Source of the DNA: a virus | Reading direction: 5' to 3' (one strand) | IMG/VR virus record: IMGVR_UViG_3300042691_052895 | Location: 1 to 35,571 of that record | Length of the DNA stretch: 35,571 nt | Notes under the pieces: model-generated | The model's database searches: none | Seen by the model: only the letters and a program-made list of their open reading frames with translations | What the model was told of the DNA's origin: nothing | Shown: positions 1-35,571 of the stretch, in pieces | Position numbering within the stretch: the first letter of the stretch is position 1 | How the letters are laid out: each line of letters starts with the position of its first letter | Position numbers and translations under genes: made by a program

Positions 1-26
1 GCCCCGTCCGAATGGGGATGAGCAAC

Positions 27-56
27 CGTGAAAAAGCGTGAGACTTCGTGAGCAGC
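27..56. repeat. CGTGA direct repeats at exact 10-bp period
   Basis: CGTGA starts at 27, 37 and 47, that is, one copy per 10 bp on the same DNA face. The spacing and the position next to the immunity region suggest a protein-binding array, possibly a transposase end site. Only the repeats are seen; their role is inferred. Confidence 0.45.
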
Positions 57-264
57 CGCGCCGGTGTGTCCGTTTCCGCTCTCCAGCCTCGGCGGCGCGG
101 TTTGAGCAGAATCACGAGAGACCAGCGCGTTATTGCTTTGGTGTGAGCAAGAAATAGTATCGTATGTTGCCAGCTTGGACTCTTGAGCGACGCAGCGCGG
201 GTAACCCAGCATGACGCCCTCCACCGCCCGCGAAAACGACCGGATGCCGGCAGGCACGAAGCGA

Positions 265-284
265 CGTGTGAAACAGCGTGTGAA
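265..284. repeat. Two CGTGTGAA direct repeats
   Basis: CGTGTGAA occurs at 265-272 and 277-284, followed by GCGGCTTTGAATAGCGG. The TGAAGCGGC string recalls the terminal sequence of the Mu right end, but the match is short and could be chance. This is a candidate transposase or repressor site near the end of the leftward operon. Confidence 0.35.
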
Positions 285-378
285 GCGGCTTTGAATAGCG
301 GTTTTTACCGGACAGCCAGAGTTTGCAGACTGGTGAACTCGCTGATCACGACCTGACGGCAGGCAGGATGTTTGGCTG

Positions 379-630
379 CTACGTCGCAGCGTCACAACCG
401 ATGCCAAGCCCCTTGCCCAAAGCCAGCATAACAAGACCGATCATAAAACCGGCACCGGCGCCAGCGACGTAATACCAGCCCCTGGAGCCGCTCTCGGCGA
501 ATTCCCACGCGGCCAGCACGGCAACAATAAAGGCCCCAAACAACAGAACCCAAGCTACCGTCTCCAAGCTGAAAGAGACTGCCCGCGCCGATTCCTGATT
601 ACTGCTCGACATGTTCTCCTGATTCGTCAT
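379..630 (-). CDS. Small two-helix membrane protein, last gene of the leftward operon
   Basis: The product is an 83-residue protein with two strong hydrophobic segments (about residues 21-43 and 52-72), so an inner-membrane location is likely. I chose the ATG at 630 over an upstream in-frame start at 660 because a GGAGG lies 6 nt before it on the minus strand. It overlaps the stop of the 43-residue gene upstream (ATGA overlap), so the two are translationally coupled and follow the repressor. No family is recognised. Membrane proteins co-expressed with a phage repressor often act in lysogens, for example in superinfection exclusion, but nothing in the sequence proves that. Confidence 0.6.
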   Translation of the reverse strand: MTNQENMSSSNQESARAVSFSLETVAWVLLFGAFIVAVLAAWEFAESGSRGWYYVAGAGAGFMIGLVMLALGKGLGIGCDAAT

Positions 631-758
631 GATCTGCCTCCCTTTCTTGGCCAACGCCAACTACCATCGTTGCGGACCAGCACCAGCGCAAGGGCACAAC
701 CGAGCCAGGCCACCAGTCCGAACACGACGCCTGCAATCATCCAATCTTCATCGCTCAT
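627..758 (-). CDS. Very small single-pass membrane protein (43 aa)
   Basis: This is a 43-codon ORF on the minus strand, from ATG at 758 to a TGA at 627-629 that overlaps the next ATG. The product starts MSDEDWMIAG, has one hydrophobic helix (about residues 7-28) and ends in a basic tail (RWPRKGGRS). It begins 11 nt after the repressor stop. Its own ribosome binding site is weak, so coupling to the repressor is likely. The acidic N-terminus and basic C-terminus suggest N-out topology by the positive-inside rule. Function is unknown. It is short, but its exact fit between two genes supports it. Confidence 0.5.
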   Translation of the reverse strand: MSDEDWMIAGVVFGLVAWLGCALALVLVRNDGSWRWPRKGGRS

Positions 759-769
759 GAGCGTCAACA

Positions 770-1174
770 CTACCGGCCTTCCTTCAACCAATCCAGAATC
801 TTCTCGGCCTCGCGCGGCCAGGCGGCCCGCACCGCCAGCTCGACCCGCGCCGGCTCGCGCTTGAACGCGGCCTTAAGCAACCGCCCCCACGCCGGCCACG
901 GATCAACCGCCACCGGGTAGGACGGCCCCGCCTCGCGAATCACTACTTGCTGTTTTCCGGTCGCGCCCGCGGCCGGTGCCGCCCCCAACAGCTCCGCCTC
1001 ACTCACCCCCAGCCGCGCCGCCATGTGCGCCAAGACGTGCGGACGTGGGGGATTCTTGGCGTTGCAGTAGTAACTGATCGTGCTTTGATCCATTTCAAGC
1101 AATGCGGCAGCAGCGCGTTGTGAAATATTTTTCGCACGCAGAATACCGCGTAAACATTGGCCAAAGTCGCCCAT
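770..1174 (-). CDS. XRE-family repressor, Mu c-like position
   Basis: The product is a 134-residue DNA-binding protein transcribed leftward, away from the early genes, as the immunity repressor of Mu-like phages is. An N-terminal helix-turn-helix is visible at about residues 7-60: ISQRAAAALLEMDQSTISYY is the HTH core, followed by the VLAHMAARLGVSEAELLG segment typical of XRE proteins. The C-terminal half, ending LDWLKEGR, is not recognised and may mediate oligomerisation. I used the ATG at 1174; a TTG at 1207 would add 11 residues and cannot be excluded. It is probably autoregulated through the short divergent region with the Ner-like gene. Confidence 0.75.
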   Translation of the reverse strand: MGDFGQCLRGILRAKNISQRAAAALLEMDQSTISYYCNAKNPPRPHVLAHMAARLGVSEAELLGAAPAAGATGKQQVVIREAGPSYPVAVDPWPAWGRLLKAAFKREPARVELAVRAAWPREAEKILDWLKEGR

Positions 1175-1237
1175 CAAAGACTTGCGATGGAATATCCATA
1201 TTGACAACTAATTGAACTTCCATCACTCTCCCTCGAG
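1175..1237. promoter_or_regulatory. Divergent promoter/operator region between repressor and early genes
   Basis: This short AT-richer stretch separates the leftward repressor from the rightward early operon, so it must hold both promoters. TTGACA at 1201-1206 is a good forward -35, but no clear -10 follows. On the minus strand, TTGTCA and TATGGATATT give a weak match. The near-palindromic GGAATATCC and the CAACTAATTGAA run could be operator half-sites. Assignment is by position. Confidence 0.5.
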
Positions 1238-1441
1238 ATGAACGTTACACAGGCACGGGCGAAACTCAAGCGTGGCGGCTGGTCTTACCGATCAGCGGCA
1301 GCAGCGCTGGGCACGTCCTCGTCATGGTTGGGCCGCGTCCTTACCGGCAAGCAAGTCAGCCAACCATTGCTCGACGGCATCGCCGCCCTGCCGACGTTCG
1401 CTGAATGGAGGCAGACCCGCGATGAACAATCAGCAACGTGA
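1238..1441 (+). CDS. Small HTH protein, Ner/Cro-like
   Basis: This is a 67-residue protein, first in the rightward early operon and directly opposite the repressor. That is the place of Ner in Mu and Cro in lambdoid phages. Residues about 14-36 (WSYRSAAAALGTSSSWLGRV) read as a helix-turn-helix with a serine-rich turn. The likely role is early negative regulation, binding the same operators as the repressor. The ribosome binding site is weak. The next gene starts inside its 3' end. It is assigned by HTH pattern and position; sequence similarity to Ner is not obvious by eye. Confidence 0.6.
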   Translation: MNVTQARAKLKRGGWSYRSAAAALGTSSSWLGRVLTGKQVSQPLLDGIAALPTFAEWRQTRDEQSAT

Positions 1442-1592
1442 CGAACAGATCCGCGCGACCATTTCCCGCTTCGACGCCGAGATCGCGCGGCTCCGCCGCG
1501 AGGCCGCCGAAAAGGAACGTGTGCGCGCCCGCTGGCAACGACTTCTAAACTGCCCGCACGCCCTCAGCGGTAAACACTCGGAGGCCGCATGA
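1422..1592 (+). CDS. Small coiled-coil protein, early region
   Basis: This is a 56-residue, highly charged protein. Residues about 5-42 form a likely coiled coil, with Arg/Glu-rich heptads around ISRFDAEIARLRREAAEKER. GGAGG at 1408-1412 lies 9 nt before the ATG. It overlaps the Ner-like gene upstream and the next gene downstream by 4 nt, which supports it as a real gene of the early operon. No family is recognised. Confidence 0.5.
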   Translation: MNNQQRDEQIRATISRFDAEIARLRREAAEKERVRARWQRLLNCPHALSGKHSEAA

Positions 1593-2383
1593 AGACGGTA
1601 ACAGCGCTGGAAGCCTACACGCCGACCTTCGAGATCGATGACGGTTTTCGGCTTTCCGTCGAGCCCACCATCGAGGCCGTCAGTAACGATGTCCGTCGCT
1701 GGCACGAGTTCAGTTTGCGCGGTGCCGACATGCACCTATTCGGTGCGTTCATGTGCGGCGTGGCGCTGTTACGCGCCCGCGACATCGTTGGCAAAGCCAA
1801 GCGCGGCGTTCACGGCAAAGGCTTTGACGGATTCGATACCTGGAAGCGTGAGCAGTTCCCTGAAATCTCTGAAAGCGCATTGGGCAATTACATGCGCTTC
1901 GCCGAAAACTGCTTCTTGTGCGGCAACGACTTACCTAAAAAGCCAAGCGTTGGCTTTTTAGGAAGCGGCCACAAAAATTTTACGTGCCCGACGACCAAAG
2001 AAGATGCCGGCACGTTGCTCTCACAGATCGGAACAGTCATGGACGGCAAGACCATGACCGAGATGTACCGGTCACAAAAGCGTATCCGCGAAGCGTTGCC
2101 ATCGGGCGGCGACAAGGGCAACCACAAGGCCCGCCGGACCAAGGCCGAGATCGAGTCGGCCAAGATCGAGGCCGACGCCGAGGTCGCTTACCAGGAACTG
2201 GCGGGCAGCATCGACATTGCGCTGGGCGATCACCGCTTTGCCCGCCTCAGCGACGAACACCTCGCCGCGCTGCGCGAGCGCGTGGTCGAACTCAAGGCCG
2301 AACTCGATGTCCACTGTTCGCGGCGCAAACTTAACCGCCTGCCCGCCAACTGGCGGCTCACGGAGAACCTGCCCCATGCATAG
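1589..2383 (+). CDS. Early-region hypothetical protein, possibly DUF3102-like
   Basis: The product is 264 residues and lies immediately before the transposase, overlapping it by 8 nt. The N-terminal half (about residues 40-110), including FDTWKREQFPEISESALGNY, resembles DUF3102-type phage proteins, where a helical domain precedes a putative DNA-binding segment. The C-terminal half is charged and helical (about residues 170-245), probably coiled coil. A perfect 13-bp palindrome at 1934-1962 is translated in frame as LPKKPSVGFLG, which looks like an inserted repeat tolerated by the protein. Function is unknown; position suggests DNA binding or control of early genes. Confidence 0.6.
   Translation: MKTVTALEAYTPTFEIDDGFRLSVEPTIEAVSNDVRRWHEFSLRGADMHLFGAFMCGVALLRARDIVGKAKRGVHGKGFDGFDTWKREQFPEISESALGNYMRFAENCFLCGNDLPKKPSVGFLGSGHKNFTCPTTKEDAGTLLSQIGTVMDGKTMTEMYRSQKRIREALPSGGDKGNHKARRTKAEIESAKIEADAEVAYQELAGSIDIALGDHRFARLSDEHLAALRERVVELKAELDVHCSRRKLNRLPANWRLTENLPHA
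1934..1962. repeat. Perfect 13-bp inverted repeat inside a coding sequence
   Basis: CCTAAAAAGCCAA and its exact reverse complement TTGGCTTTTTAGG flank a 3-nt loop (GCG). As RNA this is a strong hairpin that looks like an intrinsic terminator, yet it lies in the middle of a gene and is read in frame. It may attenuate transcription into the transposase, or it may be an interspersed palindromic element. Confidence 0.6.
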
Positions 2384-4799
2384 CGAGCCTGCCACCGCCG
2401 TTGCCGTCGTGCCCGTGTCTGCCGCGGCGCCGCTCACCGTCGTTTCCGCCCCGCTGGATGACCGGCTCTGGTTCGCCCAGTTGCCCGCCGACGAGCGGCA
2501 GTTCATCAGTCGTCGCCGCGCGGCCTTCCGCATCATCGAGCAACACATTGACCGTCACGGCCGCATCGTGATTCACGCGGGCGCCATCGCCGCCCATTCG
2601 ACTTTCGGCGCCGTCAAGGGATTCAGCGTCAAGAACCTGTCGAAATCCTACCGCGATTGGCTCGCCCATGGCCGCGATGATCGTCGCCTGGCTGACTGGG
2701 CCAAACACCCGTGGTTGCGCGACCTGGTCGAAGGCAAAGCCAACGCGCTTCCCACCCGGTTACATGCCGCTTTTATCGAGTTTTGCGGTGGCAAATTCCT
2801 CGAACACAAACGCAGCTTCGCCTCGGCCTACCGGGCCATCGTCCGCGACTGGCAATCCTCCTGGCACACCGGCCAGAAACTACCGGGCATCATGGCCGAT
2901 GGCACGCCCGGCTCCGCCCGCGATTACTGGCGCACTCGCGACGTGCGCACGCTCCAGTACGATCATTGCCCGCCCGATCTGCCGCCCGGTTGGACCAAGG
3001 GCAACCTCGAACGCGCCGTCCTGGCTTGGTGCCAGATCACGCCCGCCGAGATCGCGCTCGCTCGCCGTGGCACCGCCGCCATGCGGGATCATCTGCCCAC
3101 GATCCACTCCACCCGCCGCGAAATCGAGTACGGCCTGCATCTGTTTACCGACGATTTGCAGCACGATTACGAGGTGATCGCCCCCGCCGGCAGCGACCCG
3201 TTTGCCCGGCCCCTGGAGATCGGCATCCTCGAACTCGCTTCCGCCGTCTACGGGCCGTGGGTCGCCCAGCCCGCCATCCGCGATCCCGAGACCTTCAAGC
3301 GGCTCGGCCTCGGTTGGGAGAATGTCAAGTACGTGTTCGGGCTCTGGCTCGAACAGAACGGGATCCCTAACGATCACCCGATCTACCTCCACGTCGAACG
3401 CGGCACCGCCACGGTCCATCCCGATGAAGCCAAGCTCTGGCACGACATGTCCGAGGGCGTGATCAACATCTGCTACACCGAGATGCAAGGCCGTTACTGC
3501 CTCGCCTGGGATGAATCCCGCAAAGGCAATTTCCGTGGCAAAGCCGCCCTCGAATCCGCCTGGAATCTCCACCACAACTACGCCGACCATCTGCCCACCT
3601 ACCTCGGCCGCAACCGCGACAATCATCCCGCCATCACCCAGGGACAGAAACGCGAGACACTCGCCCTGCTCCAATGGGCCGCGTCCTTGCCCGCTGCCCA
3701 GCGCGGCGATCTGCAACTGCCAACGCTGTCCTGGGAGGAATGGACCGTCGAGCGCGAGGACCAGATCGCCCGCATCAACAGCCGCCTCGATCACAGCCTC
3801 GAAGCGTTCGACCAAGTCACCGAGTGGCGCCCGCGCGGCCTCGACGGCGCGCCATGGCGTTCGCTCGCCGCCCTCGAACAAGTTCCGCTCAAGCTCCGCG
3901 CGCCTGAGTTCATCGAGACCCGGCAACGCCTCGAATCGCCGCTCGAACGCAAAGCCCGGCTCCGCCAGCCCGCCCGCTGGTCGGCGTGTCCCGGCAACTG
4001 GCTCGCGATCATTTACGGGTTCCGTGCCCGCAAGATGACCGTCAACAAAGGCACGATCCACGTCGAACGCGGCACCGCCCATTGGTTCTTCATGGCCGAG
4101 TCCAAGGCCGCCCAGGCTGCCGCTGGCATCGTCGACGGCAAGGAATACATGGTCGCGTTCAACCCGCACGCGATGACCTGCTGCCACATCCTCGACGACA
4201 AGGGCGGTTACCGCGCCAGTTGGGAATGCCGCGTCACCCGCCGCGGCAACAAGGATGATGCCGCGCGCAGTTTCGCCCACCGGCAAGGCTGGCAGCAAGA
4301 GGTCATCGACAAGGTCGAGCGCCTCCTGATCGCCAGCGGCCAGATCGTCGATACCGAGATTCGGCGCGACTTCAACCGCGCCCTGGGCGCGCCCCAGTCC
4401 GGCCGCATCGAACTACTTTCCGCCGACCCAGACTCACGGAGTGCCGGCGGGGCCGACCGCGCAAGCACGGCCACCAGCGAGCCTGCAGACGAGAACACCG
4501 TCATGGGTGGGGTCTCGTCACCGCGATTGCAGGCTCGCCCATTTCCTGACCCGAATGACGCGGCCTCACCCGCGTCGAGCGCACCCCACCAACCTGCCCG
4601 CCCGTCTCTCAGTCTCGGCTCTGGGGCAGATGAAGAAGCACCCGCGCTCAATCCGGCGCCGCGCCTTGGACACGCGGCGCCGTCTCTTTCCGCGCAGATC
4701 GCCGCCGACGCCGTCAAGGCCCAGCGCGCGACCGCCAACAAACCGCGCCGCCACACCGACGCCAATGCCCGCTACCGGGCCGCGATCAAGAATCTGTAA
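2376..4799 (+). CDS. Mu-type DDE transposase (MuA-like)
   Basis: This 807-residue protein would be the transposase that cuts phage ends and joins them to target DNA. It has N-terminal helical DNA-binding domains (about residues 30-230), a RNase H-like catalytic core (about 255-450), a C-terminal Mu-transposase beta-barrel (about 540-620), and a disordered Pro/Ala/Arg-rich tail that in Mu contacts MuB. Aligned by eye to MuA, D260 fits the first catalytic Asp and E393 (in LESAW) the catalytic Glu. The second Asp position reads LHVERG (H339, E341) instead of a D-N-T-R-G-like string. I took the ATG at 2376, after GGAGAA and overlapping the upstream stop, rather than an upstream in-frame start at 2217. 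It is followed by the MuB-like ATPase. Confidence 0.85.
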   Translation: MHSEPATAVAVVPVSAAAPLTVVSAPLDDRLWFAQLPADERQFISRRRAAFRIIEQHIDRHGRIVIHAGAIAAHSTFGAVKGFSVKNLSKSYRDWLAHGRDDRRLADWAKHPWLRDLVEGKANALPTRLHAAFIEFCGGKFLEHKRSFASAYRAIVRDWQSSWHTGQKLPGIMADGTPGSARDYWRTRDVRTLQYDHCPPDLPPGWTKGNLERAVLAWCQITPAEIALARRGTAAMRDHLPTIHSTRREIEYGLHLFTDDLQHDYEVIAPAGSDPFARPLEIGILELASAVYGPWVAQPAIRDPETFKRLGLGWENVKYVFGLWLEQNGIPNDHPIYLHVERGTATVHPDEAKLWHDMSEGVINICYTEMQGRYCLAWDESRKGNFRGKAALESAWNLHHNYADHLPTYLGRNRDNHPAITQGQKRETLALLQWAASLPAAQRGDLQLPTLSWEEWTVEREDQIARINSRLDHSLEAFDQVTEWRPRGLDGAPWRSLAALEQVPLKLRAPEFIETRQRLESPLERKARLRQPARWSACPGNWLAIIYGFRARKMTVNKGTIHVERGTAHWFFMAESKAAQAAAGIVDGKEYMVAFNPHAMTCCHILDDKGGYRASWECRVTRRGNKDDAARSFAHRQGWQQEVIDKVERLLIASGQIVDTEIRRDFNRALGAPQSGRIELLSADPDSRSAGGADRASTATSEPADENTVMGGVSSPRLQARPFPDPNDAASPASSAPHQPARPSLSLGSGADEEAPALNPAPRLGHAAPSLSAQIAADAVKAQRATANKPRRHTDANARYRAAIKNL

Positions 4800-4830
4800 C
4801 CAACCAACCAAACAACCCACGGAGGCAAAC

Positions 4831-5883
4831 GTGAACCAAACCACCGCCGCAGAACCCGCCAACACCGGCGCCGCCAAAGCGCCCGCCAAACCGCGCGAAG
4901 CCGTCAAGGGCGACTACAGCGGCCACAACCGCGAGTTGATCGCCTACTGCGAATCGCGCGGCATCAAAGCCAAACGCATCGCCGCCCTGGCCAGCGCATC
5001 CATCGCCACCGCCAACAACTGGATCAACGGCAAACTCACCGGCAACATTGCCGGTTTCGAGGCCCGACTCCGCGCCGCCTTCGACCGGCTCGCCCGCCAA
5101 TCCCAGCGCATCAAGGTCGATGCCCAACTGGTCCCGACCAGTGTCAGCGAGATCGTCACCAAGGCGTTCGAGTCGGCCATGAATGACCGCGACTTCTGCA
5201 CGCTGACCGGCCCCGCGGGCACGGGCAAGACGATCCGCCTGGTCGCGCTGGCCGCCCAGCATATTGGCACGGTCTACGTGCCGATCTACGAATACAACCG
5301 CACCCGCTGGGGCATCCAGCGCATCGTCTGCGAAGTCGTCGGCACCGACAACTGGGACGATGCCATCGACAAAATCAGCGGCTCGACCGCGCCGCTGGTG
5401 ATCGACGACGCCCAGAAGCTGACCAACGACGCCAAGTGGTTGATCTTCGATGCGCACAAGGAGTTCGGCATCCCGGTCCTGCTGGCCGGCAACGAGTACA
5501 TGCTCGATGACATCCGCGGGGCCAGCGTCGGCATGCGCCGCCGCAATGAACAACGCGCCCGCCTGATCGGCGCCCAGTTCGTCATTGACCGCTACGACGC
5601 GCACGGCGATCTGGAACCGCTGTTCGAGCGCGACGAAGTCCGCGCGATCCTCGCGCAACACGAGCTGACCGCTCACAAGGAACTGCTCGACTGGTCGCTG
5701 CGCATCGCCAACCTGCCCGGTGAAGGCCATCTCGGCACCCTGCGTAAAGTGCTGTTGAAGACCCAGAAAATCGCGTTCAAAGAACCCGACCTGGTCACCG
5801 CCTTTCTGCAAGCCTGGTCGCTGGTCCGTCCCAAGGTCGCGCTGCTGACCGCCGACGAACTCACCCAACTCGAGGCCCGCTGA
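4831..5883 (+). CDS. MuB-like AAA+ ATPase, transposition target protein
   Basis: This 350-residue ATPase probably activates the transposase and delivers target DNA. An N-terminal helix-turn-helix lies at about residues 30-75 (KRIAALASASIATANNWING), as in MuB. The ATPase has a Walker A GPAGTGKT at 127-134 and a Walker B LVIDDAQ at 189-195. Start is GTG at 4831 with GGAGG 5 nt before it; the frame is open far upstream inside the transposase gene but only this start has a ribosome site. It follows the transposase by 31 nt, in the A-B order of Mu. Confidence 0.87.
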   Translation: MNQTTAAEPANTGAAKAPAKPREAVKGDYSGHNRELIAYCESRGIKAKRIAALASASIATANNWINGKLTGNIAGFEARLRAAFDRLARQSQRIKVDAQLVPTSVSEIVTKAFESAMNDRDFCTLTGPAGTGKTIRLVALAAQHIGTVYVPIYEYNRTRWGIQRIVCEVVGTDNWDDAIDKISGSTAPLVIDDAQKLTNDAKWLIFDAHKEFGIPVLLAGNEYMLDDIRGASVGMRRRNEQRARLIGAQFVIDRYDAHGDLEPLFERDEVRAILAQHELTAHKELLDWSLRIANLPGEGHLGTLRKVLLKTQKIAFKEPDLVTAFLQAWSLVRPKVALLTADELTQLEAR

Positions 5884-5885
5884 TC

Positions 5886-6146
5886 ATGACCACCCGCGAT
5901 CTGACCATCATCCTGCCCGCCACCGAGCGGGCGACGATCCTCGCCGCGCTCGCCGTTGCCGATCAGCGCGCCGACGATCAGGACAATTCCGATTGCACGC
6001 CGTCCTATCGGCTGCACACCCGTCTCTGCGCCTGGCTCCGCACGGAGCTGACCGGTGCCGAGCCGCTCACGCGCACCCGCGCGCTCAACGAAGTCATCAA
6101 GGAAGCCCGCCTCATCAACCCCGTCCTCAAGAAAGGAAATCGTTAG
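5886..6146 (+). CDS. Hypothetical early protein (86 aa)
   Basis: This is an 86-residue, mostly helical protein between the B-like ATPase and Gam. It starts 2 nt after the ATPase stop, so translation is coupled. No motif or membrane segment is recognised. In Mu the matching interval holds small semi-essential early proteins of unknown role. Confidence 0.6.
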   Translation: MTTRDLTIILPATERATILAALAVADQRADDQDNSDCTPSYRLHTRLCAWLRTELTGAEPLTRTRALNEVIKEARLINPVLKKGNR

Positions 6147-6148
6147 TC

Positions 6149-6739
6149 ATGTCTGCGAAGAAGTCAGTGAAGGTAAAAGTCGAAGCGCCGAAGATCCAAA
6201 CGCGCGGCCAGTTCGAGGAGGCCACCGGTCACCTGCAGCGCGCCGTGCTCGAGCGCCAGCAGATCAACACCGCGCTCGATCTGAAGCTCAACGAAACACG
6301 CCAAGAGTTCCTGCTCGAGCAGGGCGACACGTTGGCCGAGCTTGATGCCGAGATCGCGCTCCAGGAGAAGCAAATCCTCGCGTGGGCCAAGGCCAACAAG
6401 GAAACCGAGTTTAACGGCCGCCAGTCTCTCGAGACGAAGTTCGCCGTCGTGAAGTTCTTTAAGGGCCAGTTCAAGTGCGAATGCAAATCGAAATGGAACT
6501 GGGACAAGGTCCTCGCGCGGATTAAGGAATGCAGCCTCACCAAGCGGTTCATCCGCACCAAGGAAGAACCCAACAAGGAAGCGCTGATCGCCGCGCGCGA
6601 AGAAGTCATCCAATCCACTGAGGGACAGTTCACCGTGGGCGATCTCGGTGTCCGCGTCTTCCAGGAGGAATCCTTCACCATCGAAGTCAAAGCCGAACCA
6701 ACGCTTGAACCGCAGCCCGTTCTCGAGGAGGCCCGCTAG
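6149..6739 (+). CDS. gam: Mu Gam-like DNA end-binding, host-nuclease inhibitor protein
   Basis: The product is 196 residues, close to the usual Gam length. It has a long charged N-terminal helix (about residues 15-95, coiled coil) followed by a compact C-terminal domain containing the NGRQSLETKFAVVKFFK region that resembles the Gam fold. Mu Gam is a Ku-like protein that binds double-strand DNA ends and protects phage DNA from exonucleases. AAAGGA precedes the ATG by about 11 nt. Position after the B-like gene agrees with Mu. Confidence 0.75.
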   Translation: MSAKKSVKVKVEAPKIQTRGQFEEATGHLQRAVLERQQINTALDLKLNETRQEFLLEQGDTLAELDAEIALQEKQILAWAKANKETEFNGRQSLETKFAVVKFFKGQFKCECKSKWNWDKVLARIKECSLTKRFIRTKEEPNKEALIAAREEVIQSTEGQFTVGDLGVRVFQEESFTIEVKAEPTLEPQPVLEEAR

Positions 6740-6742
6740 ATC

Positions 6743-7276
6743 ATGAGCAGTGCCACATCCAACGTCCAACCTTCACCGTCCGGCAAAAGCCTCCTGGTCA
6801 TCGAAGACAGCGCCGCCATGCGCTGGGCGCTCCGCTCGATCCTGGAAGCCCACGGTTACACCGACCTGACCATCGCCACCAATGCCGACGAGGGCGCGGC
6901 CTGCCTCGCGCGCCGCGAGTTCAGCGCCGTGCTCTCCGACAACAATCTGGGCCACGATCAACGCAAGGGCTGGGAGCTCTACGAGGAATGGAAGGACCGC
7001 TACTTCGGCCGCTGGATCATCTTCACCGCGCATCCGTGGGATATCCCCGTGGCGAGCGGCGTCCGCATCCTCGACAAGCTGGCCGAACACGCCGAGCTGA
7101 TCAGCGCCCTGGCCAAGATCACCGCCAGCCCGTCCGAGTTCCTCGCCACCGTAATCACCGAGGACGCCGCCCGCGTCGGCGCGCAATGCCTCCGGCAACT
7201 CGAAGCCGACAGCCCGCCACGCCGCGGCGAAGTCTGCGTCCACGCCGAACCCGCCGCCCGCGCCGATTACCGGTAA
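6743..7276 (+). CDS. Response-regulator receiver-domain protein
   Basis: This 177-residue protein has a CheY-like receiver domain at about residues 16-125. All key residues are present: acidic pair E21-D22, phospho-acceptor D66 (in LSDNNLG), T95 (in IIFTAHP) and K112 (in RILDKL). The last 50 residues have no recognised output domain, so it may act by protein contact. The start has GAGGAG about 12 nt upstream and follows Gam by 3 nt. A full receiver domain is unusual in an early phage operon. It may sense or intercept a host two-component signal; that is inference. Confidence 0.8.
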   Translation: MSSATSNVQPSPSGKSLLVIEDSAAMRWALRSILEAHGYTDLTIATNADEGAACLARREFSAVLSDNNLGHDQRKGWELYEEWKDRYFGRWIIFTAHPWDIPVASGVRILDKLAEHAELISALAKITASPSEFLATVITEDAARVGAQCLRQLEADSPPRRGEVCVHAEPAARADYR

Positions 7277-7281
7277 ACCCA

Positions 7282-7384
7282 ACCACGGAGACACGGAGAT
7301 GAACGGAGTCAACAAACACAGAACCTCACGCCGCCGGCCGCGCCGCCGCCGCCTTCCGCTCCGTGCCCTCCGTGCCTCCGTGGT
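7282..7384. repeat. Interspersed inverted repeat, (CACGGAGA)-type arms
   Basis: Left arm 7282-7298 (ACCACGGAGACACGGAG) and right arm 7368-7384 (CTCCGTGCCTCCGTGGT) are complementary at 16 of 17 positions. The left arm is built of an 8-bp tandem unit. It occupies the only gap between two early genes, and the same left-arm sequence recurs at 13361. The Arg-rich interior (7299-7367) looks like a filler loop. Confidence 0.7.
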
Positions 7385-7408
7385 GCAATCCGCCCGCCGC
7401 TCACGCCG

Positions 7409-8341
7409 ATGACCTCGAAGCAACAACTCTGGTTCAACGCCTCGCTCTGGCCCAATGCCTGCCGGGCGCAGAACTGGAAGCCCAGCGACCGCGCCCTCAA
7501 GCTCCGCGTCGTTGGCGAGATCATCGGCCGCCAGATCGCCACCACGAAGGACGTCGAGCCGAAGCAGGAGTTCAACCGGGTCAAGGATCGCCTCGAGGAA
7601 CTGGCTGCGCCGATCCGTCGCTCCGCTGATCCCGAGAAACGCACGCTCACTTCCGCGGCCACGCTGCGGATGCTCGACTCGTTGTTTGCGCGCGGCGTGC
7701 AACGGCACTGCCGCGATCTGGGCATCGACCGCCTGCCGCGTCCCGACGTCGAGCAGCTGCGCCGCGAGTGGACCATTGCCGCGCTCGGGCGCTGGCAGGA
7801 CTGGGAGAACCTGCGCAACCGGCAAGTCGACAAGCTCAAGGCGTTTCTCCTGGTCAAGATCAATCCCGACAGTGACCAGGCCCGCAACGACCTGGCCAAT
7901 GCCCAGGACGAAGGCAACCGCCGCCGGTTCATTCATCGCATCGTCGCGAACGCCACCATCATCCGCCAACTCGAAGCGCTCGCGTTACCGGGCCAGCCCG
8001 CGCCTGCGGCCGAGAGCATCGAGAACTACATCGCCGCCGTCTCTGGCGACAAACATCACAACGCCCGCGGCTGGCGGCATCTGCTCCTGCCGATCCTCGA
8101 AGAACAAGTCTTGATCACCATCGAAGAACGCAAACGCGCCAAGGTCCAATGGGCCGAGGACCAGCAACTCGCTCACCGCGAACGCGTGTACAACGGCGCG
8201 GACTTCATCTACACCGGCCGGATCCTCGTCACCGCCACGCGCCTGCCGCTGGCCGAACATTTCCCCGCGTCCCCGCGTCCCAGCGCCCCCGCGTCTCCTT
8301 CCTCCGCCGACCCCTTCACCACCGGCGAAACCCCCTTTTAA
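7409..8341 (+). CDS. Hypothetical early-region protein (310 aa)
   Basis: The product is 310 residues, helical and rich in Arg, Leu and Glu, with a Pro/Ser-rich C-terminus (last 35 residues) that looks disordered. Residues about 1-70 (for example SLWPNACRAQNWKPSDRALK) suggest a small helical domain of the kind found in phage replication or regulatory proteins. I cannot name the family. In Mu the corresponding place holds gp16/GemA-type proteins, but clear GemA motifs are absent. It follows the inverted repeat at 7282-7384 and ends 11 nt before the next gene. Confidence 0.65.
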   Translation: MTSKQQLWFNASLWPNACRAQNWKPSDRALKLRVVGEIIGRQIATTKDVEPKQEFNRVKDRLEELAAPIRRSADPEKRTLTSAATLRMLDSLFARGVQRHCRDLGIDRLPRPDVEQLRREWTIAALGRWQDWENLRNRQVDKLKAFLLVKINPDSDQARNDLANAQDEGNRRRFIHRIVANATIIRQLEALALPGQPAPAAESIENYIAAVSGDKHHNARGWRHLLLPILEEQVLITIEERKRAKVQWAEDQQLAHRERVYNGADFIYTGRILVTATRLPLAEHFPASPRPSAPASPSSADPFTTGETPF

Positions 8342-8352
8342 GGAGCCATCAA

Positions 8353-8844
8353 ATGTGCATTGAAACCAACCATCAGCCGACTCCGCTTGGCGCTCTTGGC
8401 GACTTGGCGGTTAAACGATCTGCTGACCGCCTCGAAGCCACGGTCAACGAATGGACCTGGAAGACTCCCGCGATGCGGGACATGACTCTCGACGTCTGCC
8501 GGCTCGCCCTGGCGCGCGGCATGGACGGCGAGTTTTCCGCGCTCGATCTGCCCAAACGCGGCGCCACCGCCCAAGGCGGCACCGGCATTGCCGGCAGCGT
8601 GTTCACCCAACTCCGCCATGCCGGCATCATCGGCTTCGCCGTGATCTGGGCCGATGGCCAGGCGTTTCCCAAGACGGTCACCAACGACGGCGGCAACCCG
8701 ATCCGCCTCTACCGGCTCCTCTCCGCCCCGCTCGCTCGCGCCCTGATCCACCGCCACAGCCCCGCCGAGTGCCAGCCACCCGTGCAGGAAGAACTATTTT
8801 ACCGCCAAGACGCCAAGCCCGCCAAGCAAGAGGAGGCCGCATGA
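8353..8844 (+). CDS. Hypothetical protein with termini made from an inverted repeat
   Basis: This is a 163-residue protein. AAGGAG at 8340-8345 lies 7 nt before the ATG, which favours it over an upstream in-frame start. The middle (residues about 28-135) looks like a small globular domain: a helical part containing MRDMTLDVCRLALARG, then a likely winged-helix-like part with SVFTQLRHAGIIGF. The first residues after position 11 (LGALGDLAVK) and the last ones (YRQDAKPAKQ) are translated from the two arms of the 8386-8826 inverted repeat. The gene body thus sits exactly between the arms. Function is unknown. Confidence 0.6.
   Translation: MCIETNHQPTPLGALGDLAVKRSADRLEATVNEWTWKTPAMRDMTLDVCRLALARGMDGEFSALDLPKRGATAQGGTGIAGSVFTQLRHAGIIGFAVIWADGQAFPKTVTNDGGNPIRLYRLLSAPLARALIHRHSPAECQPPVQEELFYRQDAKPAKQEEAA
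8386..8826. repeat. Inverted repeat with TTGGCG-type arms flanking a gene body
   Basis: The left arm 8386-8411 and right arm 8801-8826 (starting ACCGCCAAGACGCCAAG) match as reverse complements at 23 of 26 positions. Both arms carry an 8-bp tandem unit (CGCCAAGA). About 390 bp of coding sequence lies between them. The arms are read in frame at both ends of the gene. The RQDAKxAK peptide they encode is, from memory, a recurring repeat-derived tail in many bacterial proteins. Confidence 0.65.
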
Positions 8845-8861
8845 TCACACCGCTGCTTAAA

Positions 8862-8896
8862 CCCTCTTCCCTCTTCCCTCCTCCCTCTTCCTTCTT
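8862..8896. repeat. Polypyrimidine heptamer tract (CTTCCCT-type)
   Basis: The strand reads as repeated CTTCCCT/CCTCCCT units without interruption for 35 nt, in the gap between two genes. Similar tracts occur at 12993-13027 and 13208-13240. A 27-codon ORF (8841-8924) runs through it but I do not regard it as a gene. Confidence 0.65.
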
Positions 8897-8920
8897 ATCG
8901 CCCGCCGCCACGGAGGCCGC

Positions 8921-9490
8921 ATGAGCGACAAACAACGCTACCCGCTCGCCGATGCCCGCGCCGTGGCCGCTGATCTCTGCCGCGCGCTCGAACCACACTG
9001 CGAACGGATCACCGTGGCCGGCAGCATCCGCCGCCAGAAACCCACGGTCGGCGACATCGAACTCCTGTTCATCCCGCGCTTCGGTTCCCGCGTCGTCGCG
9101 CCCGAACTTTTCCCGCGTCACTGCGATCTCGCCGCGCTGGCCATCGAAGAACTGCTGCGCCAACAGATCCTCTCCAAACGCCCCAACAAAAACGGCGGCA
9201 CCGCCTGGGGCGAAAAAAACAAGCTGGCCGTCCACCGACCCACCGGCATCCCCGTCGATCTGTTCACGGCCACGCCGCACAACTGGTTCAATTACCTCGT
9301 CTGCCGGACCGGTGGCGCGGAAAACAACCGGCAGATCGCCATGGCCGCGCAAGCCCGCGGCTGGAAATGGAACCCATACGGCGCCGGCTTCGAGCGGGTC
9401 GCCTACTACGAACGGTTCGAGGTCCGCGCCGAGGAGGACGTGTTCCAGTTCGTCAACCTGCCCTACCTTGCACCGGAGGCCCGCGCATGA
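8921..9490 (+). CDS. DNA polymerase beta/PolX-like nucleotidyltransferase
   Basis: The product is 189 residues. The palm-domain signature of family X polymerases is present: AGSIRRQKPTVGDIELLF, with G34-S35 and metal ligands D45 and E47, and the third acidic ligand D113 in GIPVDLF. The following TPHNWFNYLVCRTGGAENNR matches the PolX thumb segment in which the T-G-S/A-x-x-x-N motif helps bind nucleotide. It lacks the N-terminal 8-kDa and fingers domains of true polymerases, so it is a minimal nucleotidyltransferase. The role in the phage is unknown (end processing or gap filling are options). GGAGG precedes the ATG. Confidence 0.82.
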   Translation: MSDKQRYPLADARAVAADLCRALEPHCERITVAGSIRRQKPTVGDIELLFIPRFGSRVVAPELFPRHCDLAALAIEELLRQQILSKRPNKNGGTAWGEKNKLAVHRPTGIPVDLFTATPHNWFNYLVCRTGGAENNRQIAMAAQARGWKWNPYGAGFERVAYYERFEVRAEEDVFQFVNLPYLAPEARA

Positions 9491-9666
9491 CCATCACCCT
9501 GCTCCGCCTCCACCTGCTCGCCTGGCTCGCTGCCAGCGTGCTGGCCGACAAACTCTGGGCCGCCACCCGCCACCTCGCCCACTGGACCGGCCGCCACTCC
9601 AGCCGCGCCGAAATGAAACTCGCCATCGCCAGCGAGAATGCGTGGAACGGTCGGGATCAGCGATGA
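9487..9666 (+). CDS. Small membrane-anchored protein (59 aa)
   Basis: This is a 59-residue protein that overlaps the nucleotidyltransferase stop by 4 nt and the methyltransferase start by 4 nt. The N-terminal 20 residues (ITLLRLHLLAWLAASVLADK) form a hydrophobic helix, followed by a basic, soluble tail. It is probably membrane anchored. No family is recognised. Confidence 0.5.
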   Translation: MTITLLRLHLLAWLAASVLADKLWAATRHLAHWTGRHSSRAEMKLAIASENAWNGRDQR

Positions 9667-10385
9667 CCACCAGCGCCCCAATCGTGGATTGCCGGACGGA
9701 TGCCGCCGCTGGTGGGCATTCGCCTGCATCCCGTGGTTCTGCGCCGTACTACCAACACGGCCTCGTAACGATATACCTCTCACCGGCGGAAGAACTGCTC
9801 GAAAGCCTGCCAGCGTGCGACCTACTGCTGACAGACCCACCGTACCCCGATTACGAAAAAGGGTGGGAAATACCGGACGTGTCATGGGTACTGGGAAACA
9901 TCCGAGCAAAGAAGAAACTCATCTTCTGGCCATGCCTCCTCGCACCACCACTACCGGCACCGAAAGCGGAACACATCTGGGAGAAACCCAACGGCAGGAG
10001 TGCCCACTGGTATGAGAAAATCTATGGGTACGGCAGCGTACAGGCTCGCAGCAAAATCTACCGCGTGGCAGCGATACTGCCCAACTACTCACAGTACGCT
10101 GCCGAATGCGTAAACCACCCCTGTCAAAAACCTCTCAAGCTAATCCGAAAGCTCATACAAGAAACCGCTCCCACCTGCATAACCGACTGCTTCATGGGAA
10201 GCGGCACGACCCTAGTGGCAGCGAAAGAAGCGGGGATACCGTGCATAGGAATAGACTCACGAGAAGAATACTGCGAGCAAGCAGCCAAGCGACTCTCGCA
10301 GGAACAACTAAACTTGGCGCAGAACGGGAAGGCCAGCGACGCGGCTGGCCGAATGCAAAAGGAGGATGAAAATGCTCGGAAGTAA
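9663..10385 (+). CDS. DNA methyltransferase, N6-adenine/N4-cytosine, beta-class order
   Basis: This 240-residue SAM-dependent methyltransferase has catalytic motif IV DPPY at 58-61 (LLTDPPYPDY), a later HPCQKP segment, and the SAM-binding motif I FMGSGTT at 177-183. Motif IV before motif I marks a circular-permuted amino-methyltransferase of the beta type. No partner nuclease is next to it, so it is probably an orphan enzyme that protects phage DNA or alters regulation. Start is the ATG overlapping the upstream stop; the frame is open far upstream but in shadow of the nucleotidyltransferase. Codon use shifts here: ATA, AGA, GGA and CTA codons become common, which continues to about 12060 and suggests recent acquisition. 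Confidence 0.85.
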   Translation: MTTSAPIVDCRTDAAAGGHSPASRGSAPYYQHGLVTIYLSPAEELLESLPACDLLLTDPPYPDYEKGWEIPDVSWVLGNIRAKKKLIFWPCLLAPPLPAPKAEHIWEKPNGRSAHWYEKIYGYGSVQARSKIYRVAAILPNYSQYAAECVNHPCQKPLKLIRKLIQETAPTCITDCFMGSGTTLVAAKEAGIPCIGIDSREEYCEQAAKRLSQEQLNLAQNGKASDAAGRMQKEDENARK

Positions 10386-10713
10386 CGACTACTCATGGAC
10401 GCCCGGCAAAGCGAAACGCAAAGCCACGTTCGATGCGCCGCATGGTTCGGCGTGGACTGACGCACGCCACAAGCCAAAGCGGGACGGGCAATATGCCTGC
10501 CTCACAAACTACGGAGACATCTTCGTGGTGGACTGCATCATGGGCGAGTGGGAACGGCCAGCACGCTTCAACGATGGTGAGCAAGTAGAATGGTGGATAC
10601 CACTACCATGCTCACGCGAGGCGACTGCCCACCAAACGCCACACATCGCCTATACGCCGAACGGTGAGTCCAGCGACGGCGCGACCCACCAGAAAGGAAC
10701 GAATGCCAAGTAA
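10372..10713 (+). CDS. DUF551-like small protein
   Basis: This 113-residue protein has a segment of about 50 residues with a D-x-R-H-K-P-K-x-D-G-Q-Y pattern ending EQVEWWIPLP, which fits DUF551, a phage-associated domain of unknown function. AAAAGGAGG at 10357-10365 is 6 nt before the ATG at 10372, which fits better than the ATG at 10366. It belongs to the lower-GC small-gene cluster. Confidence 0.6.
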   Translation: MLGSNDYSWTPGKAKRKATFDAPHGSAWTDARHKPKRDGQYACLTNYGDIFVVDCIMGEWERPARFNDGEQVEWWIPLPCSREATAHQTPHIAYTPNGESSDGATHQKGTNAK

Positions 10714-10957
10714 ATCCTCAGCGACCAAAGCGGCTCGCCGTTCGCTGGGACGATTGGTTGGGGCGCGCTGTGAAGCCAATGCGCACACTGAAAGCGGAGT
10801 GTGCGGAAAGCCAGCACGATACAACGTCCTCGAACAAGGCATCATCATTGCGGCTTGCGGTGGCTGCGCTGAACGGGCGCGAGAAAATGGGTACTGCGTC
10901 GTCAAGCGCCCCAACGACAAAGCTCTGCCGCAAGGTGGAGCGGAAGGACAACGATGA
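10703..10957 (+). CDS. Cysteine-containing small protein, possible zinc ribbon
   Basis: This is an 84-residue basic protein. Cysteines in ARCEAN, GVCGKP, AACGGC and GYC are spaced like a zinc-ribbon or small structural zinc site. It overlaps the stop of the DUF551-like gene and has AAAGGA upstream. It is possibly a nucleic-acid-binding protein; no family is recognised. Confidence 0.5.
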   Translation: MPSKSSATKAARRSLGRLVGARCEANAHTESGVCGKPARYNVLEQGIIIAACGGCAERARENGYCVVKRPNDKALPQGGAEGQR

Positions 10958-11346
10958 CCACGGAAAAGAACACCGCCCGCTCCACCTCGTTGGCAGAAGC
11001 GACGGGTTCGGATGCTCGACTGACGATGGCCGCGATGATGGCCCTGCTCTCAACGCTCCCGCCGCCGCCACAGTGGACAGCCTGCACTGCGAAACCAGCA
11101 CACGTCGCAAGGCTACGCGCCGAGTGCCAAGTAAAGAGTCCAAGCCCAACGCCACTCGGTGACACATTCGCTGGAATCCGACTCTATGAAAAACCGGGAC
11201 AGGTCGTCGATGTTTGGATGTTCAGCGACGACAAGGTGCTGCGGAAATATCTCAACGATGAACTTTCGGAACTAGACCTGATGCACATGATTGCTACTGG
11301 CGTATGTCATCCGAACGACCGGATGAGGGACGGAGGCCAGCGATGA
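10954..11346 (+). CDS. Hypothetical protein (130 aa)
   Basis: This 130-residue protein overlaps both neighbours by 4 nt. The N-terminal half is low complexity with a short Pro run (LPPPPQW). The C-terminal half (about residues 68-120, with VDVWMFSDDKVLRKYLNDEL) looks like a small alpha/beta domain. No family is recognised. It shares the lower-GC codon use of its neighbours. Confidence 0.5.
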   Translation: MTTEKNTARSTSLAEATGSDARLTMAAMMALLSTLPPPPQWTACTAKPAHVARLRAECQVKSPSPTPLGDTFAGIRLYEKPGQVVDVWMFSDDKVLRKYLNDELSELDLMHMIATGVCHPNDRMRDGGQR

Positions 11347-11564
11347 AAAACGCCAAGACTGCAAGCCAGACGCCGCCGCTGGACTCCGTTCCTCTCCATC
11401 CGATGGTTCGACGCTTTGGGCCGTGGCTGCTGAAAGAGCGCCCATGCGGAGACTTCGTGGTGGACCAACTCGACCGGGAGAAGATGCGCGTCCGTCGCTA
11501 CGGGCCATACAAAACCTACGCCGAGGCGGAGGAGAAGTACCTCGATCTCACAACGGAGGAATAA
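11343..11564 (+). CDS. Hypothetical protein (73 aa)
   Basis: This is a 73-residue soluble protein. Residues about 22-72 (FGPWLLKERPCGDFVVDQ, then GPYKTYAEAEEKY) resemble the compact beta-beta-alpha layout of small phage proteins in which a YxTxxEA helix ends the fold. Start overlaps the previous stop and stop overlaps the next start. No named family. Confidence 0.5.
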   Translation: MKNAKTASQTPPLDSVPLHPMVRRFGPWLLKERPCGDFVVDQLDREKMRVRRYGPYKTYAEAEEKYLDLTTEE

Positions 11565-11773
11565 TGTACGCCTGCAAACTGAAGCCAAGCACGAAACGAA
11601 ACCTCGAAGCCTTCCGACGCGCCAACCGCAAACGAGCCGTGCGGCTGCTCTTCGGGCGTGGGATGTCCAACGCGGAAATCGCCCGCAAGCTGCGGACGCC
11701 CTACAGCACCATCCGGCGCGACGCCATCGAGTACGAAGCTGAATGCTCGGCTCACTATACGTCGAACGGGTAG
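11564..11773 (+). CDS. Small helix-turn-helix protein
   Basis: This is a 69-residue basic protein. Residues about 26-55 (LFGRGMSNAEIARKLRTPYS) form a clear helix-turn-helix of the kind found in transposase/resolvase and sigma-like proteins, ending TIRRDAIEYEAE. GGAGG at 11556-11560 precedes the ATG. It could be a regulator of the middle or late genes, where Mu uses Mor and C, but it is smaller and not similar to them. Confidence 0.55.
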   Translation: MYACKLKPSTKRNLEAFRRANRKRAVRLLFGRGMSNAEIARKLRTPYSTIRRDAIEYEAECSAHYTSNG

Positions 11774-11780
11774 CTGAGGT

Positions 11781-12026
11781 ATGAGCGACGAACGAATACA
11801 CAAGCACGACTGGCAGGGCGGGCGGTGCATAACCTGCGGACTCGTCCAGCGTGAGGAGGCAAGCGAATTACCTCCAGCGGATGGTTGTGCCGATGAACTG
11901 CGCTCAATACGCAAGCAACTGACCGAACTACAAAACGCCGTGAAAGAGGTCAAACGCGAGGCCGGCGACAAAGGCCACACAATCATCCTGCTAGTCTTAT
12001 GGATACTACTACTCAAAAGCTGCTGA
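11781..12026 (+). CDS. Tail-anchored small protein with a Cys/His cluster
   Basis: This 81-residue protein has an unusual three-part design. The N-terminus carries HKHDWQGGRCITCGL, a likely zinc-binding His/Cys cluster. The middle (about residues 37-62) is a coiled coil. The C-terminus (about 66-79, ILLVLWILLLK) is a single membrane helix. It could anchor a small zinc domain to the cytoplasmic face of the membrane. Function is unknown. Confidence 0.55.
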   Translation: MSDERIHKHDWQGGRCITCGLVQREEASELPPADGCADELRSIRKQLTELQNAVKEVKREAGDKGHTIILLVLWILLLKSC

Positions 12027-12065
12027 GGAATCGGCACAACAGTTAATTCTACCAACAAGGTTGTT

Positions 12066-13049
12066 ATGAAAAACGGACTGGAATCTCGAATGCGGGTGGC
12101 GCTGGCCGAGCAGTGTTGTGCTCGCACCACCGTGGCGACGTACTTGTTTTGGGCTGCGCATCTGTACCGGTTCACGGCCAAGCCCGCGTCGCAATGGTCA
12201 GGCTCCGATGTGCAGGCTTGGCTCTGGTCGTTGCACCAGGCCAACTACTCCGCCGTCTCGCGCAAACAGGCGCTTTGCGCTGCCGCGTTCGTTTTCAAAC
12301 ACGTCTTGAAAGCCGATATGGGACGGCTCCAGTTGCCGCCGTTGCCGGTTGTGCATCGGCCGCTGAAGACGATCCCGACCCGCACCGAGATCGGGCGCAT
12401 GGCCGCCGGTATCCGCGGCCCGGTCAAACTGATGATCGGGTTGATGTACGGCTCGGGCTTGCGCGTCAGCGAATGCTGCCGGCTCCGCGTCCAGGACATC
12501 GATCTCGACCGGCTGCTGGTCAAGGTCCACGCCGGCAAGGGCGACAAATCGCGGCTCACCGTCTTGCCGGCCGCGCTGGTGCCGGCGTTGCAGCGGCACC
12601 TCGCCTGGCGGGCCGCGCTCCACGAGTGCGATCTCGCCAACGGCCAGGGACTGGTTGAACTGCCGGGCCGGCTGGCGATCAAATACAAGAGCGCCGCTCG
12701 CGAACTGCGCTGGCAATGGTTGTTTCCCTCGACGATCTTGCGCGGACAATACCGGTGGCACACCACCGACGAAGCCATTGCCAAACAAATGCGCGCCGCC
12801 GTCCGTGCGGCCGGCATCACCACGCGGATCACGCCGCACACGTTGCGGCACGCCTTCGCCTCCGATGCCCTCCGTGCCGGTAACGACATCAAGACCGTCC
12901 AGGACTGGCTTGGCCACGCCGATCTCAACACGACCGCGATCTATCTCCACACCGGCCACGGCCAAAGCCCGCTCGATGCCCCCGCCTCTTTGCCTTCTTC
13001 CCTCCTCCCTCTTCCCTCTTCCTTCTTGCCTGCCGAGGTGACCCCATGA
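12066..13049 (+). CDS. Tyrosine recombinase of integron-integrase (IntI) type
   Basis: This 327-residue recombinase has the catalytic set R133 (SGLRVSE), H258 and R261 (HTLRHAFAS), H284 (WLGHADL) and nucleophile Y293. Between the first Arg and the HxxR box it carries an extra segment (about residues 186-215, with LPGRLAIKY and RWQWLFPS) that matches the IntI-specific insertion used to bind folded attC sites. The C-terminal 20 residues come from a polypyrimidine repeat (12993-13027). An imperfect AACAA/TTGTT palindrome lies just before the ATG. A Mu-like phage integrates by its DDE transposase, so a second, integron-type recombinase is unexpected. I see no attC sites in the neighbouring genes. 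Confidence 0.85.
   Translation: MKNGLESRMRVALAEQCCARTTVATYLFWAAHLYRFTAKPASQWSGSDVQAWLWSLHQANYSAVSRKQALCAAAFVFKHVLKADMGRLQLPPLPVVHRPLKTIPTRTEIGRMAAGIRGPVKLMIGLMYGSGLRVSECCRLRVQDIDLDRLLVKVHAGKGDKSRLTVLPAALVPALQRHLAWRAALHECDLANGQGLVELPGRLAIKYKSAARELRWQWLFPSTILRGQYRWHTTDEAIAKQMRAAVRAAGITTRITPHTLRHAFASDALRAGNDIKTVQDWLGHADLNTTAIYLHTGHGQSPLDAPASLPSSLLPLPSSFLPAEVTP
12993..13027. repeat. Polypyrimidine heptamer tract in the integrase 3' end
   Basis: Thirty-five pyrimidines are arranged as CTTCCCT-like heptamers. They encode the Pro/Ser/Leu tail of the recombinase (LPSSLLPLPSSFLP), beyond the catalytic domain. This is the same family as 8862-8896 and 13208-13240. Confidence 0.65.
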
Positions 13050-13354
13050 GCATGTTCGGCAAACTCTACCGGTCCCAGCAATTCGAGAAACGCGCCCGCC
13101 AGCGACGTGGCCTCACCGAGGGCGAAGCTCTCGCCATCGCCGCCCGCGCCCGACGCGGCGAAGAAACAAGGAACAAGGAACAAGGAACAAATCCGGCCCT
13201 CCCTCCGCCTTCTTCCTTCTTCCCTCCTCCTTCTTCCTTGCCCTTGATCTGCGCCCGCTGCGACCAGCTCCGCCTCACCCTGCCACTCACCTTCCCCCAG
13301 CACATCCCCACCTGCCCCAAACGCGGCCAGGAAACGAAAGAGAGGCAGAGATGA
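13046..13354 (+). CDS. Small protein with repeat insertions and terminal Cys motif
   Basis: This 102-residue ORF overlaps the recombinase stop by 4 nt. Residues 1-38 are basic and helical. Residues about 40-68 come from two repeats, a GGAACAA heptamer array (RNKEQGTN) and a polypyrimidine tract (PPPSSFFPPPSSLP). The C-terminus has ICARCDQLRLTLPLTFPQH and a further Cys, a possible zinc finger. This may be an originally shorter protein interrupted by repeat insertion that preserved the frame. Function is unknown. Confidence 0.5.
   Translation: MSMFGKLYRSQQFEKRARQRRGLTEGEALAIAARARRGEETRNKEQGTNPALPPPSSFFPPPSSLPLICARCDQLRLTLPLTFPQHIPTCPKRGQETKERQR
13164..13240. repeat. GGAACAA heptamer array followed by polypyrimidine tract
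   Basis: 13164-13190 carries tandem GGAACAA units (three full copies). 13208-13240 is a pyrimidine run of CTTCTTCC/CTCCTTC type. The two are 17 nt apart and both are in frame with the gene at 13046. They recall the heptanucleotide STRR repeats of cyanobacteria in style, not in sequence. Confidence 0.65.
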
Positions 13355-13360
13355 AGACCA

Positions 13361-13386
13361 ACCACGGAGACACGGAGACACGGAGA
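13361..13386. repeat. Three CACGGAGA octamer units
   Basis: The sequence is the same as the left arm at 7282 but with one more unit, and no matching right arm is nearby. The last unit ends GGAGAAA directly before the ATG at 13389, so the repeat supplies the ribosome binding site of the next gene. Confidence 0.65.
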
Positions 13387-13388
13387 AA

Positions 13389-13670
13389 ATGAGCCAGGCC
13401 AATCTGCAAACCCCGTGGGGCGACGTACCCATCGGCGGCGATGACATCGACACCTTGATAATCCGCTTTTGGAAAGACAGTCCCGGGCCGGCCTACCAAG
13501 GCCCGCCCGTTGTCCAACCGTTCGCGGCCCAGATCGGTCCCGACCCGATTGCCGGTATCTGCGGATTCGGCCCCACGCCGCTGGCCGCCCTGCGCGATCT
13601 TGTCGAGCAAATCGCCCAACACGCCGACGAAGATCACCGCACTGACAACAACAGACTCGCGCTCCGATGA
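13389..13670 (+). CDS. Hypothetical protein (93 aa)
   Basis: This 93-residue acidic protein has a C-terminal helix (about residues 66-80, TPLAALRDLVEQIAQH) after a beta-rich part ending IAGICGFGPTP. The layout recalls small HicB-like or phage early proteins that end in an AxxDLxEQ helix, but no catalytic motif is present. Its Shine-Dalgarno GGAG is provided by the octamer repeat. The gap to the previous gene is 34 nt. Confidence 0.55.
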   Translation: MSQANLQTPWGDVPIGGDDIDTLIIRFWKDSPGPAYQGPPVVQPFAAQIGPDPIAGICGFGPTPLAALRDLVEQIAQHADEDHRTDNNRLALR

Positions 13671-13683
13671 GGATGAATCACAT

Positions 13684-13757
13684 CCAAGGCACCAAGGCAC
13701 CAAGCGAAGCCGACGCGCTCAAGGCTTCCTCCTCTTCGTGTCTTGGTGCCTTGGTGG
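13684..13757. repeat. Interspersed inverted repeat, (AGGCACCA)-type arms
   Basis: The left arm 13684-13704 consists of AGGCACCA octamers; the right arm 13742-13757 (CTTGGTGCCTTGGTGG) is its reverse complement except at the last base. It fills the gap between two genes and ends 19 nt before the next start. Confidence 0.7.
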
Positions 13758-13776
13758 TCAATCAATCTGTCACGTC

Positions 13777-14109
13777 ATGAAATCGCGCGCGCCCAATCTC
13801 ACATTGATCCTGCCGGGGTTTCTCGAGCTGGCAACCGATCCTGCGACCGGCGTGCAGCGCGTCGTCACCAAGCAGGAGCCCGGCAGCGAGGAAGCGGGCC
13901 GGATCATGAACGTCAGCGCCGACACCGCCAAACGGATGGCCGAGGAAGGCGCGATTTTTGCCCGGCGCAAATCCAATCGGCCGCATTCGCCCTGGGTGTT
14001 CTGCAAAGCCTGCTGCGAATCGTGGCGGCAACGCAATCAACCGTGCGCCGATCATCTCTCCGCGGCGTCGCGCGCCATCAGCCGCGAGCCGGTAGTTGAC
14101 AACGCCTAG
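13777..14109 (+). CDS. Winged-HTH, excisionase-like DNA-binding protein
   Basis: This is a 110-residue protein. Residues about 36-75 (AGRIMNVSADTAKRMAEEGA, then KSNRPHSPWVF) follow the MerR/excisionase pattern of an HTH plus wing. Three cysteines follow in the C-terminal half (FCKACCESW and QPCADH), possibly zinc binding. An upstream in-frame extension exists, but it is made of the 13684-13757 repeat, so I start at the first ATG after it. Proximity to the IntI-like recombinase suggests a directionality or regulatory factor. It could also be the activator of the late promoter just downstream. Confidence 0.6.
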   Translation: MKSRAPNLTLILPGFLELATDPATGVQRVVTKQEPGSEEAGRIMNVSADTAKRMAEEGAIFARRKSNRPHSPWVFCKACCESWRQRNQPCADHLSAASRAISREPVVDNA

Positions 14110-14124
14110 CAGACCGGCTGTATA
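14096..14124 (+). promoter_or_regulatory. Sigma70-like promoter for the late operon
   Basis: TTGACA at 14096-14101 is a perfect -35. TGTATA at 14119-14124 follows after 17 bp (TATAGT at 14121 would give 19). It lies at the 3' end of the wHTH gene and about 290 nt before the first structural-side gene, the right place for a middle or late promoter. Confidence 0.6.
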
Positions 14125-14413
14125 GTCGTCGTGTTCGCCCCGCTTCTGCCGGGGCGACCGAGCCCCCAACAAACTCCGCGCAACCCGCGCAACTCACGCA
14201 AGTCCGCTCACGGTTTGGTCGGTTCCCGCGTACAACCGCGGGCATGCAAAACAGAGGCAACTGTTCGGAACACAGAACTCAGCGCAATGGAGCGGCCCCA
14301 GCCCATGCTGCAGTTGCCTCTGTTGTCGTGAGCTGCCTGTCTCCCTGCGCTGACCTCTGCGTTTCGGCCGGTTGCCCGGCCCCCACCAACCCAAACACCC
14401 GGGACGTTCGCTA
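14110..14413 (+). other. Structured noncoding leader before the late genes
   Basis: This is about 300 nt without a credible gene. It contains three inverted repeats: an 8-bp stem at 14135-14142/14150-14157 (TCGCCCCG, 7-nt loop), a 6-bp stem at 14225-14230/14237-14242 (CCCGCG), and a perfect 14-bp pair AACAGAGGCAACTG (14250-14263) with CAGTTGCCTCTGTT (14311-14324) separated by 47 nt. Short CGCGCAAC direct repeats lie at about 14177-14192. It may be a 5' leader, a small RNA, or a recombination site. I did not find the attC core consensus at the arm ends. Confidence 0.5.
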
Positions 14414-14689
14414 ATGAAACGACAGATCATCTTCGCGCTGGTCCGCCACATCCTCACCGCCCTCGGCGGCGTTTTGGTCGCGCGGGGCACGCTCGACGAT
14501 GCCGGTGTCCAGACCATCGTCGGCGCGATCCTCGCGATCCTCGGCGTGATCTGGTCCGCGACGCACAAGGTCCAGTCCGAGTCGGTTGCCGCCGATCAAC
14601 CGCAGAACTGGTTGGGCGGCGCCGCCGACAAGTCTGATCACGGCGGCCCCGGCAACCGCGGTTATTTCCCGAAAGGAAACTCCCGATGA
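14414..14689 (+). CDS. Holin-like membrane protein (Pam3-gp28 type)
   Basis: This is a 91-residue protein. An N-terminal amphipathic/hydrophobic helix (about residues 5-23) and a second membrane helix (about 33-49, IVGAILAILGVIWSATHK) flank the short turn GTLDDAG. This layout and the LTALGGVLVARGTLDDAGVQ string match the Pam3-gp28 family of putative phage holins. The C-terminal 40 residues are soluble. It is the first gene after the promoter at 14096. Endolysin is not seen nearby. Confidence 0.65.
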   Translation: MKRQIIFALVRHILTALGGVLVARGTLDDAGVQTIVGAILAILGVIWSATHKVQSESVAADQPQNWLGGAADKSDHGGPGNRGYFPKGNSR

Positions 14690-14949
14690 AAACCTTCTGG
14701 CTCAAAACTCTCTGGTACGTCCTCGGCAAGCTCGTCCACAACGACGGCCTGCTCCGCAACATCCGCGAGCTGGTTGCCGAAGCGATGCGCCTCGATCTGA
14801 GCGGCGCCGAGAAACGCGAGCGCGTCCTGGCGGAGTTGCGCGACATCGGTCATGACCTGGCCGAGATCGGCGCGTCGCTGGTCAATCTCGCCCTCGAAAT
14901 CGCCGTCCAACTCGCCAAGGCCAAGATCGATGCCCAAGCCAACAAGTGA
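14686..14949 (+). CDS. Hypothetical helical protein beside the holin
   Basis: This 87-residue protein overlaps the holin-like gene by 4 nt. The N-terminus (KTFWLKTLWYVLGKL) is hydrophobic and may sit in the membrane interface. The remainder is a long amphipathic helix with acidic and basic heptads. Its neighbours suggest a role in lysis or membrane events, but no family is recognised. Confidence 0.5.
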   Translation: MKTFWLKTLWYVLGKLVHNDGLLRNIRELVAEAMRLDLSGAEKRERVLAELRDIGHDLAEIGASLVNLALEIAVQLAKAKIDAQANK

Positions 14950-15127
14950 CCCCGACGATGCCGACAACGCTCCACGCCCGACCGCAACCTCGATCCTCGG
15001 CCGCCTCCGCGCCTGGTGGCGCGACCACGACGGCGCGATCAGCCGCTGGGACGGCGACGGCGAGCAAGTGCGCACGGAAAAACGAGGCGGCTGGTGGATC
15101 GGGTTCAAAGCCCGGTTCCGCTGGTGA
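14930..15127 (+). CDS. Small Trp-rich hypothetical protein
   Basis: This 65-residue ORF begins inside the 3' end of the previous gene. It holds six Trp residues (RLRAWWRDHD, RGGWWIGFKARFRW) and an acidic start. It overlaps almost entirely with the N-terminal half of the next ORF in another frame; only one of the two frames is probably used in that stretch. This frame has the more protein-like composition. Confidence 0.4.
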   Translation: MPKPTSDPDDADNAPRPTATSILGRLRAWWRDHDGAISRWDGDGEQVRTEKRGGWWIGFKARFRW

Positions 15128-15311
15128 CACGCTGCTCGGCCAGCGAGTCGCGCTGATCCGCGATTGCTGGGACGACAAAGCCGAGATGCATTTGCACGCC
15201 GGCACCAAGGGGCTGGTCGTGGCGATCTGCCCGGGCGGGTTTGTCCGGGTCGAACTCACTGTCACGCTGTTCCTCAAACTCCCTGCCGATGCCCTGGAGG
15301 TGTTGCGGTGA
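14946..15311 (+). CDS. Hypothetical protein, start uncertain
   Basis: The ORF opens with a GTG overlapping the stop of the 87-residue gene. The first 60 residues are low complexity (Ala/Arg/Ser/Thr) and look like the shadow of the overlapping Trp-rich frame. The last 60 residues (from about 15123, DTLLGQRVALIRDCWDDKAE and CPGGFVRVELTVTLFLKL) look like a real small beta-barrel domain. The true start may be a non-ATG codon near 15130, or the two frames may be joined by a frameshift. The stop overlaps the next GTG. Confidence 0.4.
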   Translation: MTPTMPTTLHARPQPRSSAASAPGGATTTARSAAGTATASKCARKNEAAGGSGSKPGSAGDTLLGQRVALIRDCWDDKAEMHLHAGTKGLVVAICPGGFVRVELTVTLFLKLPADALEVLR

Positions 15312-15685
15312 AGCCCCGCCGCCACGACCCCAAACCGCTGCCGCCTTGGGCTCAAGAGGCGTGTGACGCCGAGAGAATCGTGATGCGCGATCTGGCGCTG
15401 GGCCTGTTCTTTCTCGCCGTGCTCAGCATCGCCGTCTTGCGGCTGCTCGGGGCCGGCGAGCGCGAAGCTGCGCCTGCGCCGCCGCCACCCGTCATCGAAC
15501 CCCTATCTACAAAACCAGCCACGCACCGAGCGCCGTTCGCGTCGCGTCTTGGAGTGCGCCAACTTGTTGGCGCTTTGCTCTGGGAGCGGAATCCGGCTCA
15601 GGCGAGTGCGCGGCGCCAACCAGACGGGGCGGGCCTCTGTGCCAGCGCACAGAGGCCGCCTTCTGAAAGGACTTCTCCGGCGTGA
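15308..15685 (+). CDS. Small single-pass membrane protein with repeat-derived tail
   Basis: This 125-residue ORF starts at a GTG overlapping the previous stop. One membrane helix lies at about residues 29-48 (LALGLFFLAVLSIAVLRLLG), followed by a Pro-rich linker (APAPPPPVIEP). The last 45 residues contain two palindromic repeats (15556-15573 and 15632-15657), so the original gene may have ended earlier. The stop overlaps the next gene. By position among the membrane proteins before gp27 it could belong to the lysis set; it is not recognised. Confidence 0.45.
   Translation: MKPRRHDPKPLPPWAQEACDAERIVMRDLALGLFFLAVLSIAVLRLLGAGEREAAPAPPPPVIEPLSTKPATHRAPFASRLGVRQLVGALLWERNPAQASARRQPDGAGLCASAQRPPSERTSPA
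15556..15573. repeat. Perfect palindrome GCGCCAAC-TT-GTTGGCGC
   Basis: An 8-bp perfect stem with a 2-nt centre. The flank GGAGTGCGCCAACTTG, from memory, belongs to an interspersed palindromic repeat in PVC-type genomes. It is translated in frame here. Confidence 0.55.
15632..15657. repeat. Perfect 11-bp hairpin near a gene end
   Basis: GGCCTCTGTGC pairs with GCACAGAGGCC around a CAGC loop. No U-run follows, so a classical terminator is unlikely. It lies in the 3' part of the 15308 gene, 25 nt before the next start. Confidence 0.55.
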
Positions 15686-16152
15686 TCAACACCTGGCTGA
15701 TTCTCACCACGATTGGCTCGAACATCATCGGCACCATTGTCGGCGGCCTGGCGATCTATGCGTTTCTGGTGCGCCCGTACCAGCGGCGGCTCGAGCAACA
15801 GGATCTCGCGCTCAAAGACTCTGAGAAGCAACTGGCCGAGCTCCAGACCGCCCGCGTCGTCGAGCGCCTCCAAAAATACCGCGACCAACAGAAGGAGCAG
15901 GAAAGCCGGTTGCAAAACCTCGAAGCCGGCGGCAACGCGCAGACGCTGGAGATCTTCAAGAAGTTTCTGACCAAGGATGAGTTCGAGCGGCGCGCCAATG
16001 AACGCGACCTCCAGATGAACATGGTCAATGGCAAGCTCGACGCCTTCCTGGAGTTCCGCGGCGAACTGCGCGCCTTGGTCACCAGCCACAAAGAGCAGAT
16101 CTCCGAACTGTTCCGGCGCGTCAACCACGTGGAGTCCCGCCATGATCATTGA
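15682..16152 (+). CDS. Membrane-anchored coiled-coil protein, Mu gp25-like position
   Basis: This 156-residue protein has one N-terminal membrane helix (about residues 9-29, IGSNIIGTIVGGLAIYAFLV) followed by a long coiled coil (about 34-120) and a second amphipathic region ending LFRRVNHVESR. In Mu and relatives, a DUF2730 protein (gp25) with the same plan stands just before the gp26 and gp27 genes, as here. The start is GTG, overlapping the previous stop. Function in the family is unknown. Confidence 0.6.
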   Translation: MINTWLILTTIGSNIIGTIVGGLAIYAFLVRPYQRRLEQQDLALKDSEKQLAELQTARVVERLQKYRDQQKEQESRLQNLEAGGNAQTLEIFKKFLTKDEFERRANERDLQMNMVNGKLDAFLEFRGELRALVTSHKEQISELFRRVNHVESRHDH

Positions 16153-16429
16153 TCCCAACGAACTGCGGTTCATTCGCGAGGCCGTGCTGGCCGAGTTGTA
16201 CCGTCTGACCACCGGCCGCGGCGCCACCGCCAAGGCCCTCCACGCCTTCATTGGGCCGGATTGCCCGTTCGCCGTGACGGTCGAGGACGTCGAGCGCGCC
16301 CTGGCGTTTTGGGGCGTCAATGTCCGCAGCCAGGAAGACAGCATCTCGCCGGGCGCGGCCCCGCGCTGGAGCATCACCCCCGAGGGAATGCGCACCGCCG
16401 AAAGGGAACACCTGATCCGTCGTGGCTAA
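16142..16429 (+). CDS. Small winged-helix-like protein, Mu gp26-like position
   Basis: This 95-residue protein overlaps both neighbours. Helices at about residues 7-30 (ELRFIREAVLAELYRL) and 45-60 (TVEDVERALAFWGV), then a beta turn with RWSITPEGMRTAERE, look like a winged helix. In related phages a small protein of this kind sits between gp25 and the small terminase and may aid packaging. No firm family is assigned. Confidence 0.55.
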   Translation: MIIDPNELRFIREAVLAELYRLTTGRGATAKALHAFIGPDCPFAVTVEDVERALAFWGVNVRSQEDSISPGAAPRWSITPEGMRTAEREHLIRRG

Positions 16430-17135
16430 ATCGCGATCCAAGTTTTCGACGCTGCCCTTTGCGATTCGCGAATCGCTCTACACGATGCTGCTTAACGGCG
16501 TCGCGTTCGAGCAGATCGTGGACTGGCTGTTTGAGCAGCCCAACGCCAACATCGGCGGCGCGCCCGCCGCCCAGCTCTGGACCGCCGACGCCAAGGATCT
16601 CGCCGCCGCGAAATGGAATTGCCAAGCCAAACTCTACGAACATTTCAAGTCCGAGGAATACCAAAGCTGGGCCCGGCGCAATGCCGATCGCAACGCCGAT
16701 CTCGTGTTCACCCAGCGCATGGAACAATCGCTCGGCCTGATCGGCGACGACGGCGACACCCGCTTCGTCCGGTCGCTGTTGCTCGAAGTCGCGCCGAAAA
16801 TCCGCACGAGCGAAGGCAAGCCCGAGGATAAGGCGTTCGCGTTCGCCGAGATCGCCCGGGCGTTGGCGATGCGCGATGAGGGCCGTCGCTCCGACGAGAA
16901 ACTGCGCCAGGCGGAAAAGAAGATCCAGATCGCGGAAGCCAAACTCGCGCTCGACCGCGAGAAGATGGAGATCGCCACGGCCGAGAAACTGCTCGATGAA
17001 TCGATCCGCGCCCAGGCGCTGGCCATCGAGACGGCGAACACGCCACGCGCCGAAAAAATCGCCAAGCTCCGCCAGCTCTATTTCGCCGACGTGGACCAGC
17101 TCCAAGCCAGCGGGGAGGTCGTGCTGCCAAAATGA
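16422..17135 (+). CDS. DUF3486 protein, Mu gp27-like probable small terminase
   Basis: This 237-residue protein has an N-terminal HTH-like segment (about residues 8-45: KFSTLPFAIRESLYTMLLNG, then FEQIVDWLFEQ) that fits DUF3486, where this part recognises phage DNA for packaging. A long helical coiled coil follows (about 150-215). It directly precedes and overlaps the large terminase by 4 nt, the arrangement of Mu gp27/gp28. It starts with GTG. Confidence 0.8.
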   Translation: MAKSRSKFSTLPFAIRESLYTMLLNGVAFEQIVDWLFEQPNANIGGAPAAQLWTADAKDLAAAKWNCQAKLYEHFKSEEYQSWARRNADRNADLVFTQRMEQSLGLIGDDGDTRFVRSLLLEVAPKIRTSEGKPEDKAFAFAEIARALAMRDEGRRSDEKLRQAEKKIQIAEAKLALDREKMEIATAEKLLDESIRAQALAIETANTPRAEKIAKLRQLYFADVDQLQASGEVVLPK

Positions 17136-18736
17136 AACGCTGGACCCGACGCAAATACCAGCAGGTCGCGCTCGTCGCGGTCCGGCAGACGCGCGTGCTC
17201 GGGTTGTTCTGGGCCCGCCAGTGCCGGAAATCCACAACGCTCGGCGATATTGCCTTTGACGAGATGAGCGCCACGGCGGGCCGTAATGTGATCGCCGCGT
17301 CGGCGTCGTTGTTGCTCGGCACCGAGTTGATCAGCAAGACCGTGACGGCCACCGAGCAGGCGTTGATCGTCGGCCGCGAGGCGCACGCGCTGCGGTTGGC
17401 GCTGGACCAGTGCGCCGCCGAACAGAAAGGCAAGCTCCAGCTCGTCACCGCCAACGCCGAGACCGGCCAGGTGTACGCCGCGATTGATGGCGACGGGTTC
17501 GCCGATCTCTACAAATCGGGCCGGCTCGAAATGCGGTTGATGTTTGACCGCACCAGTTATTCCCGGCTCCGCGTGATCGCGCCCAACCCGGCCACCGCGC
17601 GCGGCTGGACCGGCACGGTGTTGCGCGACGAGATCGGGTTCATCAAGAACGAAGCCGAAGTCCAGGAAGCGATCCGCCCGATCATCGACACCGACCCGGC
17701 ATTCAAGATGATCTACGCCTCGAACCTGCCCAGCGACGATCGGCATCCGTGGTTCGCGATGACGTTGCCCGCCGATCCCTCGCTGGTGTTCACGCCCAAC
17801 GCGAGCGGCCATTTCTATCGCGGCTCGACCGGCATCCGGATCCACCGGGTGGACATTGCCGACGCTTATGCGGCCGGACACGTCCTCTACAACGACAATG
17901 GCCAGCCGCTCACGCTCGAACAGTTCCTCGCCAGCGAGCCGAACAAGAGCATGCTGCGGAACAATTACACGCTGGTGCACGAGTACGGCGGCGCGGCCTC
18001 GGTGGACGCGCTGGCGTTGCACGAGGCCCAGAAACGCGGCGTCGGCCGGTGCCGGCACATCAACGTTGAGAGCGAGGCCGACTTCGAGGCGGGCGTGGCC
18101 TGGCTGCTGGAACATCTCACGCCCGGCTTGCCCACGGCCATCGGGTTCGACGTGGCCTCGACCGAGGGCGGCCAGTCCAACCCCGCCAGCGCCAGTGTCA
18201 CCCAACAGGCCGGCAACCAGTTCGTGACGGTCCTGAACCTGATCTGGAAATCCCGCAAGGAAGCGTTGCACCGCGCCCGGCTCGCCCGGCTGGCCACGGC
18301 CTGTGAACGGGCTGAAGCCCGCGCCCGCCGGGTCGTGATCGATGCCAGCAACGAACGGCTGTTCGCCGAGGGCACGCGCGATGCCGGTGTTGCCGGTGTG
18401 CCGGTGGTGCTGGTCCTTGGCGGCGCCAGCGTTGACCCGTTGCCGCCGGGTTACCAGGAACCGATCAACTGGAAGACCTATACCGGCGACCAGTACAGCT
18501 CCGCGCTCAACGACAACAAGTACACCACCCCGCCCGAACCGTACTTCGCCAAGGATCACCGCCAAGTCACCAAGGACCGCGGCGCCTACCGCTGCGAAGT
18601 GGACAACCGCGACGGCGGCCACGGCGACACCTTCGACGCCGGTAAACTCGCCCAAGTCGGGCTGGCGACCACCGGCCATGCCGGCTACGAGGCGACGGGG
18701 GCCACGGTCGCGGAAGAACGGGGGGCATTCGTATGA
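17132..18736 (+). CDS. Terminase large subunit, Mu gp28-like
   Basis: This 534-residue protein is the ATPase/nuclease motor that packages DNA. The ATPase has a terminase-type Walker A at about residues 28-35 (ARQCRKST) and a Walker B with D166-E167 (VLRDEIGFI). The RNase H-like nuclease begins at D340 (GFDVAST) and has a second acidic residue D404 (VVIDASN). These match Mu gp28-type large terminases that package by the headful mode, which is needed by transposable phages that carry host DNA at their ends. It overlaps the small terminase upstream. Confidence 0.87.
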   Translation: MKRWTRRKYQQVALVAVRQTRVLGLFWARQCRKSTTLGDIAFDEMSATAGRNVIAASASLLLGTELISKTVTATEQALIVGREAHALRLALDQCAAEQKGKLQLVTANAETGQVYAAIDGDGFADLYKSGRLEMRLMFDRTSYSRLRVIAPNPATARGWTGTVLRDEIGFIKNEAEVQEAIRPIIDTDPAFKMIYASNLPSDDRHPWFAMTLPADPSLVFTPNASGHFYRGSTGIRIHRVDIADAYAAGHVLYNDNGQPLTLEQFLASEPNKSMLRNNYTLVHEYGGAASVDALALHEAQKRGVGRCRHINVESEADFEAGVAWLLEHLTPGLPTAIGFDVASTEGGQSNPASASVTQQAGNQFVTVLNLIWKSRKEALHRARLARLATACERAEARARRVVIDASNERLFAEGTRDAGVAGVPVVLVLGGASVDPLPPGYQEPINWKTYTGDQYSSALNDNKYTTPPEPYFAKDHRQVTKDRGAYRCEVDNRDGGHGDTFDAGKLAQVGLATTGHAGYEATGATVAEERGAFV

Positions 18737-18957
18737 CGGCAGAACCCACCTGCCGCCGCCAGTTTGGCCATCATGGGCGCGAACCGGTCGCCGGAACGCC
18801 CGGACGGGCGTCTAAATCGGTATTTAATCGGATTTTACGGGCCATCCCAACCCCGAAAATCGACCGGCGCCACGCTGGGGGATTATCCGACACGGTTGCC
18901 GGCAGGATTCCCATGCCGGTTGCGTTCCGCAACCCATTGATCTTGGAGGCCGTCTGA
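18733..18957 (+). CDS. Doubtful small ORF between terminase and portal
   Basis: This is a 74-codon ORF. Its ATG overlaps the terminase stop by 4 nt and it ends 3 nt before the portal gene, which supports translation. Composition is odd: it is basic and proline-rich, and codon use is poor in the 18800-18850 stretch, which has lower GC and a repeated TAATCGG/TAAATCGG motif. It may be inserted noncoding DNA read through by chance. No domain is seen. Confidence 0.35.
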   Translation: MTAEPTCRRQFGHHGREPVAGTPGRASKSVFNRILRAIPTPKIDRRHAGGLSDTVAGRIPMPVAFRNPLILEAV

Positions 18958-18960
18958 CCC

Positions 18961-20871
18961 ATGCCGCGCCGGCTGAAATCTGAGTCTGCGGTCACGAGCG
19001 AGCGGATCGTGTCCGAGCGACGTTACCGGTTCAACCCGATCCGCAATTTGAACTCGGCGACGCTGGTCCAACGGATCGAGGCCTGGGACGCCGGCCACCT
19101 CAATGAACTGGCCCGGACCTTCCACGCCATCGAGTCCCGCGACGATCAGCTTGCCACGATTGCCCCCGCCCGCTACGACGGGCCGTCGCGCTTGCCTTGG
19201 GATATCCTGGTCGCGGAGGGCGAGTCCGAGAATCCCGAGGCGCTGAAGCAACGGGCTGAGTTGCTCTACTTCTACAACAATCTCCGCGCGACGGACGTCA
19301 CCGAGCAGAACCTGCGCGGCAGCCTGAGTCTGTTTTTGCGCCAGGCGGCCCGCGCCCGCGGCCACCGCTACTCTGTGCACGAAACGGTCTGGCAACCGCG
19401 CGCGCCGGTCTGGGCCACCGATCCCAACGGCGCGCCCGTGGTCCGCGACGGGCTGAGCGCCGAGTACCGGTTCGTCCCGCTCTGGTTCTTCGAGAACACC
19501 GAGTCGCGGTTGCGCTACCTGCCGATCAACGCCGGCACCTACGGCGTCGAGATGACGGCCGAAGACTGGTTCGTGTGCGTGGGCACCGGCCTGTTGTTGC
19601 CCTCGACGATCAATTACGTGTTCCAGCGGATGAGCCTCAACGACTGGCTCCAGTTCAACAAGGATTTCGGCGCCGGCTTTCTCGATGCCGAGACCAGCGC
19701 CGAGAAATCGTCGGCCGAATGGACCGGCCTGCGCAACGACATTGCCGCGCTGTTTCGCGCGAAAGGTTTGGTGCACGGCACTGGCACCAAGATCACATAC
19801 AGCGGACCGCAGTCCGGCCAAGCGATCTTCGACGCGCTCCTGGAACGTTTGGAGAAACGGCTGATCCGCTTGTGGACCGGCAGTGAACTGGCGGTCAAGG
19901 CCGGCCCCAGCGACAGCGTCGGGGCCGGCAACCAGATGCAGTTCACCGACGCGATCCTTGAAGCCGACGCGCTCTGGCTGGAGGAACAGGTCCACGAAGG
20001 CGTCACCATGCCCGTGTTGCGGTGGTGGCACGGCGCCGGCGTCCGGCCGCTGGTGTATTTCAAGCTCAAGACGCCCGCCAAGCAGAACACGGACATCGAG
20101 TTGAAGAAGGATACCGCGCTGATCGGCTGGGGCGCACAGATCGCGCTGGGCAAGCTCGCCGAGAAATACGGCGCCACCGTCGCCAACGGCGAAGAGTTCG
20201 CCCGTCCCGCCGCGCCGACCGGTTCGACCGTCGCGGCCAGTCCGCCCCAGGGCTTCGTCAACGAAGCCGGCGCGGCGCGCATTGCGGCGCAGACCAAGCA
20301 GGCGGTTGCCCGGGCGCTGGCCGCGGCGAACCAGCCCCTGGCCGAGCGGCTCGATGTGTTGCTCGCGCTCGATGACGAGGCCGCGTTCATCCGCGAACTG
20401 CAGGCCATCGCCGCCGATCCAACGCTCGCCGCGGCGGTGATCAACTCGCCCGCCGTCCAGGAACTCGCCCAGGCCGAGGCCAACGGCATGGCCGCCCACT
20501 TGCTCAACGCGCTCACCTCGCGCACCGCCAAACCGCTGGCCAACGAGAAGCCGACCGGCTTCGACACGACCGATGCCATGAAAGCCGCGGCCAAGCGTGC
20601 CCTTGATTGGCGGCGCCAGTTCAACCGCGGCGGCACTGAGATCGGCGTGGCCCGCGCCCGCGACATCCTCAACGGCCGCATCGGGGCGGACACCATCGGG
20701 CGCATGGTCTCGTTCTTTGCGCGGCACGAGGTGGACAAGCAAGCCACCGGCTTTAACCAGGGCGAGGAAGGGTTTCCGTCCGCCGGCCGGATCGCCTGGG
20801 ATCTGTGGGGCGGCGATGCCGGCAAGGCCTGGGCGGCCGCGCGACTCCGCGAACTCGAAGGAGAGGAATGA
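18961..20871 (+). CDS. Portal protein (DUF935, Mu gp29-like) with extra C-terminal domain
   Basis: The product is 636 residues. Residues about 20-420 fit DUF935, the portal family of Mu-like phages (for example ENTESRLRYLPIN, EDWFVC and MSLNDWLQFNKDFGAGF). The portal forms the dodecameric gate through which DNA enters. The last 100 residues carry a separate domain (ARARDILNGRIGADTIGRM ... PSAGRIAWDLWGGDAGKAW) that occurs in many tailed-phage proteins, often near the protease or portal; its role is not known. GGAGG lies 11 nt before the ATG. The stop overlaps the protease/scaffold gene. Confidence 0.85.
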   Translation: MPRRLKSESAVTSERIVSERRYRFNPIRNLNSATLVQRIEAWDAGHLNELARTFHAIESRDDQLATIAPARYDGPSRLPWDILVAEGESENPEALKQRAELLYFYNNLRATDVTEQNLRGSLSLFLRQAARARGHRYSVHETVWQPRAPVWATDPNGAPVVRDGLSAEYRFVPLWFFENTESRLRYLPINAGTYGVEMTAEDWFVCVGTGLLLPSTINYVFQRMSLNDWLQFNKDFGAGFLDAETSAEKSSAEWTGLRNDIAALFRAKGLVHGTGTKITYSGPQSGQAIFDALLERLEKRLIRLWTGSELAVKAGPSDSVGAGNQMQFTDAILEADALWLEEQVHEGVTMPVLRWWHGAGVRPLVYFKLKTPAKQNTDIELKKDTALIGWGAQIALGKLAEKYGATVANGEEFARPAAPTGSTVAASPPQGFVNEAGAARIAAQTKQAVARALAAANQPLAERLDVLLALDDEAAFIRELQAIAADPTLAAAVINSPAVQELAQAEANGMAAHLLNALTSRTAKPLANEKPTGFDTTDAMKAAAKRALDWRRQFNRGGTEIGVARARDILNGRIGADTIGRMVSFFARHEVDKQATGFNQGEEGFPSAGRIAWDLWGGDAGKAWAAARLRELEGEE

Positions 20872-22094
20872 TGAACTGTTTCCGGCTTTGGACTTTGAAC
20901 CTTGGACTTTGGGCTCGCTGCTTTGCCAACGATCGCGGCGCGGAGCTGCCGGGCGATTACCACCGCGCTTTGATCGGGTTCGAAAACGAAGTCGATCTGG
21001 CATCAGCCAAGGATAACTGGGTCATGATCGCGCCCTACGGCGATCACGAGTACGACTTGGGCGGCCAGCCGGTAATCCAGCGGTTCGACCGCCCAGCGGC
21101 CGACGCGATGGTGACCTGGTTCGATTCGCTGGCCGGCAAGGTGGTCCGGTTGTTCCAGGGCGTGCCGCTGTTCAATGGGCATCCCGATCAAGACCCCGCG
21201 CAATATCCCGACCAACGACTGCACGGCCGGTTCGTCGCGCTCGCGGCGCGCGCCGATGGTCTATGGGGACAGCTCCTGCCGGAACCGTCCGGCAAGGCGC
21301 TGGTCAATGCCCGCGTGAAAATCAAACTTTCGCCCCGCTGGTTCGCAGCCGATGAACCGGTGGCGACGGAAAATGGCGTGCCGGTCTATCGACCGCTTGT
21401 GCTCGCCTCGGTCGGCCTGACGAACAGGCCAAACCTCAAGGGCGCTCCGACGTTGCCGTTTTTGAACGAGGAGCCCGAGAACCAAAAGGAGAAAACAGGC
21501 ATGAAAGACCTGTTGCTGTTCATCGCCACTTGCTTGGGCTTCGCGAACGAAGCGCCAGCCGAGGGGCAGGATGCCAAGCCCGAACTCATCACCAAGATGA
21601 AGGACGGGATCAAAAGCCTGAGCGAGAAAGCCAAGACGGCCGACACGCTCACCGTCGAACTGGCCAACGAAAAACGCGACCGCGCCGCGGCCGTGGCGAA
21701 GTTGACCGGCGAACGGGACACCGCCAAGACCGAGTTTGCCAACGAACGCCAGGCGCGCGTGGGCGAATTGGTCGGGGCCGCCATCGCCGATGGCCGGATC
21801 ACGGCCGCCGAGAAGGCCGACTGGGAACGACGGTTGACCAACGACTTCGCCAATGAAGCGCCGGCGCTCGCGAAGCTGGCCAAGAAGGTCAAGACCTTCG
21901 CCAACGCGCACCCGACCGGCAAGGGGTCGACACCGGTCAACGCCCAGACCGTCGCCGCGATCAGCGCCGCGATTGACATCGAGGAAGCCAAGCTGCCCGC
22001 CGGCACCAAGAACCGGCGCACGGTCGCGTTCGCCAACGCGAAGAAAGCCAAACCCGAACTGTTCGCCACCGCGAAGGAGGAGACCGCGGAATAG
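20868..22094 (+). CDS. Prohead protease and scaffold, Mu gpI-like
   Basis: The product is 408 residues (an ATG 3 nt later has better spacing to AAGGAG). The N-terminal half (about residues 40-200, with NWVMIAPYGDHE and IKLSPRWFAADE) fits the Mu I-protein family of prohead proteases. The C-terminal half is a charged, helical scaffold region. It carries the motif F/L-A-N-[E/D/A] seven times, at residues 19, 225, 265, 290, 327, 344 and 388. An internal start at 21501 could make the scaffold separately, as gpZ is made from I in Mu. Residues 5-14 come from a heptamer repeat. Confidence 0.8.
   Translation: MMNCFRLWTLNLGLWARCFANDRGAELPGDYHRALIGFENEVDLASAKDNWVMIAPYGDHEYDLGGQPVIQRFDRPAADAMVTWFDSLAGKVVRLFQGVPLFNGHPDQDPAQYPDQRLHGRFVALAARADGLWGQLLPEPSGKALVNARVKIKLSPRWFAADEPVATENGVPVYRPLVLASVGLTNRPNLKGAPTLPFLNEEPENQKEKTGMKDLLLFIATCLGFANEAPAEGQDAKPELITKMKDGIKSLSEKAKTADTLTVELANEKRDRAAAVAKLTGERDTAKTEFANERQARVGELVGAAIADGRITAAEKADWERRLTNDFANEAPALAKLAKKVKTFANAHPTGKGSTPVNAQTVAAISAAIDIEEAKLPAGTKNRRTVAFANAKKAKPELFATAKEETAE
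20886..20913. repeat. TTGGACT heptamer repeat in the protease 5' end
   Basis: Four heptamer units (TTGGACT, TTGAACC, TTGGACT, TTGGG) lie in tandem and encode the RLWTLNLGLW stretch at the very N-terminus of the protease. No inverted partner is nearby. Confidence 0.6.
21501..22094 (+). CDS. Nested scaffold protein, in-frame internal start
   Basis: This is an in-frame ATG inside the protease gene, preceded by AAAAGGAGA at 21484-21492, about 8 nt away. It would produce the C-terminal 197 residues as a separate protein. In Mu, gene Z is such an internal product of gene I and serves as the scaffold. The predicted N-terminus (MKDLLLFIATCLGFANEAPA) is hydrophobic and also resembles a cleavable signal ending in F-A-N. 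Confidence 0.5.
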   Translation: MKDLLLFIATCLGFANEAPAEGQDAKPELITKMKDGIKSLSEKAKTADTLTVELANEKRDRAAAVAKLTGERDTAKTEFANERQARVGELVGAAIADGRITAAEKADWERRLTNDFANEAPALAKLAKKVKTFANAHPTGKGSTPVNAQTVAAISAAIDIEEAKLPAGTKNRRTVAFANAKKAKPELFATAKEETAE

Positions 22095-22150
22095 TCCCCG
22101 CCCGTCTCATTCCATCGCTCGCAATCCACTCAACCACATAAAAGGAATCC

Positions 22151-22624
22151 ATGAAGAAGCATCTCAGCATCCTGATCGCCGCGATGGCGATCAGCTTCGG
22201 CAAACGCACCGCGTTTGCCAACATCGGCGAAGGCGTCCGCGCCGATGGCAGCAAATCGTTCAAGGCCGACGCCGCCACCACCGCCCGCAACCTCCGCTAC
22301 AAGCTCGGCTCCGACGCCAACCACGTTGCCCTCGCCGGCGCGGAAGCCGCGCTCGGGGTCAGCGATGACCTGGCTGACGCGGCCGAGGACGCGCTCGTTG
22401 TCGATTGCTTCGGCGCCAGCTGTGGCACCAAGCTCGGCGTCGGCTCGGCCGCCATTGCGGCGGGCGATTACATTGTCGGCGCCGCCGCCGGCAAGTTCCA
22501 GACGTTGACCGGCATCGCACCCGGCACGTACTACGTCGAAGGCCGCGCCCTCACGGCCTGCAGCGGGAACAACGGGGAGTTCGAGTTCGCGCCCTGCTTC
22601 CCGTACCCGGTCACCGTCAGCTAG
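22151..22624 (+). CDS. Capsid decoration/stabilisation protein (DUF2190-like)
   Basis: This 157-residue protein starts AAAGGA + 6 nt. After an odd hydrophobic N-terminus (residues 1-24, LSILIAAMAISFG ... RTAFAN), a beta-rich domain follows with GDYIVGAAAGKFQTLTG and ALTACSGNNGEFEFAPCFP, which fits small capsid-decorating proteins of the DUF2190 kind that stand before the major capsid gene. It has four Cys. It probably sits on the capsid surface. The N-terminus ends in the F-A-N motif at residue 22. Confidence 0.65.
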   Translation: MKKHLSILIAAMAISFGKRTAFANIGEGVRADGSKSFKADAATTARNLRYKLGSDANHVALAGAEAALGVSDDLADAAEDALVVDCFGASCGTKLGVGSAAIAAGDYIVGAAAGKFQTLTGIAPGTYYVEGRALTACSGNNGEFEFAPCFPYPVTVS

Positions 22625-22669
22625 TCCCTGCCGGCAATCAATCAACCACAAGAGAGACCAACACAGATC

Positions 22670-23656
22670 ATGAAGAAGAACGTTCAAGACATCATCGCGG
22701 CCCAGATCCACGCGGATCGCGGCGCCGACAACCAGGCGGGTCGGATCTACTTCGCCAACGAGTCGCGGTTCAACGCGACACACCTGAGCACTGCGCTCAC
22801 GGGCTTCATCGTTGGCTGGACGGACCCGAACAACATCGAGGCGCTCCTGGAGCGCATCGCGCCCGCCGTGCCTGCCGGCCGGTTCTTCAGTTACCGGCTG
22901 ATGGACAACAACGAGTTCCTGCTCTCGGAGACCGACGACGATCTCCGCGCCATCGGCGCGGACTTCAAGCGCGTCGCCTACAAGGGCACGACGGCCGAGG
23001 CCAAGACCGACAACCGCGGCCTGACCATCCGCATCGATCTCGATGAGGATGAGGACAGCGACGCCCTGCGCCAGGCCTACACGGAGTTGCTGATGCAGCG
23101 CCTGAACCGCAACCGGCTCCGCCGGGCGGTGGCGCTGATCGATGCCGCGGCGACCAACGCCGCCGCGTCGTTCACCGGCAACACCAACCCCGATGGGTTG
23201 GTCCGGGCGATGGTCAACGCCGGCCGCGATGCGGCGGGCGTGAAGCCGACCAAGGTCCTGTTTGGCGACACCGCCTGGCAGTACCGGCTCGATGCTTACG
23301 AGGCCAAGGCGAACAGCGCCGCCGCCGATGCCGCGCTCGCGCGCGACGAGGCGGGCCTCGCCCGGTATCTCGGCGTCCAGGACGTCGTTCACGTCGAGGC
23401 CCAGTACCAGTCGGCCGCGGCGACCAAGGCGATGATCGTCGGCGCCGCCGTGTACGGCTATTACGCCGAGAGCGGCTTGACGAAGATGGACCCGTCCAAC
23501 GTCAAGCGGTTCGTGTCCAACACCCGCGCGGGTAGCCGTGTCGCGGTGTATGCCGAGGAGCACCCGAAATACGTGGACATCACGGTCGAGTGCTACGAGC
23601 GCACCATCATCTGCGCCACCGCCGGCATGCGCAAGCTGACCGTCGCCAACGCCTGA
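22670..23656 (+). CDS. Major capsid protein, Mu gpT-like
   Basis: The product is 328 residues, the expected size for a Mu-head type major capsid protein with the HK97 fold. It follows protease/scaffold and decoration protein in conserved order. Features are an N-terminal segment containing FANES at 28-32, a long helical and charged part (about 125-150), and conserved C-terminal beta strands (YAEEHPKYVDITVECYERTI). The start has GAGAG upstream. A hairpin (23683-23719) follows the stop. Confidence 0.82.
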   Translation: MKKNVQDIIAAQIHADRGADNQAGRIYFANESRFNATHLSTALTGFIVGWTDPNNIEALLERIAPAVPAGRFFSYRLMDNNEFLLSETDDDLRAIGADFKRVAYKGTTAEAKTDNRGLTIRIDLDEDEDSDALRQAYTELLMQRLNRNRLRRAVALIDAAATNAAASFTGNTNPDGLVRAMVNAGRDAAGVKPTKVLFGDTAWQYRLDAYEAKANSAAADAALARDEAGLARYLGVQDVVHVEAQYQSAAATKAMIVGAAVYGYYAESGLTKMDPSNVKRFVSNTRAGSRVAVYAEEHPKYVDITVECYERTIICATAGMRKLTVANA

Positions 23657-23682
23657 GCGCGCCCAAACCCGTAACTCACAAA

Positions 23683-23719
23683 GTTGCGGGTGACCGGTCC
23701 AATCCCGATCACCCGCAAC
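23683..23719 (+). terminator. Strong hairpin after the major capsid gene
   Basis: GTTGCGGGTGACCGG (23683-23697) pairs with CCGATCACCCGCAAC (23705-23719) with one mismatch and a 7-nt loop. No U-run follows, so it may slow rather than end transcription, or protect the capsid mRNA 3' end. It overlaps the leader of the next small gene. Confidence 0.5.
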
Positions 23720-23735
23720 CGCAACGAAGGAACGA

Positions 23736-23909
23736 ATGAAGATCAAATTGAACCTCGATTACGGCGGCGCGAAAGCGGGCGACGTGATCGAGTGCCGTGA
23801 ACAGGAAGCCCTGGCGCTGATCAACAGCGGCCGCGGCGTCAACTTCGAGGGCCAAGTCGAGCCCAAGAAGGAACCGCAACCCACCAAGAAGGAAGAAGGT
23901 AAGAAGTAA
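23736..23909 (+). CDS. Small head-associated protein (57 aa)
   Basis: This 57-residue protein is preceded by GAAGGA (23725-23730). The sequence (LDYGGAKAGDVIECREQEAL) resembles small phage proteins found after the capsid gene that have a G-x-x-x-G-D-V-I-E core followed by an amphipathic helix and a charged Lys/Glu tail. It is 1 nt away from the next gene. It may be a head-closure accessory; no precise name is given. Confidence 0.6.
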   Translation: MKIKLNLDYGGAKAGDVIECREQEALALINSGRGVNFEGQVEPKKEPQPTKKEEGKK

Positions 23910-23910
23910 T

Positions 23911-24579
23911 ATGTTCTCGCACCGCAACCATCCACGTCCCGCGTTCACCCTCATCGAGTTGATGATGGTGATCTGCCTCATCGCCCTGCTCGCCGCGTTG
24001 GTTCTGCCGGCCCGGTTCAGCGAGGCCGCCGCCCAATCGCTGAGCATCACCGCGACCTCCGCGTCCCCGACGACCACGGGCATCACGCTCGATGGCGCGA
24101 TCACCAGTTCCAACGGCGTGATTGCCGGCGTCACCAACGCCGCCTCGCTCCGCGTGTTCTGGGGCGCCTCGGATGCCGGCACGCTGTCCACCGCCTGGCC
24201 GAACTCGCTGGCGGTGACGGGCAGTTACACCAACAACCAGACGTTCACGCAAGCGCTCAGCTCGTTGATCCCCAATCGCACCTACTACTTCCAATGGCGC
24301 GTCCAGGATTCGACCGGCGAGGCGTGGCTGTCCAGTGCCGGGTCGTTCACCACGGCCGCCACGGCCGGTCACACTCCCGACTTCGGGGTCCGCGAACTCT
24401 GGCGCACGATGCTGTCCTCGAACTCGCCACCGGACTTCATCAGCGGCTCGAACGTGGTCGCCAAGTCCAAGCTGTTCATTGGCGCGTTTCAAATCCGGCC
24501 CGTGGCCAGCAACCTGGTGCAACTGATCAACGGCACCACGACCAACCACGTCTATCTCAGCGCGGGGACGGGGCTCTAA
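23911..24579 (+). CDS. Prepilin-like N-terminus fused to an Fn3-like domain
   Basis: This 222-residue protein starts with a type IV prepilin/pseudopilin signal: a short basic leader, then FTLIELMMV (residues 12-20), a 20-residue hydrophobic helix to about 33, and Glu at +5 (E16). The residue before the cleavage site is Ala11 instead of the usual Gly. Residues about 45-150 look like a fibronectin-III-like beta sandwich (ITATSASPTTTGITLDGAIT, NRTYYFQWRVQDS). The gene lies inside the head operon, between the 57-aa protein and the DUF1320 gene. A pilin-type signal on a phage structural-region protein is unexpected. Confidence 0.7.
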   Translation: MFSHRNHPRPAFTLIELMMVICLIALLAALVLPARFSEAAAQSLSITATSASPTTTGITLDGAITSSNGVIAGVTNAASLRVFWGASDAGTLSTAWPNSLAVTGSYTNNQTFTQALSSLIPNRTYYFQWRVQDSTGEAWLSSAGSFTTAATAGHTPDFGVRELWRTMLSSNSPPDFISGSNVVAKSKLFIGAFQIRPVASNLVQLINGTTTNHVYLSAGTGL

Positions 24580-24584
24580 CGCCG

Positions 24585-25022
24585 ATGGCCTGGATTCCGA
24601 TCACGGAAGCCAAGATCCTCACCAAGGTGAGCGGCGCGGAGCTGTCCGCGCTTCGCGCCGCCGCCTTGGGTGCGGGCCAGGCGGATCCGGTCGCGGAGAT
24701 CATCACGCAGATCACTGACGAGATCCACGGTTACATCCCCGCCCATATCACCCGCGGGGCGGCCGACACGATTCCGTCGCGCCTGCTTGGCGCGGCCCTC
24801 GACCGCGTGGTCTGGGAGATCATGAAACGGCCCGCCGCCAGCATCGTGGACGACGCCAACGGCAGCCGGGCCAAGGCCAATGCCGCCGCGATCCGACTAT
24901 TTGAGCGCGTCCAGGAAGGCGCGTTCGCCATCGAAGATCCCGCGACCGGCGAGAGCGCCACCGGGGCCGGCACGCAAACCGTCAACGCGCCGGTGCCACG
25001 GGAAGATTTCAACGGGCTTTGA
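24585..25022 (+). CDS. DUF1320 protein, Mu gp36-like head-tail connector
   Basis: The product is 145 residues, helical, with the pattern of DUF1320 (gp36 in Mu): an N-terminal ITEAKILTKVSGAELSALRA and a later helix RLLGAALDRVVWEIMKRPA. Gp36-type proteins join the portal to the tail as head-completion proteins. The start follows the previous stop by 5 nt; the Shine-Dalgarno is weak. The end overlaps the next start (TTGA). Confidence 0.7.
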   Translation: MAWIPITEAKILTKVSGAELSALRAAALGAGQADPVAEIITQITDEIHGYIPAHITRGAADTIPSRLLGAALDRVVWEIMKRPAASIVDDANGSRAKANAAAIRLFERVQEGAFAIEDPATGESATGAGTQTVNAPVPREDFNGL

Positions 25023-25843
25023 TTCGCATGTTGTTCGGCCAACCCATTCCCTTTTCGCGCGCGCTCGAAAGCGCGGCGGTCAAGACCGCGCTGCCGACCA
25101 CGCTCAACGCGACCCAGTACCGGGCGCTCGGCGGCGATGTGTTGCGGTTCACGCAGATCTCGGCCCGGGTCCAATCCGCGGAGTTTTTGGATCAGGTGGC
25201 CGGGCTGGCCGTCGATCTCGCGGCCGGCAAGACCAATTACGCCACGGCCCGCGTGGTGCTCCAGCAGGCCCGGCAAGGGCTGGCCGAGGAAGCGCTCCTC
25301 GATGATGCGCGGCTCGATTTGATCACCACCACACAGCGCGAACTCGCCCAAGGCTACGGCGATTTCGTGGCCAGTCAGGACACCGCCGTCCTCGATGCGT
25401 TCCCGGCCCAGGAACTGTACCGGCTCGAAGCCCGCGCCCAGGAACGCAATTGGCCGCAACGCTGGACCGTGGCTGCGCGCGCGGTCGGCGACAACGCGGC
25501 CCTGCGCGTACTTGAAGCCACGGGCCGAATGATCGCCCGCAAAGATTCCCTGATCTGGCAGGCGTTGGGCGACGGCGCGGGCGGGTACACCGACACGCTG
25601 CAAAATCCGTTTCCGCCCTTCGCGTTCCGGTCGGGCATGTGGACCCGCGACATCAGCCGCGCCGAAGTACTGGCGCTGGGCTTGATTGAGCCAGCCGACC
25701 AGGTCGCGCCCCGGCCGGTGCCGGACCTCAAGGCCAGTCTCGCCCAGCCGGTAAATCTGCGGAGCCAGTCGCTGCTCCAGCAGATCCTCACGCGCCTCGG
25801 CGACGCGGTCACCTTCACTGATGGAGTGTTGAAGGCCGCATGA
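25019..25843 (+). CDS. Head morphogenesis protein, SPP1 gp7/Mu gp30-like
   Basis: This 274-residue ORF starts at a TTG overlapping the previous stop; an ATG at 25028 would give 271 residues. The central helical region (about 55-140) and the conserved NPFPPFAFRSGMWTRDISR segment near residue 200 match minor head proteins of the gp7/gp30 family. The family usually has a Cys-rich end, which is missing. It probably binds the portal inside the head. It is placed after gp36, whereas in Mu gp30 follows gp29. Confidence 0.65.
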   Translation: MIRMLFGQPIPFSRALESAAVKTALPTTLNATQYRALGGDVLRFTQISARVQSAEFLDQVAGLAVDLAAGKTNYATARVVLQQARQGLAEEALLDDARLDLITTTQRELAQGYGDFVASQDTAVLDAFPAQELYRLEARAQERNWPQRWTVAARAVGDNAALRVLEATGRMIARKDSLIWQALGDGAGGYTDTLQNPFPPFAFRSGMWTRDISRAEVLALGLIEPADQVAPRPVPDLKASLAQPVNLRSQSLLQQILTRLGDAVTFTDGVLKAA

Positions 25844-26508
25844 GCCTCGCGATCACCATCACCAAGGATGAGATCGCGCCCGTGCTGAAACGGATTCCCG
25901 CGACCGTCAACAGCGCGGGCTTGGTCCGCGCCTGTGGCCGCGGCGCCGGCAATTCCGTCCGCGGGAACTTCGCGCGGTTGCAGGCCACGCGGCCCAACCA
26001 GATGGGCTGGAAACGGCAGAACTACTGGGCCCAAGCCGCCCGGTCCGTTGCCGAGCCGGTCGTGTCGGGCCTCACCGCCACGATCGCGATCGCGCAACCG
26101 GGCATCGGCCCGCGGTACTTTGGCCCAACCACGATCACGCCCGTGGCGGCAAAGAACCTCGCCTTGCCGGCCACCGAGGATGCTTACGGGACGAGGCCGC
26201 GTGATGCGCGCTGGACCGGTCGGCTGGAGTTCGCGATGGTCGGCGGCCGGCGCAAGGCGCTGGTGTTCGTCGAGAACGCTTTCCGGATCGTGGCCAAAGG
26301 CAAACGGGCCGGCCAACGCGTGCTCGCCACCGGTAACACCCGGGCCACCGCGGGCGCGGGCGAAGTGTTGTTCTGGCTCGTGCCGCGCGTCGTGATCCAA
26401 CAGGACCGCGGCGTGTTGCCGACCGAGGACCAGCTCCTCGACGCGGCGGCCGCGGCCGGCAACGATTACCTGCTGGCGCAACTCGACCGCGGAGGACCGG
26501 CGGCATGA
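25840..26508 (+). CDS. Virion morphogenesis protein, Mu gpG-like
   Basis: This 222-residue basic protein overlaps the upstream gene by 4 nt. An N-terminal helix-turn-helix-like helical pair and the sequence TRPNQMGWKRQNYWAQAARS, followed by beta-rich sequence, resemble the Mu G/tail-completion family. It probably acts in head-tail joining. The C-terminal helix (about 195-215) is Ala-rich. The assignment rests on position and overall pattern. Confidence 0.55.
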   Translation: MSLAITITKDEIAPVLKRIPATVNSAGLVRACGRGAGNSVRGNFARLQATRPNQMGWKRQNYWAQAARSVAEPVVSGLTATIAIAQPGIGPRYFGPTTITPVAAKNLALPATEDAYGTRPRDARWTGRLEFAMVGGRRKALVFVENAFRIVAKGKRAGQRVLATGNTRATAGAGEVLFWLVPRVVIQQDRGVLPTEDQLLDAAAAAGNDYLLAQLDRGGPAA

Positions 26509-27047
26509 GCGTCGAACTGGCTGCTGTTCAAACCCGCGCCGTCGCGATCCTCGAGGCCGCCAGCGCGTTCACCGATCTCTACATCGCCGAGTTCACCGAT
26601 GGCACGATCAACCAGAACATCGGCCAGGTGCTCGCTTCGAAAGGACTGGCCACGGTGGACGGGGCGCGGTCCGTCAAGCCCGGCCTGGTTTGCATCGCCA
26701 CGTTGCGCGGGTTGGTGCTGGGCGGCGACGCGCGCAACCGGTTGCTGATGGAACCGCAGCTCGCGATCGCGGTCCTGGAGTTCCCGCTGATCAACTGGGC
26801 CGCCAGCGGCGCGCAAAAGAAGATCCTCAACGTCTGTTACGCCGTTTTCCAGGCCTTGCATGACGAGCCGCTCGTGGCCGGCACCCCGCGCCAGGCCGCC
26901 ACCACCCGGTTTGCGGCCGTGGACCAGAAACTCGGCAGCGCGCTGCAGGTGATCCCCCAGGCCGACCGCGAGGACATGTTCGGCATCCGCGGCGGCAACG
27001 CTTTCTACTGCAATTTCCGCGTCACCGGAATGGCGCTGGAGAAATGA
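26505..27047 (+). CDS. Tail terminator/tail completion-like protein
   Basis: This 180-residue protein sits between the gpG-like protein and the tail tube, where tail-terminator or DUF1834-type (Mu gp37) proteins are encoded. It has alternating strands and helices (IAEFTDGTINQNIG, LAIAVLEFPLINW), as in such proteins. It overlaps the previous gene by 4 nt. Function is inferred from order. Confidence 0.5.
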   Translation: MSVELAAVQTRAVAILEAASAFTDLYIAEFTDGTINQNIGQVLASKGLATVDGARSVKPGLVCIATLRGLVLGGDARNRLLMEPQLAIAVLEFPLINWAASGAQKKILNVCYAVFQALHDEPLVAGTPRQAATTRFAAVDQKLGSALQVIPQADREDMFGIRGGNAFYCNFRVTGMALEK

Positions 27048-27072
27048 ACCACAACCACAAAGGAGAAAGGCC

Positions 27073-27867
27073 ATGAGCCAACTGAAACACAGCCCCAGCA
27101 GCAACAACATCCTCGCCGGCGCGGACGTTGTCCTGGTGACGTTCCCCGGCGATTCGTTCCCGACGCATTTCGGGCACATCGATCCGCTCGGCGTCAACCC
27201 CGAGCTGCAGAACAAGGAGCTGACCGGGGTCAGCGGCGGCGTGATCGGCGTCGTCAAACGCCGCCAGGTCCACCTCAAGACCACGTACAGCCTGAAGGCT
27301 TACGAGCGGACCGAAAAAATTCTGCGCGCCTGGTTCTTCGGCGGAAGCGCGGCGTCGGCCACGCAAACCGCCGGCACCGATGGCGACGAAGCCATTGCCG
27401 ACATCACCGGCGCCGCCGCCTACGGCGACGTGCTGGCGGGGGTCTGGTACCCGCTCGCCAAACGCGGCGTGTCGAGCGTCGTGATCGGCGACGGCGGCAC
27501 ACCGGCCACCAACCTCGTCGAGAACACTGATTACCAGGTGGACTATCACGCGGGCCGGATCTGTTTCCTGCGCGCGCTGGCCGGGGCCGGCGAGTACGCC
27601 TACTCGGTGACCTACAGTTATGAGGCCCAGACCCAGCGGACCTTCAGCAAGCACGCTGTCAGCGAGCAGATCGTCAGCGCCGAGGTCTGGCGGTATTTCG
27701 AGGACGGCAAGGTGATCGAGAAGGAAACACTGCCGAAGTGCTACCTCGAACCGGCCGGCAACGCCAAGGACGAACCCCAGGACAATACCGGTCTGGAGTT
27801 CAACCTGATCCAGGTCCCGCACGCCACGCTGGCCTGGGGCACGATCAACCGCGTTGACCGCGGCTAA
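27073..27867 (+). CDS. Major tail tube protein, siphovirus type
   Basis: This 264-residue protein is preceded by GGAGAAAGG. It is beta-rich with a regular pattern of Gly and aromatic residues (GAGEYAYSVTYSYEAQTQRT, SAEVWRYFEDGKVIE). Position after the head-tail genes, and before a tape measure, identifies the tail tube. No tail sheath precedes it, so the tail is non-contractile. Tail chaperones with a frameshift are not seen between this gene and the tape measure. Confidence 0.65.
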   Translation: MSQLKHSPSSNNILAGADVVLVTFPGDSFPTHFGHIDPLGVNPELQNKELTGVSGGVIGVVKRRQVHLKTTYSLKAYERTEKILRAWFFGGSAASATQTAGTDGDEAIADITGAAAYGDVLAGVWYPLAKRGVSSVVIGDGGTPATNLVENTDYQVDYHAGRICFLRALAGAGEYAYSVTYSYEAQTQRTFSKHAVSEQIVSAEVWRYFEDGKVIEKETLPKCYLEPAGNAKDEPQDNTGLEFNLIQVPHATLAWGTINRVDRG

Positions 27868-27881
27868 GAATCATCGGTCGG

Positions 27882-27918
27882 CCCGGCGGTCTCACCCTAC
27901 CGGGGCGCGGCCGCCGGG
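27882..27918 (+). terminator. Weak inverted repeat after the tail tube gene
   Basis: CCCGGCGG (27882-27889) is complementary to CCGCCGGG (27911-27918), with a 21-nt GC-rich loop. It fills the 60-nt gap before the next gene. A transcription-slowing role is possible; no U-run is seen. Confidence 0.3.
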
Positions 27919-27927
27919 CGCGCCGCC

Positions 27928-28608
27928 ATGCGCGCTTACTTCCAACGCAGCGATGCCGCCACCGTCTGGCTCACCTCGAGCACCGAGTCGGGCGATGGCG
28001 ACAACCCGGCATTCGCGCATGACCGGGCCACGGAACTGCTCGAGGGCACACGGCTGGCCTCGATCCTCGCCGTCAACCGCGGCAATGACCGCACCGCGCT
28101 GGCGTTCGAGGTCTGGAAAAGTTGCGCCACGCACGCCGCCGCGCGCGGCTTCCAGGCGTTGCAGGCCTCGCTGCTGGCCAGCGACGGCGACTTCTATCTG
28201 ATCGAAGAAGATCCCGATGGCGAAGGCGGCGTCAACGAAGCGCAGTCGCGGATTCCCGATGCCCAGGTCAAGATCACCAGCGCCCGCTTTGAAGCGCCTT
28301 ATTTGGTGCTGCAATACAGCGTGATCGGCGGCGCCTTTGAATATCTCGGCACGCCGCCACTGGAACCCAACGGGTTTGCCGAGATCACCGGCCAACAAAC
28401 CAACAAGGTCGTCGCCGCGCCCGGCATGGTGGCCGGTAGCGGCAACATCCAAGTCACCCAGGTCGCGCCGTCCACGGGCGGCTTCACGCAGTTCTGGGTT
28501 GTGGCCGAGGACGATCAGTTTCGGATCTGCGTCCCGCAATGCCCCGAGATCGTCAATGGCGACGGCCTGACCTTCAATTTCGCGTACAACATCGTGAGTT
28601 TGTTCTAG
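27928..28608 (+). CDS. Hypothetical tail protein
   Basis: This 226-residue acidic protein lies between tail tube and tape measure. The N-terminal half is helical (HDRATELLEGTRLASILAVN), the C-terminal half beta-rich with FWVVAEDDQFRICVPQCPEI. It is too long to be a normal chaperone pair and shows no slippery site. It may be a second tail tube or a completion protein. The ribosome site is weak. Confidence 0.5.
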   Translation: MRAYFQRSDAATVWLTSSTESGDGDNPAFAHDRATELLEGTRLASILAVNRGNDRTALAFEVWKSCATHAAARGFQALQASLLASDGDFYLIEEDPDGEGGVNEAQSRIPDAQVKITSARFEAPYLVLQYSVIGGAFEYLGTPPLEPNGFAEITGQQTNKVVAAPGMVAGSGNIQVTQVAPSTGGFTQFWVVAEDDQFRICVPQCPEIVNGDGLTFNFAYNIVSLF

Positions 28609-28611
28609 GCC

Positions 28612-30405
28612 ATGGCTGACAACCGCAAATCGCTCGACCTGCTGATTCGCCTGCTGGCCGACACGGCCGGCGAGAAGGAAGTCCGCGCCGCGTTGGACCG
28701 GGTCACCGCCGCCGACACAAGCCGGACACAGGCCCAGCAGAAGGCGACCGAGTCCACCGCCAAAGGGCGCGAAGAAACCGTCAAAAGCGCCCAGGAACTC
28801 GGCCGATTCCAGAACGCGATCCGCATCGCCAGTGTCGCGCTCGAGAACGGGTTGTCGCCGCAATCGGCCGTGGCCGCGACCCGCTCGTTGATCGCGATGA
28901 GCGGCGTGGCCACCTCGCTCGCGGCCGGTCCGTTGGCCCTGCTCGCCGTGGCCGTGGCCGCCGTGGGCTTCGCGTGGCAGAAGTATAAACGCTACCAGGA
29001 CGAGGCCGCCAAATCCACCAAGGACGCCGACGAACAGATCGCCGCGCTCCAGAAGACCATCCGCGACCGCATCGCCGCGCTCGCCAGTTTGCCGGCTCAG
29101 GACCGGTTCCGGGAATGGGTGGCCGGTTACAGTGACGGCCTCGACCAGATCACCCAGGCCTACAGCAACGCCGCCGACCAGGCGACCCGGTTCCTGGAAG
29201 CCCAGAAGGCCAACGAACGCCGGGCCAGCGAACAGGAAGACGCCCAGCTCGCGCTCGATCTCGCCCGCATGGATGAGGCCGATCTGCCGGAGAGCGAGAA
29301 GATTGCCGGCCGCGCCTCGGCCCGGTCGGCGGCGGCCCAACGCAAATTCGAGCGCGGCCAACAGTTGCTCCAGGCCGAGGCCGAGGCGATTACCAACGCC
29401 ACCGGCGCGCGGCAACAGGCGGTCGGCGCGCTCGGGGTCGCGGCCGGTGAACAGGAACGCCGTGCCGAGGCCGTGCGCCGGGCCGAACAGGACCGGAACC
29501 AGGCGGTCTTGGATCGGCAGCGCGCCGCCGAACAACTCCAACAGAACCGCGCTGAGCTCGCGCGGATTCAGCGCGAAGGATTCGCGATGTCACCGGCCGA
29601 AGCCCAGTCTGCCCGGCAAGCCGCGTTCGCGGCCGGGCGCGGCTACGAAGTCCGGTACGAAGACATTCCGGCCGAAGCCCGGGCCCGCGCCGAGGCCCCG
29701 TTGCGCCAACGGATTGCCGAAGCGGAAGCCGCGCTCCAGTCCGCGCCGGAGCGTAAAGCCGCCGCCGAGGCGCTACTGCTCACGCCCGATGGACAGTTGA
29801 CCGATGCCGCCACCGAGCGAAAAAAAGCCGAAGAGGCCCGGCGCAAATACGAGGAGGAAGCGGCCCGGTTCGAGAAGGAACGCGCCGATGCGGCGTTCAA
29901 ACTCCAGCAGATTCAGGCCCAGCTCGCGGCCAACGAAAAAAAACAGGCCACCCTCAACGAGGCCGCCCAGATCAGCACGGGCACGGCCGCCCAGGCCGCG
30001 GCCAGCACCGAGGCCCAGAAAGCCGCCGCCGACAGACAGAAGGCCGACGACGAAGCGTTCGCACAGGCCGAGGCCCAAGCCAAGCTGGCCGGCAACAAGG
30101 CGTTGCAGGACCGGCTCGCCCTGGAACGCGCCCGCCGCCAGGCCGGCGAACCGCCCCGACCATTGGTCGAGGTCACCGCCGAATCGCAACCATTCGGGCC
30201 ACCGGCGCCCGCGCCGCAGCCGACCGCGGACCAGCTTCGCGCGCGGGCCAATGCCGCGCTGGCCGACCGCAATACGCAGCTCACCGCGCTGCTGCTGCAG
30301 TTGATCGGCGCGATGGAGTCTGGCAACGAACAATTGCGGGCCGCCCTGCAAAGCCAGATTGACCGGTTGAACGCGCGCACGGAAGGGCGGGTTGCCGGCC
30401 AATGA
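28612..30405 (+). CDS. Tape measure protein, short
   Basis: The product is 597 residues, with long Ala/Gln/Glu/Arg-rich coiled coils (about 28-80 and 130-560) and one hydrophobic segment (about 96-121, TSLAAGPLALLAVAVAAVGF). These are marks of tape measure proteins, which set tail length and later help DNA cross the membrane. At about 0.15 nm per residue the tail would be near 90 nm, short for a siphovirus. No lysozyme domain is visible. Confidence 0.7.
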   Translation: MADNRKSLDLLIRLLADTAGEKEVRAALDRVTAADTSRTQAQQKATESTAKGREETVKSAQELGRFQNAIRIASVALENGLSPQSAVAATRSLIAMSGVATSLAAGPLALLAVAVAAVGFAWQKYKRYQDEAAKSTKDADEQIAALQKTIRDRIAALASLPAQDRFREWVAGYSDGLDQITQAYSNAADQATRFLEAQKANERRASEQEDAQLALDLARMDEADLPESEKIAGRASARSAAAQRKFERGQQLLQAEAEAITNATGARQQAVGALGVAAGEQERRAEAVRRAEQDRNQAVLDRQRAAEQLQQNRAELARIQREGFAMSPAEAQSARQAAFAAGRGYEVRYEDIPAEARARAEAPLRQRIAEAEAALQSAPERKAAAEALLLTPDGQLTDAATERKKAEEARRKYEEEAARFEKERADAAFKLQQIQAQLAANEKKQATLNEAAQISTGTAAQAAASTEAQKAAADRQKADDEAFAQAEAQAKLAGNKALQDRLALERARRQAGEPPRPLVEVTAESQPFGPPAPAPQPTADQLRARANAALADRNTQLTALLLQLIGAMESGNEQLRAALQSQIDRLNARTEGRVAGQ

Positions 30406-32378
30406 CCGCGACCCTCTGGACCCTGAAGATCAACGGCGCCGCCGTGTACGATCTGCGCGACACCCGCTTCGCCAACGTCACGCTCGCCTTCCGGTCACTG
30501 GCGGCCGACACGCTGGCGTTTGTCCACGGCAGCGCCTTCGATGCGGCGCCGCTGATGGCGGTCAACGACGTCGTCGAGGTGTTCCGCAACAACGTCCGCG
30601 TGTTCAAAGGCCAGGCCAACTCGCCCCAGCCGCTGGCCAGCGCCGGCGCGGAAGGCATCCGCTACTCCGCCCGCGGCGCCTGGGCCCAGCTCGAGGAGAC
30701 GGCCTATCTTCAACAATCGGCTTTCAGTGGCGGGCTGAACACGATCGTCGTCACCGACACGCCCGAGGTCACCTTGTTCGCACTCGGTGGAGCCTACGCC
30801 TCGGCGGGCGCGATGATCACCCATGCGATCAACGCCGCCATCGGCGCCGGCCGCGACCTCGCGCTCGGGACCGTGGACCTCGATATCCAACCGCGGGCCG
30901 AGGCGGCGCAGGATCTGTCCTGCGCGGCCGTCATTGTTCGCGCCGCCCGTTGGCAACGGGGCGTGAGCTGGTTCGATTACACCGTGGACCCGCCTGCGTT
31001 GAGCGTGGTGAAACACAGCACGCCCGCCGCCGCCGCCCTCGCCATCGGCACCGATGTCCTGCCCGCCATCGAGATCACCGCCAACGAATCCAACCGCGTC
31101 GCCGGCGTGGCCCTCTACTTCCGCACACCGAGCGAGGACGGCATCACCACGCTCGCCGAGCAACGGTACCCGGTCGATACCGATCCCCAGTCCGCGCGCA
31201 CGTTGGTCGCGTCCGTCGCCCTCGATGGCGGCTCCGCCAGCTACCTGGAGCAGGACATCACGATGAAACCGTTCCAGCACCAGGACGCCGCCGAGGGCAC
31301 CCGCAAGGCATTCTGGGCCGATATCATGAACCTCGCGGCGTTCATTGAACAGCAGGCGGATGGCGGCGCGATCACGTCCTGGACCGTGGGCGTTGGTAGC
31401 GAGATCTGGCCCAACGGACCAGAGGAAGAAGGAGACCGTCCGACCAAGTTTCTTTACGCCGGCGCGTTCGCGGAGTGGATGGGGATCGCCTACTACGAAG
31501 TCCAACTCTCGGCCACACTGACACTGACCCGGGCCAACGGCCAGAAGGAATCATTCGACCTGGTCGCCACCGTTCAAGCCGCCAATGCCACGACGCAGAC
31601 CTACCGGTCGCTCGATCTCGACAGCTACAGCCCCGCCGAGTCCGCGCCCGCGGGGCTGGCCGCGGCGCTCTTCAACGCCTTCAGTGAGACCCAGTATGCC
31701 GGCAGCGTCACGCTCGCGGCCCGCGATTGCGGCGCGACACTGGACGGCGCCGGCCAGCCGCTCAACTGGCTGGCGCGCCGGCTCAACCTGACCGGCGGAC
31801 CCGCCGCGTGGTCCACCATGGCCGCCACCGTGGCCGAGGTCGTGTGGACCTTGCCGGGCCGGACCACGCTCAGCCTCGGCGCGCCCCAACATCTCACGCT
31901 CAACGAGGTCCGCGACCTGCTCAGCCAGAACCGCCAACGCCGCAGCCCGCGCTTCGCCCGCCAGGAGGCCGGCACCGACGATGTCAGCCAGCAGTTGCCG
32001 AGCGTCACCGCCGCCCGCCAGAACATGAGTTCCTCGCCCCAGCACGAGGTGCTCGTCGTGGCCGGTCAGTCCAACAAAGTCACGCTCGATGCCACGAACG
32101 GCCGGGTGCGGATCCATGCCGGCGCCAACCTGGTGATCGAGGCCAACAAGGACGGCCAGATCGTCGTCACCGCCGGCAACAATCAAAGCATCACCCTCGA
32201 CGTGGCCGATCTCGCCGCCAATGCCGTCGTCAAATTTCGCGACATCACTTACGTCACCAACGTCGCTTACGACACCGCCACCGGCATCCTCAAGCAGACC
32301 AAGATCACCGCGCGCGTGCTGGGTGCGGCCATTCCCGCCGGCAGCGATTCCACCGTCGAAACCGCGGAGGCCTGCTGA
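30402..32378 (+). CDS. Tail hub/baseplate-like protein
   Basis: This 658-residue protein overlaps the tape measure by 4 nt. The N-terminal 330 residues resemble the beta-rich tail-hub (distal tail/gp27-like) proteins with strands and few helices. The C-terminal 120 residues repeat short strand patterns (VTLDATNGRVRIHAG, IVVTAGNNQSITLDV), suggesting a beta-helix spike domain like gp5/VgrG tails. It probably forms the tail tip. The assignment is by position and pattern. Confidence 0.6.
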   Translation: MTATLWTLKINGAAVYDLRDTRFANVTLAFRSLAADTLAFVHGSAFDAAPLMAVNDVVEVFRNNVRVFKGQANSPQPLASAGAEGIRYSARGAWAQLEETAYLQQSAFSGGLNTIVVTDTPEVTLFALGGAYASAGAMITHAINAAIGAGRDLALGTVDLDIQPRAEAAQDLSCAAVIVRAARWQRGVSWFDYTVDPPALSVVKHSTPAAAALAIGTDVLPAIEITANESNRVAGVALYFRTPSEDGITTLAEQRYPVDTDPQSARTLVASVALDGGSASYLEQDITMKPFQHQDAAEGTRKAFWADIMNLAAFIEQQADGGAITSWTVGVGSEIWPNGPEEEGDRPTKFLYAGAFAEWMGIAYYEVQLSATLTLTRANGQKESFDLVATVQAANATTQTYRSLDLDSYSPAESAPAGLAAALFNAFSETQYAGSVTLAARDCGATLDGAGQPLNWLARRLNLTGGPAAWSTMAATVAEVVWTLPGRTTLSLGAPQHLTLNEVRDLLSQNRQRRSPRFARQEAGTDDVSQQLPSVTAARQNMSSSPQHEVLVVAGQSNKVTLDATNGRVRIHAGANLVIEANKDGQIVVTAGNNQSITLDVADLAANAVVKFRDITYVTNVAYDTATGILKQTKITARVLGAAIPAGSDSTVETAEAC

Positions 32379-32935
32379 TGCCGCACCTCAAACGCAATGC
32401 CGCCGGTCACCTGCTCAAGTGCGCCAACGGCCACCTCCGCACCAATTGCTGCGCCAGTACCGACCCGTGCGACTTTGACGAGATTCTCGCCACGTTCAGC
32501 GGGATGACACTTTGCACCTGCGCCGAGCAGTTGGCCACGGCCATCGTCAACCCGTCCTACTATCTCGCCAACCTCGTGCTCGATACCATGCCGGTCACAT
32601 TGCCACGCGCTGAGAGCGGCTGCTGTTTCAGCGCCAATGTCGGCACTGTGGACGTGTACTCATTCGACCCATTTGGCGGCGACCCGTGCGGCGAAGCCGT
32701 GTTTGTCGGCAACTACCCCGTGAAGTTGTGGGCTTACTGTTCGCCCGGCCCGGCGACTGCCAACATGCTTGAAGTTATGGGCGGGCCGGTCAGCAACATG
32801 ATTATCTGGTCGGATGGTGGGTTGAACGGCTGGACAGACTGGCCGAATCCAAACTTCGGCACCTTCACTCGCTACATTGCCGAATGCGGGTCTTGGTACA
32901 CCAAAGGCGGCAGTCTCACACTGGAGGCCGCGTGA
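32378..32935 (+). CDS. Cysteine-rich tail protein (185 aa)
   Basis: This 185-residue protein overlaps the hub stop by 1 nt. The first 80 residues hold many Cys (KCANGHLRTNCCASTDPCDF, LCTCAEQ, SGCCFS), likely disulphide or zinc bound. The C-terminal half (SNMIIWSDGGLNGWTDWP) looks beta-rich, possibly a receptor-contact domain. Phage tail-tip proteins with a short Cys-rich start are common in environmental phages. No family name is given. Confidence 0.55.
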   Translation: MPHLKRNAAGHLLKCANGHLRTNCCASTDPCDFDEILATFSGMTLCTCAEQLATAIVNPSYYLANLVLDTMPVTLPRAESGCCFSANVGTVDVYSFDPFGGDPCGEAVFVGNYPVKLWAYCSPGPATANMLEVMGGPVSNMIIWSDGGLNGWTDWPNPNFGTFTRYIAECGSWYTKGGSLTLEAA

Positions 32936-33627
32936 AGTCGTGGACTGAAACCGGCGCCTGCCGATCCCGCGCTCATTGCGCCGCTTGCCTGGCCGGCAAC
33001 TGGGCCACCTGCCCCCACGGCATTACCGCCGATTCTTTGCCATCCCTTCCCCTCCACCATTCGGCTTCGCCCGCCCGCCGCCCCTTCGCCGCCCTGCACC
33101 GTTCGGTCAACAAAGTGGGAGCGGCCTTGGCGCCGCGACTCTGGAACCGCTGGTTCGCGAACTGCCGCTGCGCCCAGCGCGCCGCGCGGCTCGACACCCT
33201 TCTGTCAAAACCGTCGAATCTTCTCGCAGAACGTCTGGCCCGGCGCGACGTTGGTCACAATCCACCACTGGACGTCCTTCAGGTTGCCGGTCACATCGCA
33301 GTCGTGCCAATGGCCGAGCCACGGCCCGTCGCTCAAACGGCTGCCAGCCGTCTTGGCGGTGACGTTGGTGCGGCCCGACCGATCAATCCCGTAGATCTGC
33401 ACACGAAAGATACCGACCCCTACCGGCCGCTCGAACGTCAAGCCAATCACATTGCGCTCGACGCTCGCCGTGATCTTCTTGACCCTGGCGTAGGTCCATT
33501 GTTGTTCGTCGGCCACCGTCCAAGCGACCGCCAGGATCAGACTGTAGAGCACCAAGAATGTCGTGCGTTTCATCGTCGTGCCTCCGTTTCGAAAGGCACT
33601 CTAAACCCGCCTCAAAGGAGATTCAAT
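32932..33627 (+). CDS. Open frame linking the Cys-rich gene to the fibre gene
   Basis: A GTG overlaps the previous stop and the frame then stays open, with no stop, into the fibre gene at 33628. If used it would add 232 residues to the fibre. The first 85 residues contain a Cys/His cluster (GACRSRAHCAACLAGNWATC) that looks like a small zinc domain. From 33205 on, the sequence is antisense to a credible minus-strand gene. Most likely a short Cys-rich protein lost its stop when that gene inserted. The end given is only the point where the fibre ATG begins. Confidence 0.3.
33205..33573 (-). CDS. Secreted protein of unknown function, minus strand in tail region
   Basis: This 122-residue protein has a clear signal peptide (residues 1-21, FLVLYSLILAVAWTVA then DEQQ). 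The mature part is beta-rich (ASVERNVIGLTFERPVGVGI, SDGPWLGHWHD). GGAGG lies 7 nt before its ATG on the minus strand. It is the only reverse gene in the late region, so it is a likely moron: an extra gene expressed from the prophage that may modify the host envelope. No family is recognised. Confidence 0.65.
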   Translation of the reverse strand: MKRTTFLVLYSLILAVAWTVADEQQWTYARVKKITASVERNVIGLTFERPVGVGIFRVQIYGIDRSGRTNVTAKTAGSRLSDGPWLGHWHDCDVTGNLKDVQWWIVTNVAPGQTFCEKIRRF

Positions 33628-35571
33628 ATGAACCGAATCGTCGCCGCGCTGGCCGCTTTGGCCGTCTGGACGGCTGGCGCGCCTGCCCGCGCCCAGTCCT
33701 CGAACCTTGTCCGGCTCGGCCAGGGCGCGTTCAACTCCAACGGCACCGTTGTCGCCGACAGCCTGTTTGTGTCCACCAGCGTGCCCACCACGCGCAACGG
33801 CCAGACCAACGCCCTGCGCGACTTTGTGCTCCTGCACGCTCCCGGCGGCCTCAGCGCCGCCCAAGCCACCAACATCGCCAACGCCGTCGTCGCATCCAAT
33901 AACGCCTTCTACGTCACGCTGGCCGCGTTCGACATAGCCTTGGCCAACTCCAATAACTGGAACACCGCCTACGCCTGGGGCAATCACGCCTCCGCCGGTT
34001 ACCGGACCACCGACTCCAATGTCGTGATCGAGGCCGGCACCGGCATCAGCCTGGTTATTATCACTAACGGCACGCTCTTCACCTACACGATCACCGCCAC
34101 CGGCGCGGCCGGCACGGCCAATCTGTTGTCGGCGACTGATCCCATCCAAATCATCTACGCCAACAACACCGTGGTTCGCACCAATCGGCTGGCGGCGTTG
34201 TCGGTGTTGGCGAGTAACGACTGCACAATCTATGCGGTCGGGCCGACCATCCTCACAGAAACCAACGCCCCTGTCATTCTCAACTCGCTGACCAACATCA
34301 ACGTGGTGGGGCTTGGCAATCCACAGTGGTGTGTCGTGTTGACCAACGAGCAGCCGGTGGCGACCTCGGCAGGTTTCAACATTCGCAGTTCCCAGAATGT
34401 CGTTGTCGAGCGCTTGGAAATGCGAACGGTGGTAACGGTAGATTACGGGACGAACGCCAACGGTTACGGGCTCTCTCTGGTCGGCAGCAGCAACGTCACG
34501 GTGCGTGGCTCGACGGTGCAATTGGAAGCTCTGCGGCTGCCGAACACCAATGCCGCCATCAACGACAAGAGCTTCGTTGCCCTCGGTGACGCCATCTGGG
34601 TCCAGCATTGCAACATCGGCATGCTGACCATCGTCGCCGGTAGCGAGACGCAGAACTGGAACTACGCGCTCTCGGCGCACGACACGAGCACGAATGTCCT
34701 GTTTGATTCCTGCGTCTTTTACGGGACGCGACTGGTGTTCCCGACCGTTGGGAATGAAGCAATGCTCCGGGATTGCCGTGTGTTGCCTTACTTCGTGAAT
34801 GGCGGCAACACGCCCTACTACTGGACGTTTTCTTCGCAGTGGCCGATGAAACTCCACCTGATCGGCAGCACCCTGAACAATGCCTGCGAACTGCGCGGCA
34901 CCACACCACACATCGAGCCGTTCGGCGCACGGTGGGACGAGGCGTATGATGAGTTTCGGTACACTACCTTCAGCAATTTCCTCTATCGTGCTCATGGCAC
35001 TGTTCTGGACGCCGGCAACCATAGGCTCACCAACATCGTCGTCCAAGCAAACCAAGTACAGTTACGCCACAACAACAGCACGGACGCGATGCGTTTGTTG
35101 GGTACGGCGGTCAACTCTACAACCGAGATTCAAATTGAGGACTACACGGGCACTGACCAGTTGACCTTCGGTTACGGCAACCCTAGTTCCTCTTGGTTCC
35201 CGAACCGTACACAGATTCACTCCTTGCAAGTACCACTCAACTTCTGGGCCAAGAACGTGTTGGCAATGACCGTCAACACCAACGGTGACGTGAGTGTGTA
35301 CTCCAACTTGACTGTGAGCGGCACAATCAAGGGTACGGCCACCAATGCTTCAGCGGTCGGTGGAGTGATGCTGAATGGACTGGTTCAGACTGGTACGGTT
35401 GTCACCACTGTACTCAACGGCATCAGCAACTCTGTCGCGCTGGTATCGGGTGTGACCAATATTATTAACCTTGGCACGGTGGCGGGCGGCAGCGGCCTCA
35501 CCGGGTTGGTGCAGACGAACATGCAACCCTCGTGGGTCAAGCTGCACCCCCTCGCGTGGCTCGCTTTCGGC
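33628..35571 (+). CDS. Tail fibre/spike, partial at the window end
   Basis: This is 648 codons without a stop to the last base, so the 3' end is outside the window. AAAGGAG lies 7 nt before the ATG. The N-terminus (residues 1-22, MNRIVAALAALAVW ... ARA) looks like a signal peptide, odd for a virion protein. The repeat motif NWNTAYAWGNHASAGY (about residues 110-125) is typical of tail fibres. Residues about 150-480 have right-handed beta-helix-like strands (SSQNVVVERLEM, GSSNVTVRGSTV), probably binding host surface sugars. The end holds LTVSGTIKGTATNASAVGGV, a fibre pattern. From about 34300 codon use shifts to lower GC, a sign of exchange. Confidence 0.75.
   Translation, partial: MNRIVAALAALAVWTAGAPARAQSSNLVRLGQGAFNSNGTVVADSLFVSTSVPTTRNGQTNALRDFVLLHAPGGLSAAQATNIANAVVASNNAFYVTLAAFDIALANSNNWNTAYAWGNHASAGYRTTDSNVVIEAGTGISLVIITNGTLFTYTITATGAAGTANLLSATDPIQIIYANNTVVRTNRLAALSVLASNDCTIYAVGPTILTETNAPVILNSLTNINVVGLGNPQWCVVLTNEQPVATSAGFNIRSSQNVVVERLEMRTVVTVDYGTNANGYGLSLVGSSNVTVRGSTVQLEALRLPNTNAAINDKSFVALGDAIWVQHCNIGMLTIVAGSETQNWNYALSAHDTSTNVLFDSCVFYGTRLVFPTVGNEAMLRDCRVLPYFVNGGNTPYYWTFSSQWPMKLHLIGSTLNNACELRGTTPHIEPFGARWDEAYDEFRYTTFSNFLYRAHGTVLDAGNHRLTNIVVQANQVQLRHNNSTDAMRLLGTAVNSTTEIQIEDYTGTDQLTFGYGNPSSSWFPNRTQIHSLQVPLNFWAKNVLAMTVNTNGDVSVYSNLTVSGTIKGTATNASAVGGVMLNGLVQTGTVVTTVLNGISNSVALVSGVTNIINLGTVAGGSGLTGLVQTNMQPSWVKLHPLAWLAFG

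Follow-up and report, generated by a model that had tools for sequence, protein, structure and literature searches.

Canonical integrons, as represented by the class 1 IntI1 systems and the chromosomal integrons of Vibrio, combine an IntI integrase, an attI site adjoining intI and two-box attC sites that keep their extrahelical bases on the same side and form a chain of matching boxes; cassettes are inserted at attI and their genes lead away from it. In known integrons, bottom-strand selectivity orients the cassettes for expression from Pc (PMC8946536). In reverse integrons (Treponema denticola and others), intI and the cassette genes lie on the same strand, with intI transcribed toward attI and the cassettes following (PMC3607928, PMC6557892). 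Phage genomes can also contain IntI and attC: a survey of 10,705 phage genomes counted three complete integrons plus an integrase without cassettes, and the examples described (Vibrio p16/p42, Shewanella M16-3 and P1) consist of host or class 1 integron pieces whose genes have the canonical direction (PMC9892861).

Here we analyse a viral record of 35,571 nucleotides (IMG/VR IMGVR_UViG_3300042691_052895; hereafter the window, that is, this whole stretch of DNA) that resembles each of these systems in part. It shares the components and site features of canonical integrons listed above but differs from them in that its cassette genes face attI and mostly lack a stop codon of their own, its core sites conserve only GTT and no integron promoter is needed. 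As in reverse integrons, intI and the cassette genes are on one strand, yet intI runs away from attI and the cassettes come before it; and, in contrast to the phage examples above, the array is not canonical in gene direction. The order cassettes, attI, intI, all co-directional and with intI leaving attI, matches neither the divergent nor the reverse integron, and a literature search (with most subscription papers and all bioRxiv preprints outside its scope) returned no description of this layout. Our computations establish what the integrase is, how the attI/attC sites are chained and oriented, which way the genes run and in which phase, that cassettes differ among relatives, and that whole cassettes differ between members of a sister lineage; on this basis we read the locus, with a probability of roughly 0.86, as a complete integron that forms part of a Mu-like phage's early region, with cassette genes inverted relative to attC.

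Phage setting

The features that define the phage background are as follows.

2,376–4,799 (+): divergent Mu-type transposase, start approximate (25% over 664 aa to the transposase of the related phage L008)
4,441–5,883 (+): MuB-like transposition ATPase, true start further in (phrog_296, 7.2e-24)
5,993–6,739 (+): Mu Gam-like protein (PF07352, 2.5e-15)
8,921–9,490 (+): DNA polymerase X-like gene, outside the integron proper (PF14791, homology)

The array is flanked on the left by the MuB-like ATPase and Mu Gam, and on the right by portal, head protease, major head and tail genes, in agreement with an earlier reading made from the sequence alone (the sequence-only reading), which had placed the integrase inside a Mu-like phage. 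MuB and Gam are recognized by profile, and the transposase by similarity to relatives and by acidic motifs; the window is read as a divergent Mu-like phage because of the match to the L008 transposase and the acidic motifs that its transposase has in common with those of other relatives. The window transposase has no Pfam or PDB match, as is also the case for the divergent Mu-type transposases of L053 (3,814–6,273) and L048 (854–2,776), and as a query for related phages it found none. In the alignment, an ERG/ENG motif suggests that the second catalytic aspartate of these divergent transposases may be replaced by glutamate. Searches of 50,697 phage records gave no match to the putative terminase (17,132–18,736) or to the ORF at 30,402–32,378, and an Rfam scan at gathering thresholds and a tRNA scan of the window gave no matches. 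A polX-like gene lies near intI in three phages of the integrase clade (the window, L002 and L008); a search with it returned 14 IMG/VR loci, including that of the L002 contig, and the other 13 contigs lack a window-type IntI, save for one weak partial match, so that polX does not mark the integron.

Integrase

12,066–13,049 (+): intI, integron integrase, 327 aa (TIGR02249 profile, IntI4 structure match, tree)
12,660–12,731 (+): IntI-specific segment LPGRLAIKYKSAARELRWQWLFPS (alignment to IntI4, phage IntI and Vibrio/Shewanella IntI)

The top NCBIfam model for the product of intI is TIGR02249 (integron integrase) at 251.7 bits, which falls just under the curated cut-off of 265 bits and lies well above the Xer profiles (XerA 138, XerC 123 and XerD 116 bits). 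The top solved structure is V. cholerae IntI4 (2a3v, 6e-47), in an alignment that spans the IntI-specific segment, and R133, K158, H258, R261, H284 and Y293 are invariant in an alignment with five phage relatives. Maximum-likelihood trees place the protein in a clade of 12 phage proteins (support 100/100) located among IntI1, IntI2 and Vibrio-type IntI, apart from XerD and other Xer-like proteins; the window integrase thus carries the IntI segment and does not group with Xer. These comparisons identify the protein as a true IntI-type tyrosine recombinase, as the sequence-only reading had proposed, with a search against IntI and XerC/D profiles as its suggested check.

No close relative of the window IntI came up among plasmids (best 40%) or, in a search of limited sensitivity that gave a single distant match at 25%, among 84,980 genomes of bacteria and archaea; nor did 50,697 phage records contain its clade (best about 41% identity). 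A DAMO-enrichment phage (Virus Rctr41k, KX853513.1) has a gene annotated as xerD (4,680–5,678) that groups with IntI in the trees; an attC chain was sought upstream of this gene and none was found.

Interspersed mini-repeats occur in the window at 7,279–7,299, 12,979–13,034, 13,161–13,256, 13,358–13,386 and 13,674–13,764, including the 3' end of intI and the region just downstream. Their kinds are CCAACCACGGAGACACGGAGA (twice), the hairpin CACCAAGGCACCAAG and runs of CTTCCCTCTTCC and AACAAGGAAC, and L008 carries similar ones. Mini-repeats of this type are typical of Verrucomicrobiota and Planctomycetota genomes, and may hint at the host of the phage. Separately, the intergenic gap at 14,229–14,377 holds large nested inverted repeats, including the perfect 14-base pair AACAGAGGCAACTG/CAGTTGCCTCTGTT; the strong inverted repeat at 14,255–14,377 was not counted as an attC, being beyond intI and outside any cassette.

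attI and attC sites

Six attC-like sites and an attI lie at 9,642–12,040, with attI 26 bases ahead of the intI ATG. From attI outward, they are:

12,034–12,063 (-): attI, box GCACAAC, junction AA^C at 12,039/12,040, then platform sequence (chain end, attI alignment)
11,761–11,890 (-): attC F, boxes GTCGAAC/GTTGTGC, weak stem (box chain; no significant fold)
11,310–11,412 (-): attC E, boxes TCCGAAC/GTTCGAC (arm alignment, box chain; fold z -3.9)
10,909–11,012 (-): attC D, boxes CCCCAAC/GTTCGGA (arm alignment, box chain; fold z -3.7)
10,656–10,763 (-): attC C, boxes GCCGAAC/GTTGGGG (arm alignment, box chain; fold z -1.0)
10,319–10,451 (-): attC B, boxes GCAGAAC/GTTCGGC (arm alignment, box chain; fold not significant)
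9,642–9,742 (-): attC A, boxes GTGGAAC/GTTCTGC (arm alignment, box chain; fold z -3.2)

The sequence-only reading had seen no attC core sites here, and a strict GTTRRRY/RYYYAAC scan likewise gave no credible attC in the window, at settings that detected the sites of the phage contigs L002 and L009. Such a search misses the window sites because core conservation in this phage is limited to GTT/AAC: none of its seven cores fits the GTTRRRY consensus (which is not strictly defining), to which those of its relative L002 conform. We therefore applied a relaxed scan, in which the arms of every AAC...GTT pair are aligned and scored against a threshold of at least 20, together with a test for chains of boxes. 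Between 9,490 and 12,066, five sites reached this threshold against 0.25 expected from shuffled sequence.

The strongest evidence for the array is provided by the end boxes. In six of six cases, reverse-complementing the outer box of an attC gives exactly the core box that follows in the direction of the integrase (in order, GTTCTGC/GCAGAAC, GTTCGGC/GCCGAAC, GTTGGGG/CCCCAAC, GTTCGGA/TCCGAAC, GTTCGAC/GTCGAAC and GTTGTGC/GCACAAC), and the last partner, GCACAAC, is the attI box at 12,034. Shuffling the sequence 400 times never gave a chain of more than one site that ended within 60 nt of the intI start, compared with six sites in the window. A chain of this kind is the expected trace of circular cassettes inserted successively at attI. 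As single-stranded hairpins, three of the six attC sites have strong folds (z -3.2 to -3.9); the other three do not. The locus, in sum, holds an IntI-type integrase, an attI beside intI and an attC array with paired boxes and extrahelical bases, an arrangement from which we infer that the IntI of this phage would recombine attI with attC.

Site polarity was taken from the end of the array rather than from the chain, because the chain alone is symmetric. The terminal partner box lies at the intI end in the six loci checked, with none found at the far end. Extra bases are in the right arm (+ strand) in 28 of 29 attC sites of the clade; with respect to intI, this is also the side on which the canonical Vibrio and Shewanella arrays (L004 and L003) carry them. 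Site polarity is therefore that of a normal integron, and attI is located immediately before intI.

Cassettes and reading phase

The box chain delimits six cassettes, listed from the newest position outward.

11,767–12,039: cassette 1, adjoining attI; gene 11,781–12,026 (+), 81 aa (junction boxes; GC 0.549)
11,316–11,766: cassette 2; genes at about 11,346–11,564 and 11,564–11,773 (+) (box chain)
10,915–11,315: cassette 3; gene 10,954–11,346 (+), junction read-through (box chain, phase analysis)
10,662–10,914: cassette 4; gene from 10,664 or 10,703 to 10,957 (+), junction read-through (box chain, phase analysis)
10,325–10,661: cassette 5; gene 10,366–10,713 (+), junction read-through (box chain, phase analysis)
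9,648–10,324: cassette 6, the oldest kept; DNA methyltransferase gene ending at 10,385 (+) (PF01555, 1.4e-17; phrog_67, 8.3e-31)

The second gene of cassette 2 encodes a putative helix-turn-helix protein, on the strength of weak matches. The array has a GC content of 0.581 against 0.649 for the rest of the window, in keeping with the lower GC noted earlier for this run of small genes. The same reading held that these genes were not standard cassettes; this stands in so far as the cores are relaxed and the genes inverted relative to attC, but the small genes upstream of intI are gene cassettes.

The cassette genes are on the intI strand, facing attI and intI and co-directional with the phage early operon, in contrast to the divergent canonical layout; attI lies upstream of the intI start, in contrast to the reverse layout. 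This orientation rests on protein families and reading phase, the former being methyltransferase families (in the window and L078), methyltransferase-like proteins (in L075 and L081) and PHROG families (in L045 and L048). A Pc-type promoter would read the cassette genes antisense, and their expression would instead be driven by the phage early operon.

The reading phase at the junctions is fixed. Across the clade, of the open frames that run into the AAC box, the longest keeps AAC as an in-frame codon at 26 of 29 junctions, and the phase-0 frame is open for at least 40 codons upstream at 24 of 29. Most cassette genes, lacking their own stop, cross the junction in one phase and take their stop from the next cassette or attI; as one phase stays open through the junction, they end inside the next attC (in the window with the tails NGESSDGATHQKGTNAK, NDRMRDGGQR and NG, each followed by a stop) or inside attI (NSVINKPGSD and stop in L045, and similarly in L048, L075 and L078, a few bases before the intI ATG). 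Canonical arrays read on the wrong strand also favour phase 0 (12 of 17 junctions), in part because TAAC blocks one phase, so the box sequence alone favours this phase to some degree; long open frames, however, are scarcer in these controls (5 of 17 against 24 of 29; Fisher p 0.0005). Read-through in a fixed phase, with the stop in the next site, makes the cassettes interchangeable.

Relatives and a second phage lineage

Beyond the window, the integrase clade comprises L008, L002, L045 (with L047, the same phage), L048, L070, L071, L075, L076, L077, L078 and L081 in IMG/VR, all of them metagenomic contigs, with integrases 49–70% identical to the window protein. The same kind of attI, with a platform sequence of similar form in the attI alignment, and at least one attC-like site occur in 10 of these 11; L071, cut at the contig edge, has the attI sequence. 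Box chains of three are found in L008, L002 and L045, the single link of L048 is imperfect, and exact links across the clade total 28, window included. Related Mu-type transposases are encoded on 9 of the 12 clade contigs and Mu Gam on 8 of 12, the window again included. BLAST among the window, L008, L002, L045 and L048 found no cassette gene in common. The content beside intI is thus variable among the clade phages compared, one of the outcomes that the sequence-only reading had asked after. DNA methyltransferases recur among the cassettes (PF01555 in the window and L078; similar-looking methyltransferase-like cassettes in L075 and L081). A further phage contig (L009, IMG/VR 3300032018_000020, 412–735) has an attC, an attI box, an intI at 41% to the window IntI and a small gene on the intI strand.

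A distinct lineage, L017–L021 in IMG/VR, has its IntI beside IntI1 in the tree. It resembles the window in having an attC chain that ends at an attI beside intI, genes that run toward intI, mostly in a fixed phase, and a tail encoded by attI (NLNSTTPDVA and a stop); it differs in IntI lineage, in attI and in its shorter attC sites, and L017 and L018 carry a T7-type terminase domain instead of Mu genes. L017 (3300042366_000722) and L018 (3300017747_004159) are 99.98% identical over 8,493 bp, with identical downstream halves of attI. Between TCTCAAC and attI, L017 has one cassette; L018 has a 92% identical version of it with an additional cassette on either side, and every cut falls at an AAC box. 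L019, L020 and L021 have phage-type arrays of 8–10 sites upstream of intI with common and differing cassettes, and the blocks that differ between L020 and L021 match cassette boundaries; cassette genes of these arrays include those for an Rv2179c-type exonuclease, a DHH-type protein and, just under its cut-off, a weak Mom-like protein. The L017/L018 pair shows that phage arrays of the window-type design change by whole cassettes; such direct gain or loss is observed in this sister lineage and not in the clade of the window.

Alternative explanations

Points against an integron reading include the cores that depart from GTTRRRY, the three attC sites without a significant fold and the TIGR02249 score below the cut-off. 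The first two would also suit a bacterial integron that was captured by the phage, a process that is documented (PMC9892861), and is now inactive with decaying attC sites. We regard such a relic as unlikely: the integrase is kept throughout the clade and attI with attC in nearly all of it, the box links are exact, which argues for little decay since insertion, and the cassette genes are of phage type and face the phage way, unlike those of the captured Vibrio and Shewanella arrays.

The remaining explanations are all very improbable. The canonical polarity of attC relative to intI could mean that the real cassette genes of an ordinary integron lie on the minus strand, but methyltransferase and phage-family matches fall on the plus-strand ORFs, which also remain open across the junctions in one phase, and minus-strand ORFs are mostly shorter. 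A chromosomal integron misjoined to phage DNA might be suspected in metagenomic contigs with host-like mini-repeats just after intI; against this, a single 35.6 kb record holds the array between phage early and head/tail genes, the array is found again in independent contigs, and the bacterial, archaeal (limited sensitivity) and plasmid searches gave no close relative. Tyrosine recombinases are common in phages and Mu-like phages have no known need for IntI, yet a Xer-like resolvase or phage integrase beside an ordinary early operon is refuted for the array by the six-box chain ending at attI and its recurrence in relatives, and contradicted by the tree position.

The sequence-only reading had offered gene acquisition by the phage (a mobile integron) or multimer resolution. 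IntI phylogeny, the attI/attC chains in the window and its relatives and the differing cassettes bear out the former, and the latter finds no support; the opposite outcome that it had named, a protein outside the IntI clade without variable content beside it, did not materialize.

Proposed mechanism and significance

Under the complete-integron reading, IntI would recombine the attC hairpin of a circular cassette, a presumed intermediate, with attI, a site of simple structure just upstream of the intI start codon. Given entry at attI, new cassettes would adjoin intI, the newest becoming the last gene before it, and older ones would be pushed away. The cassettes would extend the phage early operon, with intI as its last gene and no integron promoter in use. 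Expression of intI would probably proceed by read-through of the array, as attI directly precedes intI and the last cassette frame of several phages ends near its start.

We further think it probable that this is a third integron architecture, present in at least two IntI lineages, in which sites of the usual polarity are combined with mostly stop-less, fixed-phase genes that face attI and are expressed from the phage operon as interchangeable modules, and which would serve as the phages' own pool of accessory genes such as DNA methyltransferases. The likely benefit of the array is the exchange of small accessory genes, among which DNA methyltransferases are prominent; because these recur, evasion of host restriction is perhaps one such benefit.

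Searches that depend on GTTRRRY may under-report arrays of this kind. The opposite gene polarity raises two testable points, namely what determines how genes are oriented with respect to attC and where the cassettes originate. Phages with integrons of their own would change the view of phage integrons as fragments from bacteria; site-specific cassette exchange would offer a concrete mechanism by which part of the small early genes in such phages turn over, and would be a possible channel through which cassettes pass between phages and bacteria.
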